A stretch of DNA of 64,000 nucleotides from Spirosoma lacussanchae. Lineage in GTDB: Bacteria; Bacteroidota; Bacteroidia; Cytophagales; Spirosomataceae. The position numbers were made by a program, and so were the translations under genes. The stretch spans positions 2,157,639 to 2,221,638 of the forward strand of contig NZ_SWJG01000001.1 of NCBI RefSeq assembly GCF_005870035.1. Direction: 5' to 3'. This document shows, piece by piece, positions 1 through 64,000 of the stretch. Position 1 is the stretch's first letter; each line of letters begins with the position of its first letter. Under the pieces are notes generated by a model, which was given only the letters and a program-made list of their open reading frames with translations, had not been told where the DNA came from and did no database searches.

Positions 1-26
1 ACACCGTTTACATACTCCTCCCAAAA

Positions 27-242
27 CTAATCGATACACATTGAGGGATTAGGAATCACCTCCGGCTTAGTACCTTTTGGCAAAGAAGTCCTTTTCAGTC
101 CGGCATTAGCAGGAGTGCGTAGATTTACATCCCCCATTAACAAAACCGTCTGTGTAGATGAGTTGAAAGTGTTTATATTGATGAAGCCGTTACTCTTAAC
201 CGTATACACTACCCACTTATTGACCCGCGAGTAAGTCTGCAA
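27..242 (-). CDS. possible small protein with SH3-like stretch (doubtful)
   Basis: A 71-residue reading frame from a TTG codon, in a stretch visibly richer in A/T than the rest of the window. The middle part (GDVNLRTPANAG...LPKGTK) resembles the VNLRxGPS...LxKGTKVxV pattern of bacterial SH3 domains, so it may be a remnant or the end of such a protein. There is no signal peptide, no clear promoter and no ATG start. It lies downstream of the subtilase gene on the same strand. It may equally be non-coding; I keep it only because of the SH3-like pattern. Confidence 0.25.
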   Translation of the reverse strand: MQTYSRVNKWVVYTVKSNGFININTFNSSTQTVLLMGDVNLRTPANAGLKRTSLPKGTKPEVIPNPSMCID

Positions 243-439
243 AGTTTATATCTGATCGCTACATCTTCTGAGGAAGTTGAATAAATTCTGCAAGCAAACG
301 TCTTTACGGACTAATTTATACATCAATGAGATAACTATACCCATAAAATAAGCAGCACATATTGAACTTACAGTGCTAGCTTCTTTTTTCAAGAACGTTC
401 TGTATTTTTTGGGTTCCCTTCCTCTGCTTTTAAATGTAT

Positions 440-1621
440 TTACTCGCCCGCAATAGGGTCAGGCGTGCCGTCCGGGTCGCCGGTGACGAAGCCGCGTGTC
501 GGGAGTTTGCTGCCACGGATCAGCAACAGGCCGGCCACGTGTGGAGCTGCCATGCTGGTGCCGCTCAGAACCGCGTACCGGCCATCCTTGTATGTCGAGG
601 TGATACGAACCCCATAGGCACAAACGTCGACGCTGGAGCCGTAGTTGGAGAAACTGGCAAACTGATTGGCTCGGTCCATGGCCGATACGGTAAAGACGTT
701 GGTGTTGTTGAGCCGGGCGGGGGTGGCCTCGTTGGCGTTCTGGCCGTCATTACCGGCTGCTATGGCGAAGAGAATGCCGCTGTTGGCTGCCTGTCGGATG
801 GCGTTTTCCAGCGTTACGGATACCCCCTCGCCACCCAGGCTTAAATTCACGACGTCACCGGCTTTCCCAGTCTGACGAACGTAGTTTACGGCCTGGATAA
901 TACCCGATAGCCGCCCTTCGCCCAGCTGGTTGAGCACTTTCAGCGCTACCAGCCGCGCGCCCGAGGCCACTCCTGTTACCCCAACGCCGTTATTTCGGGC
1001 GCCGATAATACCAGCTACGTGGGTGCCGTGCCCGTTCTGATCGTCGGCTGAGGTAACCCCACTCACGAACGAGCGGCTACGCTCCGTATCGACGTTCAGA
1101 TCGGGGTGGTCGAGGTCAATGCCGGTATCGACTACCCAAACCGTTTTGCCGGTCTGTAAATCGCCCCGACCATAACCGGTCTGCTGAACGTTCCAATACA
1201 CGGTGCTGGGTGCGGCCACATCGACGCAGTTACAAATCGACATAATCCGGTCCGGCTCGACCATAGAAACGGCCGGGTCCTGCTGGAGCTGGGTGGCTTC
1301 GGCAGCTGATAAATGAGCCAGGAAACTGGTTTGTTCCGTGGATGCCAGCAACTCTGGCGCATCATCTTCGATGCGGTGGCGGGCCAGTAGCTGGTCGATT
1401 CCGGCCCGGGCGGCACTTACTCGGGCGTTGGGCGAGCCGGGCAGCGACTGCTCAGGCTGGTACGTGACGATGTACGAACCCGCAATGGCCTGGCCGTTCA
1501 GGGTGGAGGCTTTGACCAGGCAGTCGGCCGAGAAGGTGGGCTCAACGTCACGATCGGTTTGACAGCCGATCACCGCCAGCGCCACATACAATGAGGTAAC
1601 GGGAGATACTAAACGGGGCAT
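440..1621 (-). CDS. S8 family serine peptidase (subtilase), probable lipoprotein
   Basis: Secreted or outer-envelope subtilisin-like endopeptidase of 393 residues. I start at the ATG at 1621 rather than the one at 1648, because it gives a short signal peptide ending in a plausible lipobox (AVIGC, Cys20). Residues about 45-125 look like an inhibitor I9 propeptide (SYIVTYQPE...FLAHLSAAEATQLQQDPAVSMVEPD). The catalytic triad is complete: Asp165 (VVDTGID), His198 (NGHGTHVAG) and Ser356 (GTSMAAPHVAG), with oxyanion Asn291 (AAGNDG). It ends soon after the serine motif, so there is no C-terminal sorting domain. It is preceded by a short gap to the membrane protein gene upstream on the same strand. 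Family assignment is secure; the substrate cannot be read from sequence. Confidence 0.93.
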   Translation of the reverse strand: MPRLVSPVTSLYVALAVIGCQTDRDVEPTFSADCLVKASTLNGQAIAGSYIVTYQPEQSLPGSPNARVSAARAGIDQLLARHRIEDDAPELLASTEQTSFLAHLSAAEATQLQQDPAVSMVEPDRIMSICNCVDVAAPSTVYWNVQQTGYGRGDLQTGKTVWVVDTGIDLDHPDLNVDTERSRSFVSGVTSADDQNGHGTHVAGIIGARNNGVGVTGVASGARLVALKVLNQLGEGRLSGIIQAVNYVRQTGKAGDVVNLSLGGEGVSVTLENAIRQAANSGILFAIAAGNDGQNANEATPARLNNTNVFTVSAMDRANQFASFSNYGSSVDVCAYGVRITSTYKDGRYAVLSGTSMAAPHVAGLLLIRGSKLPTRGFVTGDPDGTPDPIAGE

Positions 1622-1729
1622 GAACAATACAAGAAGGATGATAAACAAAAATCTGGTATCGTACAGGTCAGTTCATGCAGTCGCTACTGGTTATAAATAC
1701 GGGTGCTATTAAAACGTAAAATTCGCTGG

Positions 1730-3568
1730 TTATGGTGCCGCGGTCACGGGACTAGGAGCATAATTTTTTACAGGAATAAAGACAACCCGCCCGGCTACCG
1801 GGAAATGCGTTTCTGTTATGGGTTGGCCCAGGCGTCGGTAAAACTCAGCTACCTGGTCCGGCGTCAGTAAGTCGGGGTAGAGATTGATACCGGCGAAGTT
1901 ATTCTTCTGCAGAAAATCGATAAAAAAGCGCCAGTCTGCTTGGGTAAATGACCTGCCCGGGGTTAGCAGCCGGGGCCAGCCATCGCGCAGAAAGGGCTGA
2001 ATCTGGCTGGGGTGAAGCCGCCCGAAATACTGGCCAACTACGTGTTTGTCGTAAAACCGCCGAAAGGTAAAAATCGCATTTTGTTGTTTGTAGTAGGGGC
2101 AAAGCCCTTCGGCCATGCCGGGTCCATCGGCTCCGACGGCGCAGAAGGGCCAGTCGAGAACAGCCTTACCCGGCTGCTGCCGGATGGTCTGACAATAGCG
2201 GAGCAGATCATCGGAGGCAACGAGCGTAGGCAGGGAGGTGCGCAGGTAGAGACCGTATGACCATTCGCTGACCATCAGCAGCAACACCCCAACCGTGGCG
2301 ATCAGACCGGTTCGGCTTGCAGGCCAGCGGAGCGGTAAAGCCAGCAGCACCAGCAGAACTGGATAAATCAGGCTGGCCCGGCCGCCGTGTCGGTTAAAGC
2401 TAAACCAGGGAAACAGCTTGAGCGTAGGCAGCACCGCCGGATGATACAGCAGACACAGTACCAGCATCAGCACAACCGGTAGCCATAGTTCAACCTGCCG
2501 CCGGGTCTGCCACAGTCCCGCGCCAGCCAGGATGGTCAGGTATAAACCCGGACTACCCTGCCCGTAGCTCTCGAACGTATCCCGTAGCCATGACTGGTAG
2601 GGCACAACAAAGGCATCGAGGCCCGGCAAATGGGGCAGAAACAGCCGTAGCGGATGCGACCAGGCGCGCAGGGGAGGCATGGCGGCAAAGTCAAATTCCC
2701 AGGCGGTGAAGGCGATCTGGAGGGTGAGCGGTAGGTACAGAAAAGTGCTGAAAAGAATCAATACCAGCATCAGCAGCAACAAGCGGGACTGACGGGCCCA
2801 GGAAGCGACCAGATACTGACTCAACTGCGCCATCCATTGGGCTGGATGGGGATGTTGTCGGTAGAGAACGACGCCGGCAATGGGCACTGTCAGGGTGGTG
2901 AACGTAAGCGCATAGCCCGCTACATAGCCCAGCTCCTGGCTCAGCACCTGCACATGGAGCCATACCCACAGCAGAACGAACACCAGCGAAACCCGATGCC
3001 GGTCGAGGAGGTCGTGAAGCAGGCAATAGGTGGCTATCATACACAGGATAGTCCAGTGGCCGACGCAGACGTTCATGTGGACCGGAAACTTGAAGATCGC
3101 GTAGAGGTTGAAAACCGACACGATCAGCCCGGCCGCAAACGATCGGCTGGTGCCGAAGCGGGGCTGAAGCAGCAGGTACGTTCCCAGCGCGGCCACCAGC
3201 AAACTGTAGATGTAGTAGTACTGCAGATACGGACCGGCATAACCACCCTGAAACTGGTAACACAGGGCGTACCAGTAGTCGCGCTCAAACCCCCAGGGCA
3301 GAAACACCTGGTTCAGGCCATAGGGGTAAAACGATTGGTTATTAACCAGATCAAGGTGGGGAAAGGGCCACAGAGAGAGATTCTTGCCGAAATAATAGCC
3401 CGCGTATTCGTACTGATCCGTGTCGTCGCCGTCGGACAGGGGGCGGCTGAAATCATCTACGACCCAGGCGCCCAGGACAGCCGTAAGGATGGCTAACAAC
3501 AGGGGCCAGCGCCAGCCAGCGGCAGCGTGGGCAGGTTGACGAATCGAAGCGGAGTGAGCAGTGGGCAT
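1730..3568 (-). CDS. large polytopic membrane protein, GT-C glycosyltransferase-like
   Basis: A 612-residue integral membrane protein if read from the ATG at 3568; an in-frame ATG at 3664 would add 32 residues of non-membrane sequence without a signal, so I prefer the shorter form. An N-terminal helix (WPLLLAILTAVLGAWVV) is followed by an acidic extracytoplasmic loop (SDGDDTDQYEYAGYYFGKN) and then about ten further hydrophobic segments, with a soluble C-terminal tail. This layout, with an acidic first loop, is that of GT-C fold glycosyltransferases using lipid-linked sugars, but I recognise no specific family. It is transcribed divergently from leuS with about 150 bp between them. The membrane location is clear; the enzymatic role is inference. 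Confidence 0.75.
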   Translation of the reverse strand: MPTAHSASIRQPAHAAAGWRWPLLLAILTAVLGAWVVDDFSRPLSDGDDTDQYEYAGYYFGKNLSLWPFPHLDLVNNQSFYPYGLNQVFLPWGFERDYWYALCYQFQGGYAGPYLQYYYIYSLLVAALGTYLLLQPRFGTSRSFAAGLIVSVFNLYAIFKFPVHMNVCVGHWTILCMIATYCLLHDLLDRHRVSLVFVLLWVWLHVQVLSQELGYVAGYALTFTTLTVPIAGVVLYRQHPHPAQWMAQLSQYLVASWARQSRLLLLMLVLILFSTFLYLPLTLQIAFTAWEFDFAAMPPLRAWSHPLRLFLPHLPGLDAFVVPYQSWLRDTFESYGQGSPGLYLTILAGAGLWQTRRQVELWLPVVLMLVLCLLYHPAVLPTLKLFPWFSFNRHGGRASLIYPVLLVLLALPLRWPASRTGLIATVGVLLLMVSEWSYGLYLRTSLPTLVASDDLLRYCQTIRQQPGKAVLDWPFCAVGADGPGMAEGLCPYYKQQNAIFTFRRFYDKHVVGQYFGRLHPSQIQPFLRDGWPRLLTPGRSFTQADWRFFIDFLQKNNFAGINLYPDLLTPDQVAEFYRRLGQPITETHFPVAGRVVFIPVKNYAPSPVTAAP

Positions 3569-3622
3569 GGGAGCGAACAGGCGATTGTCGGAAGGAGGTG
3601 GGCAAAAGTCTCGGTAAACGGC

Positions 3623-3630
3623 TATTTTTG
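3623..3630 (+). promoter_or_regulatory. possible -7 box for leuS
   Basis: TATTTTTG matches the Bacteroidota -7 consensus TAnnTTTG exactly and points toward leuS, giving a leader of roughly 85 bases. I do not see a TTG at the expected -33 spacing, so support is partial. Confidence 0.35.
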
Positions 3631-3722
3631 CAAACTGTAGTGACCTATTTGGCCGGTAAGCCAAGTACCCGTCAGACTTAAATATGATTCAGATGGGCTG
3701 ACTGACCCATCGCCCCCTACAT

Positions 3723-6596
3723 ATGGCCGATTATAACCACCGCGAAACCGAGCAGAAATGGCAACGGTTTTGGGACGAAAACCAGACGTATCGTACGCAG
3801 ACCAGCACCGGTAAACCGAAATATTATGTACTCGACATGTTTCCGTACCCCTCGGGAGCCGGGCTGCATGTTGGCCACCCGCTGGGCTATATCGCTTCGG
3901 ATATTGTGTCGCGGTACAAGCGGCTGAAAGGCTACAATGTCCTGCACCCGATGGGATTCGATAGCTTCGGCCTCCCTGCCGAGCAGTATGCCATTCAGAC
4001 CGGTCAGCACCCAGCTCTAACCACCGAGCAGAACCTGAAGCGCTATATCGAACAACTCAAAAATATCGGCTTCAGCTACGATTGGTCGCGCGAGGTGCGC
4101 ACCTCCGATCCGGCCTACTACAAATGGACGCAGTGGATCTTTATGGAGCTGTTCCGGTCCTGGTACAACAAGGATACGGACCGGGCCGAGCCCATCGAGA
4201 CCCTGCTGGAGAAGTTTGCCACCAACGGAACCACCGATGTCAATGCCGTTTGTGACGACGACCGTGAGGGCGGAGCGCCCCTGACGTTCACCGCTGCGGA
4301 ATGGAACGCCATGTCTGCCGAAGAGTCGTACGAAATCACGCTCAGATATCGCCTGACCTACCTGGCCGATGCCGTTGTGAACTGGTGTCCGGCGCTCGGT
4401 ACGGTGCTGGCCAATGATGAGGTAAAGGACGGCGTTTCGGAACGGGGCGGCTACCCCGTTGAGCAGAAGCTCATGCGCCAGTGGATGATGCGGATTACGG
4501 CCTATGCCGACCGATTGCTCACCGGTCTTGACACCATCGACTGGACCGAATCGATCAAGGAACAGCAGCGTAACTGGATCGGCAAAAGCGTTGGTGCCAG
4601 CGTGAAGTTTCCCTTGCTCGACGCGCCGGTGGCGGGTGAACAGCCCCAAACCATCGAGGTATTTACCACCCGAGTCGATACCATCTACGGGGTAACCTTT
4701 ATGGTGCTGGCGCCCGAACACGAGCTGGTGCCGGTCCTAACTACGCCAGAACAGCGCGACGCTGTTGACGCCTACGTGAATGCGGCCAAACTGCGTTCCG
4801 AGCGCGATCGGATGGCCGAGACCAAAGTCGTATCGGGCGTCTTTACGGGGAGTTACTGCCTCAATCCACTCAACGACGAGAAGGTCCCCATCTTCCTGGC
4901 CGATTACGTGGTGGCCGGGTACGGTACCGGTGCTGTCATGGCCGTTCCGTCGGGCGATCAGCGCGACTATCTGTTCGCCAAGCACTTTAACCTGCCTATC
5001 GTGCCGGTGCTGGATGCTCAGAAAGAGATGGACATCCAGGCCGACAATACCAAAGAAGGGCGGTATATCAACTCAGGCATCATCAACGGTATGACCTACG
5101 CCGAAGCCGTACCAACGCTGATTGCCTGGCTCGAAGCCCGCGGTCTGGGCCGGGGTAAGGTCAACTTCCGAATGCGCGATGCGGTATTCAGTCGCCAGCG
5201 CTACTGGGGCGAACCCGTGCCGGTCTATTTTAAAGAAGGAGGGTCAACGGGACGGTTGCCCTATCTGATCGACGAACAGGATTTGCCCGTTGAACTGCCG
5301 GCGGTTGACAAATACCTGCCCACCGAGACCGGTGAGCCACCGCTGGGCCGTGCCGAAGGCTGGAAGTACAAAGGGCAGTATGAATACGAGCTGAGCACCA
5401 TGCCCGGCTGGGCGGGATCATCGTGGTACTGGTACCGCTACATGGACCCCCAAAACGAGACCGAATTTGCCAGCCGCGAGGCCATCAGCTACTGGCAGAA
5501 TGTAGATCTCTACATCGGCGGAACCGAACATGCAACCGGTCACCTGCTCTACAGCCGTTTCTGGAACAAATTTCTGAAAGACCGGGGCTACGTGCCGCAG
5601 GAGGAGCCGTTCAAAAAGCTCATCAACCAGGGTATGATTCAGGGCCGGAGCAACTTCGTCTACCGGCTCAAAGGCACCGGACAGGAAGGTCAACCCGCCG
5701 TTTTTGTGTCGCTCAATCAGATTCAGGACCGAGCGGTGACGCCCTTACACGTGGATGTCAACATCGTTGAGAACGATGTGCTCGACATTGACGCGTTCCG
5801 TAACGCCCGGCCCGACCTGACCGAAAACGCCGAGTTCATCTGCGAACCCGACGGGCGCTATGTTGTTGGGGCCGAAGTCGAGAAAATGTCGAAGTCGAAG
5901 TTCAACGTGGTTAACCCCGATACGATCGTAGAGCGCTACGGGGCCGACGTACTGCGTTTGTACGAGATGTTCCTCGGACCGCTCGAACAGGCCAAACCCT
6001 GGAACACGAATGGGATCGACGGCGTATACCGGTTCATCCGTAAATTCTGGCGGTTGTTCTACAAGGACAATGCTGCCGGGGCATCGGATGCCGGAACGAG
6101 CCAGTGGATAGTGACCGATGAGCCGCCGACCCCCGCCGAGCTGAAAATTCTGCACCGGACCATCAAGAAAACGCAGGACGACATCGATGCCTATTCGTTC
6201 AACACGTCGGTAAGTTCGTTCATGATCTGCGTCAACGAGCTGGCTTCGCTCGACTGCCACAAGCGCTCGGTATTGCAGGATCTGGTGCTGCTGCTGTCGC
6301 CCTTCGCGCCCCATATTACCGAAGAATTATGGGCGGCATTGGGGAACGAACCAGGGTCGGTTTCGCAGGCCAGCTTCCCGGTTTTCAACCCGGCCTATCT
6401 GGTGGAAGACGCCTTCGAGTACCCGATTCAGATTAACGGCAAGGTGCGTACCACGATCAGTTTCGCCATTGATCGCGCGCCGACCGACATCGAACGGGAG
6501 GTGCTGGCCGATGAGATCGTTCAGAAATGGCTTGAAGGAAAGACGCCCAAGAAAGTAGTTGTTGTGCCAAAGCGGATTGTCAATGTGGTGATATAG
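3723..6596 (+). CDS. leuS: leucyl-tRNA synthetase
   Basis: Class I aminoacyl-tRNA synthetase that charges tRNA-Leu in the cytosol; 957 residues, longer than the roughly 860 of Escherichia coli. The HIGH signature is HVGH at residues 49-52 ([14 protein letters not shown]) and the KMSKS signature is at 721-725 ([14 protein letters not shown]). Between them lies the editing (CP1) domain with the TTRxDT-type motif ([12 protein letters not shown]). The extra length comes from an insertion after residue about 160 ([17 protein letters not shown] region) and another just before KMSKS (about 640-715), both of which I believe are common in Bacteroidota LeuRS. A rho-independent terminator follows the stop. 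Essential single-copy enzyme; assignment secure. Confidence 0.98.
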
Positions 6597-6615
6597 ACGA
6601 TTTTGAGCCATATTG

Positions 6616-6658
6616 AGCCCAGTTTCCTGATAGTCGGGAGGCTGGGCTTATTTTTTTA
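6616..6658 (+). terminator. rho-independent terminator after leuS
   Basis: AGCCCAG (6616-6622) pairs with CTGGGCT (6642-6648), followed by a run of seven T. It sits between leuS and the next plus-strand gene. Confidence 0.8.
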
Positions 6659-6661
6659 GGC

Positions 6662-8920
6662 ATGTCATCTAATCGTAACCGTCAATTTGTTCTACTTCTA
6701 TTTTTTCTTTCCGGGTTTGCTGCTTTACTCTACCAGGTTGTCTGGCAGCGGCTCCTGGTGTTCTACACTGGCTCCGATACGGTCAGCATCAGTCTGATTG
6801 TGTCGGCCTTCATGACCGGGCTGGGTATTGGCTATCTGGCCGGGGGGCGGCTGGCCGATCGGTCGGCACCGCAGGTCAATCTGCGTTATTTTATCGGGGC
6901 TGAGCTGGGCATTATGGGTTTTGCTGCCGGTAGCAAATGGCTCCTGTATGACTTTCTCTATGCGTCCGCACCGCCCCTGGGCGATAGTCCTATTATCCTG
7001 TACGCCCTTGTGTTTGGGGTGCTGCTGGTGCCCACGTTTCTGATGGGGCTGTCGTTGCCGGTGCTGTCCCGGGCGTTCCGGTTCGGCGAAATGGACCAGC
7101 AGGCGCGTTACATCAGCCTGCTCTATTTCATCAATACGCTGGGGGCATCGCTGGGGGCACTGATTACGGGATTTCTGCTGGTTCGGCGGCTTGGGTTCGA
7201 TCAGGCTATCTGGGTGGGGGCGGCCCTGAACGGCGTTTGTGCCGCATCCGCCTACCTGCTAAGTCGACAGGCGTCTTTGTCCAGGAAGGTGTCGGTCGGC
7301 GGGTCGGACGCGGGCTCAAAGGTGCCCCTGCGGCTTACGCCGGTCCTGACGACCTGGTCGGTACAGTACTTTATGTCAGGGCTGGCAGCGCTATCACTCG
7401 AACTCATCTGGTTCAGGATCCTGGAAACCCTCATCAAGTCGGTGTCGCTGACGTTTGCCGTGCTGTTGGCCATCTACCTGGGGTCAATGGCTGTCGGTAC
7501 CGTAGTGGGTACCCGGTTCGGTACCCGGTCGGCCCGTTGGCGTGAACGTCTTTTTCTGGTGTGTCAGCTAAGCCTGTACGCATACACCATGCTGGCCCTC
7601 ACGGCATTTTTATACGGTATTGCCCACTGGCCGGCTCTGCGGTTTCTGTGGGATTACTTCGCCAGTGGAGAGCCGGTTCTGACCCCTCGCTTCAGCATCT
7701 TCACCTACGGCCTTGTACCGGTCTTTCTGCTGTTTTTACCCACATTCCTGATGGGAATGAGTTTCGCCCTGTCCCAGTCTCTACTCCAGGACAAGCCCGA
7801 TGAAGTGGGCCGCCGGGTGGGTTGGTTACAGTTTGTGAATATTGCCGGATCGGCTGTTGGCGCATGGGGGATAACGTGGGTGGGCTTCCCGCTGTTCGGT
7901 ACTGCAATGCTCATACGGGTTATCGGGTGCCTGGGGTTAGTGTACATCATCGTGCTGGCTGTTCGTCGACACTGGTCCGCTGGTCTGGCCGTCGTCATGG
8001 CTGGTGCGCTGGTACTGGTGAGCCTAACCATACCCGATAATGCGCGGTTCTGGCAGCTGATGAATGGCATCGAAACGCCCGATCAGTTCGTCTTCGACGA
8101 GAACGAATCGGCGGTGTCGGTCATCAAACGGTCACCGGATCGGAAGCTGGGGGTCGTTTTTGTCAACGGACTGGGGCAGAGCGCGCTACCTTACTCGACG
8201 GACGAAATACATACGTTACTGGGAGCGTTGCCGCTCATGATTCATCCCCGGCCCGAGCGGGTCGCCGTGATTGGCCTGGGATCGGCCGGTACAGTCAACG
8301 GAATAGCGGGTCGGGCAGAAACCCAGCGGATCGATTGTTTCGAGATTGCCACCAACCAGGCGGATGTACTGGCGGAGTATGCGGAGCAGGCGGGCGATTC
8401 GGCCATACAAACCCTGCTGCGTGATAAGCGGCTGCATCTGATTTTTCGGGATGGGCGATACGCTATCCGTAACCAGGCCATTCGCTATGACATCATCGAA
8501 GCCGATGCCCTACGGCCAGCTTCTGCCTATTCCGGTAATGTGTATTCAAGAGAGTATTTTGAGCTGCTCAGGGCCAAATTGAAACCCGGCGGACTAGCTG
8601 TTACCTGGTGTCCAACGGCACGGGTGCTCAATACGTTTCGCGCCGTTTTTCCGTACGTCGCCTACTGCGATAAACTACTGCTCATCGGGAGTAATCAACC
8701 CATAAAACTGGACTGGGGCGCCATTCGGCAACGGGCTGGTAGTCTTTATAGCCGGCAGCATTATGGGCGGTCAGGGATACGAATAGAGCCCCTGCTGGCC
8801 CGCTACGGCCACGGTATGCGGTTGTTGCCAGCCACTACAGCACGCACAGACGAAATCAATACCGACCTGTTTCCCAAAGACGAATACAGCATCCGGGTCA
8901 ACGATCGGGCCCGCTTCTAA
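6662..8920 (+). CDS. membrane-anchored spermidine synthase-like protein (MFS-like N-terminus)
   Basis: A 752-residue fusion. The first about 450 residues contain a dozen or more hydrophobic helices with transporter-like repeats (GLGIGYLAGGRLADR and TFLMGMSFALSQSL resemble the paired MFS-like halves seen in this family). The C-terminal about 250 residues are a Rossmann methyltransferase fold of spermine/spermidine synthase type: VAVIGLGSAGT forms the nucleotide-binding loop, followed by the acidic DCFEI strand, DGR, YDIIEADAL, and YSREYFELLRAKLKPGG. Fused MFS/spermidine synthase proteins are widespread and mostly uncharacterised; true aminopropyl transfer is unproven, and a lipid- or glycan-modifying role is possible. 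It starts only a few bases after the leuS terminator, and a strong hairpin follows its stop. Confidence 0.85.
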   Translation: MSSNRNRQFVLLLFFLSGFAALLYQVVWQRLLVFYTGSDTVSISLIVSAFMTGLGIGYLAGGRLADRSAPQVNLRYFIGAELGIMGFAAGSKWLLYDFLYASAPPLGDSPIILYALVFGVLLVPTFLMGLSLPVLSRAFRFGEMDQQARYISLLYFINTLGASLGALITGFLLVRRLGFDQAIWVGAALNGVCAASAYLLSRQASLSRKVSVGGSDAGSKVPLRLTPVLTTWSVQYFMSGLAALSLELIWFRILETLIKSVSLTFAVLLAIYLGSMAVGTVVGTRFGTRSARWRERLFLVCQLSLYAYTMLALTAFLYGIAHWPALRFLWDYFASGEPVLTPRFSIFTYGLVPVFLLFLPTFLMGMSFALSQSLLQDKPDEVGRRVGWLQFVNIAGSAVGAWGITWVGFPLFGTAMLIRVIGCLGLVYIIVLAVRRHWSAGLAVVMAGALVLVSLTIPDNARFWQLMNGIETPDQFVFDENESAVSVIKRSPDRKLGVVFVNGLGQSALPYSTDEIHTLLGALPLMIHPRPERVAVIGLGSAGTVNGIAGRAETQRIDCFEIATNQADVLAEYAEQAGDSAIQTLLRDKRLHLIFRDGRYAIRNQAIRYDIIEADALRPASAYSGNVYSREYFELLRAKLKPGGLAVTWCPTARVLNTFRAVFPYVAYCDKLLLIGSNQPIKLDWGAIRQRAGSLYSRQHYGRSGIRIEPLLARYGHGMRLLPATTARTDEINTDLFPKDEYSIRVNDRARF

Positions 8921-8936
8921 GCGGGAGGGGATTGTT

Positions 8937-8979
8937 CCGGGTAGTAGCCCCACTTACCTGAGTCGGGGCTACTACCCGG
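8937..8979. terminator. bidirectional hairpin between convergent genes
   Basis: CCGGGTAGTAGCCCC (8937-8951) is perfectly complementary to GGGGCTACTACCCGG (8965-8979), a 15-bp stem with a 13-base loop. It lies between two converging genes and probably terminates both, although the T-tracts are poor. Confidence 0.7.
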
Positions 8980-8988
8980 AAACCGGCT

Positions 8989-10005
8989 TTAGGGAGCCAC
9001 CCCCTGCAGTGAGGTATCGGCCAGCGCCTGTCGTACCTGGGCTGTCAGGGTAAGCGAATGTTTGCGGGCTTCGTGGTCGAAGATAGGCGCGGTGATAATC
9101 AGCTCGTCGGCCTGCGTCTGGTCAAGGAAACTGGCCAGTCCCCGCTGTACCGTATCGGCCGAACCCACCGCCGAACAGCTCAGTACCGACTCGATACCTG
9201 CCAGTTCATAGTCGGGCCATAATGCCTGAATATCGTCGACCGGGGGTTGCATTTGCCGGGCTTTGCCGCGCCGGATGTGAAGAAACTGTTGCTGAACGGA
9301 GGTAAACAAGCGCTCGGCTTCCTGATCCGTATCGGCGGCTATGACGTTCACGGCCACCATCGCGTAGGGTTCCTGCAACTGAGCCGATGGCTTGAACTGC
9401 GACCGATACACCTGCAAAGCCCGCATCAGCTGCGCCGGTGCAAAGTGGGAGGCAAAGGCGTACGGTAAACCCAGCAGGGCGGCTAACTGGGCCCCGAACA
9501 GGCTGGACCCTAAAATCCAGATCGGTATATCTAAACCAGTGCCGGGAATGGCCTGAACGAACTGGCCGGAGTCGTCGGGCTGAAAATAACGCTGCAACTC
9601 GATGACATCCTGCGGAAACGTATCGGGCCCTGTCGCGTCCCGGCGCAGGGCCCGGGCGGTAGCCTGATCGGAGCCGGGCGCGCGACCCAGCCCCAGGTCG
9701 ATCCGGCCGGGGTAAAGCGATTCCAGCGTGCCGAACTGTTCGGCAATGACCAGGGGCGAATGGTTGGGAAGCATGATACCGCCCGAGCCAACGCGGATAG
9801 TCCGGGTGCCGCCGGCTACGTACCCAATCACAACCGAGGTAGCAGCGCTGGCAATACCAGGCATGTTATGGTGCTCGGCCAGCCAATACCGGTTGTAGCC
9901 TAGCTGTTCGGCGTGTCGGGCCAGATCTAATGTATTGTGTAGCGCCTGACTGGCGGTGTTGCCAGCCACAATGGGCGATAAATCAAGAACTGAAAAGGGA
10001 ATCAT
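8989..10005 (-). CDS. LLM-class flavin-dependent oxidoreductase (luciferase-like monooxygenase)
   Basis: A 338-residue cytosolic TIM-barrel enzyme of the bacterial luciferase superfamily, YhbW-like group, using FMNH2 or F420-type flavin. Family features visible include the N-terminal [11 protein letters not shown], the [20 protein letters not shown] stretch, [41 protein letters not shown], and the later [28 protein letters not shown]. The length is typical for the family. It is a single gene flanked by a convergent spermidine-synthase-like gene and an uncharacterised small gene. The substrate cannot be inferred. Confidence 0.93.
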
Positions 10006-10200
10006 ACTACGTTGGTGGGCCGTTTGGCCCGGTTTATGGCAACGGCAGGCCTGATCCGGTTGGATGAAGCACCGACCAATGCTTACCTATAGGCAACAAC
10101 GCAGCTTACCCGAACGGTTCCTGGCCATAATCGTCAGCGAGCCTGATTGGGCCGTAAAAACAGCAGCACGTATATGAAGGGTAATGGCTACAAGAGAAAG

Positions 10201-10569
10201 CTACTCCTGCGGAAAAACGATCTGATCCGCGCCATCGTGGGGCTCGAAGACGGAAACACGAAAGCCGCTGGCCGATTGGTTGGTGGCCGCATCGGGCGGG
10301 TTGCCGGTACTCAGGTAATCGAGCAGCTGTTCGGTACTGGCGAAGTGGATCGTATGGGTTGCCGGGCGGTCATGGAGCCGATCCGCGTCTGACGAGTCAG
10401 CCTTAACGGGTTGGATCAGCACCGTTACGACGGCGTAGTCATGGGTGCGGGCCATCACCTCGAGCGGAGTGCTGTCGGCTTGGGCGGTTTGTCGGTGAAC
10501 GTTCAGGATGGTGAAGGCATTGCCCTGATTGCCCATGTTATGCAGCAACCATTCATAGATAGTTTCCAT
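10201..10569 (-). CDS. hypothetical protein
   Basis: A 122-residue cytosolic protein that I do not recognise. It begins METIYEWLLHNMGNQGNAF and alternates hydrophobic strands and helices (YAVVTVLIQPVK, HTIHFASTEQLLDYLS), with no signal peptide, membrane segment or cysteine motif. Overlapping plus-strand frames look much less protein-like (basic and low complexity), so the minus frame is the better candidate. It stands alone between two intergenic stretches of nearly 200 bp. Probably a real small gene. Confidence 0.5.
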   Translation of the reverse strand: METIYEWLLHNMGNQGNAFTILNVHRQTAQADSTPLEVMARTHDYAVVTVLIQPVKADSSDADRLHDRPATHTIHFASTEQLLDYLSTGNPPDAATNQSASGFRVSVFEPHDGADQIVFPQE

Positions 10570-10755
10570 AGGGTACGTTGGTAGAGCTGGTGTACTGAAT
10601 AAAGGTCAGCGGCAACCGGCTTCGGGTACAACCGGGCGGTCCTGATCCTTGTTCAGGGTTTCTACCTGGCGGACCCCGGCCAATTTATCGGAATCACCTT
10701 CCCGAATAGCCGGGTAAGCTGGGCCAGACGCTGTTCTTTTTAGTAGGTTTGCGGC

Positions 10756-11613
10756 ATGAAAAACTGCATTGCTGTTAGTCTGCTGGCTCTTTCGCTGGTT
10801 ACCTGCTCGCCCAAAACCTATACGCGCATTCCTGCCGGTGGGGCCTATCAATTTTTTAAGTACACACCCGGTCAGCCCGCCCGTATTTCAGCCCACCGGG
10901 GTGGGGGCGATCTGAAAGGGTATCCCGAAAACTGCATCGAATCATTTGCGTACCTGGCTAAACAAACGCCCGTCATTATCGAGTGCGACATCGACCTGAC
11001 CAAAGACAGCGTACTGGTGATGATGCACGACGCTACCCTCGACCGCACTACAACCGGAACCGGCAAGCTGATCGAGAAAACCTACGCTGAGCTGAGCCCG
11101 TACCGGCTGGAAGATAACCAGGGCAACCCGACGCCCTACAAAATTCCAACCCTGGAGGAGGTTCTCCGCTGGGGAAAGAACAAAGTGGCCTTTACCCTCG
11201 ACGTGAAGCGAAACGTATCGTTTGAGAAAATAGTCGACATGATCCATCGCACCGGCGCGGGCGACTATGCCGCTGTGATCACCTATAACGCGCAGGATGC
11301 CGGTAAACTGCACAAGCTCGATCCGGCGCTGATGATCTCTGTCACGATCCGCAACCGCGCCGAATACGACCGACTGCGCGAACTGGGCGTTCCGGACAAC
11401 CGCATGATTGCTTTCGTGGGCGTCAAAGAACCGGATAAGGCGTTGTACGATTTTCTGCATCAGAAAGGGATTGCCTGCATCCTCGGCACCCTTGGTAACC
11501 TCGACCGGCAGGCCGCTGCCAAAGGCGACCAGCTTTATAAGAAATTTGCCGACAACGGGGCCGACGTAATGAGTACTGATCGGCCCCTGGAAATGGCAAA
11601 GGTGCTGTATTAA
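10756..11613 (+). CDS. glycerophosphodiester phosphodiesterase family lipoprotein
   Basis: A 285-residue GDPD-type TIM-barrel hydrolase that would cleave glycerophosphodiesters to glycerol-3-phosphate and an alcohol in the periplasm or at the membrane. The N-terminus is a lipoprotein signal ending LSLVTC (Cys17). The family active-site pattern is visible: HR at 47-48 (ISAHRGGGDLKGYPENCIESF), the metal ligands ECD at 76-78 and the second histidine His91 in MMHDATLDRTTTG. Late in the protein DVMSTDRPLEM matches the usual C-terminal TDxP motif. It is monocistronic, followed by a strong hairpin. Family call secure; whether phospholipid or teichoic-type substrates are used is unknown. Confidence 0.92.
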   Translation: MKNCIAVSLLALSLVTCSPKTYTRIPAGGAYQFFKYTPGQPARISAHRGGGDLKGYPENCIESFAYLAKQTPVIIECDIDLTKDSVLVMMHDATLDRTTTGTGKLIEKTYAELSPYRLEDNQGNPTPYKIPTLEEVLRWGKNKVAFTLDVKRNVSFEKIVDMIHRTGAGDYAAVITYNAQDAGKLHKLDPALMISVTIRNRAEYDRLRELGVPDNRMIAFVGVKEPDKALYDFLHQKGIACILGTLGNLDRQAAAKGDQLYKKFADNGADVMSTDRPLEMAKVLY

Positions 11614-11614
11614 G

Positions 11615-11659
11615 TCAATAATCCCGGCTTGCTGCGTTAGTTCAGGCCGGGATTATTGA
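11615..11659 (+). terminator. rho-independent terminator of the GDPD gene
   Basis: TCAATAATCCCGGC (11615-11628) pairs perfectly with GCCGGGATTATTGA (11646-11659), overlapping the end of the gene's stop region; the following bases are T/A rich. Confidence 0.75.
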
Positions 11660-11692
11660 TAGTTCTGATTATAAGTTGCTTTTAAGTAAATT

Positions 11693-11724
11693 AAGGCTTT
11701 CCTGAGCTAACTCAGGAAGGCCTT
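11693..11724 (-). terminator. terminator of the minus-strand aldolase/GNAT-nitrilase operon
   Basis: AAGGCTTTCCTGA (11693-11705) pairs with TCAGGAAGGCCTT (11712-11724) with one mismatch, immediately beyond the stop of the minus-strand gene that ends at 11732; on that strand it is followed by AATTTACTT. Confidence 0.65.
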
Positions 11725-11731
11725 CTATTCA

Positions 11732-13330
11732 TTAACTGGCTACCACAATGACCGGCGCCACGGCTTCGGGGTCGTTGTCGGGCGAAGCTTTTTTCTGCTT
11801 TAATGCCTTCTTGGCGGCTTTCTTCAGCGTGACATCGTAGAGGTCGGTCCGCCGGTCTTTCAGCACCTGTACTGAGCCGTGTTCATGCAGCTCTTTCAGC
11901 AGGCTCAAATCAACGTCGGCTATTAAAACCATTTCCGTATTCGGGGTCGCTTCTGCCTTCACCGCATTGGTTGGAAACTGAAAGTCAGATGGGGTAAATA
12001 CCGCCGACTGCGCAAAATTGATGTCCATGTTGTGCACTTTCGGCAAATTGCCGACGCAACCCGAAATCGCCACGTAACATTCGTTTTCAATTGCCCGGGC
12101 CTGGGCGCAGTGCCGTACCCGCGAGTATCCGTTCTGGGTATCGGTCAGGAACGGAACGAACAGAATCTGCATGCCCTGCTGAGCCAGAATCCGGCCCAGT
12201 TCGGGAAACTCAACATCGTAGCAGATCAGCATTCCGATCTTACCACAGTCGGTATCGAAGGCCCGAATCTCGTAGCCACCCACCATGCCGTAGTGACGCA
12301 CCTCGTTGGGGGTGATATGAATCTTCCGGTACTCTTCGTAGGAACCATCGCGCCGGCAGAGGTAAGCTACGTTGTACAGCTTGCCATCACTGTCGACGAG
12401 GGGCATACTACCGCCAACGATGTTCACATTATACGAGATGGCCAGTTCGCAGAGTTTGTCGCGCACCTCTTCGGTAAAGTCGGCCAGTTTTCGAATGGCT
12501 ACCGGCTCGGGCAGGTCGTTGAAGTCGGCCATGAGCGGGGTGTTGAAAAACTCCGGCAGCACCATAAAGTCGGCCCGGTAATCACTAACCGCGTTGGCAA
12601 AAAACTCAACCTGATCCAGAAACGCGTTCAGGTTTTTGAACAGGCGCATCTGCCACTGGATAACGCCCAGCCGGATAATGGAGTCGGTATGGGGGCGTTT
12701 GTCTTTCTCGACAACGTAATAAATATTGATCCACTCCAGCAGGGTGGCGTATTCCTTCGATTCTGTATCGCCGGGCAAGTAGCCGCGCAGGACCTTCCGG
12801 ACGTGGAAATCGTTCGAGATCTGGAACGTCAGCGTGGGGTCGTAAATCTCTTTCTGCTTTACCTTGGCGATGTATTCGCGCGGGCTCAGTTCGTCAGCGT
12901 ATTTATTATAATTCGGGATACGTCCACCCGCCAGAATCCCTTTCAGGTTGAGGGTTTCGCAGAGCTCCTTCCGGGCGTCGTAGAGCCGTCGGCCCAGGCG
13001 CAGGTCGCGGTAGTCAGGATGAACGAACACCTCGATGCCATACATGTAGTCGCCCTCGTCGCTGTGCGTTTTGAAGGTATAGCCACCGGTAATTTCGTGG
13101 TAGGTGTGGTTGTCACCAAACTGGTCGTACTTCACCCGAATGGCGAGCGCACAAGCCACCACTTTGCCGTCGACTTCGACGCAGAACTGGCCTTCGGGGA
13201 AAATTGTGAGCAGCTTGTTGATCTTACTTTTTTGCCAGTAATCTCCGCCAATGCCGCTGTATACCTCAATCATGGCCTCCTTGAGGTCGTCGTAATCGTC
13301 TTTCTGTAGTGTTCTGGTCTGAATATGCAT
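11732..13330 (-). CDS. bifunctional GNAT acetyltransferase / carbon-nitrogen hydrolase
   Basis: A 532-residue two-domain cytosolic enzyme. Residues 1-150 are a GNAT fold (GIEVFVHPDYRDLRLGRRLYDARKEL holds the acetyl-CoA R/Q-xx-G-x-G/R region). Residues about 218-510 are a nitrilase-superfamily amidohydrolase with the Glu-Lys-Cys triad: Glu260 (VLPEFFN), Lys336 (YRKIHITPNE) and Cys370 (LICYDVEFPE). This fusion occurs in several Bacteroidota. The ATG overlaps the TGA of the upstream threonine aldolase gene by one base, so the two are translationally coupled. Substrates of both domains are unknown. The tail is lysine-rich and then acidic. Confidence 0.92.
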   Translation of the reverse strand: MHIQTRTLQKDDYDDLKEAMIEVYSGIGGDYWQKSKINKLLTIFPEGQFCVEVDGKVVACALAIRVKYDQFGDNHTYHEITGGYTFKTHSDEGDYMYGIEVFVHPDYRDLRLGRRLYDARKELCETLNLKGILAGGRIPNYNKYADELSPREYIAKVKQKEIYDPTLTFQISNDFHVRKVLRGYLPGDTESKEYATLLEWINIYYVVEKDKRPHTDSIIRLGVIQWQMRLFKNLNAFLDQVEFFANAVSDYRADFMVLPEFFNTPLMADFNDLPEPVAIRKLADFTEEVRDKLCELAISYNVNIVGGSMPLVDSDGKLYNVAYLCRRDGSYEEYRKIHITPNEVRHYGMVGGYEIRAFDTDCGKIGMLICYDVEFPELGRILAQQGMQILFVPFLTDTQNGYSRVRHCAQARAIENECYVAISGCVGNLPKVHNMDINFAQSAVFTPSDFQFPTNAVKAEATPNTEMVLIADVDLSLLKELHEHGSVQVLKDRRTDLYDVTLKKAAKKALKQKKASPDNDPEAVAPVIVVAS

Positions 13331-14367
13331 CAGTACGTAGTCTCTAAAGTCAATTGCTGGAGTGCCCCGGCCATCTGGTCGATGTGCTCGTCGGTCAGGT
13401 GCAGATGGGTAACAAATCGAACCAGGTGCTTGCCGAAGGTAATACCCCGGATACCGATTTGCTCTAGTTTCTGAACGTAATCAGCCGCTAAAAGGGTTTC
13501 TGACAGCTTGAAAATGACAATATTCGTATCGATTGGATAAATTTCCTCTACCTCGGGGCGGCTGCTGAACAGCGTTCCGATCCGGCGGGCGCGGGCGTGG
13601 TCCTGCCGAAGCCGTTCAACGTGGTGGTCGAGGGCGTAAATACCCGCAGCCGCCAGAAAGCCAGCCTGGCGCCATCCCCCGCCCATGAGTTTCCGATACC
13701 GGCGGGCCTGTCCGATGAAGGAGGCCTTCCCCAGCAGCAGCGAACCGACCGGACAGCCCAGGCCTTTCGAGAGGCAGATACTGATCGAGTCGAACAGCTG
13801 GCCATAGGCCTGGGTGGGATCGCCGGTTTCGACAAGCGCGTTGAAAAGCCGGGCCCCGTCGAGGTGCAGCAGCAGGCCGTGTTCGTCGCAGACCCTGCGG
13901 ATAGCCGCTATTTCGGGAATGGTGTAGTAACAGCCCCCGCCCTTGTTGACGGTGTTTTCCAGCACCACCAGCCGCGACAGGGGTTTGTGTGGATCGGCGG
14001 GGCTATAAATGTACTCGCGAATCAGATCGGGGGTCAGCTTCCCCCGTATTCCCTGGGGCAGGCTAACCGAAGCCAGGGCGTTGGCCATGATACCCCCGCC
14101 TTCGTACAGATATACGTGCGAGAGCTGATCGCAGATCACATCGTCGCCGGGGCGGCAGTGGGTCCGGATCGCCAGCTGATTGGTCATGGTGCCGCTGGCG
14201 CAGAAAAGAGCCGCTTCCATGCCGAACATATGAGCGGCTTTAGCTTCCAGAGCATTTACCGTGGGGTCGTCGCCCAGCACATCATCGCCGAGCGGGGCGT
14301 TAAACATAGCCTCGCGCATGGCGGGCGTGGGTTGAGTAATGGTATCGCTACGAAGGTCAATCAGCAT
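13330..14367 (-). CDS. ltaE: low-specificity L-threonine aldolase (PLP-dependent)
   Basis: A 345-residue fold-type I PLP enzyme of the beta-eliminating lyase/threonine aldolase family, expected to cleave L-threonine or allo-threonine to glycine and acetaldehyde. Diagnostic features are the N-terminal IDLRSDTITQPTPAMREAM, GDDVLGDDPTVNALE, HLDGARLFNA, and the PLP lysine Lys201 in SICLSKGLGCPVGS. Length is typical. Its start overlaps the end of the upstream membrane-protein gene by 11 bases and its stop overlaps the downstream GNAT/nitrilase start, so three genes share one transcript. Specific substrate preference is not readable; the family member is clear. Confidence 0.93.
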   Translation of the reverse strand: MLIDLRSDTITQPTPAMREAMFNAPLGDDVLGDDPTVNALEAKAAHMFGMEAALFCASGTMTNQLAIRTHCRPGDDVICDQLSHVYLYEGGGIMANALASVSLPQGIRGKLTPDLIREYIYSPADPHKPLSRLVVLENTVNKGGGCYYTIPEIAAIRRVCDEHGLLLHLDGARLFNALVETGDPTQAYGQLFDSISICLSKGLGCPVGSLLLGKASFIGQARRYRKLMGGGWRQAGFLAAAGIYALDHHVERLRQDHARARRIGTLFSSRPEVEEIYPIDTNIVIFKLSETLLAADYVQKLEQIGIRGITFGKHLVRFVTHLHLTDEHIDQMAGALQQLTLETTY

Positions 14368-16258
14368 AATCAGGTTGTCCGTTACCCGACAAATTTAAGG
14401 GATATTGGTGGACATGAACGGTTGGATAAAACAAGCTGGTGTCGGCCAGCAGCCGGATGGAGACCAAACCGGGCAGATGCTGATCCCGTCGTTGCAGAAA
14501 ATGGCTCATGTTGGCCAGGTTGCGGGGATGAGGCCCAACCAGTAGGCCGCCTTTCAGCAGGGGAATGGCCGTCCGGAAGGTATCGCGCTGGCCAGACTGG
14601 TACGTCAGCTCGACATGAAGCGACGGGGGTTGAAAAAGCAGCCGCTGGAGCGCCCCCATGGGCCGATACCGGCAATCGATCTGCCAGCGTTGCCAGCAAC
14701 CGTCGGCCGGCCGTACCGGAACAGAATGACCTATTTGGGCAACCTGAGTACGGACCAAGGGCTTATGGTCAGTTTGAGGGATTGCTTTCTTCCCCAGCAG
14801 CAGCCAGTCGCCCTGCTGATCAACAACGGCATAGTGTGTACGAAGGGCCAGCTTGGTGGCGGGTTCATCGTTAAATGGATCGCGGCCATCGATGGCATCC
14901 CAGGCGATCACCACATAGTCGGCCGCGCGGGCTGAGCCGTAGTAGGTCGCGTTGAGCGAGTCCAGATAAGCATCGGTAACCTGGTAGGTTTGCATAATGG
15001 GCCGGGGCGTATACCGCAGTTTATGGTGGTAAAGCAGAGCCACATCGGCGGGCATAATGTCTACCCGCTTCTGGCTCAGCCTGTTTAGCCAGGATACGGG
15101 CAAGCCCGTCCGGTTGGTTACCAGCGAGGGCCTGACCGGATGCCACACATCCTGCCCGTAGCTAACGGCCTGGCTGACCCAGCGGTACGGAAAACTACTA
15201 TCCCAGTTATAAGTAACAAGCTTCGGCGCTGCGATGGCCAGCAGTATCATGGGCAGCACCGCCCACCGGCGAACAGACGAGTGAGCCGAAAACAACGCCA
15301 AAATCGTGAACGGCAGCAGCCCGTACTTATAAAAGAAACCAATGTGCCCAGCGTCGGCCCGGACAAAGGATTCCTTAAAAAGAACGAAGAGCTGTAAGGC
15401 TACCAGCCCGAACAGGACGCCTTCCCGACGGAGAAGCCCGGGAAGCAGCCCCGTTTTCAGGAGTCGGTACAGCGGCCAGCTGAGCGCGCCGATGGTCATG
15501 CCCAGAATCAAGAGGCTTACCAGAACCGCCCGTTTGTTCTGAACCAGGTACATGACGTCGTTATACGAATCGATTAGGTGCCATTGCGCAACCAGGTACG
15601 GACCCAGCTGAACAGGTAGTAGTACCACGCTCAGAGCCAGCAGAGTTGCCACACTGCCCAGACTGATCAGGAGATGTCGGGATGGCATCTCACCCGTTAG
15701 CCGCTGGATCAGGGCGTAGATAACCAGGCTGCCCAGACTGACAAGGCCCACATTCGCTTTCATGTAGAAGGTAAGGATGGCGATGACCGACGCGCCCACC
15801 AGTGTCCAGGCCTGGCGTGTACGCTGATAATGACCCAGGTAGGCCAGCACGAAGAAGTAGAAGACAAAGGGAGTCTCAGTCCCCGCGGCCAGCGTATGCA
15901 GGGTGACCAGCCCGGCTACGATCCCGTACCGCAGCCAGGAGAATTGAGGGCCAAGTACAAACCATATGATTATGTATACATGAACAACGTAGACCAGGTC
16001 AAGGAGAACAATTTCCCAGGTCTCTACCGCTATAGGAAGCCGGGTCGTGTACCACCCCAGGGGGCCGTAGGTGAATATGAAGTCGGTACCGTAATCCAGC
16101 CCGGCCGCCCGGGCCAGATGCAGGGCAATGGCCCAGGATCCGTCAAGACCATCGAGTGGGGTATTATAAACGACCCATCGGTTAAAAATAAGGAGGGTGA
16201 ATACAAGGCTTACCAGCAGCCTGCATAGCCGCTGACCTGACGCGTGTGTGCCAGTCAT
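14357..16258 (-). CDS. polytopic membrane protein, GT-C-like
   Basis: A 633-residue integral membrane protein with about ten to eleven hydrophobic segments between residues 10 and 350, then a soluble C-terminal region of about 250 residues. The first extracytoplasmic loop carries an acidic pair region (NTPLDGLDGSWAIALHLARAAGLDYGTDFIFTYGPLG), in the position where GT-C glycosyltransferases keep catalytic aspartates. I recognise no named family. It differs in sequence from the other such protein at 1730-3568. Its stop overlaps the start of the threonine aldolase gene, and the exported protein gene lies 55 bp upstream on the same strand. Role in glycan assembly is inference. Confidence 0.75.
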   Translation of the reverse strand: MTGTHASGQRLCRLLVSLVFTLLIFNRWVVYNTPLDGLDGSWAIALHLARAAGLDYGTDFIFTYGPLGWYTTRLPIAVETWEIVLLDLVYVVHVYIIIWFVLGPQFSWLRYGIVAGLVTLHTLAAGTETPFVFYFFVLAYLGHYQRTRQAWTLVGASVIAILTFYMKANVGLVSLGSLVIYALIQRLTGEMPSRHLLISLGSVATLLALSVVLLPVQLGPYLVAQWHLIDSYNDVMYLVQNKRAVLVSLLILGMTIGALSWPLYRLLKTGLLPGLLRREGVLFGLVALQLFVLFKESFVRADAGHIGFFYKYGLLPFTILALFSAHSSVRRWAVLPMILLAIAAPKLVTYNWDSSFPYRWVSQAVSYGQDVWHPVRPSLVTNRTGLPVSWLNRLSQKRVDIMPADVALLYHHKLRYTPRPIMQTYQVTDAYLDSLNATYYGSARAADYVVIAWDAIDGRDPFNDEPATKLALRTHYAVVDQQGDWLLLGKKAIPQTDHKPLVRTQVAQIGHSVPVRPADGCWQRWQIDCRYRPMGALQRLLFQPPSLHVELTYQSGQRDTFRTAIPLLKGGLLVGPHPRNLANMSHFLQRRDQHLPGLVSIRLLADTSLFYPTVHVHQYPLNLSGNGQPDYAD

Positions 16259-16313
16259 GTTGGAATCTTTATGGTGTGGATGAAAAAACTATGCCCTGAA
16301 ACAGCACAGGTAC

Positions 16314-17951
16314 CTATTGCCCCGGATCGTGCGTGCCGAAGTAGCGGAGCGTCAGCACTTCGCCGGGTGCAACAAAAGCCGGACTGACGTTGTGCGCAAT
16401 CTCGAACTGTTGCACTACATCGTTCCAGGCAGGATGACCGGCCATGGTTAGTTTGTAGGTGTGCATTTGCCCGTCATTTTGAACAACCAGGGGGACGTAC
16501 TGATCGTCAGGGCTCCGAATACCCCTTGGAAACCGGGTTCGGTTCTGGTCCGGATACTGGCTATTGAAGCCGTTGGGCTCCTGCCCGTTCAGCAGCCAGG
16601 CTAACCGTAGAGGAACCTGCGCCGGAGCACCGGGCGGGCCGGTATACGCCATGCGGATGTACAGGGTTCCGGATTGACTGGCGGGCCAGCTGCCCGTCGT
16701 CGAGATGAGTTTAGTGCCCCGGGCGTTGGTGACGCCGTTTTCGGTTTTGCCAGTGAATATAACCCGCCAGTCATCGGAGGAGAACGGTTCCTGTTGATCA
16801 TAGCCGCCATCCTGGATGAACCAGCCGTTACGGCCACCGGCTTTGTTGAACGTGAAATCGGGTACTGTCTGGCGGGGCTGCGCGTACACGTACAGGCGTA
16901 TATCCTGTTCACTGCCAAGTATATACGTATATTCTTTGTACCAGATATTGTCGCTGTCTAAATGAACCATGGGCCGGTTGCCGACGTAGGTCAGCGTCAG
17001 GCTTCCTTCGCTGTTGTCGGGTGAGGGGGTCAGGGCAGCTACGTTGTAGTTGGCCCGAAAGAAACCGGGACTGTATAACCCAATCAGCCGGTCTGGCGCA
17101 ATCTCGACGCCTTCCCAGGGTTCGGTAAGGTAGAAAGGCGTACTCTGCTGGGTAGCCATGCTGCCGATACTCCGTTCAATGCCGTCGCTTACGGTAGTCA
17201 GGTCGTGCTGGTAGGGGCGTGAGCCGGTGTAGAAATGAACCTTGCGGTGCCCACTGATCATCATCATGGGCCATTCCTGCTCTTCGACGTTATAGAACGT
17301 TTTGTCGGGTCGCTGGTGGGTCAGTCTGACCTTGACGTGCACTTTGTTACTGTCGACGCCAACCCACTGTTCATAGAAAAAAGGCAGTCGGCGGGCATCC
17401 TGATGAGCCCATGACAAACACTGGGCTTTCGTATAGATCCAGCCGTTCACGATGCCGTGAACCAGTATGGGAGACGGGTTAAACCCATCGTCGCCAGCCT
17501 GTAACGGATTATACCCGATATTTTTCCAGCGGGGTGAGTCGTCGGCGTAGCTTCGGGGACCGCCGTAAGAAGCCATGCCCGACTCGCGGCCCATATCGTA
17601 GAAGTTGATAAGGGCCTGGTTGCTGACTTTGTCGTAAATCTGAATGCTCCCTCCGTAATCCCGTCGAACCTCGACCCGCAGTATCGACGATTCGGCCGCC
17701 GACACCGGTCCAATGGGTCGCCCGTTGATGGAGTTTGGGTTGGTTGCCATCCAGGCGCTCGACTCGGTCGGCGTTTCGTACGTAAAAGGGCGGGTAGGGG
17801 GCGGGAGGGGAGGCAGCGCAACCGTTTTGGGAATGTCGGGTGGTTCGGCTGTCTGGTCGACGGCGGTGACTCCGTTTTGACAGCGGGTCAGCAGGCCGAA
17901 CACCGTCAACAGCAATCCTGCACGGAGCGAAGCCGGAAGGGTATGGGTCAT
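16314..17951 (-). CDS. exported protein of unknown function
   Basis: A 545-residue protein with an N-terminal hydrophobic segment (GLLLTVFGLLTRCQNG). It looks like a lipoprotein signal, but arginine sits just before the cysteine where the lipobox wants a small residue, so lipidation is uncertain. The rest is rich in aromatic and beta-strand-like sequence (RVEVRRDYGGSIQIYDK, YGGPRSYADDSPRWKNIGYNPLQAG, KVHFYTGSRPYQHD) and resembles a secreted carbohydrate-associated beta-sandwich protein, but no catalytic motif is recognisable. It is the first gene of a minus-strand run continuing into the GT-C-like protein 55 bp downstream. A -7 box with a 16-bp palindrome lies just upstream. Confidence 0.75.
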   Translation of the reverse strand: MTHTLPASLRAGLLLTVFGLLTRCQNGVTAVDQTAEPPDIPKTVALPPLPPPTRPFTYETPTESSAWMATNPNSINGRPIGPVSAAESSILRVEVRRDYGGSIQIYDKVSNQALINFYDMGRESGMASYGGPRSYADDSPRWKNIGYNPLQAGDDGFNPSPILVHGIVNGWIYTKAQCLSWAHQDARRLPFFYEQWVGVDSNKVHVKVRLTHQRPDKTFYNVEEQEWPMMMISGHRKVHFYTGSRPYQHDLTTVSDGIERSIGSMATQQSTPFYLTEPWEGVEIAPDRLIGLYSPGFFRANYNVAALTPSPDNSEGSLTLTYVGNRPMVHLDSDNIWYKEYTYILGSEQDIRLYVYAQPRQTVPDFTFNKAGGRNGWFIQDGGYDQQEPFSSDDWRVIFTGKTENGVTNARGTKLISTTGSWPASQSGTLYIRMAYTGPPGAPAQVPLRLAWLLNGQEPNGFNSQYPDQNRTRFPRGIRSPDDQYVPLVVQNDGQMHTYKLTMAGHPAWNDVVQQFEIAHNVSPAFVAPGEVLTLRYFGTHDPGQ

Positions 17952-17970
17952 GATAAGATGGTATGGATGT

Positions 17971-17998
17971 TAGTTCTATAGAACTACTTACAAAACTA
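17971..17998 (-). promoter_or_regulatory. -7 box with adjacent 16-bp palindrome
   Basis: On the minus strand TAGTTTTG (17991-17998) matches TAnnTTTG exactly. Just downstream, where transcription should begin, lies the perfect palindrome TAGTTCTATAGAACTA (17971-17986). This looks like a promoter with a repressor operator for the exported-protein operon. No clear -33 element is visible. Confidence 0.5.
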
Positions 17999-18102
17999 GT
18001 CTTTTTCGGTTATGGACAGGTGATGCCGGTAACTAATTGACAAACTGGCCCGGATTCGTGCCACCGCGGGTGGAGGGCGCATATTGAGATTCCCTGACAG
18101 TC

Positions 18103-18132
18103 TTGTATTTATACTGCTTGCATGTATTTTTG
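18103..18132 (+). promoter_or_regulatory. Bacteroidota sigma-A promoter of the OmpA-type gene
   Basis: TTG (18103-18105), a 19-base spacer, then TATTTTTG (18125-18132) match both elements of the Bacteroidota housekeeping consensus. The leader to the ATG at 18208 would be about 70 bases. Its position also argues against any start codon upstream of 18208. Confidence 0.7.
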
Positions 18133-18207
18133 AGCAACCTTTTCCCGGATCGTCGTCTAATAGCCGCACTCGAAACCGAGAGGTACTTTAATAACCCCAC
18201 TATCACT

Positions 18208-19188
18208 ATGTTCACCAATAAAACTCCCTGGATTATCCTGCTGGTGCTGTGGATGATCGGTTCAACCTGGTGGCATGTCTGCAAAATCAAGCAGTTGTGC
18301 GTTGATGATTTGCCATCGTCCACCACCTTGCCGACCGTTGCCATGCCATCGCTAATCATTGCCGACGGTGACCGGTTCAGGCTCGATATGGCTGGCAACT
18401 TCAGCTTCGCCAAGTCGGGAGCCAATGCCAACATGAGTGCGCTGGGCGGATCGCTCGACTCATTAACGGCTTATCTTAAAACTACCGGCCGAACCATGGA
18501 GATCAGAGGATATTACGCATCGACGGAAGCCAATACCAGTTCGTTCCCTAATCTGGGCCTTGCCCGCGCCGAAGGCATCAAACAATACCTGGTGCAGCAG
18601 GGCGTTCCGGCGGCATCACTGACCACGAAAGGCGTGTTGCAGGATGATCTGACGTTCACGGCTGCCGGAGATTCACTGTATGGTGGGCTAAACTTTGTCT
18701 TTGATGGGGCCGATAGCACGTCGCCTGTCGATTCTACCCTGACCGATCTGACCACCGAGACGGCGTTGACCGCTACTGCTCCGGCTACCGAAACCGTGGC
18801 TGCGGGCATCACCGAAGCGGGGCTGGCTGCTAAAGAAAAGTTCACAACGGTTTTTGAGCCCATCGATCTGTATTTCCCGCTGGGCGAAGCTAACTACATC
18901 AAGACCCCCGAAACCGCTAAATTCTTTAAAGAAGCCGTTGCGTACCTGTCAACGCATAAAGAAAAGAAGCTCGTACTTACCGGCTATACCGATAACTCCG
19001 GTCCGGACGACGTAAACCTGCGACTCTCACGTGACCGCGCCAATCAGGTAAAAGCCAGACTACGCCAGTCGGGTATCTCGCCCGATCAGATCGTCACCGA
19101 CGCCAAAGGTGAAGCCAATCCTAAAGCCTCTAACGACACTCGCGAAGGCCGTAAAGCCAATCGCCGGGTTACGGTCGTAGTTAAGTAA
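18208..19188 (+). CDS. OmpA-family protein with two OmpA-like domains
   Basis: A 326-residue envelope protein starting at the ATG at 18208; upstream in-frame codons overlap the promoter. One N-terminal helix (WIILLVLWMIGSTWWHV) anchors or exports it. Residues about 60-175 form a divergent OmpA-like domain (SLDSLTAYLKTTGRTMEIRGYY...LARAEGIKQYLVQQGVPAASL). A Thr/Ala-rich linker leads to a canonical C-terminal OmpA domain (TGYTDNSGPDDVNLRLSRDRANQVKARL...GEANPKASNDTREGRKANRRV), which in this family binds peptidoglycan diaminopimelate through the Asp/Arg pair. Two membrane-anchored HhH genes follow on the same strand, probably as one transcript. Confidence 0.9.
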   Translation: MFTNKTPWIILLVLWMIGSTWWHVCKIKQLCVDDLPSSTTLPTVAMPSLIIADGDRFRLDMAGNFSFAKSGANANMSALGGSLDSLTAYLKTTGRTMEIRGYYASTEANTSSFPNLGLARAEGIKQYLVQQGVPAASLTTKGVLQDDLTFTAAGDSLYGGLNFVFDGADSTSPVDSTLTDLTTETALTATAPATETVAAGITEAGLAAKEKFTTVFEPIDLYFPLGEANYIKTPETAKFFKEAVAYLSTHKEKKLVLTGYTDNSGPDDVNLRLSRDRANQVKARLRQSGISPDQIVTDAKGEANPKASNDTREGRKANRRVTVVVK

Positions 19189-19258
19189 TAAATCCTCTCA
19201 TCAACTCGGGACGATCAGCCGGTCGGCCCGCAGTCGCACTTTTAACCCCAACAGTCGT

Positions 19259-19750
19259 ATGTTTGACATGAACCCCCTCAACCTGCCCGAGGCCCAGATG
19301 CAGCAATGGATAATGCTGTTCGTGGCCGGTATGCTGGGTTTTATCATTGGTTATGTATCTCGGAAGAGTACGGTCCGTCAGCTCGAAAGCGAGCTGGCCA
19401 CAACAGAACGGGCCGTTGATGACTGTCAGCGCATGCCAACGGCATCGGCCAGCAGCAGCACCGAGGAAGCCATCGTGCTGAATCGGATTGCGGCCCGCGC
19501 GGGTGAGCTGAATTTCAACCGGATTGGCCTGGCTTCCCTGGCCGATGCCGACGATCTGAAAATCATTGTTGGTATTGGGCCTTTTCTGGAGAAAAAGCTG
19601 CACGCTGTGGGTATCTACACGTTCCGGCAGATTGCCAATTTCAACAGAGAAGATATCGATCAGGTAAACGATGTGATCGAGTTCTTTCCCGGTCGTATCG
19701 AGCGTGACAACTGGGTGGGGCAGGCAACGGACCTGATTAAACGACAGTAG
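19259..19750 (+). CDS. membrane-anchored helix-hairpin-helix protein (copy 1)
   Basis: A 163-residue protein (a second ATG three codons in is equally possible). Residues about 17-35 are a transmembrane helix (IMLFVAGMLGFIIGYVS) followed by a short coiled stretch. The C-terminal about 90 residues (RIAARAGELNF...DDLKIIVGIGPFLEKKLHAVGIYTFRQIANF...DVIEFFPGRIERDNW) form a helix-hairpin-helix region like the COG3743 proteins described as predicted flap-endonuclease-like or L21-associated. GIGPFLEKKL is the DNA-binding hairpin. Catalytic residues are not evident. It lies 70 bp after the OmpA-type gene and just before its paralogue. Confidence 0.8.
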   Translation: MFDMNPLNLPEAQMQQWIMLFVAGMLGFIIGYVSRKSTVRQLESELATTERAVDDCQRMPTASASSSTEEAIVLNRIAARAGELNFNRIGLASLADADDLKIIVGIGPFLEKKLHAVGIYTFRQIANFNREDIDQVNDVIEFFPGRIERDNWVGQATDLIKRQ

Positions 19751-19826
19751 AACGCGATTTGATGCACAGGTAGGCCTTCATGACGCCCTACGTACCGAAT
19801 ACTGAAACCTAAAAACAGACAAAATC

Positions 19827-20537
19827 ATGTTTGGATTAGATCCATTGAGTCGCCCGGTTGCCATAGCCGAAATACTGTTGCTGCTGGCGTTTGCTGCGCT
19901 GGTTGGCTGGTTGCTGGGACGGTTAATCCTGGCCGGCCGCATCCGGACACTGCGGACCGCGCTCACGAATAAAGAAGCCGAGCTGGACGAATGCCGCCGG
20001 ACCAAGTTTATGTCGACCTCGGGGCGGATGCCGGCTGCTTCCGTGCCCGTCCGGCCCGCTCCCGTAGTGGAGGTGCCGCCTACCTATGTTCACGCCGACC
20101 CGCTTGAGCCGGCCTTGAGTTTCGACACGACCCCGGACCCAATCAATGTCGATCCGTCGGTACCGGTCATCGCTACCCGGGAGATTGAAGCCGTTGGGCT
20201 GGCTGGTGCCGAGGCCGGTGCGGTGGCTGAGAACTCAGAAGTGGCCGTGCTGAGCCGGATTGCGGCCCGCGCCGGTGAACTAAACTTCGACCGGATCGGT
20301 CGGGCCACTGCGGCCGAAGCCGATGACCTGAAGGACATCGTGGGCGTAGGCCCGTTTCTGGAGCGTAAATTACACAGTCTCGGAATCTACACGTTTCGGC
20401 AGGTGGCCAACTTCACCAAGGAAGATATCGATCAGGTAAACGAAATCATCGAGTTCTTCCCCGGCCGCATCGAACGCGATAACTGGGTCGATCAGTCAAA
20501 GTCGTTCCACGAAAAGAAATACGGAGCCAACTCCTGA
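19827..20537 (+). CDS. membrane-anchored helix-hairpin-helix protein (copy 2)
   Basis: A 236-residue paralogue of the preceding protein. It has an N-terminal helix (IAEILLLLAFAALVGWLLG), a Cys-containing coiled stretch, a longer Pro/Val/Ala-rich linker (about residues 65-140) and a C-terminal HhH region nearly identical in pattern to copy 1 (AARAGELNFDRIG...DDLKDIVGVGPFLERKLHSLGIYTFRQ...EFFPGRIERDNWVDQ). The pair arose by tandem duplication, with divergence concentrated in the linker. A terminator hairpin follows its stop. The function of the family is not established; DNA binding at the membrane is an inference from the HhH motif. Confidence 0.8.
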   Translation: MFGLDPLSRPVAIAEILLLLAFAALVGWLLGRLILAGRIRTLRTALTNKEAELDECRRTKFMSTSGRMPAASVPVRPAPVVEVPPTYVHADPLEPALSFDTTPDPINVDPSVPVIATREIEAVGLAGAEAGAVAENSEVAVLSRIAARAGELNFDRIGRATAAEADDLKDIVGVGPFLERKLHSLGIYTFRQVANFTKEDIDQVNEIIEFFPGRIERDNWVDQSKSFHEKKYGANS

Positions 20538-20556
20538 TCCGGTTCGTTCTTCCTGG

Positions 20557-20597
20557 TAGCCGTCGTGCCAGTTGCTGGTACGACGGCTATTTGTTTT
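20557..20597. terminator. bidirectional terminator between HhH gene and nth
   Basis: TAGCCGTCGTGCCA (20557-20570) pairs with TGGTACGACGGCTA (20576-20589), with T-rich sequence on the plus side. The stop codon of the convergent nth gene lies inside the right arm. Confidence 0.75.
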
Positions 20598-21306
20598 TAC
20601 GGCTGGGCGTGCTGCTGAGAGCCAGAGTCAGGCCAGACTCGAAGTAGATACACTGGTCGCGAAGGACGCATTCTCCGCAGCGCGGATTGTACCAGGTACA
20701 GACCCGCTGGCCATGCCAGTAGAAGTGTTTGTGGAAGTTAAACAGGACGACGGGATCGGCAGGCAGGCGTTCCAGCAGGAGCGTATGGGCCTTTTCGGCG
20801 CTGACTTTAGGGCCGATCAGGCCGAGCCGCTGGGTTACCCGATGAACGTGGGTATCGACAGGCAGTACCGGTTTCTGAAAGTTGAACAGCAGCAACAGGG
20901 TGGCCGTTTTCAGCCCGATACCCGGGAGGTCGGTTAGCCATTTCATGGCTTCGTCGCTAGACAGGTCACGCAGAAAGTCGATGTTGGCCGCACCGGTTTC
21001 GCGGATGAGATGGGTCAGCAGGTTCTGAATATACGGGGCTTTAACCTCGGGATAATTAGCCGTTTTGATGGCGTCGATCAGGTCCGGCAAGGGCGCATCC
21101 CGCACGGCTTCCCAGGTTGGAAACCGCTCGCGCAGGGTTCGGTAGGCTACTACTTCGTTATGGTGGGTTGTCCGGTGCGAGAGGATGGTGCCGACAAGTT
21201 CATGCATCGGGTCTGCCCGGCCATAGATAGCCTGAACCCCGTAAAACTCATTGAGCCGCTGGTGGGCATCCAGGGTTTTGGTTGTCTCGTCAGATTGGGA
21301 TGTCAT
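20587..21306 (-). CDS. nth: endonuclease III-type DNA glycosylase/AP lyase
   Basis: A 239-residue base-excision-repair enzyme with the HhH-GPD fold and an iron-sulfur cluster. The catalytic lysine is Lys133 in LPGIGLKTA and the catalytic aspartate is Asp151 in VDTHVHRVT. Four cysteines at 203, 210, 213 and 219 follow the C-x6-C-x2-C-x5-C spacing of the [4Fe-4S] loop. The substrate-pocket stretch LSHRTTHHN differs from the LSAQTTD of E. coli Nth (Arg in place of Gln), so specificity may be altered. It probably forms an operon with cobB 50 bp upstream. Its stop lies within the shared terminator. Confidence 0.92.
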   Translation of the reverse strand: MTSQSDETTKTLDAHQRLNEFYGVQAIYGRADPMHELVGTILSHRTTHHNEVVAYRTLRERFPTWEAVRDAPLPDLIDAIKTANYPEVKAPYIQNLLTHLIRETGAANIDFLRDLSSDEAMKWLTDLPGIGLKTATLLLLFNFQKPVLPVDTHVHRVTQRLGLIGPKVSAEKAHTLLLERLPADPVVLFNFHKHFYWHGQRVCTWYNPRCGECVLRDQCIYFESGLTLALSSTPSRKNK

Positions 21307-21356
21307 GGAACAGAAACGTTGAGCGTTTCTGTTGAACCCGGTTTGGCTGATACTGT

Positions 21357-22058
21357 TTACTTTACCCCCGACAGCAGCTGACCGGCCAGTTGGGTCAGCC
21401 CCACGGTTGCGGGTTCCTGAATAAAGGTTACCTCCGGCGTTTTGCGCATACTGGGTGTGTGCGGGTCAACTACATAAACAGGAACGCCCTTCCGTATGCC
21501 ATAGACCAGACCAGCCGCCGGATAAACGTTCAGGGAGGTACCGACCACAATAAAAATGTCTGCCTCTGCGGCAATATCCATGGCCATGACCATCATCGGT
21601 ACGGCCTCTCCGAACCAGACGATATGCGGCCTCAGCTGAGAGCCTTTTTCACAAAGGTCGCCTTCTTTGAGTTCCCAGCCGTCCATCGAATAAACGAGCG
21701 ATTCATCGACGGTGGATCGTGCTTTAAACAGTTCGCCGTGCAGATGTACGACAGTAGATGAACCGGCTTTTTCGTGCAGGTTGTCAACGTTCTGCGTAAC
21801 GATGGTAACGTCGTACTGCTCCTCCAGCCTGACCAGCGCATAATGACCCGCATTGGGTTGAACCTGGAGGGCCTGTTTCCGGCGCTGATTATAAAAGTCC
21901 TGGACCAGCGCCCGGTTTCGGCGCCAGGCATCGGGGGTGGCTACGTCTTCGATCCGGTGGTTTTCCCACAGCCCATCCGACGCCCGGAACGTGGGGATAC
22001 CGCTTTCCGCGCTGATCCCCGCCCCCGACAAAACAACAATTTTTTTGCGTGTGTCCAT
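21357..22058 (-). CDS. cobB: NAD-dependent protein deacylase, SIR2 family (zinc-less type)
   Basis: A 233-residue sirtuin that removes acyl groups from lysines using NAD. The NAD loop GAGISAESGIPTFR (12-25), TQNVDNLH (88-95) and catalytic His107 (VVHLHGEL) are intact. Tyr56 and Arg59 in FYNQRR are the class III residues associated with desuccinylase/demalonylase activity. The small domain lacks the four zinc cysteines of E. coli CobB: only one cysteine remains in the HGELFKARS...LCEKGSQLRPHIVWFGE span. I believe this is recurrent in Bacteroidota. It lies between a GH20 gene (67 bp upstream) and nth. Confidence 0.92.
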   Translation of the reverse strand: MDTRKKIVVLSGAGISAESGIPTFRASDGLWENHRIEDVATPDAWRRNRALVQDFYNQRRKQALQVQPNAGHYALVRLEEQYDVTIVTQNVDNLHEKAGSSTVVHLHGELFKARSTVDESLVYSMDGWELKEGDLCEKGSQLRPHIVWFGEAVPMMVMAMDIAAEADIFIVVGTSLNVYPAAGLVYGIRKGVPVYVVDPHTPSMRKTPEVTFIQEPATVGLTQLAGQLLSGVK

Positions 22059-22125
22059 GAAATAAGGCAGGCAACCGGGCGAAGCAGGTTGGACTTCGCC
22101 CGGCTGATTTGCTCCCTAAAGATAC

Positions 22126-24402
22126 CTATTCGACCACGATTTCGTCGGTGGCAAACCAGGTTTTTTTGCCTTCATTAGGGTGCCCGGCTGGGCAGACACC
22201 GGCGTTTTTAGCGCGTATCCGCACGTAGCGAGCCCGTCCCGTCCGGAAATCGGCCACCACGGGCAGGATCGACCAGGGGCCGTTCAGCTCGTAGGTTACG
22301 GGTTGGGCAATGGCCTCTTTGAAGTCCTGCCCATCGCGCGATAGGGCCACCTCTACAGAGGTTGGCGGGAAGCCTCCTTCCAGGATGATCTTCAGGAAAT
22401 TGAGCGACACTTTCGAAACACTCGTAATCTCGCCCAGATCCAGCGTCAGGTCCAGGTCGGTGCCGTAGACACTGACCCACTGGCGCCGGTCGCGGGGTGT
22501 TTCGCCCCGTACGCCATCGGTCAGTTTCAGATTGTTGGCGGTTGCATCGCCCTGCGGGGCGATGGCGTAGGTGTAGGGCTTATTCTTAGCTTTATGCAGG
22601 GTGAAGGTTTGGGTTAGCCGCCCTCCCGTCTGGGTGATAGCGCGTAGGGTTGTCGTTTTGGTCAGGGTAATGGGGCCACTGTATTCGCTGCTCTTCTCGC
22701 TGGGTTCTTTGCCATTGGTCGTAAAGAAAATGTGACTGTCTGCATCGAGCTTGGTTAGCTTCACCTGAACCTGCCCCTGCTCACCGGCCTGCGTTTGCGC
22801 CGATATATCGAACAGTCGTTTGGCGTAGTTGACCCGGCTGGCGTCCAGTTTGGGCAGGTGATTTTTTAGCCGCATCGCAAAGTCCTCGAAGTTGCGCGGG
22901 CCAGCGGGCATCCAGCCGATCTCGGCCAGCGCCAGCGCCCGGGGCCAGACCATGTACTCGACCGACTCCGGGGTTGGCATGTATTCGGTCCAGATATTAC
23001 CCTGCACACCCAGAATGTATTTCTGCTGCTCGGCTGTTAGCTCAGCGGGCATGGGTTCGTAAGCATAGACCTTGTCGAGGGGGAGGTAGCCGCCAATGGC
23101 CAGGGGTTCAGTGGCGGGGTTGCCCTGGTAATAATCGAGGTAGCAGTTATCGGTAGGAGTCATGATGACCGTATGCTTCTGTTTGGCAGCCGCGATGCCA
23201 CCCGCCGTACCGCGCCAGCTCATGATCGTTGCGTTGGGGGCGACACCGCCCTCCAGAATCTCGTCCCAGCCAATGATACTCCGGCCTTTGCTGTTCAGGA
23301 ATTTCTCCATCCGCCGGATGAAATAACTCTGCAGTTCGTTCTCATCCCTGAGCTTGTTTTTCTTCATAAGCTCCTGGCAGAATGCGCTTTGTTTCCAGGC
23401 CGTTTTCGGGCACTCGTCCCCCCCGATATGCACGTACTTACCCGGAAAGAGAGCCACCACTTCGGTCAGTACGTCCTGCAAAAAAGTAAACGTTTTCTCT
23501 GACGGGCAAAATACGTCGTCAAATACACCCCAGTGGGTAGCCACTGTATAGGCTTTGGTGGGTTCGCAGCCCAGCTCGGGATAGGCAGCCAGGGCGGCCC
23601 GCGCGTGACCCGGCATTTCGATTTCGGGAACGATCGTGATGAAGCGGCTCTGCGCGTACCGGACAACCTCCCGAATATCGTTCTGCGTATAGAACCCGCC
23701 ATGCGGTTTGCCGTCGTACTGCATGGGATAGTTCTGGTAAAACTGACCAACGAGAGTCTCCGGGCGCTGGCTGCCGATCTGGGTCAGCTTCGGGTATTTC
23801 TTGATCTCGATCCGCCAGCCCTGATCGTCGGTCAGGTGCCAGTGAAAGGTGTTCTGCTTATGCATGGCCATCAGATCGATGAACTTCTTTACGAATGATA
23901 CCGGCATAAAATGGCGGCTGACGTCCAGCATCAGACCCCGATGGCCGAAGCGTGGTTTGTCGGTGATCTGGCAGGCGGGCAGGCGGTTGTCCGTCAGGAG
24001 TTGCCGCAGGGTCTGAGTGGCGTAGAACAGGCCCCGTGGGGTTGCCGCTTCGGCGGTTACTTTACCCGGTGCTACGGTCAGTTTGTAGCCCTCGTCGCCC
24101 AGGGTTAACTTCTTGTTGATGGTCAAGAAAATATGCGCGCCTTTGGCCAGAGCCGGGCTGGCAGCCGCCAGGGTAAGGGTGGGTCCATTAGCTGCTTTGA
24201 CCTGACTCGCAAAGGTCTGGGCTACGGCCCGCACGCCAGCATCGGTACCAGGCGCGGTAACCAGGCGGGTGGTGCTGGTAATGGAAAACTGGCCATCCTG
24301 ACCGGCAAAGCGGGCTGGAAACGGAATGAGATTGTACTGGTTTTCGGGTTGTTGACCGATAGCTGCAAAAGAGAGGAGTAACAGACCAATCAGGTACTTC
24401 AT
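22126..24402 (-). CDS. beta-N-acetylhexosaminidase, GH20
   Basis: A 758-residue secreted exo-glycosidase releasing terminal GlcNAc/GalNAc. I use the ATG at 24402 because it opens directly on a signal peptide (MKYLIGLLLLSFAAIGQ); the upstream ATG does not. Residues about 20-145 are the GH20b domain, and the barrel follows (FGHRGLMLDVSRHFMP, FHWHLTDDQGWRIEIKKYP). Catalytic Asp329-Glu330 lie in HIGGDECPKTAWK. After the barrel come a chitobiase C-terminal-like beta domain (SHIFFTTNGKEPSEKSSEY...TTLRAIT) and an F5/8-type C-like jelly roll. Substrates could be chitin oligosaccharides, host-type glycans or its own peptidoglycan fragments. topA upstream is separated by a terminator. Confidence 0.95.
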   Translation of the reverse strand: MKYLIGLLLLSFAAIGQQPENQYNLIPFPARFAGQDGQFSITSTTRLVTAPGTDAGVRAVAQTFASQVKAANGPTLTLAAASPALAKGAHIFLTINKKLTLGDEGYKLTVAPGKVTAEAATPRGLFYATQTLRQLLTDNRLPACQITDKPRFGHRGLMLDVSRHFMPVSFVKKFIDLMAMHKQNTFHWHLTDDQGWRIEIKKYPKLTQIGSQRPETLVGQFYQNYPMQYDGKPHGGFYTQNDIREVVRYAQSRFITIVPEIEMPGHARAALAAYPELGCEPTKAYTVATHWGVFDDVFCPSEKTFTFLQDVLTEVVALFPGKYVHIGGDECPKTAWKQSAFCQELMKKNKLRDENELQSYFIRRMEKFLNSKGRSIIGWDEILEGGVAPNATIMSWRGTAGGIAAAKQKHTVIMTPTDNCYLDYYQGNPATEPLAIGGYLPLDKVYAYEPMPAELTAEQQKYILGVQGNIWTEYMPTPESVEYMVWPRALALAEIGWMPAGPRNFEDFAMRLKNHLPKLDASRVNYAKRLFDISAQTQAGEQGQVQVKLTKLDADSHIFFTTNGKEPSEKSSEYSGPITLTKTTTLRAITQTGGRLTQTFTLHKAKNKPYTYAIAPQGDATANNLKLTDGVRGETPRDRRQWVSVYGTDLDLTLDLGEITSVSKVSLNFLKIILEGGFPPTSVEVALSRDGQDFKEAIAQPVTYELNGPWSILPVVADFRTGRARYVRIRAKNAGVCPAGHPNEGKKTWFATDEIVVE

Positions 24403-24460
24403 ACGGAAGATGGGGCAAGAATGAACAGGCAAGGTAAGCACGATCGACCGTATGAAAAAG

Positions 24461-24495
24461 CAACCCCCCATCCAGACGGTCTGGATGGGGGGTTG
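24461..24495 (-). terminator. strong terminator of topA
   Basis: A 16-bp perfect stem: CAACCCCCCATCCAGA (24461-24476) pairs with TCTGGATGGGGGGTTG (24480-24495) around a three-base loop. On the minus strand it is followed by CTTTTTC. Confidence 0.9.
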
Positions 24496-24516
24496 AAGCT
24501 AGCCATTTTCGTCGTC

Positions 24517-27186
24517 TTACTTCGACTTGGCCGCGGGCTTCTTGGCCGTCGTTTTTTTCGCCGTCGGCGCTTTGGCTGCGGCCTTGGTTTTACTGGTTGA
24601 ACCGGCCTTTTTCGCCGTTGTTTTACCGGCTGACTCTTCGCCCTCACCAGCCAGTTTCAAACAGTCTTCCAGGGTCAGCGAGGCCGCGTCTACATCTTTC
24701 GGGATGCGTACGTTCCGTTTGCCCACGGCCAGATAAGGGCCGTACTGACCGTTAACAATCTTGATTTCGGGCCGCTCGGCAAACTCTTTGATATACTTGT
24801 TGGCTTCTGCCTGGCGCTTTTGCTGAATGAGCTCGATAGCCCGCTCCAGGGTAAGCTCGGCCAGTGATTCGTTACGCGGAATAGAAATGTATTTGTCGAG
24901 GTGCTTCACGTACGGACCAAACCGGCCTTTGCCTGTGGTAACCAATGTGCCCTCAAACTCACCCAGCGATTCGCTGACCGACTCCGCCCGTTTCTGCTGA
25001 ATCAGCTCAATAGCCCGTTCGGCTGAAATCGTGTAGGGGTCATCGTCGCGGGTGAGCGATACGTATTTGCCGTCGTGTTTAACGTAGGGGCCAAACTTAC
25101 CGATCCCGATGGTCATGGCCTGGTCTTCGAAGAAACCAACCTCACGGGGGAGAGCGAAGAGGTTCATGGCCTCGTCGAGGGTAATGGTTTCGATCAGCTG
25201 GCCGTCGCGCAGGTTGGCATAACGGGGCTTCTCATCGTCGCTGGCTTCACCGATCTGCACGTAGGCCCCGTATTTGCCCAGCCGGGCCGAAACGGGTTTG
25301 CCGGTAGCCGGGTCCGCGCCCAGCACGCGTTCGCCGGTTTTAAATGACACGCCCGATGAGCCCTGTATTTCTTCGATGTTCTTATGAAAATCACCGTAGA
25401 AGTCGCCCAGCATGGTTTGCCAGTTAATCTTACCATCGGCAATTTCATCGAACTCTTTCTCGACCGTCGCCGTGAATTTGTAATCGACAATGTCCGGAAA
25501 GTACTCGACCAGAAAATCATTTACCACAATGCCCGTGTTGGTCGGGAACAGTTTGGCCTTTTCGGAACCGAACGTTTCTTTGCCGCTCGTCTCACTGATC
25601 TGGTTCTGCTGCAGGGTGTATTCAACGTACTTACGCTCCTGGCCGGGTTTGTCCTGTTTGACAACATAGCCGCGGTTGATGATCGTCGATATGGTTGGCG
25701 CATAGGTAGAAGGACGGCCAATCCCCATCTCTTCGAGTTTCTTCACCAGCGAGGCTTCGGCGTAGCGGGGCTGCGGCCGGGTAAACTTCTCGGTAGCTTT
25801 CATCTGACCGAGGGTCAGGTTCTGTCCGATGCGGAGGGGCGGGAGCATGCCTTTGGCATCTTCATCGTCCTCGTCATCCTTCGATTCCATATATACCCGC
25901 AGGAATCCGTCGAATTTGATGACCTCACCCTGGGCAACCAGTTCTTTTGGGAAGCCGGCTGCGTTCGACTTGCCGCTGGCAACGGGCGCATCGAACGGGC
26001 TGTCGTCCAGGTTAGCCTGCACCGTAACCGACTGACCATTGGCAAAACCGATGGCAATCGTTACGGTGGTGCGCTCCAGCTGGGCGTCGGCCATCTGCGA
26101 GGCAATGGCGCGTTTCCAGATCAGTTCGTAGAGTCGTTTCTGATCGCGGTCAGCGCCGGCGTTCCGGTCGTTGAAGTTCGTGGGCCGAATGGCTTCGTGG
26201 GCCTCCTGGGCTGACTCGTTCTTGGTCTTGAACTGCCGGGTCTGCACGTACTTGTCGCCGAATTCGCTTTCGATCTCGGCCTTTGCTTTGCCGATCGCTT
26301 CCTGCGAGAGGCTGGTCGAGTCCGTACGCATGTACGAGATCTTACCCGCTTCGTACAGGTTCTGCGCAATGCGCATGGTTCGGTCTACCGAATAGCCCAG
26401 TTTACGCGACGCTTCCTGTTGCAAAGTAGAGGTCGTAAAGGGGGGCGCGGGCGACTTCTTGGCGGGTTTGGTTTCCAAGTTCCGGATCGTAAACGAAGCA
26501 CCAATGCAGGCATCCAGAAACGCCCGGGCATCACCGGCGGTGGGGAAGTTCTTCGGTAGCTCGGCGTTCAGCACCTTATTGCCGTCTACGATGAACTGGG
26601 CAGTAACTTTAAACGATGACTTCGCCGAGTGAGCATCGATTTCGCGTTCGCGCTCCACGACGAGCCGCAGCGCAACCGATTGCACACGCCCGGCCGACAA
26701 ACTCTGTCCGCCCTTGATCTTGCGCCATAAAACGGGTGAGAGTTCGTAACCAACCAGTCGGTCCAGCACGCGCCGGGCCTGCTGAGCGTTCACCAGGTCG
26801 ACATCGATGGTACGGGGCGACTGTATGGCGTTCAGGATCGCATTTTTGGTGATTTCCCGGAAAACGATGCGTTTGGTGTTGTCGCGCAGGCCCAGGGCTT
26901 CCTTCAGATGCCACGAAATCGCTTCTCCTTCGCGGTCATCGTCCGTTGCCAGCCATACCTCCTCGGCCGACTTAGCCAGCGATTTTAGTTCACTTACCAG
27001 TTTTTTCTTGTCGGGCGATATTTCGTACGAGGGCCGGAATCCGTTCGCGACATCGACGGCCAGTCCGTCTTTGGGCAGATCACGGACGTGGCCGAAGCTC
27101 GACTTCACGGTAAAGTCTTTGCCTAAGTAGCCTTCAATGGTCTTGGCCTTCGCTGGCGACTCCACAATGACTAAGTTCTTCGACAT
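24517..27186 (-). CDS. topA: DNA topoisomerase I (type IA)
   Basis: An 889-residue enzyme relaxing negative supercoils. The TOPRIM domain shows VIVESPAKAKTI, FGHVRDLP and the metal-binding WLATDDDREGEAISWHL. The catalytic tyrosine is Tyr285 in KISYMRTDSTSLS. The C-terminus carries four copies of the short topoisomerase C-terminal repeat (GKYGAYVQ, GKFGPYVKHDGKYVSL, GRFGPYVKHLDKYISI, GQYGPYLAVGKRNVRI) rather than Cys4 zinc fingers. It ends in a Lys/Ala/Thr-rich histone-H1-like tail, as in many Bacteroidota and Actinobacteria. A good promoter lies upstream and a strong terminator downstream. Confidence 0.97.
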   Translation of the reverse strand: MSKNLVIVESPAKAKTIEGYLGKDFTVKSSFGHVRDLPKDGLAVDVANGFRPSYEISPDKKKLVSELKSLAKSAEEVWLATDDDREGEAISWHLKEALGLRDNTKRIVFREITKNAILNAIQSPRTIDVDLVNAQQARRVLDRLVGYELSPVLWRKIKGGQSLSAGRVQSVALRLVVEREREIDAHSAKSSFKVTAQFIVDGNKVLNAELPKNFPTAGDARAFLDACIGASFTIRNLETKPAKKSPAPPFTTSTLQQEASRKLGYSVDRTMRIAQNLYEAGKISYMRTDSTSLSQEAIGKAKAEIESEFGDKYVQTRQFKTKNESAQEAHEAIRPTNFNDRNAGADRDQKRLYELIWKRAIASQMADAQLERTTVTIAIGFANGQSVTVQANLDDSPFDAPVASGKSNAAGFPKELVAQGEVIKFDGFLRVYMESKDDEDDEDAKGMLPPLRIGQNLTLGQMKATEKFTRPQPRYAEASLVKKLEEMGIGRPSTYAPTISTIINRGYVVKQDKPGQERKYVEYTLQQNQISETSGKETFGSEKAKLFPTNTGIVVNDFLVEYFPDIVDYKFTATVEKEFDEIADGKINWQTMLGDFYGDFHKNIEEIQGSSGVSFKTGERVLGADPATGKPVSARLGKYGAYVQIGEASDDEKPRYANLRDGQLIETITLDEAMNLFALPREVGFFEDQAMTIGIGKFGPYVKHDGKYVSLTRDDDPYTISAERAIELIQQKRAESVSESLGEFEGTLVTTGKGRFGPYVKHLDKYISIPRNESLAELTLERAIELIQQKRQAEANKYIKEFAERPEIKIVNGQYGPYLAVGKRNVRIPKDVDAASLTLEDCLKLAGEGEESAGKTTAKKAGSTSKTKAAAKAPTAKKTTAKKPAAKSK

Positions 27187-27310
27187 GTTATGTGTTCAGG
27201 TTGATAATGGCTCCGGGACACTTATCCCGCGGTAGATTACATCAGCATTTCAGTCCAGACCGGGTCAATCTGGCCAACATCCATACTGGCTGACCCTATG
27301 CAGGTCGAGC

Positions 27311-27344
27311 CAAATATAGGCGCAAACAAATTGACTTATGCAAA
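27311..27344 (-). promoter_or_regulatory. promoter of topA
   Basis: Read on the minus strand, TTTG (27341-27344), a 22-base spacer and TATATTTG (27311-27318) fit the Bacteroidota consensus TTTG/TAnnTTTG. The predicted leader to the topA ATG is about 115 bases. Confidence 0.6.
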
Positions 27345-27487
27345 TGCACAAAATGCGTACGGCGGGAAAAGATCGGAGAGTTGCTCCTTTTTATAACGCC
27401 ATACGGTCGGTCAACGTTCGTTTACGGAGTCGTAAGGCGTGTATAAATCAACGTTTAATTACTTTGTTTCAGTCACAACCAAAATAC

Positions 27488-27562
27488 ATGCCTAATTCTT
27501 CATGCTGTCGCGCCGGAAAAGATGGCTGGCTACCGGCTGGCCCCAAAAACACTGGCGGGTAG
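27488..27562 (+). CDS. possible 24-residue Cys-Cys peptide
   Basis: A 24-residue frame beginning MPNSSCCRAGKDGWLPAG. The ATG is preceded by an A-rich stretch (ACCAAAATAC), the start context typical of SD-less Bacteroidota genes, and by TTACTTTG at 27459-27466, one mismatch from the -7 consensus. A strong terminator begins 40 bases after the stop, so a short independent transcript of about 180 bases is plausible. A longer frame from 27338 exists but would cover the topA promoter. I know no family for the peptide; it could also be an untranslated small RNA. Confidence 0.35.
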   Translation: MPNSSCCRAGKDGWLPAGPKNTGG

Positions 27563-27602
27563 GAATGTTCTGCCAGGGTCCAGAGGGGAACCTGACGGAT
27601 TA

Positions 27603-27645
27603 AAAAAGGGGATTCCTGAAGCTGGCCTCCAGGAATCCCCTTTTT
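27603..27645. terminator. bidirectional terminator
   Basis: AAAAAGGGGATTCCTG (27603-27618) pairs perfectly with CAGGAATCCCCTTTTT (27630-27645). It serves the CHRD gene on the minus strand and would also end any plus-strand transcript from the 27488 peptide unit. Confidence 0.85.
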
Positions 27646-27672
27646 ACAGATTAAGTACGTACCCGGGTACGA

Positions 27673-28368
27673 TCACTGAGCGCTTACCTGCCCGCCAATT
27701 TCACCGTTGGGGCTGGTCGTGGACCGAATGATGAGCCGATAATTGCCATTCTGAAGATTGGTGGCCTGCTCGGGTGTCAGGGTAACTGTTCCGCTGAGTG
27801 GAGACGTCAGCGTAAGACCTGTACCGGTGGTGCCACTGCCGGGGCTGGTCGATGTCCCACTCCCCGGTGTCGTGCTGGTGCTGCTACCTGGCGACGTTGA
27901 CGTTCCACTACCGGGGGGTGTGCTGGTACCGCTGCCGGGGCTGGTAGCTGTGCCGCTACCGGGGGTTGTGCTGGTACCGCTGCCGGGCGTTGTGGCTGTG
28001 CCGCTGCCCGGTTCAGAAAGGCCGGGGGTAAGCGAGCCTGCCAGTACGAGGGTACTGCCGGCCGTTGTTGAGGTCGCTGTCGTAGACACCGGCTCCAGCG
28101 TAATCGCCGTAGGGGTAACAATGCCCGAATAGGAGACGGTATAACTAAGCGCCCTGGTCGTCGGATCGATGGTGCCCGAAAATGAGCCCGTCGCTGTAGA
28201 GGTGGTCGTACCGGAGGTGGCCGAAGTAGACAACCCCTGGCTGGACAGCGTAGCGGTGTACTGACTGGATACAACCGGAATCGGGGTGGCTTCGGGGTCT
28301 TCGTCGTTACAGGCATAAAATGCTGCCGATACCGTCAGGCCGAGCAGAGCAAAGAGTGCTTTTTTCAT
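27673..28368 (-). CDS. CHRD-domain lipoprotein with Pro-Gly-Ser-Gly repeat insert
   Basis: A 231-residue exported protein. The signal ends in AFYAC (Cys20), a plausible lipobox. The two halves of a CHRD domain (YTATLSSQGLST...GSFSGTIDPTTRALSYTVSYSGIV and SPLSGTVTLTPEQATNLQNGNYRLIIRSTTSPNGEIGGQV) are intact. Between them sit seven full and one partial copies of an 8-residue repeat of type PGSGTSTT (residues 120-180), interrupting the domain. CHRD domains occur in chordin and many bacterial surface proteins; their bacterial role is unknown. It is monocistronic, ending at the hairpin shared with the plus strand. Confidence 0.85.
   Translation of the reverse strand: MKKALFALLGLTVSAAFYACNDEDPEATPIPVVSSQYTATLSSQGLSTSATSGTTTSTATGSFSGTIDPTTRALSYTVSYSGIVTPTAITLEPVSTTATSTTAGSTLVLAGSLTPGLSEPGSGTATTPGSGTSTTPGSGTATSPGSGTSTPPGSGTSTSPGSSTSTTPGSGTSTSPGSGTTGTGLTLTSPLSGTVTLTPEQATNLQNGNYRLIIRSTTSPNGEIGGQVSAQ
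27829..28011 (-). repeat. 24-bp coding tandem repeat in the CHRD gene
   Basis: Seven complete 24-bp units plus a partial one encode PGSGT(A/S)T(T/S/P). Units differ mostly at third positions and at the Ala/Ser and Thr/Ser/Pro sites, so the array is moderately diverged but in frame. Copy number probably varies between strains. Confidence 0.85.
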
Positions 28369-28570
28369 CCGTTGAATAAGCGTTTACAGTGAATAAAATA
28401 GAGTATAATCTACAGGTATGATATGTTGATACCCGATTTGGTAACGGCTCGTCCGGGTGGGGAGTGTGAAATAGGAGGGTATACTGAGTGAACGGGCCCT
28501 ATCTCCGGGATTCTGGGCCGACTCGGGCAAGCTAGCCGTGAGAATATTTCCAAAACGAAATAGAATCCTC

Positions 28571-28578
28571 TAATTTTG
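28571..28578 (+). promoter_or_regulatory. possible -7 box of the aconitase gene
   Basis: TAATTTTG matches TAnnTTTG exactly. A TTT at 28547-28549 lies about 21 bases upstream, where -33 is expected. The leader would be about 75 bases. Confidence 0.4.
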
Positions 28579-28661
28579 ACCCGCTAACTGGAATCCATTT
28601 ACTGAATTTGCTGGTTAGCTTACTAGATACCCTATTCAGTACCTTATAATCCGTTATTATC

Positions 28662-30944
28662 ATGGCTTTTGATGTCGACATGATTCAACGCGTGTATGCC
28701 GGTTTGGGCGAGCGCATTGAAGCAGCCCGGCAGGTAGTGGGCCGCCCACTGACCCTGTCGGAAAAAATCTTATACAGTCACCTCTTTGCCGGTGCCGGTA
28801 CCTCGGCCCAACCCACGCAGGCATATGAGCGGGGTAAAGCATACGTAGACTTCGCGCCTGACCGGGTAGCTATGCAGGATGCAACGGCCCAGATGGCCCT
28901 GCTGCAGTTCATGCAGGCCGGTCGGCCGCAGGTGGCTGTTCCATCGACGGTGCACTGCGACCACCTGATCCAGGCTGAAGTAGGTGCCGATAAAGACCTC
29001 GACATTGCGAAAAGCAAAAACAAAGAAGTATATGACTTCCTGGCGTCGATCTCGAATAAATACGGCATTGGTTTCTGGAAGCCGGGCGCCGGAATTATTC
29101 ACCAGGTGGTTATCGAGAACTATGCATTCCCGGGTGGTATGATGATCGGTACCGATTCGCACACGCCCAATGCCGGTGGTCTCGGGATGATTGCGATCGG
29201 TGTTGGTGGGGCCGATGCCTGCGACGTGATGGCGGGCCTGGCCTGGGAGCTAAAAATGCCCAAGCTGATTGGCGTAAAACTGACGGGTAAACTGAGCGGC
29301 TGGGCATCGGCCAAGGACGTAATCCTGCGGGTGGCGGGTATCCTGACCGTAAAAGGCGGTACGGGCTGCATCGTCGAATACTTCGGCGAAGGGGCCGAAA
29401 GTCTGTCGGCTACCGGCAAAGGCACGATCTGTAACATGGGTGCCGAGATCGGCGCTACTACGTCGATTTTTGCCTATGACGAGGCCATGGCCAATTACCT
29501 GCGGGCTACCAGCCGCGCCGATATTGCCGATGCGGCCGAAGCCGTAAAAGCGCATTTGCGTTCCGACGACGAGGTATATGCCGATCCGGCAACGTACTAC
29601 GATCAGCTGATCGAGATTGATCTGAACACCCTGGAGCCGCACATCAACGGGCCGTTCACGCCCGACCTCGCCTGGCCGCTGTCGAACTTTGCCAAAGCGG
29701 TAAAAGAAAACGGCTGGCCCGAAAAGCTGGAGGTAGGCCTGATCGGTTCCTGCACCAACTCGAGCTACGAAGACCTGACCCGGTCGGCGTCGGTAGCGGC
29801 TCAGGCGGTTAGCAAAAACCTGAAAGTCCGGTCGGAATTCACCGTTACGCCTGGCTCGGAGCTGGTGCGGTTCACGGCTGAGCGCGACGGGCTGCTGGGC
29901 ACGTTCGAAGATATGGGTGGTGTGGTGCTGGCCAACGCCTGCGGCCCCTGTATCGGGCAGTGGGCGCGTCACATGGACGATCCGACCCGCAAGAACTCGA
30001 TCATCACGTCGTTCAACCGCAACTTCGCCAAGCGGAACGATGGCAACGCCAGCACCCACGCGTTCGTGGCTTCGCCCGAAATCGTGACGGCCCTGGCCAT
30101 TGCCGGCGACCTGACATTCAACCCGATGACCGACAAGCTGACCAATGAAAATGGTGAGCAGGTGAAACTCGATGAGCCGCAGGGTATCGAGCAGCCCGTC
30201 AAAGGCTATGCCGTCGACGACGCCGGCTACCAGGCCCCTGCCGAAGATGGATCGGGGGTTCAGGTAATCGTATCGCCGACTTCGGATCGTCTGCAGCTGC
30301 TGGCTCCGTTTGCTGCCTGGGAAGGTACCGACCTTACCGGTCTCAAACTGCTCATCAAAGCCAAGGGCAAGTGTACGACCGACCATATTTCGATGGCCGG
30401 TCCGTGGCTGAAATATCGCGGCCACCTCGATAATATCTCGAACAACATGCTGATCGGCGCTGTCAACTTCTACAACGAGAAGACCAATAGCGTGAAAAAC
30501 CAGCTCACGGGCGAATATGGCGAAGTACCGGCAGTGCAGCGGGCCTACAAAGCAGCTGGCATCGGATCGGTCGTGGTAGGTGACGAGAACTATGGCGAAG
30601 GCTCGTCGCGTGAGCACGCAGCTATGGAACCCCGCTTCCTGGGCGTTCGGGCCATTCTGGTGCGGTCGTTTGCCCGTATCCACGAAACCAACCTGAAAAA
30701 GCAGGGTATGCTGGCGCTGACGTTTGCCAACCCGGCCGATTATGACAAAATTCAGGAAGATGACAGCATCGATATCACCGGCCTGACCGAGTTCGCTCCG
30801 GGTCGTCCGCTGGGTATTGTGCTTCACCATGCCGACGGTACCACCGACGAGTTCCAGGCAAACCACACTTATAACGAAGGTCAGATCGAGTGGTTCAAGG
30901 CGGGTGCTGCGCTGAATATCATCCGGATGAAGCAAAACGCGTAA
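28662..30944 (+). CDS. acnA: aconitate hydratase
   Basis: A 760-residue TCA-cycle enzyme interconverting citrate and isocitrate through cis-aconitate, of the mitochondrial-type aconitase branch usual in Bacteroidota. The three [4Fe-4S] cysteines are Cys364 ([10 protein letters not shown]), Cys427 and Cys430 ([11 protein letters not shown]). Other signatures are [38 protein letters not shown] and the swivelling C-terminal domain with [23 protein letters not shown] strong terminator separates it from the convergent ScfR-like regulator, which belongs to a family known to control acetate, propionate and glyoxylate metabolism elsewhere. Confidence 0.96.
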
Positions 30945-30981
30945 ATCCAATGACGGACCTGGTGTCTGTCATTGATTATAC

Positions 30982-31026
30982 AAAAACCCGGCTGGCAATC
31001 CGCAAGGACCGCCAGCCGGGTTTTTT
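30982..31026. terminator. terminator after aconitase
   Basis: AAAAACCCGGCTGGC (30982-30996) pairs perfectly with GCCAGCCGGGTTTTT (31011-31025), then another T. It lies between convergent genes and probably serves both. Confidence 0.88.
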
Positions 31027-31062
31027 ACGTCTCATCCCGAGATCCGTTAGGGCGGGCCGCGG

Positions 31063-32595
31063 TTACTTCAATTTTTCAACGGCTTCTTTCAGGCCGGCAA
31101 ACTGACGTTTCTTCTGAAGAATCGTCGGGGCGGCCACCCGTTCGCGGCAGTCGAAGATACCGCAGCGTTCGCAGGCTTCGTTTACGATCCGAAACGGGAT
31201 ATCGTTGTTAGTCGTTGTCAGGAATTTCATCTTGGCCCGCAGTGCATCATTGATCGCAAAACACATCGACACGCTCATGTTTTGCTGGGCGGTATGGCTG
31301 CCTACGCGGGCCTGAAACGGGTGCGCTACCGAAACAATCAGGTACTGTTGCCGGGCGTCGACATACTCCGATACCTGCGCGCGGCAGAGCGTACCGTCGA
31401 AGCCTTTGTTCTGCTGCAGAAACGACAGCTCCTGCAGGATAGTCAGCGCGATCCACCGGCGGCAGTAGTGCTCATCGACCATGCCGCGTGGCCCCTGTTG
31501 CCGCGACAGGTGCATCTCTTTGGTCAGATGGAAGGTCGTTTGCCCCGCCGTATGGTTGAACCGGTAAAAGAAAAGCTGATCGATGCCGAACGCACTCGGC
31601 AGCACGTTGCTGAGCCGGTAGAAGAACCGCTCGGGCGTAGCGCCAAAGTCGGTGATGAGCTGCAGAAAATCATCGTTGCTCCAGGTGTCTCGGGCAAACA
31701 GCGCACTCAGCCGCTCTACCAGCTGGTCGCGCCGGATCAGGATGGCACCGGCAAAATAAGACGCTTTATAATTGTTCAGAATCTGCTCGAACGACTCGGC
31801 CTCGACCCACGAATAGGTATACGGCCGGTTTTTGAGGCTCATGAACTGAAACCCCACTTCGCGGGCCAGAATGAACGACCGCTGCTCGAGCGTAAGGCCC
31901 GCGTTCAGGTGTAGAGTTCGCTTTTCGGCCGGGGCGTTTGCGGACGATACCGCCCGGCCGGGTCTGAAAATAGACCGCAGGGCTGTCAGTTCAGGCTGCG
32001 TGAGCGGGTCGAAGTACTCGATATGAATATTATACTGCGTCTTGAGCAGGTTGGTCAGCAGGGCTTCGTCGACGGCCTGACCCGAGGGCGCAAACTGATT
32101 GAGGAACCGTTCGGCATCGGCTTCGATATCCGGGAAAAAGTTGTCGTGCATTTCCTGATACGAGCGCAGCATGGTCAGGTACAGCCGCTCCACACTCATG
32201 TTGTAGGTGAGCGCGATGTCCATGAATGTACGGATCATGGCACTCACTTTGGCGGGGGCTTCGGCCAGTAACTCGAGCAGGTCAGAGGGATCGATGCCGA
32301 AGAGTTCGAGCGGTACCTCGGTCAGGAATTTCGATCGCAGCAGGTCCGAGATCGGTTCCAGTTTCTTGCTCAGCTTCAGGGAGACCAGCGTATCGTAGTC
32401 AACCTGCATGGCATTGGCCAGCGCCGAGATTTTGTCGGCTTTTGGGTATTTCCGGCCTTTCTCTATCTCGGTCACGTACGAGATCGACAGGCCGGCCTGC
32501 TGGGCCAGCTCACTGACCGACAGCCCCCGGTCAAGGCGGAGCTGGCGGAGTTTGAGGCCGAATAACAGGCGAATATGGTCAGCGGGTAGGTTCAA
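31063..32595 (-). CDS. XRE-family regulator with ImmA/IrrE-like and ScfR (DUF2083) C-terminal domains
   Basis: A 510-residue cytosolic transcription factor. Residues 8-62 form a helix-turn-helix of Cro/XRE type (LRLDRGLSVSELAQQAGLSISYVTEIEKGRKYPK). The middle contains an IrrE/ImmA-like region in which the metalloprotease HExxH is replaced (ILAREVGF), so it is unlikely to be a protease. The C-terminal half is the short-chain fatty-acyl regulator domain, ending in a cysteine cluster (CERCGIFDCRER). Relatives such as RamB, ScfR and MccR/PrpR-type proteins control acetate, glyoxylate and methylcitrate genes, sometimes with acyl-CoA or heme-like effectors. Its neighbour is aconitase, convergent on it. 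The effector is unknown. Confidence 0.85.
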   Translation of the reverse strand: MNLPADHIRLLFGLKLRQLRLDRGLSVSELAQQAGLSISYVTEIEKGRKYPKADKISALANAMQVDYDTLVSLKLSKKLEPISDLLRSKFLTEVPLELFGIDPSDLLELLAEAPAKVSAMIRTFMDIALTYNMSVERLYLTMLRSYQEMHDNFFPDIEADAERFLNQFAPSGQAVDEALLTNLLKTQYNIHIEYFDPLTQPELTALRSIFRPGRAVSSANAPAEKRTLHLNAGLTLEQRSFILAREVGFQFMSLKNRPYTYSWVEAESFEQILNNYKASYFAGAILIRRDQLVERLSALFARDTWSNDDFLQLITDFGATPERFFYRLSNVLPSAFGIDQLFFYRFNHTAGQTTFHLTKEMHLSRQQGPRGMVDEHYCRRWIALTILQELSFLQQNKGFDGTLCRAQVSEYVDARQQYLIVSVAHPFQARVGSHTAQQNMSVSMCFAINDALRAKMKFLTTTNNDIPFRIVNEACERCGIFDCRERVAAPTILQKKRQFAGLKEAVEKLK

Positions 32596-32796
32596 TGGAA
32601 TGAAGAACGATAAATGATCAGAACCAGGTGATGGCAGGCTACTGGCAAACGGGCCAGTGCTGGTCCCGTCAGTAAAAGTACGAAAAGTGCGCCGGAACCG
32701 GTGTCATGTTCTGAAAAGGCTGCGGCTGTTATCCTTATGTTGACCAATAGAAAGCAACGTTCAGGCTCCGTACGGATCAACAGATAATTCAGCTGT

Positions 32797-32812
32797 ACTT
32801 GTCTAGACAAGT
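32797..32812. promoter_or_regulatory. GntR/HutC-type operator (16-bp perfect palindrome)
   Basis: ACTTGTCTAGACAAGT is a perfect palindrome with the GTnTAnAC core of HutC-subfamily operators; it closely resembles the published DasR site AGTGGTCTAGACCACT. It overlaps the -33 element of the downstream GntR gene, which suggests autorepression. Confidence 0.8.
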
Positions 32813-32829
32813 TGTGGTGCCTATATTTG
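32799..32829 (+). promoter_or_regulatory. promoter of the GntR-deoC unit
   Basis: TTG (32799-32801), a 20-base spacer and TATATTTG (32822-32829) match the Bacteroidota consensus. The -7 box ends only four bases before the ATG at 32833, so the message would be leaderless or start at the next codons unless a start further in is used. Confidence 0.55.
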
Positions 32830-32832
32830 TTT

Positions 32833-33546
32833 ATGCTTACCCGCCCGCGCCAGTACCAGCTTATCTACGAGTCGCTGAAGACCCAGCTGACGGCTGGTGT
32901 TTACCCGAAAGGGTCGTTGCTGCCGTCGGAGAACGAGCTGGCGGTTCAGTTTCAGACCACGCGAACAACCGTCCGGCAGGCGCTTACCGAACTGGTCAGG
33001 GATGGCTATATCGAACGACAGCACGGGCGGGGGAGTATTGTTCGGTCCGAACGGCAGACCTTGGGTTTACTGTCGTTCCAGGGGTTTTCGGAGGTAGTGG
33101 CCGGTGGCCATGCGGTTCGGACTACCTTTCTGAAACCCATTATGCTTCAGGACTGGCCATCGGCCTTCGTTTTTCCGCTGACCGATGCCGAACGGGCTGT
33201 CGATTGTCTGGCGCTGGAACGAATCCGATACGCGGATGAGCACCCGGTCATGCTCGAGTACACCTTTGTGCCCAACGTCGGCCTCGACGATATGCTGACC
33301 AACGATCTGCTGGACGGGTCCCTGTTCCGAACTCTACACCAGCGCTACCAGCTTGCCATTATTGACATGCAGCAGCGGCTCTATGCCGTGGGGGCAACGG
33401 CCCGGCAGGCGGCTGTGTTCGGGTGTGCACTGCATACGCCTTTGCTGTACATGGAGCGCCGGTATCTGACCAGCCGACCGGGACTACACGTATATAGCCA
33501 GTTATACTGCCATACCGATAAGTACGCCATCAGCAATGGTCTGTAA
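32833..33546 (+). CDS. GntR-family transcriptional regulator, HutC/UTRA type
   Basis: A 237-residue repressor starting at the ATG at 32833; upstream in-frame codons fall in the promoter. Residues 1-75 are the winged helix (QYQLIYESLKTQL...YPKGSLLPSENELAVQFQTTRTTVRQALTELVRDGYIERQHGRGSIV). The rest is a UTRA effector-binding domain (LALERIRYADEHPVMLEYTFVP, DGSLFRTLHQRY, YMERRYLTS, HVYSQLYCHTDKYAI), which usually senses a phosphorylated sugar or similar small metabolite. The operator palindrome lies immediately upstream, and deoC follows after 29 bp on the same strand, so a role in deoxyribose or related metabolism is plausible. Confidence 0.9.
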   Translation: MLTRPRQYQLIYESLKTQLTAGVYPKGSLLPSENELAVQFQTTRTTVRQALTELVRDGYIERQHGRGSIVRSERQTLGLLSFQGFSEVVAGGHAVRTTFLKPIMLQDWPSAFVFPLTDAERAVDCLALERIRYADEHPVMLEYTFVPNVGLDDMLTNDLLDGSLFRTLHQRYQLAIIDMQQRLYAVGATARQAAVFGCALHTPLLYMERRYLTSRPGLHVYSQLYCHTDKYAISNGL

Positions 33547-33575
33547 CCTCTAAACCCTGTATAAACCCAGTAATT

Positions 33576-34349
33576 ATGACGCCTAATCAGACTCTGATCC
33601 GCGAGATCGCCAAGATGATCGATCATTCGCTGTTGCACCCCACCCTGACCGACGCCGAACTGCGCGAAGGCTGCCAGCTGGCGCTGCGCTACGATGTAGC
33701 ATCGGTCTGTATCAAGCCCTATGCCGTAACCCTGGCCCGTGAGCTGCTGGCCGGTTCTGACGTGCTGGTGGGTACAGTCATCGGTTTTCCAGCTGGTAAC
33801 AGCGCCGTTTCCATTAAGGTGGCCGAAACCATTCAGGCCTGCCTCGACGGCGCGGTCGAGATCGATATGGTCGTCAATCTGGGCAAGGTGCTGGCCGAAG
33901 ACTGGGACTACGTGACCAACGAAATTCGGGCGATCAATACCGCCTGTACAGACCACGGCGCTATCCTGAAGGTTATTTTTGAAAATGACTATCTGCCCGA
34001 AGATCGCTACAAGATTCGTCTGTGCGACATCTGCACCGAAGTAGGGGCCGCGTTTGTCAAGACATCAACGGGGTATGGCTTCGTGAAGGGAAGCGATGGC
34101 AAGTACAGCTACGAAGGCGCTACCCTGCCGGACCTGCGCCTGATGCTCGACCATGTTGGCCCCGGTGTGCGCGTCAAGGCCGCCGGTGGTGTGCGTACGC
34201 TCGATGGGCTGCTGACCGTCAAAGACATGGGCGTATCGCGGCTGGGTGCATCGGCTACGGCGGCTATTCTGGAGGAAGCGTACCGGCGGTTCGGTGCCGT
34301 AGCGGCCGACACGCCGGTAGCGCCAATAACCGAAGGCAAAGGCTACTGA
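33576..34349 (+). CDS. deoC: deoxyribose-phosphate aldolase
   Basis: A 257-residue TIM-barrel class I aldolase cleaving 2-deoxyribose-5-phosphate to glyceraldehyde-3-phosphate and acetaldehyde in nucleoside catabolism. The Schiff-base lysine is Lys162 (FVKTSTGYG), the proton-relay lysine is Lys201 (VKAAGGVRT) and Asp97 (EIDMVVNLG) completes the triad. The N-terminal IDHSLLHPTLTDAE and VCIKPYAV stretches are characteristic. It sits 29 bp after the GntR gene, probably co-transcribed and controlled by it. No thymidine phosphorylase or phosphopentomutase gene is adjacent. Confidence 0.96.
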   Translation: MTPNQTLIREIAKMIDHSLLHPTLTDAELREGCQLALRYDVASVCIKPYAVTLARELLAGSDVLVGTVIGFPAGNSAVSIKVAETIQACLDGAVEIDMVVNLGKVLAEDWDYVTNEIRAINTACTDHGAILKVIFENDYLPEDRYKIRLCDICTEVGAAFVKTSTGYGFVKGSDGKYSYEGATLPDLRLMLDHVGPGVRVKAAGGVRTLDGLLTVKDMGVSRLGASATAAILEEAYRRFGAVAADTPVAPITEGKGY

Positions 34350-34358
34350 CCAGCCATG

Positions 34359-34406
34359 GTCTGGCCACCGGAACGAGGACTTTGCAACCAACTCCGGTGG
34401 TCAGAC
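34359..34406. terminator. hairpin between convergent deoC and flavin oxidase genes
   Basis: GTCTGGCCACCGGA (34359-34372) pairs with TCCGGTGGTCAGAC (34393-34406) with a single G-T mismatch. T-tracts are weak. Confidence 0.6.
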
Positions 34407-34429
34407 TACGCCCGGCTGCTCTACCGTTG

Positions 34430-35593
34430 TCAGGAGCGGTCGAAGCGGCTTAGCTGAAACGGGCTGATGGTAAACCCGGTCCGGCCTTCCAGGGCCAGCT
34501 CGGCCAGCACTTGCCCAACCGCGGCCGAATGTTTGAACCCGTGTCCCGAGCAGGCCGAAGCCAGTATGACGTCGGGGTGCTCGGGGTGCTGATCAATGAT
34601 AAAGTCGCCGTCGGGCGTCATTGTGTAGAGGCAAACGACCGACTTCACGCACCGTGGCCCAATCCCGACGAAGTTAGGGGCTACGTATTGCTCGTACATT
34701 AGCCGTATTTCCGACTCGCTGACGGTTCGGTCTACCGTGTGCGGACTGGTGGCGTGCTCGTAGGTTTCCGTAGCCAGCTTGATGCCTCCCGCGGGGCCAC
34801 CCACCGCCGGAAATCCATATACATTCCGTTCGTTCAGGATAAATACCGGCAGGGTATCGGGTGTGTACCGGGCATAGTCGCCTTCGATGTCGAACCAATA
34901 CAGCACCTGCCGGTTCACCGTCAGCAACTTGCGATACGGGCTGTGGCGGAGCGATTCGGTGATCCAGGAGCCAGTTGTCAGGATCAGCTTCCGGCCGTGG
35001 TAGATTCCCTGATCCGTCTGTACCCGAATGCCCCCGTCGGTGGCCGTAAACCCGAGCAGGCGTTCCTGCGTACGAACGGTAGCGCCCCGCTGTCGGGCCT
35101 GTTCCAGCTGGGTGGCTACGCAGCGTTCCGGCCGCAGAAAACCAGCCTCTTCTTCGAAATATCCGATGTCGCCCGGTTGGTATCGGAACTGGGGAAACTG
35201 CCGCCGGAGCGATTCGGTATCCAGTACCTGGTGGGGAATACCAAACTGCTCGGCAGCCCGGATGGTGGTGTCGAGCCAGCCCGGCTTATGATGCATAGCC
35301 ACGGCTGAGTTCGGCTGCCCCACGAACAGCCCTCCCGTGATGGTCAGCAGCTGATGGCCGGTTCGTTGCTCGAGGTCGCGCCAGATGGCATAGGAGCGCA
35401 GCGCCAGCGGTACAAAATGGGCCCCTTCGCCAATGGCCTGCCGGGTTATTCGGGTATCGCCGTGGGTCGACCCCATCGTGTGCGGGGGCGAAAACTGGTC
35501 AAGACCCAGCACACGGGGCGTCTGGGCCGAGAGCTGGTAGAGGGCGGCACTGCCCATGGCGCCAAGCCCAACAACAATAGCATCGAAGATCAT
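34430..35593 (-). CDS. solA: FAD-dependent oxidase, sarcosine/N-methyl-L-tryptophan oxidase type
   Basis: A 387-residue flavoenzyme of the monomeric sarcosine oxidase family, which demethylates N-methyl amino acids to formaldehyde and H2O2. The N-terminal dinucleotide fold has GLGAMGSAALYQLS (9-22). The motif GSTHGDTRITRQAIGEGAHFVPLA is typical. Cys321 in SVVCLYTMTPDGDFIIDQHPE is the covalent FAD attachment site, and the end of the flavin domain is ACSGHGFKHSAAVG. SolA and SoxA cannot be separated confidently by eye, so the symbol is provisional. A -7 box lies upstream. Confidence 0.88.
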   Translation of the reverse strand: MIFDAIVVGLGAMGSAALYQLSAQTPRVLGLDQFSPPHTMGSTHGDTRITRQAIGEGAHFVPLALRSYAIWRDLEQRTGHQLLTITGGLFVGQPNSAVAMHHKPGWLDTTIRAAEQFGIPHQVLDTESLRRQFPQFRYQPGDIGYFEEEAGFLRPERCVATQLEQARQRGATVRTQERLLGFTATDGGIRVQTDQGIYHGRKLILTTGSWITESLRHSPYRKLLTVNRQVLYWFDIEGDYARYTPDTLPVFILNERNVYGFPAVGGPAGGIKLATETYEHATSPHTVDRTVSESEIRLMYEQYVAPNFVGIGPRCVKSVVCLYTMTPDGDFIIDQHPEHPDVILASACSGHGFKHSAAVGQVLAELALEGRTGFTISPFQLSRFDRS

Positions 35594-35648
35594 AGGCTGT
35601 ACATAGGGGTGGGGTCATGGCCGCCGGGGCACAGGCCGGCAGGCTGGG

Positions 35649-35656
35649 CAAACGTA
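35649..35656 (-). promoter_or_regulatory. possible -7 box of the flavin oxidase gene
   Basis: On the minus strand TACGTTTG matches TAnnTTTG exactly, giving a leader of about 50 bases. A -33 TTG is not evident. Confidence 0.35.
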
Positions 35657-35843
35657 GGGGTATGGGTTTGTTTGGGACGGCCTGTAGCCATAAAAATCAG
35701 CGGTTGGAGGATGCCCAACCGGTTTGTCTGTTATCCATTCTCAAAAGTAACAGGGATTGACTCATTTGTGACAGGCGCTCCGCCCGGTCTGGCCGACCTT
35801 TGATCTATCCAAAACGGACAAACCGATTCAACTCCATACAATC

Positions 35844-36242
35844 ATGAAAACGCTCATCAAACCCCTGCTCGTTGCCTTTTCGCTGATCCTGATCAGCCTG
35901 ACTGTTTCGATGGCCGCTGGTAACCCCGGCCGTCGCCCCGCCCGCATCGCTACCTTCCAGAGCGGTATCTACATCACCGCCGAAGGGAAAATTAAAGTGG
36001 CTCTCGATAAACAAACCGGTGGCGCCGTTACACTTCGGTTGATGACCGCTGCCGGCCAGGAGTTATTCGCTCAGCAGCTTGGCAAGAATCAGACGATGAC
36101 CCGTATGCAGCTGGATGTGAGCAACCTGCCCGACGGGGCCTATCAGCTGGTTGTTTCCAACGGTGTAGATACCACGACCCATGAGCTGACGCTGGATACC
36201 AAAGAGCCGGTAGCCAGCCCCCGACGCGTTATGCTGAACTAA
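35844..36242 (+). CDS. small secreted beta-sandwich protein (DUF3244-like)
   Basis: A 132-residue exported protein. The signal peptide is clear (LLVAFSLILISLTVSMAAG), followed by a short basic stretch and about 90 residues of predicted beta strands. These (GGAVTLRLMTAAGQELFAQQLGKN, MQLDVSNLPDGAYQLVVSNG) resemble DUF3244 and the type IX secretion C-terminal sorting-domain fold (NLxxGxYxLxV). It is not attached to a larger cargo domain, so it may be a free-standing domain of that type. A weak hairpin follows at 36297-36323. Function unknown. Confidence 0.8.
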   Translation: MKTLIKPLLVAFSLILISLTVSMAAGNPGRRPARIATFQSGIYITAEGKIKVALDKQTGGAVTLRLMTAAGQELFAQQLGKNQTMTRMQLDVSNLPDGAYQLVVSNGVDTTTHELTLDTKEPVASPRRVMLN

Positions 36243-36296
36243 GCAGATAACCCGTTTTTGCCTTTCCTCAGTAACCAGTTTAACTACCTCAATCAG

Positions 36297-36323
36297 GATG
36301 GCACGGTCAGTGATCGTGCCGTC
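36297..36323 (+). terminator. weak hairpin after the secreted protein gene
   Basis: GATGGCACG (36297-36305) pairs with CGTGCCGTC (36315-36323) including one G-T pair, followed by TGTATATAA without a T-tract. Confidence 0.4.
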
Positions 36324-36461
36324 TGTATATAAACCAGTCCGATGGTATAGCTATAGCTGGTCAATCGATTTTTGTGTAGTACATTGGCTCCGGGTCGGGC
36401 CTGTACGCGCAGGACCGGCTTACCTGTTCCAACGAGCTTATTACGCGCTGCTAGCTGATCG

Positions 36462-38426
36462 ATGAAGACCAAATTACTTCTGGTGGACGATGAAGCCGAT
36501 CTGGTGGCTCTGTTTCGCCAGCGTTTCCGCCAGGCTATTCAAAAAGGAACTTACGACTTTGTCTTTAGCCAGGATGCTGAAGAGGCTCTGTCGATTCTGG
36601 AACAGCAGCCCGATATCGATCTGGTGCTGACGGATATCAACATGCCCGGCATGGATGGACTGACCCTGCTGGATCGCATAACCCGGACCAACTCGCTGCT
36701 GTGTACGGTCATGATCACCGCCTATGGCGACATGAACACCATCCGGACGGCCATGAATAGGGGGGCTTTCGACTTTATTACCAAACCCATCAACTTCGAT
36801 GACCTCGAAGCAACCCTGGAAAAAGCCGCTTACCACGTTCGGCAGATGCGGGAGGCCCGGGAGCTGAAGCTCATGGACGAGGTAAAAACGCGCTTCTTCA
36901 CCAACATCACCCATGAGCTGCGAACCCCACTGTCGCTGATCGTTTCCCCGGTCGATAAATTGCTGGAGACGGCCGACCTGGCCGATGGCTTGCGCGAGCA
37001 GCTGCTAACGGTGCGTCGAAATGCCCGCCAGAGCCTGCGGCTGATCGATCAGCTGCTGGCCATCGACCAGCTTGAAGCCCGGCAGGTAGAGCTGGTCGAC
37101 CAGATCGGGGATCTGCCCGAATTTGTGGGGCAGGTCGTCGAGCTGTTCCGTCCTTCAACGGCGACTAAAAAGCTGCAGCTAGTGTACGAAACCGACCTGC
37201 CCGCGGGGAGCTACCGGTTCGACGCCAGCAAATGGGAAACGATCCTGTTCAACCTGCTGACCAACGCCATTCGATTTACCGACGTTGGCTCGATAACCGT
37301 TTCGCTCCGGCAAACGACTACGGGCGTTCGACTGACGGTTCGCGATACCGGCATCGGCATCACGGCGCATAAACTGCCCCATATCTTCGACCGTTTTTAT
37401 CAGGGAGATAATCTGCGCATCCGGTCCAACGACAGTACTGGAATCAGTCTGGCACTGGTGCGCGAACTGACCCTGCGGCTGGGCGGGGCCATTGAGGTCG
37501 ACAGCCAGATTGATGGGCCCAACGGCGAGTCGGGTACGGTGTTCAGGCTTGATCTTCCCATTCAGCGCACGAGCGAAGCGCTGACGACTCCGGCAGCCAT
37601 AGTCCCCGATCTGGTAATCGACTTGCCGGCGCTACCCGGCAGCGCAGCTAAAAAACCGGCCACCAGCGGTGCTGAGTCGACCCCGCTGGTCCTGGTCGTT
37701 GAAGACAACGCCGAACTGCGCGAATTCATGACGACCGAACTCGCTACGAGCTACCGCGTACGGTCGGCAGCTAACGGTTACGATGGCTGGGTACTGGCCA
37801 AAGAAGAGCTGCCGGCTATCGTGATTACCGATCTGATGATGCCCCGGCTGGACGGCTACGACCTGATCGAACGACTGAAGTCAGATCCGGCCACGGATCA
37901 TATTGCGGTTGTGTTGCTCACGGCCAGCGTCGGTGAGGAGCAGCGACTGCGGGGGCTGAGCCTGGGCGCCGACGATTTCCTGGCCAAACCGTTTCACCTG
38001 GGCGAACTGCGACTGCGGCTGCGGAACCTGCTCAATAGCCAGCAACGCCTGCGGGAACATTACCGGCAGCAGCTGGCCCAACCCGATAGCGCTACCCCCC
38101 TGGATACCGTCGGCGATCAGTTTCTCAAAAAGGTATACACGCTCATCGAAGAACATCTGGACGACTCTACCCTGAGCGTGGAGTGGCTGGCCGACAAACT
38201 GGCCATGAGCCGGAAAGCGCTGTACCTGAAAATACATAACCTCACTCACCTCTCGCCCGTGGAGCTGATTCGGCAATACCGGCTCCGCAAAGCTATCGAC
38301 TTGCTGCGGCTGGGTCATAGCGCGGCCGAAACGGCGTATCTGGTGGGCTTTGAAACCCCGTCTTATTTCACGAAAGTGTTCCGGGAGTTTTATAAGCAGA
38401 CGCCAACCGCCTACGTCAAAGGCTAA
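36462..38426 (+). CDS. soluble hybrid histidine kinase/response regulator with AraC output
   Basis: A 654-residue single-chain phosphorelay protein: receiver 1 (residues 3-120, phospho-acceptor Asp58 in VLTDINMPGMDG), HisKA (His151 in FFTNITHELRTPLS), HATPase (N box NLLTNAIRF, G1 RDTGIGI at 294-300, G2 STGISLALV), receiver 2 (405-525, Asp457 in VITDLMMPRLDG) and a C-terminal AraC helix-turn-helix pair (570-654). There is no signal peptide, transmembrane helix or periplasmic sensor, unlike classical Bacteroidota HTCS proteins. Input must therefore come through receiver 1 or a cytosolic partner kinase. It may control the nearby fucosidase genes, but that is position-based inference. Confidence 0.92.
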   Translation: MKTKLLLVDDEADLVALFRQRFRQAIQKGTYDFVFSQDAEEALSILEQQPDIDLVLTDINMPGMDGLTLLDRITRTNSLLCTVMITAYGDMNTIRTAMNRGAFDFITKPINFDDLEATLEKAAYHVRQMREARELKLMDEVKTRFFTNITHELRTPLSLIVSPVDKLLETADLADGLREQLLTVRRNARQSLRLIDQLLAIDQLEARQVELVDQIGDLPEFVGQVVELFRPSTATKKLQLVYETDLPAGSYRFDASKWETILFNLLTNAIRFTDVGSITVSLRQTTTGVRLTVRDTGIGITAHKLPHIFDRFYQGDNLRIRSNDSTGISLALVRELTLRLGGAIEVDSQIDGPNGESGTVFRLDLPIQRTSEALTTPAAIVPDLVIDLPALPGSAAKKPATSGAESTPLVLVVEDNAELREFMTTELATSYRVRSAANGYDGWVLAKEELPAIVITDLMMPRLDGYDLIERLKSDPATDHIAVVLLTASVGEEQRLRGLSLGADDFLAKPFHLGELRLRLRNLLNSQQRLREHYRQQLAQPDSATPLDTVGDQFLKKVYTLIEEHLDDSTLSVEWLADKLAMSRKALYLKIHNLTHLSPVELIRQYRLRKAIDLLRLGHSAAETAYLVGFETPSYFTKVFREFYKQTPTAYVKG

Positions 38427-38446
38427 CCGGAGGAGTTGAGCCCGCA

Positions 38447-38466
38447 GCACCGGTACGGCCCGGTGC
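38447..38466. terminator. short hairpin between convergent regulators
   Basis: GCACCGG (38447-38453) pairs with CCGGTGC (38460-38466) in the 50-bp gap between two converging genes; no T-tract on either side. Confidence 0.35.
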
Positions 38467-38477
38467 GCTCTGTTCGA

Positions 38478-39350
38478 TTACAGGGGACTGGTGGCAAACG
38501 AGCGCTGGTACTGGAGGGGGCTCTTGCCGGTAATGCGCTTAAACTTTTTGTAGAAGCAGGTGAAATTATTAAACCCGCTTTCGTAACATATCTGCTTGAT
38601 GCTCATGTTCGTGTTGATGAGGAGCTTGCAGGCATTGCCGATGCGAATCTCCAGCAGGAACTGCGTATACTGCTTGCCGGTTCGGGACCTGAAGTAGCGG
38701 CAGAACGAATTCGGAACCAGGCCCGCCAGCGACGCCACATCGTCGAGCCGGATTTTTTCCTGAAAATGGTTGAGCGTGTAGGCGTAGATGGTGTTTATCC
38801 GCTCATGTTCCACCTCCGAGGCTTCATGCTGGAAGCCCATTGAGGTCAGCAGGCAGCTTTCGTCGGCCTGGCTGGCCGACAGCAGACACTCCATCAGCGC
38901 GATCAGCTGGTACGTCCCTTCGGCCTTGTACAGCGTTTCCATCAGGCCGGCCACCCGCTGGGCAGTCTCGCCCGTGAGCCGGATGCCCCGCCGGGCCCGG
39001 TCCAGTACGGCTTTCAACACCGCGTTTTCGGGAAGATTCAGAAACCGGTCGCCCCAGAAGTTTTCGGTGAAATGGATAACGGTCGAATAAGGTTGCTGGC
39101 TGGCTTCGGCCGCATCGTCCCGGTCGTAGTGCCAGTAGTGAGGCAGGTTAGCGCCAACCAGCACCACATCCCCGGGGTGGAATCGGCGAATGTTGTCTCC
39201 GACAAACTGGGTGCCGCTTCCGCGGTGAAAGTGAATCAGCTCCACTTGCGTATGGCAGTGCCAGCGGCTGTTGATATTAGGCAAGTGGTCGCGCCGAACG
39301 CTGAACGATCGGTTGGGGGCCGTGGCAACCTGTAAACGGTGAGGCTTCAT
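38478..39350 (-). CDS. AraC-family transcriptional regulator
   Basis: A 290-residue regulator beginning at the ATG at 39350. The N-terminal half is a cupin-type ligand pocket (HCHTQVELIHFHRGSGTQFVGDNIRRFHPGDVVLVGANLPHYW), as in RhaR/XylS-like sugar-sensing AraC proteins. The C-terminal 100 residues are the double helix-turn-helix (IRLDDVASLAGLVPNSFCRYFRSRTGKQYTQFLLEIRIGNACKLL...SIKQICYESGFNNFTCFYKKFKRITGKSPLQYQR). It is divergent from a zinc dehydrogenase gene, with nested inverted repeats between them, and a GH29 fucosidase follows. It probably activates that pair in response to a sugar. Confidence 0.92.
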   Translation of the reverse strand: MKPHRLQVATAPNRSFSVRRDHLPNINSRWHCHTQVELIHFHRGSGTQFVGDNIRRFHPGDVVLVGANLPHYWHYDRDDAAEASQQPYSTVIHFTENFWGDRFLNLPENAVLKAVLDRARRGIRLTGETAQRVAGLMETLYKAEGTYQLIALMECLLSASQADESCLLTSMGFQHEASEVEHERINTIYAYTLNHFQEKIRLDDVASLAGLVPNSFCRYFRSRTGKQYTQFLLEIRIGNACKLLINTNMSIKQICYESGFNNFTCFYKKFKRITGKSPLQYQRSFATSPL

Positions 39351-39419
39351 TACCAAATTACACCTATTCTCGGATGTTATTGTTCCAAATAGGTTAAGAT
39401 AGCTTACTATATTGGTAAT
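39349..39419. promoter_or_regulatory. nested inverted repeats in the AraC/dehydrogenase divergent region
   Basis: ATTACCAA (39349-39356) is matched by TTGGTAAT (39412-39419), and inside them ACCTATT (39362-39368) by AATAGGT (39388-39394). Two nested inverted repeats in an AT-rich divergent region are good candidates for regulator binding sites. Confidence 0.45.
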
Positions 39420-39483
39420 TTACTAATTAATCGACAAAAAGAAATAGTAGTTATTTGCGCTGGGGATCACAGCGCCCTTTTGT

Positions 39484-40500
39484 ATGAAAACACTTACCTG
39501 CACCGCACCTGGTCAACTGGATTACCGAACCGACTCGCTGCCACTACTCCAGCCTGGGCACGCGATCGTCCGGGTCACCCGAATCGGTATCTGCGGTACC
39601 GACCTGCACGCCTATGAGGGTACGCAGCCGTATTTCAGCTATCCGCGCGTGCTGGGGCACGAACTGGCGGGCGAACTGGTCGAAATCGACGGAGATACGG
39701 ACTTCGTACCCGGCGAGGCCGTTACCATCATGCCGTACTTTCACTGCGGCCGCTGCATAGCCTGTCGGGTTGGCAAAATCAACTGCTGCGAGCGGATGCA
39801 GGTTTGCGGGGTACACATAGACGGCGGTATGACCGAATACCTGATGGTGCCAGCCTACGCACTTCTCCATGGCCACGGCCTGACCTACGACGAGCTGGCG
39901 CTGGTTGAGCCGCTGGCCATCGGGGTTCATGGGCTTCGGCGGGCGGACGTGCAGGCGGGTGAGCATGTGCTGGTGGTCGGCGCGGGGCCCATCGGCCTGG
40001 GCATCATCGCGTTTGCGCAGCTGGCGGGGGCGCAGGTGACAGCGCTGGACGTCAACGACAGCCGGCTCGGTTTCTGTCGGCAGCAGCTCGGGCTAACCCG
40101 TACGGTTAACCCCCGCACCGAAGACGCTTTTCAGGCAATCAGTGCCTACACCGGTGGGGACATGCCTACGGTGATCATCGACGCTACCGGCAATCTGAAA
40201 GCCATTGAGCAGAGTTTCAGCTATCTGGCCCACGGTGGCCGCTACGTACTGGTCGGTCTCCAGCGGCAACCCATCAGCTTCAGTCATCCTGAATTTCACA
40301 AACGGGAGGCCACCCTTATGAGCAGCCGCAACGCCACCCGCGCCGACTTCGATCAGGTCATCGACGCCATTCGAGCTGGTCATATCGAGGCCTCCAGCTA
40401 CATCACCCACCGGGTTCTGTTCGATCAGGTTGGTGACCAGTTCAGCAGCTGGCTCGATCCCAACACGGGCGTGATCAAAGCCATGGTGAGCCTGCCCTGA
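39484..40500 (+). CDS. zinc-dependent alcohol dehydrogenase (MDR family)
   Basis: A 338-residue medium-chain dehydrogenase. Catalytic zinc ligands lie in ICGTDLHAYEG (Cys) and GHELAGELVEI (His-Glu). The structural zinc loop is CGRCIACRVGKINCC, and the NAD fold follows at VLVVGAGPIGLGIIAFAQLAGAQVTALDVN. By sequence it belongs with sorbitol/threonine/galactitol-phosphate-type dehydrogenases. It starts divergently from an AraC regulator and is followed after 43 bp by an alpha-L-fucosidase, so an L-fucose or related sugar dehydrogenase is a reasonable guess, not a demonstrated activity. Confidence 0.9.
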   Translation: MKTLTCTAPGQLDYRTDSLPLLQPGHAIVRVTRIGICGTDLHAYEGTQPYFSYPRVLGHELAGELVEIDGDTDFVPGEAVTIMPYFHCGRCIACRVGKINCCERMQVCGVHIDGGMTEYLMVPAYALLHGHGLTYDELALVEPLAIGVHGLRRADVQAGEHVLVVGAGPIGLGIIAFAQLAGAQVTALDVNDSRLGFCRQQLGLTRTVNPRTEDAFQAISAYTGGDMPTVIIDATGNLKAIEQSFSYLAHGGRYVLVGLQRQPISFSHPEFHKREATLMSSRNATRADFDQVIDAIRAGHIEASSYITHRVLFDQVGDQFSSWLDPNTGVIKAMVSLP

Positions 40501-40543
40501 TTAATGCAAACGGATTATTCGTAAACCGTTAATCTTGTAGTTA

Positions 40544-42202
40544 ATGAACAGACGACACATCCTGAAGGGGATAGGGGGCCTCGTACCCGGCTGGTATCTG
40601 GCACAGCTGCCCGCCTGGGCCCGCCCCGCAACCTGGTCTGGCCCCGGCGAGCCAATGGCTACGGGGAAGTTCAAGCCCACCTGGGAGTCGCTCCGGCAGT
40701 ATAGTGTACCCGATTGGTACCGCGATGCGAAGTTTGGCATATGGGCCCACTGGGGCGCCCAATGCCAGCCCGAACATGGCGACTGGTATGCGCGATCGAT
40801 GTACGACGAAGGCAGCAACGACTACAAGTTCCACGTCGAAAAATACGGCCATCCCTCCAAAGCTGGTTTCAAGGACGTTATTCATCAGTGGAAAGCTGAG
40901 AACTGGAATCCTGATCAGTTACTGAGCCTCTACAAACGGGCCGGGGCGCAGTATTTCATGGCGATGGCGAATCACCACGACAATTTCGATAACTACAACA
41001 GCAAGTACCAGTCCTGGAACTCGACCCGGCTGGGGCCCAGGAAAGATATTGTTGGGGGCTGGGCTAAGGCGGCCCGTCAGCATGGGCTTCGGTTTGGGGT
41101 CAGTATTCACGCGGCCCACGCCTGGACCTGGTACGAAACCGCCCAGCGTGCTGACAAAAACGGGCCGCTGGCGGGCGTACCCTACGATGGGAAACTGACC
41201 AAAGCCGACGGAAAAGGGACCTGGTGGGAAGGGTACGACCCGCAGGAGCTGTATGCCCAGAACCATGCCCTGAGCGAGGGAAGCGAAAAAACCAATACCA
41301 TCCACCGGCAGTGGGACTGGGGGAACGGCGCCAGCGCGCCGACAAACGAATACATCGAAAAATTCTACAACCGCACCGTCGACCTGATCAACAAGTACGA
41401 ACCGGAGGTGGTCTATTTTGACGACACGGCGCTGCCCCTGTGGCCGGTAAGCGATGCAGGGCTGCGGATTGCGGCCCACCTGTACAATAGCAACATGAAG
41501 CGCCACGGTGGTAAACTGGAAGCCGTCGTAAATGGTAAGATCCTAACGCCCGAACAGCAGAAATGCATGGTCTGGGACATTGAGCGCGGCCAGTCGAACC
41601 AGATCGAGCCCTTTGTCTGGCAAACCGACACCTGCATAGGCAGCTGGCACTACGACCGGCGCGTCTACGAGGGTAACCGGTACAAGACGCCCCAAACGGT
41701 GATTCATACCCTGGCCGATGTGGTCAGCAAAAACGGTAACCTCCTGCTGAGCGTGCCTGTCCGAGCCGATGGCAGTATCGACGAAAAAGAAACGGCGGTG
41801 GTAGAAGGGATAGCCAGCTGGATGGCTATCAATAAGGAAAGTATTTTCGGGACCCGTCCGTGGCGGGTGTTTGGCGAAGGCCCCGCCCTCGAATCGGCCG
41901 CTCCGCTCAGCGCGCAGGGGTTTAATGAAGGAAAAGGAAAACCGTTTGGCCCCGAAGATATTCGGTTTACCCAGAAAGAAAACACGCTGTATGCAATCGT
42001 AATGGGGTGGCCGGCCAACGGAGTCGTACGTATCAAAAACCTGGGCAGCAACGCAGCTGCGGCTCGTGATCAATCCGTAAAACAGGTTGAACTGTTGGGC
42101 CATCCCGGCCCACTGTCTGTGAACCGAACGGCCGACGCGCTGGAAGTAACGCTGCCAGCCCGCAAAACCGGCGATTATGCCCATTGCCTGCGGATTACGT
42201 AG
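40544..42202 (+). CDS. alpha-L-fucosidase, GH29
   Basis: A 552-residue exported glycosidase releasing L-fucose. The N-terminus MNRRHILKGIGGLVPGWYLAQLPAWA has a twin-arginine-like motif, suggesting Tat export. The family core is visible: WYRDAKFGIWAHWG, SLYKRAGAQYFMAMANHHDNFDNYNSKY, HGLRFGVSIHAAHAW and the nucleophile Asp293 in EVVYFDDTALP. It ends with NLLLSVPVRADGSID and a C-terminal beta domain. It is co-transcribed with the upstream dehydrogenase (43 bp gap). Together with the divergent AraC gene it forms a small fucose-type utilisation unit, lacking an adjacent SusC/SusD pair in this window. Confidence 0.94.
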   Translation: MNRRHILKGIGGLVPGWYLAQLPAWARPATWSGPGEPMATGKFKPTWESLRQYSVPDWYRDAKFGIWAHWGAQCQPEHGDWYARSMYDEGSNDYKFHVEKYGHPSKAGFKDVIHQWKAENWNPDQLLSLYKRAGAQYFMAMANHHDNFDNYNSKYQSWNSTRLGPRKDIVGGWAKAARQHGLRFGVSIHAAHAWTWYETAQRADKNGPLAGVPYDGKLTKADGKGTWWEGYDPQELYAQNHALSEGSEKTNTIHRQWDWGNGASAPTNEYIEKFYNRTVDLINKYEPEVVYFDDTALPLWPVSDAGLRIAAHLYNSNMKRHGGKLEAVVNGKILTPEQQKCMVWDIERGQSNQIEPFVWQTDTCIGSWHYDRRVYEGNRYKTPQTVIHTLADVVSKNGNLLLSVPVRADGSIDEKETAVVEGIASWMAINKESIFGTRPWRVFGEGPALESAAPLSAQGFNEGKGKPFGPEDIRFTQKENTLYAIVMGWPANGVVRIKNLGSNAAAARDQSVKQVELLGHPGPLSVNRTADALEVTLPARKTGDYAHCLRIT

Positions 42203-42612
42203 CGGTATTATGTTAGTCAATATGTGCATGGTCTGCCAGGCCACATAGTTGACAATTGTGGGAAATGGGTAGTTGCCTTCAATCAGCCTTCGTCGTTTGC
42301 TGGATAAACCCCAATCTAACCCAAAATACAGGCTATTGGCCCCCCGCCGGTTGATGACCGGGTAAGCGGCCTCTCCAGCATGCAATAGTGTTACTTACAA
42401 TATTGATACCACTGCTGAATTGGTTAGTAATCAGCGTGTTGTATGAGATTGAAAACTTTTTTTACATAAAAAACCGCCTTATTTGCGCAAATAAGGCGGT
42501 TTTTTATGTTCCGTAATTTTATTTTTTGATTATTAAAAACTACTTTATAGATTCATTCGTAAATATTGAGTAACAAGAAAAGATTAAGTAAAGAATTATA
42601 CTTATCTGCACC
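42203..42612. other. intergenic region, no gene seen apart from a large terminator
   Basis: The 410-bp gap after the fucosidase gene holds the 46-bp palindromic terminator at 42464-42509 and an A/T-rich leader before the next small gene. I see no convincing protein frame: the long minus-strand frame across its left part is the antisense of the fucosidase gene. Confidence 0.7.
42464..42509. terminator. 46-bp perfect palindrome, terminator-like
   Basis: A 21-bp arm (42464-42484, core AAAAAACCGCCTTATTT) is perfectly complementary to 42489-42509 around GCGC, making the whole 46 bp a perfect palindrome. Its A-tract and T-tract would make it a terminator in both directions. It ends the fucosidase transcript. 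Confidence 0.85.
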
Positions 42613-42882
42613 ATGGCAACACGTCCAACGATCTTTGTTAACCACAAACCTGGTGATCTCTACTTTACTGTTAGCTTCCGCAACGACACTCATTTAACCG
42701 ATCAGATCGGCAACCTCGAAGGCGCTTTGTGGAACGGCGCCTACTGGGAAGTACCCGTTTTTGCTCCCACCAAACGCCTGATCGACGGCAAAATGATGCC
42801 GGTCAATCAACTGAAAATGGTTGTTGATCGTCGTCGTCTGCCGGGACTAATGAGCTACCCCGTCGATTTCACGAAACTGTAG
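42613..42882 (+). CDS. small hypothetical protein
   Basis: An 89-residue cytosolic protein that I do not recognise, beginning MATRPTIFVNHKPGDLYFTV. It appears compact and beta-rich (NLEGALWNGAYWEVPVFAPTKR, NQLKMVVDRRRLPGLMSYPVDF). Codon use is typical of the chromosome and the leader is A/T rich, supporting a real, well-expressed gene. It is isolated by the large terminator upstream, and its stop codon abuts that of the convergent FHA gene with no gap. There is no sign of a toxin-antitoxin or DNA-binding motif. Confidence 0.75.
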   Translation: MATRPTIFVNHKPGDLYFTVSFRNDTHLTDQIGNLEGALWNGAYWEVPVFAPTKRLIDGKMMPVNQLKMVVDRRRLPGLMSYPVDFTKL

Positions 42883-43782
42883 CTACTCTAGCTCGAACAG
42901 CAACAGCACCTCACCGCCCAGTTCAATCTGGTCGCCCGACTGAAGTGGGTAGACCAGCGTGGCGATATCGGCCCGCTCGATAGTATCATCCGGGTGAATA
43001 ATCTTGGTTTTATTGCCACTGGCAGGCAAGCCGCCCGGATCGACCAGCAGGGCGTAGCGTCGTTGAACGCTATCGTAGCGGATCGACGCGTGGGCCCGGC
43101 TAACGGCGCCATTGCCCTTTCCCCGTTGGGCGTCGAAATCGGGATCGTCGTCATTGACGATAACAATGTCGTTGGTGCGAACCCGACCCGAGTTGGTCTG
43201 GGTAGTCTGTCCGCGCCCGATGCAGAAGCTGGTTTGCCGGGTGGGGTCGAGGAGGTACTCAGGCTGCTTTGTCTGGCCCACCAGGGTGACGAGTCTGCCC
43301 AGCACGGGCGTATCGTCAGATTTCGAGCTATCGACGATGAACAGGCTGACGTTGCCGTCGCGGTAGGTACTGGCAGGTAGCTCATCGGCGAAGAAGGTAT
43401 AGTCGAACAGCCAGTTTTTGGGCAGTGTGATGTAGTTATCGGCCAGTTGTCGGCTCAGCTCCTGCTGAAACTTTCCTGGCTGGCTGACCCATAACGCCAC
43501 CTTATATAAGGCCTGTTCTTCCGGATCGCTGCATAGGATACCCAGCCTAATGCCGACGGGGACCGTATCTGGCTCGTTTTGATAGATCCGTAGTTTGCTG
43601 ACAATGAACCGGATCAGCTGCTCCCGGCGCTGAGCCGCGGGCGGAGGACCGGCTGGTGCGGGTGCCGGGCTGGCAGCAATCGGTTTGTCCGACAATGGGG
43701 GCTCTGTTGTTGGGGGAGCCGTGGGGCGTGACTCGGGGGAGCTGAACCCGAACCAGTTTTTTAGGTTTTCCAGTAGACTCAT
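42883..43782 (-). CDS. FHA-domain protein, last gene of the cell-wall phosphosignalling operon
   Basis: A 299-residue cytosolic protein. A Pro/Ala-rich stretch (20-50) is followed by an uncharacterised domain (51-180, QLIRFIVSKLRIYQNE...ELSRQLADNYITLPKNWLFDYTF). The C-terminal FHA domain (184-299) has the phosphothreonine-binding signatures GRG (189-191) and SRAH (228-231), then the strand LQSGDQIELGGEVLLLFEL. It would dock onto proteins phosphorylated by the operon's kinase. It lies 65 bp after the RodA-PBP gene on the same strand. A middle domain of this kind next to an FHA recalls FhaA-like proteins, but the relationship is inference. Confidence 0.88.
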   Translation of the reverse strand: MSLLENLKNWFGFSSPESRPTAPPTTEPPLSDKPIAASPAPAPAGPPPAAQRREQLIRFIVSKLRIYQNEPDTVPVGIRLGILCSDPEEQALYKVALWVSQPGKFQQELSRQLADNYITLPKNWLFDYTFFADELPASTYRDGNVSLFIVDSSKSDDTPVLGRLVTLVGQTKQPEYLLDPTRQTSFCIGRGQTTQTNSGRVRTNDIVIVNDDDPDFDAQRGKGNGAVSRAHASIRYDSVQRRYALLVDPGGLPASGNKTKIIHPDDTIERADIATLVYPLQSGDQIELGGEVLLLFELE

Positions 43783-43847
43783 CGCAGTAGGGTGTCGTTG
43801 GCCCGGCCCGTCGGATTGGTCGGGGAGCTGTTGGTTGGGTTCATAGG

Positions 43848-46800
43848 TTAAAAACTTCCCAGGTAATTACGCTGTTTCAGAATCGGTGCCACTACCTCGT
43901 TGGCTAGCTGCACGGCATCGGCCGACGACTCGCCCAGCTCGATCCGTATGGCCGTGACCGTATGCGACCGACCGTTGGGAGTCGGGGCAAAAAAAACATA
44001 CCAGCCGTCGTTTTGCTGCTCGCCCTGTACGATGCGTTCGGGGGTGCCGGTCTTACCAGCTACCCGAGCCACGCTGATTTTAGCCCGTCCGCCCGGATTC
44101 GATTGCTCAATCATGAACGACGTCAGCTGCCGGGCGTAGTCGGCTTGTCGGGCCAGGGGTTTGGCAGACCCCAGGGGTTGTGATTTGCCGGCCCGTTTCA
44201 GCACGTAGCGCGAGGGTTGCATGCGACCGTTGTTGGCGATACCAGCCGCCATACGGGCCAGCGACGCGGGTGTTGAGGTCAGTTTTCCCTGTCCCCACGC
44301 CAGCCCCGAGAACTCGCTGCGGTACCGGCGGGGGTATCGGGTACTCTGGTATAAGTTACGCCGAACGACAAACGACGAGTCGCGCCAGTGCTGCCGGATC
44401 TGCTGCTGCTCGGCTCCGGTATGCGTATCCGCGAACGAATAGCCACCCATCAGGTCGACGTTCATCCCCGTAGCCAGGTAAAGGTCGGCAAGTTCGTTGT
44501 CGAGGGTGTTGTCATTAGCGGCCCGGATGAAGTAAACGTTGCTTGACCGGACAATCGCTTTTCGCATGTCGACGGCTTCACCGCAGGGTTCCGACTCCCG
44601 CGTGCCGCGCCGGATGATCTCCGCGCACGAAATGGGGTAACTGACTTCAGACGCCGATGAGCCCAGCTTGTTGAACGCAGCCATTGCCGTCAGGATTTTG
44701 GCCGTTGAGCCGGGGGCGGTAGCGTAGGTCATGCCCAGGTCGCGCTCGGTGACCAGATAGGGCAGTTTAAGTCGATCCCGATCGGGCAACAGCATCGTTT
44801 CGGGCGTTTTCAGATTCGGCAGCGGGTACATAGCCGAAGCCAGCACATCGCCCGATGCCGCATCCATCACCACAACCGACAGTCGTTTGGTCGTAAAGGC
44901 CGACTGGGCGAGGGCATTTTGCAGGGCAACCTGTAACTCGGCGTTGACGCTCAGGTGCAGATCGCGGTTGCGGGCTTTGCGCTGCGCCACCTCGCGGCTG
45001 TCGATACCCGCCCGGAGGGCCGGGGCCAGCTCCCGGTAGTCGTAGACCGACAGGGTGCGGGTCTGCTGGACCGAGGGGCTGAACCGGTCGGCGCGGTATC
45101 GGGTGGCAACCAGGGTTGTTTTACGGGGACGACTATTGAAGCCGCGCAACTCGCTGAAGTGGGTCGCTTCGGCGTAGTAACCGTTGCTCTGCCCCCAGAA
45201 AAGCTGGGTGTTGAGGTCGCCGGTCCAGAAAAACAGCTGCTCGCCAAACGGGTAATAGCGTTGCAGCCGTTTCTGGGTCAGACGGGATAGCTCCTCGGGG
45301 GCCAGCCCGCTCTGCCGCAGCCGGGCGCGCTGCTGGTTGATCAGCTGCGGTGAGCTGGTGGCCAGGACCAGCCCATTCCGGTCGTAGAGCGTACCCGAAG
45401 CCAACACACGCGTCAGCCGCTCGATCCGGGGGTTGTAGCTATAGACCGGATCACCGGTGCGGGTAACGACGCGGGCGGGCCGCACAATGTATTCGTCGCC
45501 CCGCCAGCCGATAATCGGCATCAGCCTGCCGATCAGGATGACTACTCCCAGCAAAAACCCGGCAATACCGGCCATCAACACCCCGTCATACTGCTTCTCC
45601 AGATACTGCCGTTGTTCGGCCTGGCCGGGTCGGTTGGCCACGCTGAAAACGACTCCCATGGCCAGCAGATTGATTATCAAAGATATTTTGCCGTAACTCA
45701 GAAACGGTACGCTGATGCCGGTCAGGGGCAGCAGTCCGAGCGATCCGCTGGCGATGATCAGAAACTGAATGCCGGTCGATATGGCAATACCGGCCACCAG
45801 GAAAAAGCTGAATGGCTGGCCAGCCCGGCGGGCGTGCAGAAAAAGCCGGTGGAGCAGCAGCCCCATCAGCAGAAATACGGCAATGACGCCCAGCCCGCCC
45901 AGCTCTTCGCCTACGCTGGGCAGTATCATATCGGTATGGGCGGCTGGCATGGCATTGGCAAATCCTTTGCCCAGACCCTGTCCGGTCCAGCCCCCCGATG
46001 CCAGGGTCCAGAAGCTGTGGGCCAGATGATCACCCCCGTACACATCGTTGTCCCAGGGGTTAAGCCACATGGCTTTTCGATCGGCCAGCCGGTCACCCAC
46101 GAAGGGCAGCTGATCGCCGAAAGTGAACATGGCCATGACGAGCAGTAGCAATACCGGAGCCTCAGTCAGCAAAGCGCCCCAGCCCAGCGCCGTTCGCGAC
46201 CGCGCTTCGCCCTGCCAGACCATATAGGCCACCAGGGCCGCCAGGGTCAGCAGCGTTGCCAGACTGCCGGGTAAAAACCATAGCGCAACGCCGTAGCCCA
46301 GTCCGGTGGCCAGGGTCAGGGAGAGGTTACCGCGGGCAATGCTGTAGAAAAGCAGAAAGGTAAAGCACACAACCAGCGCTGGCCCCATGTCGCCCAGCAG
46401 CAGGTATAGCAGCATAAGAACCCCGGCCCCGGCCAGCGCACCGGCGCTCACGGCAAATCGCCAGCGCAGGTCGGGCAGTTGCCGAAGCTGTTGCTCATGG
46501 GCTGCGAAGAACCCGGCAAAAAACAGCAGGAGCAGGTATTTGGTGATTTCGCTGGGCTGAAACGTCAACCCCAGCACCGACAGGTTAACCCGGACACCAC
46601 TGCCTTCTGGCCCCGACCCGATCAGCAGGGTAAGAAACGCCAGCCCCAGCGCGAGAACCAGCCAGGTCCAGCCCGATAGCCGCACCGACGATCGACTTTG
46701 GAAGGTGACGAGCCAGTCAAACCGCCAGTCGGCGTAAAAACGACCTGCATTCAGCTGCGACAGAACCGCCATACCCGCCAGCCCGGCGGCAACGCCCTGT

Positions 46801-47825
46801 AGCGTTTGCCAGGCGTAAAGCATATCCTGCACCGGGTCCTGAATGGCCAGCAGCGTCAGTATCGAAATGCCTGTCAGCAGCATCAGCACGGGTAACAGCA
46901 GCGGGTCGGGCGCAAACCGCCGGAGCGACCAGAACCCCTGAACGGCCCAGAACGCCAGCAGAAACAGGCCGGCTATGGCCCAGAACTGAGCGGTGAAGGC
47001 CGAGGGCGTACGTACCGTAAAGGCATGGTCGGTCTTGAGCTGGCCGTAAACGACAGAGCCAATGAGCCGGAGCTGATGCGGCCGGCCGGTGAACGAAAAC
47101 TGCGGATCGCGGCTGAGTCGGCTGGTTCCTTTGCGGCTCCCAAACTCAAAACCGGGTTTCATCGGCACCACGCTATAGCCCGATCCATCGGTCAGACCCG
47201 TAAAGGAAAACCGGCCGTCGGCGTCGGTTCGGGCGTAGGTAAAGCGGTCGGGAAGGGTGTCGGGGCGGGCCGTGGCGGGGTGTTGCCTGAGTTGCACCAG
47301 CACGTCGGCCATCGGCTGGTCGTCCCGCAGAACCCGGCCCGACAGGCTCACCGAGCCTGTACCAGCACTGACGGTAGCGGCATAGGGGCGCGGATTGGTT
47401 TGCTCCCGCCGGTACAAAACCGAATCGAACCCCATCTGCTGGCGGGATGCCTGGAGTCGACTCTGAAAATCGACTCCGCCAATGCGGCTGCGCCAGACCA
47501 CGGGAGCCAGCACGGCGAACTGTCGTTTGTTGATAGCCCCCAGGTTCTCGGGCGCACCGTACTGGTTAAGTTTGGTAGCCAGCGAATCGGCAACCAGCGC
47601 CCTGTCTTTCGGGTCGGTATAGTAGTTGCCGCTATTGAGCAACCGCTGGATAGCGGCCGGTTTCAGGCCGGGCGTCAGGGCGAGGGCCTGCCCGCTGGCC
47701 AGGGCGTCGCTGGCGCGGTCAAGGTCAGGGTACAGATTCAGGTACAGCCGGGCAAACAGCAGCAGAAGCATGCCGGAAGCGCCGAGGAGATACAGACGTC
47801 CTGACGAAGGGGAAGCTGGGGTCAT
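43848..47825 (-). CDS. single-chain RodA/FtsW glycosyltransferase - penicillin-binding protein fusion
   Basis: A 1325-residue inner-membrane peptidoglycan synthase. Residues 1-30 are a membrane anchor, 31-280 are extracytoplasmic and include a carboxypeptidase-regulatory-like beta domain (about 155-240, VSLSGRVLRDDQPMADVLVQL...DADGRFSFTGL). Residues about 280-750 are the SEDS polymerase with FQPSEITKYLLLLF, the essential-type aspartate Asp632 in AHTDMILPSVGEELGGLG, and VPFLSYGKISLI. A further helix (about 785-810) leads to a class B PBP with dimerisation region and transpeptidase motifs Ser1040-x-x-Lys1043 (PGSTAKI), SSN 1094-1096 and KTG 1258-1260. SEDS and bPBP are normally separate partner proteins; here they are covalently joined in one frame. 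The kinase gene lies 55 bp upstream. Confidence 0.95.
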   Translation of the reverse strand: MTPASPSSGRLYLLGASGMLLLLFARLYLNLYPDLDRASDALASGQALALTPGLKPAAIQRLLNSGNYYTDPKDRALVADSLATKLNQYGAPENLGAINKRQFAVLAPVVWRSRIGGVDFQSRLQASRQQMGFDSVLYRREQTNPRPYAATVSAGTGSVSLSGRVLRDDQPMADVLVQLRQHPATARPDTLPDRFTYARTDADGRFSFTGLTDGSGYSVVPMKPGFEFGSRKGTSRLSRDPQFSFTGRPHQLRLIGSVVYGQLKTDHAFTVRTPSAFTAQFWAIAGLFLLAFWAVQGFWSLRRFAPDPLLLPVLMLLTGISILTLLAIQDPVQDMLYAWQTLQGVAAGLAGMAVLSQLNAGRFYADWRFDWLVTFQSRSSVRLSGWTWLVLALGLAFLTLLIGSGPEGSGVRVNLSVLGLTFQPSEITKYLLLLFFAGFFAAHEQQLRQLPDLRWRFAVSAGALAGAGVLMLLYLLLGDMGPALVVCFTFLLFYSIARGNLSLTLATGLGYGVALWFLPGSLATLLTLAALVAYMVWQGEARSRTALGWGALLTEAPVLLLLVMAMFTFGDQLPFVGDRLADRKAMWLNPWDNDVYGGDHLAHSFWTLASGGWTGQGLGKGFANAMPAAHTDMILPSVGEELGGLGVIAVFLLMGLLLHRLFLHARRAGQPFSFFLVAGIAISTGIQFLIIASGSLGLLPLTGISVPFLSYGKISLIINLLAMGVVFSVANRPGQAEQRQYLEKQYDGVLMAGIAGFLLGVVILIGRLMPIIGWRGDEYIVRPARVVTRTGDPVYSYNPRIERLTRVLASGTLYDRNGLVLATSSPQLINQQRARLRQSGLAPEELSRLTQKRLQRYYPFGEQLFFWTGDLNTQLFWGQSNGYYAEATHFSELRGFNSRPRKTTLVATRYRADRFSPSVQQTRTLSVYDYRELAPALRAGIDSREVAQRKARNRDLHLSVNAELQVALQNALAQSAFTTKRLSVVVMDAASGDVLASAMYPLPNLKTPETMLLPDRDRLKLPYLVTERDLGMTYATAPGSTAKILTAMAAFNKLGSSASEVSYPISCAEIIRRGTRESEPCGEAVDMRKAIVRSSNVYFIRAANDNTLDNELADLYLATGMNVDLMGGYSFADTHTGAEQQQIRQHWRDSSFVVRRNLYQSTRYPRRYRSEFSGLAWGQGKLTSTPASLARMAAGIANNGRMQPSRYVLKRAGKSQPLGSAKPLARQADYARQLTSFMIEQSNPGGRAKISVARVAGKTGTPERIVQGEQQNDGWYVFFAPTPNGRSHTVTAIRIELGESSADAVQLANEVVAPILKQRNYLGSF

Positions 47826-47880
47826 AGAGTCAAACGGTGGTACTGGTGCGCATCAGATGAAGGGGGCAGGTCCGGGTCGA

Positions 47881-49539
47881 TCAATCCAGGGAGTCAGACT
47901 CGTCGGATTCGTCATCGTCGGGGCTTTCCATAATCGTCATCAACGAATCCAGGTCGGGCGCAAACCGGTGATTAATCACTTTGCAGGTAACCCGAACGCC
48001 CCGGTCGCTGTTGGGGGCCGTACGGGTCAGGGTCATATTGGGGCCAACGGGGCTGAAAAACACATTTTCGGACTTGTACAGGCCGCCATTGTCCTTGTAG
48101 TAATTGACCCGCACCGCCACCGATGCAAAGTCAACCGAACTGGGGTTACGCAGCTGAATCTTCACGTTTTTGATGCCCCCGAAGAAACCAACCTTAAAAT
48201 CGGTAACCTCGGCACTTAGCTCACCAACGGCGGCTTTTGCCTGCTGTTTGCGCAGGGTTTGTTGCCGTTCGGCTTCCTCCTGTTGCTGCCGGAGGGTCTC
48301 TTTATCCAGCGCAGCGGAGTCGGTCGTGATGCCGTCGAGGCCCGTACCCGCTGGCGCTTCGGTGCTGGTTTCTGTCCGACTGCCGGTCTGTTTCGGGAGC
48401 AGGAAGAAGTAGTACACACCGGCTCCCGCCAGTAACACGGTCAACGCCAGTATAGCCCACGACAGTCCGCCCGACACCGACTGGCGCGGCCGGCGGGGCT
48501 GCGGAGCCGGTGGAGCAGCGGCTGCATGCGTGGCCGGGGGCTCGGCCAGCGGTTGAGAAGGGCGCGTTGCGGTGGTTGTTGCGGCTGGTACTCCGGGAGC
48601 CGGGGTGGCGGGCGCAGGCGTGTAGGCGGGACCCGCTACCGTCACAGTCGGCGGAATGGAAACGGGGCGGGCGTTGCTGGACCGGTTGGCCTGCAGGTAG
48701 TTCAGCTCAGCCTGTTTGAGTAGCCACGTTAGCTCGTCGGGGTCACTGATCCGGTCGGCGGCTTTTTTCTGCAGCAGTCCCCGCAACAAATCGTTAAAAT
48801 GGCTGAGCGGCTGACTGACCGCATCGACCGTCAGGACGGGGGGGGCTTCGGTCAGTACCTTGTTCATGAACGTGACAATTCCCGAATGATCGTCGAGCGC
48901 GAAGGGTACGCTGCCGTGCAGACATTCGTACAGCACCACCCCCAGCGAGTAATAATCCGTGGCTATGCCCACCCCTTTGGGATCATTGAATTGCTCGGGC
49001 GATGCGTATTCGTAGGTCATCAGCGACTGGCCGGTCAGGGTGTTCGACTGTTCATGCAGCCGCGCCACGCCAAAGTCGGTGAGGAGGAAATGCAGCTCAC
49101 CGCTCGGCAGGGGCCGGTACAGGATATTCTCCGGCTTGATGTCGCGGTGGATGATGCCCTGCGGATGGATGGCTTTGAACGCACTGGCCATCTGTAGCCC
49201 CAGCCGGATCGTGGTGGGTACGTCGATGCGCTGCTGACCGGCGAAGAGGTTCTTCAGGCTGCCGCCTTCAATCAGCTCCATAACGATGTAAGGCAGTTCG
49301 GCTTCGACCTGCACCTCCCGCACTTTAACAATGTTAGGATGGGCAATGCTGGTCATAATGGCCGACTCTCGCTGGAACCGCCGAATGGTCTCGGCATCGG
49401 TGTTGAGCGCGAAGTGCTTGATGGCCACCAGATCGCCCGTGGCCAGATGACGGGCTTTGAGGATGCGGGCGTTGCTGCGCCCCAGCTCACTCAGCACCTC
49501 ATAGCCAGGAAATCGGGTGTCGAATCGTATGGTGGACAT
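47881..49539 (-). CDS. membrane Ser/Thr protein kinase (Hanks type)
   Basis: A 552-residue kinase with cytosolic catalytic domain (13-275), Pro/Ala-rich linker, one transmembrane helix (about 358-381), a coiled segment and an extracytoplasmic C-terminal domain (about 440-540) ending in an acidic tail. Lys41 (VAIKHF), Glu58, HRDIKPEN (131-138) and DFG (155-157) are intact, so catalysis is expected. The glycine-rich loop is degenerate: after Gly20 the second and third glycines are Ser22 and Arg25. There are no PASTA repeats; the C-terminal domain is unfamiliar. The ATG overlaps the stop of the PP2C gene by one base. Confidence 0.93.
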   Translation of the reverse strand: MSTIRFDTRFPGYEVLSELGRSNARILKARHLATGDLVAIKHFALNTDAETIRRFQRESAIMTSIAHPNIVKVREVQVEAELPYIVMELIEGGSLKNLFAGQQRIDVPTTIRLGLQMASAFKAIHPQGIIHRDIKPENILYRPLPSGELHFLLTDFGVARLHEQSNTLTGQSLMTYEYASPEQFNDPKGVGIATDYYSLGVVLYECLHGSVPFALDDHSGIVTFMNKVLTEAPPVLTVDAVSQPLSHFNDLLRGLLQKKAADRISDPDELTWLLKQAELNYLQANRSSNARPVSIPPTVTVAGPAYTPAPATPAPGVPAATTTATRPSQPLAEPPATHAAAAPPAPQPRRPRQSVSGGLSWAILALTVLLAGAGVYYFFLLPKQTGSRTETSTEAPAGTGLDGITTDSAALDKETLRQQQEEAERQQTLRKQQAKAAVGELSAEVTDFKVGFFGGIKNVKIQLRNPSSVDFASVAVRVNYYKDNGGLYKSENVFFSPVGPNMTLTRTAPNSDRGVRVTCKVINHRFAPDLDSLMTIMESPDDDESDESDSLD

Positions 49540-50984
49540 TAGGGACGTACGGGTTTGGGTGAATCGGTCTGGCTTTGTACGCTAACCTGAATAACGGCAT
49601 TCTGGAAGCTGTCTTGCCGGATTTCTGCGCGAATGGGCAGGTCTACCTGTTGAAAATGGACCCTGACAAGCTGCAACTTCGTTTCGCGGCTGGTTTCAAT
49701 GCCTGTCTTAAATCCACTGATCACTATGTTTTCTAAACGAGTCGGTCCCGCACGCAGTATACGTAACGCTACGGCCGACCGCATCGTATCGGCGGGCACC
49801 AGTACCGTTAACCGCTCCGTACCGATGATGCTCTGCAGCGAATCGGCGAGGAGCAGGGGCGAGTTGAGCCGGATGGTGTCGGGGGGCAGCACCAGGCGTT
49901 TGTCGGCACTCTGGTACGCCACCCGAAGCAGTGAGTCGAGCGGACTGGCCGGTGGTAGTTCGGTTGCCGGCGCCCCGCTCGTCAGGCTGTCGGCTGGAGT
50001 GCTTGCATTTTCGGCCGTACCCGTCGGGTCTGCTGCCTGATTCTGGTACCATAAAAAACCGGCTACTCCCGCAGCCAGCAGGCCGAGCACCAGCCAGCGG
50101 CCGGTCCGGTTGCCAGTTTGTGGCCGGGTCGATGCCGTGGGCGCCGGAGCGGGCGTCGTTGCGGCTGTCGGCAGTGGGGCGGGCGCCACCATCCGATCTG
50201 GCCGGGGCTGGCTGGCCGACGGCTGGCGGGATGGCTGGGCGGTGTTGGTAGCCAGCACGACCGTAATATTATCGTTGCCGCCCGCGTCGTTGGCCAGCCT
50301 CACCAGGTCTGAGGCTTTTTCAGGAAGGGCTTTTTTCTGGTCCAGCACCGATCGGATCTGGGCCTGGGTAATCATATCGGTCAGCCCATCGCTGCAGAGT
50401 AAGAGCTGATCGCCCGGCTGGAAATCGGCTTCGCCCGATTCGAGAAAATCAGGATCGTCGACCCGGTGGGCGGCCGACCCGACTTCGCGCAGAATCTCGT
50501 TTCGGCGGGGGTGTTGCATGGCTTCCGCTTCGGTCAGCTCGCTGGCATCTTCCCGAACCCCAACCAGCGAGTGGTCGTGGGTCAGTTTGGTAAGGGTACC
50601 CTGCCGATAACGGTACAGGCGGGTGTCGCCCACATGCGCAAAAAAAAGTTTCCTGGACTGGCTATCGACAACGGCAACCGTCAGCACACAGCACATCTGC
50701 GCCAGCGCCCGATCCTGCTGCCGCCGGGTGTTGATCTGGTTATTGGCAAAAACGACCGCTTCGCGTAGCATGGAAAGCGGGTTTCCGGTTGGGGTGGTCA
50801 TGTACTGGGAGATCGACTCCTGCGCAATGGCCGCAGCCTGATCTCCGCCCGCATAACCCCCAACGCCATCAATCACCGCCAGCAGCGCACTGCCTTCCGC
50901 CCAGATCGGGGCACAGATAAACGTATCCTGGTTATCGGTTCGGCGCTGGCCGACATCGGTCTGACCGGTAATTTCTAACGACAT
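49539..50984 (-). CDS. membrane PP2C-type Ser/Thr phosphatase with extracytoplasmic beta domain
   Basis: A 481-residue protein expected to reverse the operon kinase. Residues 1-245 form the PPM catalytic domain with metal-binding aspartates in RTDNQD (16-20), Asp39 (VIDGVGGYAGG), Asp199 (CSDGLTDM) and Asp238 (GGNDNIT). A Pro/Ala/Thr linker leads to a transmembrane helix (about 296-313, GRWLVLGLLAAGVAGFLW). The remaining about 165 residues are outside; the pattern RLENIVISGFKTGIETSRETKLQLVRVHFQQVDLPI suggests a short right-handed beta-helix. The actinobacterial counterpart PstP has only a short external tail, so the sensor-like domain is notable. Confidence 0.92.
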   Translation of the reverse strand: MSLEITGQTDVGQRRTDNQDTFICAPIWAEGSALLAVIDGVGGYAGGDQAAAIAQESISQYMTTPTGNPLSMLREAVVFANNQINTRRQQDRALAQMCCVLTVAVVDSQSRKLFFAHVGDTRLYRYRQGTLTKLTHDHSLVGVREDASELTEAEAMQHPRRNEILREVGSAAHRVDDPDFLESGEADFQPGDQLLLCSDGLTDMITQAQIRSVLDQKKALPEKASDLVRLANDAGGNDNITVVLATNTAQPSRQPSASQPRPDRMVAPAPLPTAATTPAPAPTASTRPQTGNRTGRWLVLGLLAAGVAGFLWYQNQAADPTGTAENASTPADSLTSGAPATELPPASPLDSLLRVAYQSADKRLVLPPDTIRLNSPLLLADSLQSIIGTERLTVLVPADTMRSAVALRILRAGPTRLENIVISGFKTGIETSRETKLQLVRVHFQQVDLPIRAEIRQDSFQNAVIQVSVQSQTDSPKPVRP

Positions 50985-51061
50985 CGAATTCGATTACTGG
51001 TTAATATTATGTACACGCATTTCCTCGCCATTCACTCAATCGCCCAATCAAAAATCATCAC

Positions 51062-51145
51062 TTACCGGGGCAGGTTTCGGAAGTGCTGAACGACGAGGGC
51101 GACGACAAACAGGAGCAGCAGCACCGCAAGCAGGGCGTCTAGCAT
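51062..51145 (-). CDS. 27-residue single-helix membrane peptide
   Basis: A frame of 27 codons encoding MLDALLAVLLLLFVVALVVQ followed by HFRNLPR: one hydrophobic helix with a basic C-terminal end, a classic small bitopic protein. Its ATG lies four bases after the stop of the upstream FHA gene, and it is followed by the PP2C gene, so it sits inside the operon in a position suited to translational coupling. Longer in-frame starts run into the FHA gene and give non-membrane sequence. No homology call can be made at this length; a regulatory partner of the kinase, phosphatase or SEDS-PBP is possible. Confidence 0.55.
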   Translation of the reverse strand: MLDALLAVLLLLFVVALVVQHFRNLPR

Positions 51146-51149
51146 AGGG

Positions 51150-52148
51150 TCAGACTGTACGTTGAAAATGAAGGGTAACCATGTTGTTGAGCAACACCTG
51201 CGCCGTATCGGGCAGCGGGTACCACTGTGGGCTGGCGGGTTCGCTTCGCGCAATCAGCTGCTCGTTGACCCGGGTTTCGTTGCGGCTGAACGAGGCTATC
51301 TGAAACGAACCGGAAGCGTCGTGGTAGCGAATCCGGGCGTGGGGGTTCGAAACGTAGGCCGATTCGAGCAGCAGGTAGTTCGGGAAGTGCTGGTTGTCGG
51401 GTTCTTTGCGGGCTATCACGATCTCGCGGTCGCGCATCCGGCAGTTGCCTTCTTTATTCAGTTCGGCCAGGTAATAGGATATCTCGGCCAGCACATCGCC
51501 GGGTTTCTGGGGCTGGCTGGGGGCCATGCGGGTACCGCTGCCTACCGCCAGAGGGGCCGGGGGTGCGGCTGTATCGAACCCAAACCGTACCACAAACGCA
51601 CCCGGCTCGCGGAAGTCGATATGCTGGAACATATTCAGGTCTACGTCTACCTTCTCGTAGCGGTTGGTTTGCCGAACCCGGCGCGTCACGTTGAGTCGGT
51701 CGGGCGTCTGGCTCTGTGCGTTGCCGGGCAGAATACCGGTCAGCGCCCCTACCACGAACACATCGGTCGGGCTGACGGGCTCCCCGCCGAACTCGCGCCC
51801 GCCCCCGAATTTGAAGAACCAGCTGGACGCTACCGGTACCACCCGTTCATACGACGGCTTCTGCGCGTCGATACTGCTCATGAACGCGTTGACGGCTTCG
51901 TTGACAATGACCGGAAACGCATTTTGCCGTTCCTCGTAGGTATCGGGGTGCAGAATGATGAGAAAATGGGCGTTGAAGAGCAGGCTGGAACCGACGGACT
52001 CGCGCCGGATAGACTCCTCAAACGAGGATACCAGTTCGTGCAGAATCCGCGTGTTGGTAATGGTAGCAGTCGGGTTGGACTGGGCGTCGCTGGTCGGGAC
52101 CAGGAGCTTGCCCAGTTTACTAAACCAGGTCGTTGGCTGATTGGCCAT
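51150..52148 (-). CDS. FhaA-like protein with degenerate FHA domain
   Basis: A 332-residue cytosolic protein starting at the ATG at 52148. Residues 25-100 (TRILHELVSSFEESIRRESVGSSLLFNAHFLIILHP) recall the DUF3662 N-terminal domain of actinobacterial FhaA. After a linker with Pro/Ala, residues 240-332 have the FHA strand pattern with IVIARKE (in place of GR), VSNPHARI (266-273, keeping Ser and His) and SRNETRVN (288-295). Phosphothreonine binding is plausible although the first motif has lost its glycine. It is the first gene of the minus-strand cell-wall signalling operon, followed by the 27-residue peptide and PP2C. Confidence 0.75.
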   Translation of the reverse strand: MANQPTTWFSKLGKLLVPTSDAQSNPTATITNTRILHELVSSFEESIRRESVGSSLLFNAHFLIILHPDTYEERQNAFPVIVNEAVNAFMSSIDAQKPSYERVVPVASSWFFKFGGGREFGGEPVSPTDVFVVGALTGILPGNAQSQTPDRLNVTRRVRQTNRYEKVDVDLNMFQHIDFREPGAFVVRFGFDTAAPPAPLAVGSGTRMAPSQPQKPGDVLAEISYYLAELNKEGNCRMRDREIVIARKEPDNQHFPNYLLLESAYVSNPHARIRYHDASGSFQIASFSRNETRVNEQLIARSEPASPQWYPLPDTAQVLLNNMVTLHFQRTV

Positions 52149-52409
52149 GGATGAATACAAGAAGGATGCTTGCTACAGGGTTAACGGTGTGGGTGAAAAA
52201 ATCTGTCAGACCAGGCCTGTTTTTTGAATCCGGCACCGCTACAGGCTCAAAACGAAAACCGCGAAAGATAGTCGGCCTTCACCAGTTTCATCGCTAATCT
52301 TTGTAAGCGGTGGTTAAAACGGGCAGACAGCAGCTCTCAGCTACCCGACAGTGACGGACCCGCGACCGGTGGTGAACAGACATAGAGCCAGTCTGTCAGG
52401 TTAGTTTCG

Positions 52410-52417
52410 TAGGTTTG
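52410..52417 (+). promoter_or_regulatory. possible -7 box of the MBL-fold gene
   Basis: TAGGTTTG matches TAnnTTTG exactly, about 80 bases before the GTG start at 52498; a second, one-mismatch box TATCTTTA lies at 52469-52476. No -33 TTG at correct spacing is clear for either. Confidence 0.35.
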
Positions 52418-52497
52418 CCACCAACAGGTCGGTTAGTGGCTGCGAGCCCGGCTCCGCAATCGCCCGGCTATCTTTACGTCTTACTGTTTGTTTAGCT

Positions 52498-53262
52498 GTG
52501 AAAACCACTGCACTCCGCGAAGGGCTGTTTACGGTGAATGCCGCCAAAGTATTTACGCCCGTCGACGATCAAATCGACGTATCATCGCCCGAACTGGCCG
52601 GCAAGGTGGTGGTGGCGGTCCAGCCGTTTCTGGTTTGTACGCAATCCGATTTCATCCTGCTCGATACCGGACTCGGCTACAGCCGGGATGGCCAGCTGCA
52701 GATTCTGACAGCCCTGGAGCGGGAGGGGGTTACGCCCGGTCAGATCAGTAAGGTGATCCTGTCGCATCTGCACAAAGACCATACGGGCGGCATCGGCCGC
52801 TGGCCGAGCGACGACCAGTTTGACCTAAATTTCCCGAACGCTACCTACTACGTGCAGGAGCGGGAGCTGGCGTTTGCCCGCCAGCAAACCGGTAACCCGT
52901 CGTACCACGCCCCCACGGTACGGGTGCTGGAGAATCACCCTCAGGTCGAGCGACTGCACGCGGACGAAGGCCAGCTGGGCGACCAGATCTGGTACGCCGT
53001 GAGCGGTGGGCACACGCCATTTCATCAAACCGTAACCATTCGGGAGGGCAGCGAGACCCTGTTTTACGGCGCCGACGAGGTACCCCAGTTCGGATACCTT
53101 CGGCGAAACGTTGCTTACAAGAACGACTACGACGGTAAACGCGCCCGGGATTCCCGCAAACGGTGGGTCGAGCAGGGCGAAGCGGAGAACTGGACCTTTC
53201 TGCTCTATCATAACCGCCAGCTACCCTTCGCCACCTTACCGATCAACGCGGGTACTAACTAG
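52498..53262 (+). CDS. metallo-beta-lactamase-fold hydrolase
   Basis: A 254-residue cytosolic MBL-superfamily enzyme from a GTG start. The metal site HLHKDH is at residues 90-95 (KVILSHLHKDHTGGIG), followed by a histidine in VSGGHTPFHQ and an aspartate in FYGADEVPQ, as in lactonase/glyoxalase II-like hydrolases. The N-terminal FILLDTGLGYSRDG strand is typical. It is closest in style to quorum-quenching lactonase or general MBL-fold proteins, but the substrate cannot be assigned. It is divergent from the FHA-kinase operon (about 350 bp between starts) and followed by a long gene-free stretch. Confidence 0.9.
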   Translation: MKTTALREGLFTVNAAKVFTPVDDQIDVSSPELAGKVVVAVQPFLVCTQSDFILLDTGLGYSRDGQLQILTALEREGVTPGQISKVILSHLHKDHTGGIGRWPSDDQFDLNFPNATYYVQERELAFARQQTGNPSYHAPTVRVLENHPQVERLHADEGQLGDQIWYAVSGGHTPFHQTVTIREGSETLFYGADEVPQFGYLRRNVAYKNDYDGKRARDSRKRWVEQGEAENWTFLLYHNRQLPFATLPINAGTN

Positions 53263-54005
53263 CTGACCAGCACAAAACGGCCGGGCTGCCCGATGGTAAA
53301 CGCAGGATAAACTGTGTGAGCCATCAACAATTTATTTATACTCAATAAATATTTCTGGAAAAAACCCGCTTAGGCTGTTACTTTTCTCACCCTGTTCGGA
53401 ATATATCAGAGAGCCTGGTAGGGCAACGGATTTTTATATACTAATTGATCGGTCTCATCATCTCAATGGTGAGCCCCGGAGTTTTCGGCACAGCCCACGG
53501 CAAACCACAAATGGCTATACAAAAAAGTAATATATAGGCCATTGCAGGCACCCAGGGTACTGACTAAACGAGTAAAGTAGAAAAGCTGATTACTGGACCA
53601 GTCTACACTGCCCCCAGCGGTAGCGCAGAATAGACTGTCAGATTTACTTCGACACCAATACGGATACATACACCATACCGAACGTGGATTGTGGTTTCCA
53701 GGGTACGCTTTTTTTCTGGCTACGTATCGGCGGGCGCCGGGGGAAGTTTGCCCTGGAGTGCATTAAGTATTAGCCGGGAAGAGTACGCCAATAAACAACA
53801 GTAAAGACCTGACATAAACGACTGAGCCGACTGGAAAACACAGTCGGCTACCCGATTTTGAGCAAATGGTGATGGTATTATTAGTCAGCACTGTACCAAT
53901 CACCTGCTTTTGCAAAACAAGGCTCTATCTAACCGGGGCACACTTCGCATCGAGTTTTAACCTGTTCTATAAACGTGTCGTAACATCTGCCAAACGCTAA
54001 TTACT
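53263..54005. other. 743-bp gene-free region, low complexity in parts
   Basis: No convincing gene is visible. The left part is A/T rich (ATTTATT and AATAAAT inverted at 53330-53349). A hairpin AGCCGACTG/CAGTCGGCT lies at 53825-53849 followed by CCCGATTTTG, and an inverted pair CAGTCTA/TAGACTG spans 53599-53637. A 68-residue minus-strand frame at 53463-53669 has unlikely composition. The region could hold a small RNA or regulatory leader for the secreted ASKHA/caspase pair. Confidence 0.55.
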
Positions 54006-55403
54006 ATGAAAATCTCGATCTACGGTTTGCTTCTCCTGTTTGCTTTCTCGGTACAGGTATCGGCCCAACCCGCGGCTGGTCTGGCCCAGGCGTTACGCTA
54101 CATTAAGGCTGGCAACACGCTCAGGGAGGCTAACCAGTTTGCCCAGGCCGCTAAGTATCTGAGCCTGGGGCTTGCCGGGGCCAAAAATGCCAAAGATGCC
54201 TATTGGATGGCGGCAGCCTACGAAAATCTGGGGTGGCTGTATCGGGATATGAATGATGCAACACAAGCTACCTTTTACCTGAACAAAGCGTTTGACCTGT
54301 ATAAAGGCAAGTACAGCGTCAGCGCCCTGGCTTTGCAGAAGTTCGTGGGTGGTCTTAAGAAACAGGAGGAGATTTACGGTGGCATCGACATCGGGGCCAG
54401 AGGGGTAAAAGTGTCGGTAATCGCGCTCCAGTACGCATCGAATGGCCGCCCGAATTTCAGAATTATCAAGGCGGAGTCGATTAACACGGGAGCGGCCGAG
54501 GGGACGCCTGCTGCTTTTGCCGCCACCGCCAAAGCCGTTCGCAGCTACCTCGATACACTCCTCAACCGACGGAGCATTGCCCGGAATCGTGTTTTTGTCG
54601 TGGGCAGCAGCGGCCTGAAAACTGTGCTGGAGAATGCCAGCAAACTGCCAGACCTGAACAAGGCCCTGAAAACAGAGCTGAGTACGGTATGGCCCGACGA
54701 CATTCCCTACATCGACGCGGCTACGGAGGCCGAACTAACCGTCCGGGGAACCATTGCCCAGAATGAATGGCTCACAACGGCTACCCTCGATATCGGCAGC
54801 GGCAACACAAAGGGAGGCTACTTCACGGCGGATAATCAGTTCGAATATGTTGACTTCCCGGGTACGTCGGCCATGACCCGCAAAATTCAGGACAGTGGTA
54901 AACCTGTTGCCCAGTCTGCCCAGCAGGTCTATACGGACGAAATGCAATCGGTGGTGGGGCGGGAGCTGGGGCGCAAGCCGGAGTTTGAAAACCGCCGTAA
55001 GATATACGTGTTCGGCGGGATCGTTTATGCCCTGATTACCTACCTGCACCCCCAGGAGACCAACAAAACTGTCGTTCAGTTCAGCTACAAGGATGCGCTG
55101 AAGTTTCAGGACCTGGCCATTCGCAATTACGAAGCGCTCACCAATCCTGACATGAGCAGCATCGACAGCGACGAAGTTTTCAAAAAAGCACAGGCCGATG
55201 TGAAGACCGTTCGGGAAAAAATCTTCAAACGCGACGAAATCATTGCCGGCGCCACCCTGCTGCGAGGCATCCTGGAGGAATGTCGTCGGAGTAATCCTGA
55301 AACCAAAGAGTTTCATTTTCACCGGAACGGTCAGATTGGCTGGATTTCGGGCTTCATCATGAAAATGATCGAAACCGAATATCAGCAGCAGAAAGAACAG
55401 TAA
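54006..55403 (+). CDS. secreted TPR-Ppx/GppA-like (ASKHA) protein
   Basis: A 465-residue protein with a clear signal peptide (YGLLLLFAFSVQVSAQ). Residues about 25-120 are TPR-like helices (AALGLAQAL-type, AAYENLGWLYRDMNDATQATFYLNKAFDLY). The rest is an actin/Hsp70/sugar-kinase fold most like exopolyphosphatase/guanosine pentaphosphatase: phosphate-1 loop GGIDIGARGVKVSVIAL (125-141), VVGSSGLKT (198-206), AATEAELTVRG (238-248, matching the family's catalytic-glutamate region) and phosphate-2 loop TLDIGSGNTKGGYF (260-273). An ASKHA enzyme outside the cytosol would lack ATP, so polyphosphate or a structural role is likelier. It precedes the secreted caspase-like gene. Confidence 0.85.
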   Translation: MKISIYGLLLLFAFSVQVSAQPAAGLAQALRYIKAGNTLREANQFAQAAKYLSLGLAGAKNAKDAYWMAAAYENLGWLYRDMNDATQATFYLNKAFDLYKGKYSVSALALQKFVGGLKKQEEIYGGIDIGARGVKVSVIALQYASNGRPNFRIIKAESINTGAAEGTPAAFAATAKAVRSYLDTLLNRRSIARNRVFVVGSSGLKTVLENASKLPDLNKALKTELSTVWPDDIPYIDAATEAELTVRGTIAQNEWLTTATLDIGSGNTKGGYFTADNQFEYVDFPGTSAMTRKIQDSGKPVAQSAQQVYTDEMQSVVGRELGRKPEFENRRKIYVFGGIVYALITYLHPQETNKTVVQFSYKDALKFQDLAIRNYEALTNPDMSSIDSDEVFKKAQADVKTVREKIFKRDEIIAGATLLRGILEECRRSNPETKEFHFHRNGQIGWISGFIMKMIETEYQQQKEQ

Positions 55404-55425
55404 ATCAGTCCGAACCAGTATATGG

Positions 55426-55462
55426 GCCGAGGGTCTGAACAGCTGCTGTTCAGACCCTCGGC
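55426..55462 (+). terminator. strong hairpin between ASKHA and caspase-like genes
   Basis: A 17-bp perfect stem: GCCGAGGGTCTGAACAG (55426-55442) pairs with CTGTTCAGACCCTCGGC (55446-55462), loop of three bases, followed by AAGACGTTTTC. It may be a terminator, an attenuator or a stability element, so the two genes need not be fully co-expressed. Confidence 0.65.
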
Positions 55463-55512
55463 AAGACGTTTTCTGTTGAGAACAAACCAACTTGTTAACC
55501 TCTCCGATACTC

Positions 55513-58500
55513 ATGAAAAAAGTGCTGGTAGTAGGCTGCGCCCTGCTGATGTTGAGCGGTGCGGCTTCGGCTCTTAGGGCTCAGTCGACCGATAAAAAAC
55601 GCGGCTCTCAGGCGACCGCCGAAGATGCCCCTTCGACCTTTAAAAACATTTACGCGCTGATTGTTGGGGTCAGCACCTACGGCAACCGCGATATTCGGGA
55701 TTTGGAATTTGCCGACGATGATGCCCAGCTGTTTTACACCTACCTCCTGGCCGCTTACCCCAACCAGGCTAAGCCGGGAAACATTCATCGGTTACTCAAC
55801 GAGCAGGCTACAGGGGCCGAAATCGAACGAAAGCTGGCCTGGCTTCGGGATCAGGCCAACGAAAACGACCTGGTCATCTTCTTCTTTGCGGGGCATGGCG
55901 GCATTGACAACGTTGGCATCAACCGGGGGCAGGCCTACCTGATTCCCTACAAAAGCTCGCTGGCATCGTTGAACGATTCCAGAGCCATCAAAATGACCGA
56001 AGTCGATGACTTGATGAATAATCAGATCTCGGTTACTAAAAAAGCGACCACCATCTGTATTCTGGATGCCTGCCATGCGGGAAATAGTACCAATAATCAG
56101 CAGATGGCCACCATCATTAACGAACGGCTCAGTCAGCAACAGGGAAACGTAATCAAGATTCTCGCATCTCGGTCCAATCAACTGGCCGCCGAAGATCCAT
56201 CGCTCTGCGGAGGCCACGGGGTGTTTACCTATTTTCTGATAAAAGGGTTGCTCAAAGAAGCCGACAAGGACGGAGATAATCGGATAAGCCTGGCCGATAT
56301 GAATGATTTTCTGCCGGGCAAGGTACGCGAGAAAACGAAGGGCAGCCAGGACCCGGTGGTCCAATATCAGAACAACCTGTTACTCAATGGCTGGCAGGGG
56401 GGCAGCAAAACCGAATTCGACTGCCTGCTCGACCAGAAAACGGGCTCCTCCCAGCCCATCGCCTACGCCGAGTACGACGAGAAAAAACTGATCGGTGATC
56501 AGCTCAATCCAACCCAGATGCGGCACTACGAGCAGTTCACGAAAGCCCTGGCCGCCCGTCGGTATATAGAACCGGCGGGAGATAACGTACTGCACTACTT
56601 CGACATCCTGCGCGACGATCGCGTGGCCCCGGCTTTGCTGAACCAGATTCGGGGGCAGTGGAAAGCTGCGTTTCAGGATTATGCCCAGGAGCTGGTGCTG
56701 GTTTATTTGAACGAACGCCCCATACAGGACCCTACTGAGTATGAGCGGGCTGCCCGGATGATGCGGCATGTGCTGGACGCATCGCAGCCCTCCGACGATG
56801 AGTACAAACGCCTGCAGGCTCAACAAATCTGGCTGGCCAGCTACAACGAATCACAAAAAATAACCCTGGGTATTTACCGAAACTCGCAGAACGAGCAACG
56901 GAAACAGCGCCAGGCCATTGTAAATGATCTCAAACGGGCTGTTCAGCTAGATCCCGAAGCGGCTTATCTGTTTAATACATTGGGCCGCAACTTCGAGAAT
57001 CTGGGCCAGACAGAGGAAGCCAGGAAAGCGTATCGGAAAGCGATTGAACTGGCCCCCCGCTGGACCTACCCTCGAAACAATCTGGCCATTTCCCTCAACG
57101 ACCGGGAGGAGAAGATTAAACTCTTCGAGGAGTGTATTCAGCTTAACCCCAAAATGGATCTGGCCTACAGTAATGTGGCTCAGCATTATCTGGCAAAAGG
57201 CGATACGCTGAAGTGTCGCCAGATGCTGGACCAGGCGCTGGTGCTGTGCAATGCAACAAAAGACGCTTACTACCGATACAGTCTGACCTGGGTGTATCAG
57301 CAATACGCGGCCCTATACCGCAAACGGGAGAATCGTCAGTTGGCTGAGTACTATTACAAGCTGGCGGTTGACAACAGTGACCCCAACGACATCGATAGCC
57401 GGATGACCCTGGCCAACTATTACAGCGAAATCTACGAGACCAACAAGGTTGATGCGCTTCTCAACGGAATAATGACCCAATGGGCCAACGATGCACGCCC
57501 ATATGCTGAGTTGGGGTATAAATACCTTCAGATTTCGGATTGGGCAAACTCGGAACGCTATTATCTGGAAGCTATCAACCGGGACAGCCTGAATGCCAAC
57601 TACTACGCCAATTTAGGAGACATATACAGAAGCACAAAGCGATATGACAAAGCCCTGGAAGCGGCTAACAAAGCCATACGGCTTGACCCCGAAGAAGATA
57701 CGTATGTGAGTGCCCGGGGTAATGTGTTTCAGGAACAGGGCGAATACGACAAAGCCGTCAGGGATCATGAACAAGCCCTGCGCCTGAACCCGAATTCAGC
57801 GTTTGCGCTTGGCAACCTGGGTCATGCTTATACCGTTAAAAAAGACTATGCTAAAGCGGAAGCGTATTTCCGGCAGGCCCAGACGTTACGCAGCCAGTCA
57901 GAATACTATTACAGAGGGCTGGGATACGCCCTGTATCAACAAAAAAAGTACCCGGAAGCCCTGGCCGAGTACCAGAAAGCATTGAAAATTAGCCCATCCA
58001 ACAATGACACCTGGTTAAACTTGGCCGATGTGTACCGGGTAACAAACCGGCTCGATAGTGCCGTCACGATGCTTAATAAGGGGGTTGAGCTAAGTGGATA
58101 CGTTAAGGAGCGTAAGTATCAGGAAGCAAAACAGCAGTTTTTGCGGACGGTTAGCCAGAATGAAAATATATTCTCTTATTACGCCTTAGGCTACCTGGCA
58201 GAGAAAGGCTATGGCGAGCCGACCAACCTGTCGGCTGCGGCCCGGTGGTATAGTTTTGCCGCTGAGATGGGCAATGTCATTGCGGCTCAACGGCTTATTC
58301 AGCTGTATCAATCGCGCCAGATTCGCATCGACGACGTGAAGGCAGAGATTGAAAGACTTCGGAAAAACACCGAAAAAGGCCGTAAGAAGTTTACAATTCC
58401 GGCAACGCTGGCCGACGGAAATAAAGCCCCGGTAGACCTATACATCGAAGATTTCCCGCCCGATCCCAACGAGCCAATCCAGCACGAACTCCGCCGAATC

Positions 58501-60009
58501 AAAGAAACCCGCAAAGCTTCCATAGGGCAGGAGGTAATCGACGCTTTTGGGAAGTTATATGCACTGGCCGTGAAGAACGGAGTTTCGTTTCAGGACCTTT
58601 GCGTATATGCGCTCAATGCTGCCAATGAAGATAAGCAGAAGACGACCGCCCGGCTGGTGAATTACCCGGCCAAAGCACAGGCTGCTATTCAAAATAACCA
58701 GCTGGACAGCCTGAACGCCTACATGCGACAATCGGTCGTTACCTATCTGGGTGTCGATCTGAACGATACCGAAAAATCGACCAAACAGCTAGTAGACTCG
58801 CTGCGGGCAGGAACCAGCCAGCCCGGTTTGTTCTATTATGCGCTCGGCTATTTGTTTGAACACGCGCCGGCGGGCCGGTCGTGGGCAAAAGCGGAAACCT
58901 ACTACCGGTACTCGTTTCAGACGGGCTATGACCCAGCTTATTACCGGCTACTGACGCGCTTCACCCGGGAGATTCCGTCCACTTCGCAAGCCAACTGGCT
59001 GCGGGATAACTTTAACCGGAAAATTCAGGGATACACCGTAACCGGTAGTCTGGCCGACAGCTCGAGCCGTAAACTAACCATCTATATCCATGATTTCCCG
59101 CAGGATGCCCGAGATCCAATCGCCGATGAGCGCCGACGGTTGCAGGACGTTTTTGGGGCCACACTCTCGCCCGTACTGGTAAAAAATTTCAAAGATCTGT
59201 ATACTCAGTCGCAGAAGAGCCGACGGTCGTTTCAGGAGCAGGTACAGTTGGCTGTTGCGTCGAAGCCAGCTGAGACCAACGCGGAAGGATCGACCGAAAA
59301 ACTGGTCAAACAGGGGGACTTACTTTTCGAACAGGGCAAGTACAAAGAAGCCGCATTGGCTTATATGGCAGCGGTAAAACAAACGGACAGTAAAACGCAG
59401 CGGGCTGAGTACTGGGTCAAAATCGGTAACAGCATGATGTTGCTGAAGGATCACTCCATGGCGCAGGGGAGCTATCAGCTGAGCGCTTCGTTGCATCCAA
59501 CGGCCTGGGCGTACTACTGCTCCGGCTACGATTACGCCCTCCAGACAAAGTACGACTCAGCCGCCATCCGCTACCAACAGGCCATTGAGTTAAATCCGGG
59601 CCGGGCGTCGTATCACCGGGAGCTGGGGCGGTTGTACTATGACCAAAAGAAGTATCCGGCCGCGATCAACGCACTCAGGCGCGCCCAGCAACTAGACTCA
59701 ACCAACACCCAAACGTTAAATACCCTGGGCATTAGCCTGACCTATGCCAAACGTTTCGAGGAGGGCTTAGTCTGCTTCCGGAAAGCGATTGAGTTGAACC
59801 CGTCCGAATCCAGCGTTTACCTGTATAATATGGCTTGCAACTATGCATTACAGGATAAACGTGCTGATGCTTTGAAGTACCTTGAAGAAGCCCTGAAAAA
59901 GAAATACGATGATTATGAGGGAATCAGTAAAGACCCCGACTTTGCTTCCCTTCGCACCACCGATGCGTTCCGGCAACTCATGGCCAGGTATTTTCCTAAC
60001 CGAAAGTAA
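55513..60009 (+). CDS. secreted caspase-like (C14) - TPR protein with duplicated novel module
   Basis: A 1499-residue exported protein starting at the ATG at 55513 (a TTG upstream gives no signal). The signal peptide covers about 1-23. Residues 44-290 are a caspase/metacaspase fold with catalytic dyad His128 (FFAGHGGID) and Cys187 (ILDACHAGNS), plus a calcium-loop-like DKDGDNRISLAD (251-262). Many TPRs follow (about 480-880 and 1265-1480). Two copies of a Sel1-like plus unfamiliar beta-rich module (about 885-1038 and 1105-1250) share the pattern LAD...(L)YI.DFP.D...PI..E.RR. It probably acts in the periplasm or at the surface. It follows the ASKHA gene by 110 bp. Substrate unknown. Confidence 0.9.
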   Translation: MKKVLVVGCALLMLSGAASALRAQSTDKKRGSQATAEDAPSTFKNIYALIVGVSTYGNRDIRDLEFADDDAQLFYTYLLAAYPNQAKPGNIHRLLNEQATGAEIERKLAWLRDQANENDLVIFFFAGHGGIDNVGINRGQAYLIPYKSSLASLNDSRAIKMTEVDDLMNNQISVTKKATTICILDACHAGNSTNNQQMATIINERLSQQQGNVIKILASRSNQLAAEDPSLCGGHGVFTYFLIKGLLKEADKDGDNRISLADMNDFLPGKVREKTKGSQDPVVQYQNNLLLNGWQGGSKTEFDCLLDQKTGSSQPIAYAEYDEKKLIGDQLNPTQMRHYEQFTKALAARRYIEPAGDNVLHYFDILRDDRVAPALLNQIRGQWKAAFQDYAQELVLVYLNERPIQDPTEYERAARMMRHVLDASQPSDDEYKRLQAQQIWLASYNESQKITLGIYRNSQNEQRKQRQAIVNDLKRAVQLDPEAAYLFNTLGRNFENLGQTEEARKAYRKAIELAPRWTYPRNNLAISLNDREEKIKLFEECIQLNPKMDLAYSNVAQHYLAKGDTLKCRQMLDQALVLCNATKDAYYRYSLTWVYQQYAALYRKRENRQLAEYYYKLAVDNSDPNDIDSRMTLANYYSEIYETNKVDALLNGIMTQWANDARPYAELGYKYLQISDWANSERYYLEAINRDSLNANYYANLGDIYRSTKRYDKALEAANKAIRLDPEEDTYVSARGNVFQEQGEYDKAVRDHEQALRLNPNSAFALGNLGHAYTVKKDYAKAEAYFRQAQTLRSQSEYYYRGLGYALYQQKKYPEALAEYQKALKISPSNNDTWLNLADVYRVTNRLDSAVTMLNKGVELSGYVKERKYQEAKQQFLRTVSQNENIFSYYALGYLAEKGYGEPTNLSAAARWYSFAAEMGNVIAAQRLIQLYQSRQIRIDDVKAEIERLRKNTEKGRKKFTIPATLADGNKAPVDLYIEDFPPDPNEPIQHELRRIKETRKASIGQEVIDAFGKLYALAVKNGVSFQDLCVYALNAANEDKQKTTARLVNYPAKAQAAIQNNQLDSLNAYMRQSVVTYLGVDLNDTEKSTKQLVDSLRAGTSQPGLFYYALGYLFEHAPAGRSWAKAETYYRYSFQTGYDPAYYRLLTRFTREIPSTSQANWLRDNFNRKIQGYTVTGSLADSSSRKLTIYIHDFPQDARDPIADERRRLQDVFGATLSPVLVKNFKDLYTQSQKSRRSFQEQVQLAVASKPAETNAEGSTEKLVKQGDLLFEQGKYKEAALAYMAAVKQTDSKTQRAEYWVKIGNSMMLLKDHSMAQGSYQLSASLHPTAWAYYCSGYDYALQTKYDSAAIRYQQAIELNPGRASYHRELGRLYYDQKKYPAAINALRRAQQLDSTNTQTLNTLGISLTYAKRFEEGLVCFRKAIELNPSESSVYLYNMACNYALQDKRADALKYLEEALKKKYDDYEGISKDPDFASLRTTDAFRQLMARYFPNRK

Positions 60010-60191
60010 ACCCCTCCAGCGCCCGGGTACTAACACCCTAACACGTAGGATACACTATACCCGTCGCCAGGGTATCCATCAACCGGGCAGACGAACGCGT
60101 TGACGGGTAAAAAAGGGTAGGACCATACTGTGCAGTAGCCAGAGGCCCGCACCCTGGTGGTTTTTTCCATTGGATGAGTCGTTTTGACGCT

Positions 60192-61169
60192 TCAGACGGA
60201 AAGGCCATCAGGGTGCGATTGCCATTTTTTGACGGCATGGAGGTAAGCGCTGGGGCTGGAGTAACCCAGCACGAAGGCGATGTCCTGGGTACGAAGCGAG
60301 CGGCCCTGCGCCAGATAGTGCGATAACTGCCGTTTGAGATCGTCGGCAATGGCCCGAAACGAGGTGTTTTCCTGGGTAAGCCTGCGCTGAAACGTTCGGT
60401 GGCTCAGCGAAAACTGGGCTACCACCTGGTCCAGCGTTGGCAGCTCGGGGGCGCACAGACTGAGCGTCATGGTACGCACCTGATGGGCAAATGGCGCTTG
60501 GGGGTTGGGCGACTGGTCGAGCAGCTGAAGAAAAACCGGGAGCAGGGTTTCAATTTGCTGGAGGTGTCGGCGGTTAATCGGGCCAGCCACCTGCCCTGTC
60601 ATCAGCCGGAGCCGGTGCGCGTCGGTCCTTACCACCGAACTCTGACACAGCCGCCGGTACTCGCTCAGGTCGTCGTGGGGAAGCTGCACCTCCGAAACCG
60701 GCCCTTCAATCATTACGCCCAGCTCGCGGTACATCAGAAACAGCACCGAATCCAGAATATGCCGCCGAACGGCCCCCTCGGGCAGGTCGCTCTGTAGGGT
60801 AATGACCAGATGCTCCGGACCAATATCGCTGGTCAGGCTCACTACCGAAAATGTCTGGTTAAGGTAGTCGTCCAGCAGCCGCATCGCCTGCCCGATGCTG
60901 GAAGCCGCCAGCGAAATCTGGTAGATCAGGCCCAGAGCCTTCAGATTCAGGAAACAACCATAATGCAGGCCGAGGTGCGTATCCCGGCTTTGTTGTAGCA
61001 TCTGCTCCCAGACCTGGCAGTACTCGTTGCGACTGACGCGGCCCTGTCCGTCGGTTCGGTCGGCGTCGGGGGTATACAGCAGGCGTTGCAGGGCAGAACG
61101 GTCGATGCCTTTGCAGGCGGCATACTCCAGCAGGTTGGCCAGATGAAGGGAGGACAGCGTCGTTGCCAT
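60192..61169 (-). CDS. AraC-family regulator with PF12625-type ligand domain
   Basis: A 325-residue regulator read from the ATG at 61169. The N-terminal two-thirds match the arabinose-binding-like domain of the OruR/ArgR-type AraC proteins (LANLLEYAACKGIDRSALQRLL, VWEQMLQQSRDTHLGLHYGCFLNLKALGLIYQISLAASSIGQAMRLLDDYL). The C-terminal double helix-turn-helix is TLDQVVAQFSLSHRTFQRRLTQENTSFRAIADDLKRQLSHYLAQGRSLRTQDIAFVLGYSSPSAYLHAVKKW. It is divergent from a secreted SnoaL-like gene with 111 bp between starts and probably controls it. Effector unknown. Confidence 0.92.
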   Translation of the reverse strand: MATTLSSLHLANLLEYAACKGIDRSALQRLLYTPDADRTDGQGRVSRNEYCQVWEQMLQQSRDTHLGLHYGCFLNLKALGLIYQISLAASSIGQAMRLLDDYLNQTFSVVSLTSDIGPEHLVITLQSDLPEGAVRRHILDSVLFLMYRELGVMIEGPVSEVQLPHDDLSEYRRLCQSSVVRTDAHRLRLMTGQVAGPINRRHLQQIETLLPVFLQLLDQSPNPQAPFAHQVRTMTLSLCAPELPTLDQVVAQFSLSHRTFQRRLTQENTSFRAIADDLKRQLSHYLAQGRSLRTQDIAFVLGYSSPSAYLHAVKKWQSHPDGLSV

Positions 61170-61280
61170 AGTCGGTTGCCGGTAAGCGTTGGCGCAAAAT
61201 ACGCTGAATTTGGCGTAAACTATCAATACCCCCCGCAGCGGCCCGCCGACCTTTGTGCTGTTCAGTTACGCAAACCGAAA

Positions 61281-61814
61281 ATGAGTATGAGCCAAAACCA
61301 TGTTGCCTACCGATGGATCAGCCTGAGCCTGCTGTCACTGCTTGCGGTTGGCCAGCCCGCACCCGCACAGGTCTATCCGTCAGCTGGTCATCAACCTAAT
61401 CAGTCCGCAAACGCCCTGACAAATCAACCTACCGACATCGTTACCCGGTTTCTGACCGCCGTTCAGCGCGGGGACCAGGCCCAGCTAGCCGCGCTGGTAG
61501 CCCCTAACATCCACTGGTCGCAGCCGGGCCGCCACCGCTTCTCCGGACTGAAAAAATCCAGCCAGGAGGTCTTCCAGATGGTTGGTATCATGATGGAAGC
61601 GTCGGCGGGTACATTGCGCTTGACCGACGTCAAACCGCTGATGGTTAATGGTAATCAGGTAGCCTGCCTGGTGCACTGGCAGGCCGTGCAGCCAGGCGGG
61701 GGCACCCTGGACGTCGACAATATTGACGTCTATACGGTCGAGGACGGAAAGCTGGTAGCAGCGACCATTTTTTCGGCGGACCTCAGGCAGGAAGACGAGT
61801 TCTGGGGCCGCTAA
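61281..61814 (+). CDS. secreted SnoaL/NTF2-like protein
   Basis: A 177-residue exported protein; I take the ATG at 61281 (another two codons in is possible) because it opens on a signal peptide (WISLSLLSLLAVGQPAPAQ). The mature part is a nuclear-transport-factor-2/SnoaL-like cone (IVTRFLTAVQRGDQAQLAALVAPNIHWSQPGRHRFSGLKKSSQEVFQM...GNQVACLVHWQAVQPGGGTLDVDNIDVYTVEDGKLVAATIFSADLRQ). Such folds serve as small-molecule isomerases, cyclases or simple ligand binders; no active-site assignment can be made. It is divergent from an AraC regulator and followed by a small membrane protein gene. Confidence 0.88.
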   Translation: MSMSQNHVAYRWISLSLLSLLAVGQPAPAQVYPSAGHQPNQSANALTNQPTDIVTRFLTAVQRGDQAQLAALVAPNIHWSQPGRHRFSGLKKSSQEVFQMVGIMMEASAGTLRLTDVKPLMVNGNQVACLVHWQAVQPGGGTLDVDNIDVYTVEDGKLVAATIFSADLRQEDEFWGR

Positions 61815-61862
61815 GCCCGCAACGGACGTAAATCATTCTCTTCACCTCAATCGATTATTCCG

Positions 61863-62237
61863 ATGATTTCTCTCAAAACAACCCTCCTCATCAATGGCGT
61901 AAGCTCGGCCGCAACGGGTCTGCTGCTGATACTGCTGGCCAGCCCCATAGCTACCCTGTTTGGTGTGGCGGCTACCGATCCGTTCATCGGTGTCGGCCTG
62001 TTTCTGCTCGTATTCGGCGTTTTCGTGCTGATTACCAGTCTTAAGACCCCCATCAATCCCCGGGTGGTAAGGCTGATTTGTACGCTGGATATGCTGTGGG
62101 TGGTCGCCAGTATCATTGCCGTTGTCTGGCTGGCTGCTACGATCAGTCTGTTTGGTCTGATTGCTATTGTCGCCGTTGCCGTATGGGTAGCTGCCATGGC
62201 TTATTTACAAACCAAAGGACTGAGCGCTTTTCCTTAA
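61863..62237 (+). CDS. small four-helix membrane protein
   Basis: A 124-residue hydrophobic protein with four transmembrane segments (LINGVSSAATGLLLILLAS, FIGVGLFLLVFGVFVLITS, MLWVVASIIAVVWLAATISL, GLIAIVAVAVWVAAMAYL). I do not recognise the family; short proteins of this type are common in Bacteroidota and often annotated only as hypothetical. It begins 48 bp after the SnoaL-like gene and is probably co-transcribed with it under the AraC regulator. No charged residues inside helices suggest a transporter. Confidence 0.75.
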   Translation: MISLKTTLLINGVSSAATGLLLILLASPIATLFGVAATDPFIGVGLFLLVFGVFVLITSLKTPINPRVVRLICTLDMLWVVASIIAVVWLAATISLFGLIAIVAVAVWVAAMAYLQTKGLSAFP

Positions 62238-62396
62238 TTCAGCCGGCTGTGCCACGGATGTACTCGGAGCGGACACGGGTGTCCGAATTCGTACAGACCT
62301 GACTGGGCAGATGGCCCCTGACAGCCTGCTGGAGGGGTTGCGGGGAGCTGGTATGTTTTTTGACCCAGGCTGACTGGTTCTTCTAAACGCTATCTT

Positions 62397-64000
62397 ATGC
62401 TCGGCAACTACGCAAAGGCTTCCTGGCGAAACCTGGTCCGCCACCGCCATTACGCACTCATCAACCTAATCGGGCTGACGCTGGGGTTGGGCGTGGCTAT
62501 CGTGTTGTTCTGGATCGTTCGGTTTGAATCCAGTTTTGATCGGTTTCACCAACATGCCAACCGGCTCTTTCAGATCCGCAGCTATGACAAATACGGTGAA
62601 GTCAACTCGCACGTACCCCAGGGCATTGTCAGGGCGGTACAGACGCAGTTTCCGGGTGTAGAAAAGGTGGCCAGCGTAAAAGGAACCGGCAACACGGTAA
62701 GCGTCAAAATCGGGCAGCAAGTTTTCAACGCAACCGGGGTTTTCTACGCGCCACCAGCCCTCCTGGAGATGATCGATGTGGCATGGATCAGTGGTTCGCC
62801 CGTTCAGTCGCTGAGTGCGCCCAATCAGGTTGTTCTGGACGAGAAAACCGCTCGCCAGTGGTTTTCGGGGAACGCCATCGGCAAAACGGTTCGACTGGAT
62901 AACAGGGTCACCCTAACGGTTTCGGGGGTTATCCGCACGAGCCGCCCGAATACCATGTTTCCGATCCGGATGCTAATTTCTTATGCTACGCTGCCCCGGC
63001 TGTCGGATGCGTACGCCAACGAGAACCACTGGGGCGGGGGCGATTCCATGTTTCATGGATATGCGTTGCTCAGACCGGATGCGGCTCCGTCTGCCATTGA
63101 AAGCGGGCTCAACCGGCTTGCCAGCCTGCATAAAGACGAATCGAACTATGTTTCGTACGAATTGCTGCCCATAACGGAGGCCCATTTCGATATGGACACC
63201 GACCCCTTCAACTACGTTATTCCGCGGTGGATGCTCTACACACTCGCCGGTATTGGCGTCTTGCTGATTGTCGTGGCCAGCATTAACTTTATCAACCTGG
63301 CTACGGCGCAGGCTACCCGGCGCGGCCGCGAGATTGCCGTCAGAAAGGTGCTCGGTAGCAGCCGAACCCAACTCGCAGCGCAGTTCCTGGGCGAAACGGC
63401 CCTGCTGGTTTTTGGGGCCATTGGGTTGGGTAGTCTGCTGGCCACGCAGTGTGTCGGGTACGTTGACCAACTGCTGAACACGCAGGTGGCCCAGTCTGCC
63501 GTGTGGAACGGCTCAACCGGTCTGTTTCTGTTGCTGCTGGGAATAGGGGTCACCCTGGTGGCCGGTGGGTACCCGGCGCTGGTGATGGCCAGCTTTCAGC
63601 CTGTGGGCATCTTGCGAAGTCGGTTGCCGGCTCCGCATCTGTCGGGGGTAAGCCTGCGGCAGTCGCTGGTCGTCATTCAGTTCGTCATTGCCCAGATTCT
63701 AGTCATCTGTACCCTTGTCGGTGTCCGACAGATTCGCTACGTGTATGAAAAAGACCTTGGTTTCGATAAGCGGAACGTCGTAACCGTTCCTATGCCCGAC
63801 AAGGGAAACGCGGTGGTGCAGGAGCGGTTTCGGCAGCAGCTGAAGCAGCATCCGGACATTCAGGATGTATCATTCGGGTTAACAACGCCATCGGGCCAGC
63901 GGAACTGGTGGTGGGAAACGGTACGGCATCACAACCTGCCCAACGGGGAGTATACCTTCCGGTTCCAGTACGCGGACACCAATTACTTTCGTTTCTTCAA
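62397..64000 (+). CDS. ABC transporter permease, MacB/FtsX type (cut by window end)
   Basis: The first 534 codons of an open frame that continues beyond the window. It begins MLGNYAKASWRNLVRHRHYA, the typical start of Bacteroidota MacB-like permeases, followed by a first helix (INLIGLTLGLGVAIVLFWIV) and a large periplasmic MacB-PCD domain (residues about 40-275). An FtsX region follows with helices near 280-305, 335-355 and 380-400 and the motif RRGREIAVRKVLGSSRTQLAAQFLGE. A second copy of the unit begins near LRQSLVVIQFVIAQILVICTLVG. These proteins pair with an ATP-binding subunit encoded elsewhere, often in antimicrobial or lipid export. Confidence 0.93.
   Translation, partial: MLGNYAKASWRNLVRHRHYALINLIGLTLGLGVAIVLFWIVRFESSFDRFHQHANRLFQIRSYDKYGEVNSHVPQGIVRAVQTQFPGVEKVASVKGTGNTVSVKIGQQVFNATGVFYAPPALLEMIDVAWISGSPVQSLSAPNQVVLDEKTARQWFSGNAIGKTVRLDNRVTLTVSGVIRTSRPNTMFPIRMLISYATLPRLSDAYANENHWGGGDSMFHGYALLRPDAAPSAIESGLNRLASLHKDESNYVSYELLPITEAHFDMDTDPFNYVIPRWMLYTLAGIGVLLIVVASINFINLATAQATRRGREIAVRKVLGSSRTQLAAQFLGETALLVFGAIGLGSLLATQCVGYVDQLLNTQVAQSAVWNGSTGLFLLLLGIGVTLVAGGYPALVMASFQPVGILRSRLPAPHLSGVSLRQSLVVIQFVIAQILVICTLVGVRQIRYVYEKDLGFDKRNVVTVPMPDKGNAVVQERFRQQLKQHPDIQDVSFGLTTPSGQRNWWWETVRHHNLPNGEYTFRFQYADTNYFRFF

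What the first reader, a model, noticed from the sequence alone, without database searches (positions are those of the whole stretch)
42883..52148. Actinobacterial-style FHA / PP2C / Ser-Thr kinase / RodA-PBP operon in a Bacteroidota chromosome
Six consecutive minus-strand genes with gaps of -1 to about 77 bp encode FhaA-like, mini-helix, PP2C, kinase, SEDS-PBP and FHA proteins. Gene content and direction closely match the mycobacterial fhaA-fhaB-pstP-rodA-pbpA-pknA-pknB locus (established knowledge), where the kinases control peptidoglycan synthesis through FHA adaptors. A one-base overlap couples kinase and phosphatase. The same logic in this phylum, if conserved, would be a little-described cell-wall phosphosignalling system.
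Basis: partly seen in the sequence, partly recalled or inferred. Interest (0 to 1): 0.78.

Follow-up and report, generated by a model that had tools for sequence, protein, structure and literature searches.

The report
Phospho-controlled fused cell-wall synthase operon
A Spirosoma bacterium carries a gene set that looks like a two-in-one cell-wall building enzyme with its own protein kinase, phosphatase, two phosphate-reading proteins and a tiny membrane protein, a layout best known from the tuberculosis bacterium's group and found here in several families of Bacteroidota.

Summary
The six genes are real, at the stated coordinates, and belong together: FHA1, a 27-aa membrane miniprotein, PP2C, Ser/Thr kinase, a natural SEDS-PBP fusion (1325 aa) and FHA2. 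The order FHA1-PP2C-kinase-fusion-FHA2 recurs in 17 of 17 Spirosoma/Larkinella/Fibrisoma loci; 16 of them have a second kinase that is missing here. The fusion is in 27 of 36 same-genus genomes and at least 15 of 395 phylum genomes, six families. 17 of 17 fusion genomes checked keep two other SEDS genes, so this is an extra synthase. SEDS trees put the fusion with the SEDS of the actinobacterial fhaA-fhaB-pstP-rodA-pbpA-pknA-pknB locus, away from Bacteroidota RodA and FtsW (100/99; AU p 0.0001-0.008), though long branches remain. PBP and PP2C trees do not decide; kinases are lineage-specific and lack PASTA. The miniprotein lies between FHA1 and the next gene in 37 of 37 regions read. Most likely: a dedicated accessory peptidoglycan synthase gated by Thr phosphorylation, a Gram-negative variant of the actinobacterial locus. 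Function is inferred, not shown.

The parts
51150..52148 (-). FHA1: N-terminal domain (FhaA_N-like in distant relatives) plus C-terminal FHA domain, 332 aa, no TM segment in the hydropathy scan
   Evidence: ORF; FHA Pfam E 0.00024; AF2 model pLDDT 77 whose C-terminal part matches FHA structures incl. 2lc1, the FHA domain of Rv0020c; relatives L074 and L075 pass the Pfam cut-off for FhaA_N
51062..51145 (-). 27-aa single-helix miniprotein MLDALLAVLLLLFVVALVVQHFRNLPR, starts 4 bp after the FHA1 stop
   Evidence: scored scan 35 of 36 regions, 0.43 expected from shuffles, 0 antisense; the miss L069 seen in the wider scan; plasmid copy L116 also has it; median dN/dS 0.115 over 100 usable of 153 pairs of 18 sequences
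49539..50984 (-). PP2C-type Ser/Thr phosphatase, 481 aa, catalytic motifs present; hydrophobic stretch at 294-312 just under the scan cut-off (1.42 against 1.5), C-terminal tail
   Evidence: Pfam PP2C_2 4.6e-13; motifs DNQD17, DGVGG39, SDGLTD198, NDN237; in 11 of 13 other module PP2Cs the stretch passes 1.5
47881..49539 (-). Hanks-type Ser/Thr kinase, 552 aa, one TM (353-383), C-terminal tail without PASTA; start overlaps PP2C stop by one base
   Evidence: Pfam Pkinase 1.7e-44; VAIK38, HRD131, DFG155; one of two PF00069 kinases in the genome
43848..47825 (-). Natural SEDS-class B PBP fusion, 1325 aa: TM 11-31, N-terminal domain with CarboxypepD_reg-like part (160-227, below Pfam cut-off), SEDS block about 275-732, TM 745-776, transpeptidase 983-1316
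   Evidence: Pfam, hydropathy and motifs (HTD 630-632, SxxK 1040-1043, SxN 1094-1096, KTG 1258-1260); motif residues invariant in 9 aligned sequences, window included
42883..43782 (-). FHA2: second FHA protein, 299 aa, no TM in the scan; pocket residues G189, R190, S228, R229, H231
   Evidence: residues invariant in 15 aligned sequences; profile comparison with the FHA1 family E 2.2e-8 over the FHA domain

Best explanation
The operon encodes a dedicated extra SEDS-bPBP peptidoglycan synthase, besides RodA-PBP2 and FtsW-FtsI, whose activity is gated by reversible Thr/Ser phosphorylation. Glycan polymerase and transpeptidase are permanently coupled in one chain. The membrane kinase senses the envelope with its C-terminal tail and phosphorylates cytoplasmic sites (on itself, the synthase tails or partners); FHA1 and FHA2 bind the phosphothreonines and dock on the synthase; PP2C, probably membrane-bound, resets the switch; the miniprotein is a membrane subunit, probably touching the TM bundle or anchoring FHA1. 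By descent it is a Gram-negative relative of the actinobacterial fhaA-fhaB-pstP-rodA-pbpA-pknA-pknB locus. Shown here: gene content, motifs present, conservation as a unit, two further SEDS genes in the genome, the SEDS grouping, selection on the miniprotein. Inferred: every catalytic, binding and regulatory step.
For: Same operon in 17 of 17 near loci with changing flanks and, in one species, on a 137-kb plasmid. Core gene set in distant families. In L078 the PP2C is fused to the SEDS-PBP chain (1384 aa, Pfam hits for all three). At least three SEDS in 17 of 17 fusion genomes checked. Fusion SEDS with the actinobacterial-locus SEDS 100/99; fusion+Bacteroidota RodA p 0.00012 and fusion+FtsW p 0.0033 rejected; also after leaving out eight long rows (100/99; p 0.0053, 0.0078). 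FhaA_N above cut-off in 2 of 6 FHA1 relatives scanned singly, both of one genus. Module PP2Cs are one clade apart from other PP2Cs of the same genomes, 100/99. Wall genes beside some distant copies: SLT-LysM gene directly before FHA1 in L077, a DPBB lytic-transglycosylase gene next to FHA1 in L074.
Against: No functional data. SEDS trees hold long branches, and treekit still warned of long branches meeting after the trimming; the order among fusion, actinobacterial and clostridial rows is weak (79/80). PBP tree leaves the fusion unplaced (with actinobacterial+clostridial rows p 0.205, with PBP2 0.0835); PP2C+PstP neither shown nor rejected (p 0.211). Kinases are lineage-specific, and L074-L076 have no module kinase or PP2C next to the fusion, so control by neighbours is not universal. 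9 of 36 same-genus genomes lack the fusion: dispensable to the genus. FHA1 family against three actinobacterial FhaA N-domains: 11% probability.
Confidence: 0.66

Rival explanations
1. Convergence: the Bacteroidota set was assembled independently from common parts (SEDS, PBP, kinase, PP2C, FHA) and only looks like the actinobacterial locus.
For: Kinases are not demonstrably PknA/PknB kin, and the kinase pairs of Spirosoma relatives and of Actinobacteria form separate clades; PBP and PP2C trees undecided; long branches in the SEDS trees; gene order differs in part (kinase between PP2C and SEDS in Spirosoma).
Against: SEDS split 100/99 with both Bacteroidota alternatives rejected, also with eight long rows left out; FhaA_N domain above cut-off in two relatives; in the f22 loci the order FHA1-PP2C-SEDS-PBP follows the actinobacterial order; a membrane-helix protein fills the FhaB slot.
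Confidence: 0.25
2. Anti-phage or prophage kinase-kinase-phosphatase (KKP-like) module that happens to hold a SEDS-PBP gene.
For: 16 of 17 near loci have the PP2C-kinase-kinase order of KKP (PMC11341870, passages); the kinase matches PADLOC kinases of defence systems and the PP2C one PADLOC model; patchy occurrence and one plasmid copy.
Against: PADLOC finds nothing for the SEDS-PBP or FHA proteins; the kinase hits cover the kinase domain shared by all such kinases; no cold-shock or FHA domain fused to the window kinase, which KKP kinases have; kinases are the least conserved part of the locus.
Confidence: 0.05
3. The fusion is an ordinary local duplicate of RodA-PBP2 or FtsW-FtsI that fused inside the Bacteroidota, with regulators gathered later.
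For: Same protein families; fusion+PBP2 not firmly rejected for the PBP half (p 0.0835).
Against: Fusion SEDS with Bacteroidota RodA or FtsW rejected; fusion PBP with FtsI rejected (p 0.00077).
Confidence: 0.12
4. The synthase works only in a special state (stress, particular shape), or polymerises another lipid-linked glycan.
For: Extra SEDS in genomes with the usual two; absent from 9 of 36 same-genus genomes; extra N-terminal domain.
Against: Transpeptidase motifs present and invariant in 9 sequences, which points to peptidoglycan; no condition-specific data either way.
Confidence: 0.1

Closest known systems
Actinobacterial fhaA-fhaB-pstP-rodA-pbpA-pknA-pknB locus (all seven genes found by blastp in Nocardia L119, Tsukamurella L123, Nonomuraea L115)
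   Same: FHA protein first, a protein with a membrane helix second, PP2C third, then SEDS and bPBP; linked kinases; SEDS of one clade
   Different: SEDS and PBP fused with an added N-terminal domain; miniprotein instead of TM-FHA FhaB; a second FHA protein at the end; kinases without PASTA and of separate clades; host keeps two other SEDS genes
Natural SEDS-PBP fusion, reference to Rhodococcus RHA1 (PMC10449877, passage and reference 18)
   Same: one ORF for polymerase and transpeptidase
   Different: other phylum; I did not see that sequence and cannot say whether it is the same fusion event
Clostridial FHA-SEDS-PBP cluster (Monoglobus, L127)
   Same: FHA, SEDS and PBP genes side by side; its PBP groups with actinobacterial PbpA 100/99
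   Different: no fusion; no kinase or PP2C annotated in the 11.8 kb fetched
KKP kinase-kinase-phosphatase module (PMC11341870, passages)
   Same: PP2C followed by two kinases in 16 of 17 near loci
   Different: no cold-shock-domain kinase in the window; joined to a wall synthase
Spirosoma linguale Slin_1280 (PMC8225782, Table 3)
   Same: listed among eight PBPs under the name FtsW/RodA/SpoVE family protein, so probably this gene; not aligned here
   Different: occurs once in the text, in that table; the words kinase and FHA do not occur

Membership tests
Actinobacterial pstP-rodA-pbpA-pknB locus | linked FHA, PP2C, SEDS, bPBP and kinase genes | tested here: met
   window; 17 of 17 near loci
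Actinobacterial pstP-rodA-pbpA-pknB locus | PASTA kinase | tested here: not met
   no PASTA in Pfam; NCBIfam PknB_PASTA_kin 187 bits against a cut-off of 450, match ends at residue 432
Actinobacterial pstP-rodA-pbpA-pknB locus | SEDS of the same clade | tested here: met
   100/99, alternatives rejected; only four actinobacterial RodA-type rows (three from complete loci, Streptantibioticus L120 without the other genes in its 12.5 kb) and one clostridial; the Tsukamurella FtsW row fell with the FtsW side; long-branch warnings stand
Actinobacterial pstP-rodA-pbpA-pknB locus | PBP and PP2C of the same clades | tested here: inconclusive
   PBP p 0.205, PP2C p 0.211
Actinobacterial pstP-rodA-pbpA-pknB locus | kinases orthologous to PknA/PknB | tested here: inconclusive
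   PknA+PknB one clade 100/99, Spirosoma kinases another 100/99; union with PknA/PknB not rejected, p 0.319
FhaA | FhaA_N domain followed by FHA domain | tested here: inconclusive
   3 of 16 aligned members match FhaA_N; of 6 scanned singly L074 27.4 and L075 26.5 bits pass the 25-bit cut-off, L076, L077, L078 match below it, L066 not at all; no match in the window protein; profile comparison 11%
SEDS glycosyltransferase (GT119) | SEDS family match and the essential loop Asp | tested here: met
   Pfam 4.4e-41; HTD 630-632 invariant in 9 sequences; that D632 is the essential Asp is inferred from recalled motifs
Class B PBP | transpeptidase domain with SxxK, SxN, KTG | tested here: met
Class B PBP | penicillin binding and cross-linking activity | not testable with these tools
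   needs protein
KKP defence module | CSD-fused and FHA-fused kinases with PP2C | tested here: not met
   window kinase has neither domain in Pfam; one kinase only in the window
FhaB | N-terminal TM helix plus FHA domain | tested here: not met
   miniprotein is a helix of 27 aa only

The most novel reading that the evidence does not exclude
There is an ancient third branch of SEDS-bPBP peptidoglycan synthases, separate from the RodA and FtsW branches and marked by FHA-protein linkage, that spans Actinomycetota, some Clostridia and Bacteroidota. In Bacteroidota it became a single-chain synthase with an obligatory 22-33-residue membrane subunit, descended from the anchor of FhaB, and phosphothreonine reading by two FHA proteins is the ancestral gate, while kinases were exchanged lineage by lineage.
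Probability: 0.35. Interest if true: 0.85.

Novelty: new variant of a known kind. Interest (0 to 1): 0.66.

Why it matters
Kinase control of wall synthesis is best studied in Actinobacteria and Firmicutes. Here one locus ties a kinase, a phosphatase, two FHA readers and a fused synthase together in a Gram-negative with only two PF00069 kinases, so whether phosphothreonine gates a SEDS-bPBP enzyme becomes directly testable. A paper on PstP reports the gene linkage in Actinobacteria and, for pknB-fhaA, a subset of the Firmicutes (PMC6554272, passages). Nine searches of the open library, judged from titles and abstract openings of the rows listed (lists cut) and from passages of nine papers, showed no description of this locus in Bacteroidota; subscription papers and preprints were not searched. 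The miniprotein is not in the plasmid gene table of S. oryzicola (a table known to be incomplete) although the ORF is there.

Tried and rejected
Defence reading: PADLOC gave kinase and PP2C hits only; kept as a low rival. Local-duplicate reading of the SEDS: rejected by AU tests. PBP, PP2C and kinase trees were run hoping for a second marker of common descent; they did not decide. The fus+act PBP test did not finish and was not resumed. In the PP2C tree two of twelve other-PP2C loci dropped out for want of a match and two pairs among the ten rows are the same or nearly the same gene. First kinase tree had one row (L078) in a wrong frame; redone, which left out three rows on purpose (L069_kinB, L073_kinA, L143) and skipped L073_kinB for want of the motif. 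The fusion's N-terminal domain modelled from a single sequence failed (pLDDT 40); not used. The FHA1 fold search listed 50 of 65 matches at E 0.001 or better, FHA domains or assemblies that hold one as far as titles tell, and did not show the N-terminal domain. Promoter scan: 3 sites, mean 3.3 in shuffles, none before FHA1; terminator-like sites 19 against 9.7, not interpreted. G268, the sixteenth match, is a separate 364-aa SEDS gene and was left out of the fusion count. PG-binding tails that I thought I saw by eye on kinases of distant loci were not listed by Pfam (best 25 rows shown for two of them), so they are not claimed.


Full report
OBSERVATION. The window lies in a Spirosoma genome (fusion 97% identical to that of S. 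sordidisoli), contig 1 of 2.52 Mb. The six minus-strand genes are present as described. FHA1 can start at the ATG at 52148 (two close relatives also begin MANQP); an upstream TTG at 52160 is possible. The miniprotein starts 4 bp after the FHA1 stop. PP2C and kinase overlap by one base.

ANATOMY. The 1325-aa ORF holds a SEDS domain and a class B transpeptidase domain. Hydropathy gives one helix at 11-31, a stretch of about 245 residues with a CarboxypepD_reg-like part, a multi-pass block 275-732 and one helix 745-776 before the transpeptidase. HTD (630-632), SxxK, SxN and KTG are present and invariant in nine aligned sequences, window included. Kinase and PP2C motifs are present. The kinase has one clear TM; the PP2C stretch is just under the cut-off in the window and above it in 11 of 13 other module PP2Cs; L081 has none. 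FHA2 keeps G, R, S, R, H pocket residues in all 15 aligned sequences; FHA1 keeps the H in all 16 and is looser elsewhere. That such residues bind phosphothreonine is established knowledge, not tested here.

CONSERVATION NEARBY. A scan of genome contigs gave 17 loci in Spirosoma, Larkinella and Fibrisoma; 17 of 17 have FHA1-PP2C-kinase-SEDS-PBP-FHA2 in this order. Sixteen have a second kinase before the fusion; S. sordidisoli and the window do not, so it was probably lost in their ancestor. Only 15 of 136 locus pairs share a flank gene. In S. oryzicola the operon lies on a 137-kb plasmid. The fusion is in 27 of 36 genomes of the genus, own genome and one contig-end fragment included, and in 0 of the 23 other genomes of that search.

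CONSERVATION FAR AWAY. With a profile of nine fusions, 16 of 395 genomes matched at 1e-20; 15 hold the fusion, the sixteenth is a separate SEDS gene. Only two candidates per genome were scored, so 15 is a lower bound. They belong to six families: f1 (3 genomes), f22 (5), f23 (2), f37 (3), f44, f58. Reading 20 fetched stretches with profiles of the near proteins: FHA1, PP2C, fusion and FHA2 lie together in L065-L073, L077 and L081; in L082 and L083 an FHA2-like gene lies on the other strand; L084 ends in the fusion; L074-L076 keep FHA1, fusion and FHA2 only; in L078 PP2C, SEDS and transpeptidase are one 1384-aa chain; L079 has no fusion; L080 is a further fusion copy without a recognised FHA neighbour. 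Kinases lie in varying places.

THE MINIPROTEIN. In the gap after FHA1 an ATG-started ORF of 20-35 residues with a strong helix occurs in 35 of 36 regions, 0.43 expected from dinucleotide shuffles, 0 antisense. The miss, L069, has one in the wider scan, and the plasmid copy L116 has one too: 37 of 37 by eye. The regions are not independent: 20 of the 36 are main copies of the window's own family. In 18 near sequences differences fall at codon positions 1, 2, 3 as 1159, 361, 2028 (summed over pairs), and median dN/dS is 0.115 over 100 usable of 153 pairs. The actinobacterial locus has FhaB here, an N-terminal helix followed by an FHA domain. That the miniprotein descends from this helix is a guess; so short a helix cannot prove it.

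AN EXTRA SYNTHASE. A PF01098 search of 20 genomes, 17 with the fusion, found two other SEDS genes in 17 of 17. Of these, the sampled ones form two clades, one with E. coli RodA (100/96) and one that E. coli FtsW joins only weakly (81/79). The window genome has one further PF00069 kinase.

DESCENT. SEDS tree of 64 rows: the 23 fusions form one clade (100/100) and, with four actinobacterial RodA-type rows and one clostridial row, stand apart from the 36 other rows (100/99); the Tsukamurella FtsW falls with the 36. Order inside the group of 28 is weak. Holding the fusions with Bacteroidota RodA or FtsW is rejected (p 0.00012, 0.0033). With eight of the eleven long rows left out, fusion plus actinobacterial rows remain 100/99 and both alternatives are rejected (p 0.0053, 0.0078), but a long-branch warning remains. 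PBP half: undecided (with actinobacterial+clostridial rows p 0.205; PBP2 0.0835; FtsI 0.00077). Module PP2Cs (11 rows) are one clade, 100/99; union with PstP p 0.211. Kinases: Spirosoma kinases 1 and 2 form one clade, PknA and PknB another, f22-type kinases a third, so the two-kinase arrangements seem to have arisen separately. FHA1: FhaA_N matches in 3 of 16 aligned members, above cut-off in 2 of 6 scanned singly; profile comparison with three actinobacterial FhaA N-domains aligns in register but weakly, 11%.

MECHANISM. The simplest reading is a phosphorylation-gated accessory peptidoglycan synthase. Fusion fixes polymerase to cross-linker; kinase and PP2C write and erase; FHA1 and FHA2 read; the miniprotein is a small membrane subunit. 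In mycobacteria pstP is cotranscribed with rodA and pbpA, and fhaA and fhaB encode phosphothreonine readers that regulate growth and division (PMC6554272, passages). Nothing here measures phosphorylation or wall synthesis.

KNOWN OR NEW. SEDS-PBP fusions in one ORF are on record (PMC10449877, passage, citing the Rhodococcus RHA1 genome; reference list part 1 seen). The likely S. linguale copy is a table row in PMC8225782 (parts 1 and 2 of 4 read, whole text searched by word). PMC10693644 and PMC10920833 were seen in passages; FHA and fusion do not occur in the first, fusion and fused not in the second. PMC6207328, PMC11341870, PMC12088040 and PMC11809585 were seen in passages. Nine searches showed no description of this locus in Bacteroidota.

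VERDICT. Observation confirmed; interpretation supported for the SEDS, plausible for the layout, unproven for kinases and function. New variant of a known kind.

Noticed in passing
L143 4690-11003 (own genome, contig 1 about 1761.7-1768.0 kb): A second FHA/PP2C/kinase cluster with a caspase-like gene (by eye) and a 751-aa kinase, no SEDS or PBP seen. It holds the genome's only other PF00069 kinase.
   Followed up: partly
L116 (NZ_CP089545.1 69767-80323): The whole operon, with two kinases, sits on a 137-kb plasmid in Spirosoma oryzicola.
   Followed up: partly
L078 8262-12416: PP2C, SEDS and transpeptidase in one 1384-aa chain.
   Followed up: partly
L077 13435-14805 and one more member of A3: FHA2 relatives carry an N-terminal Swt1-like HEPN domain in 2 of 15 aligned members.
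   Followed up: no
L080, L081, L082, L083, L084: Some genomes hold a second, divergent fusion locus; L081 of a same-genus genome groups with the f22/f23 type, which suggests transfer between families.
   Followed up: partly
L032 (Spirosoma telluris) 4300-13977: Several operon genes match in shifted pieces in this assembly, decay or sequencing error.
   Followed up: no
L077 698-7342: Upstream of FHA1: a kinase with a WD40 propeller, a sigma-54 activator and an SLT-LysM gene.
   Followed up: partly
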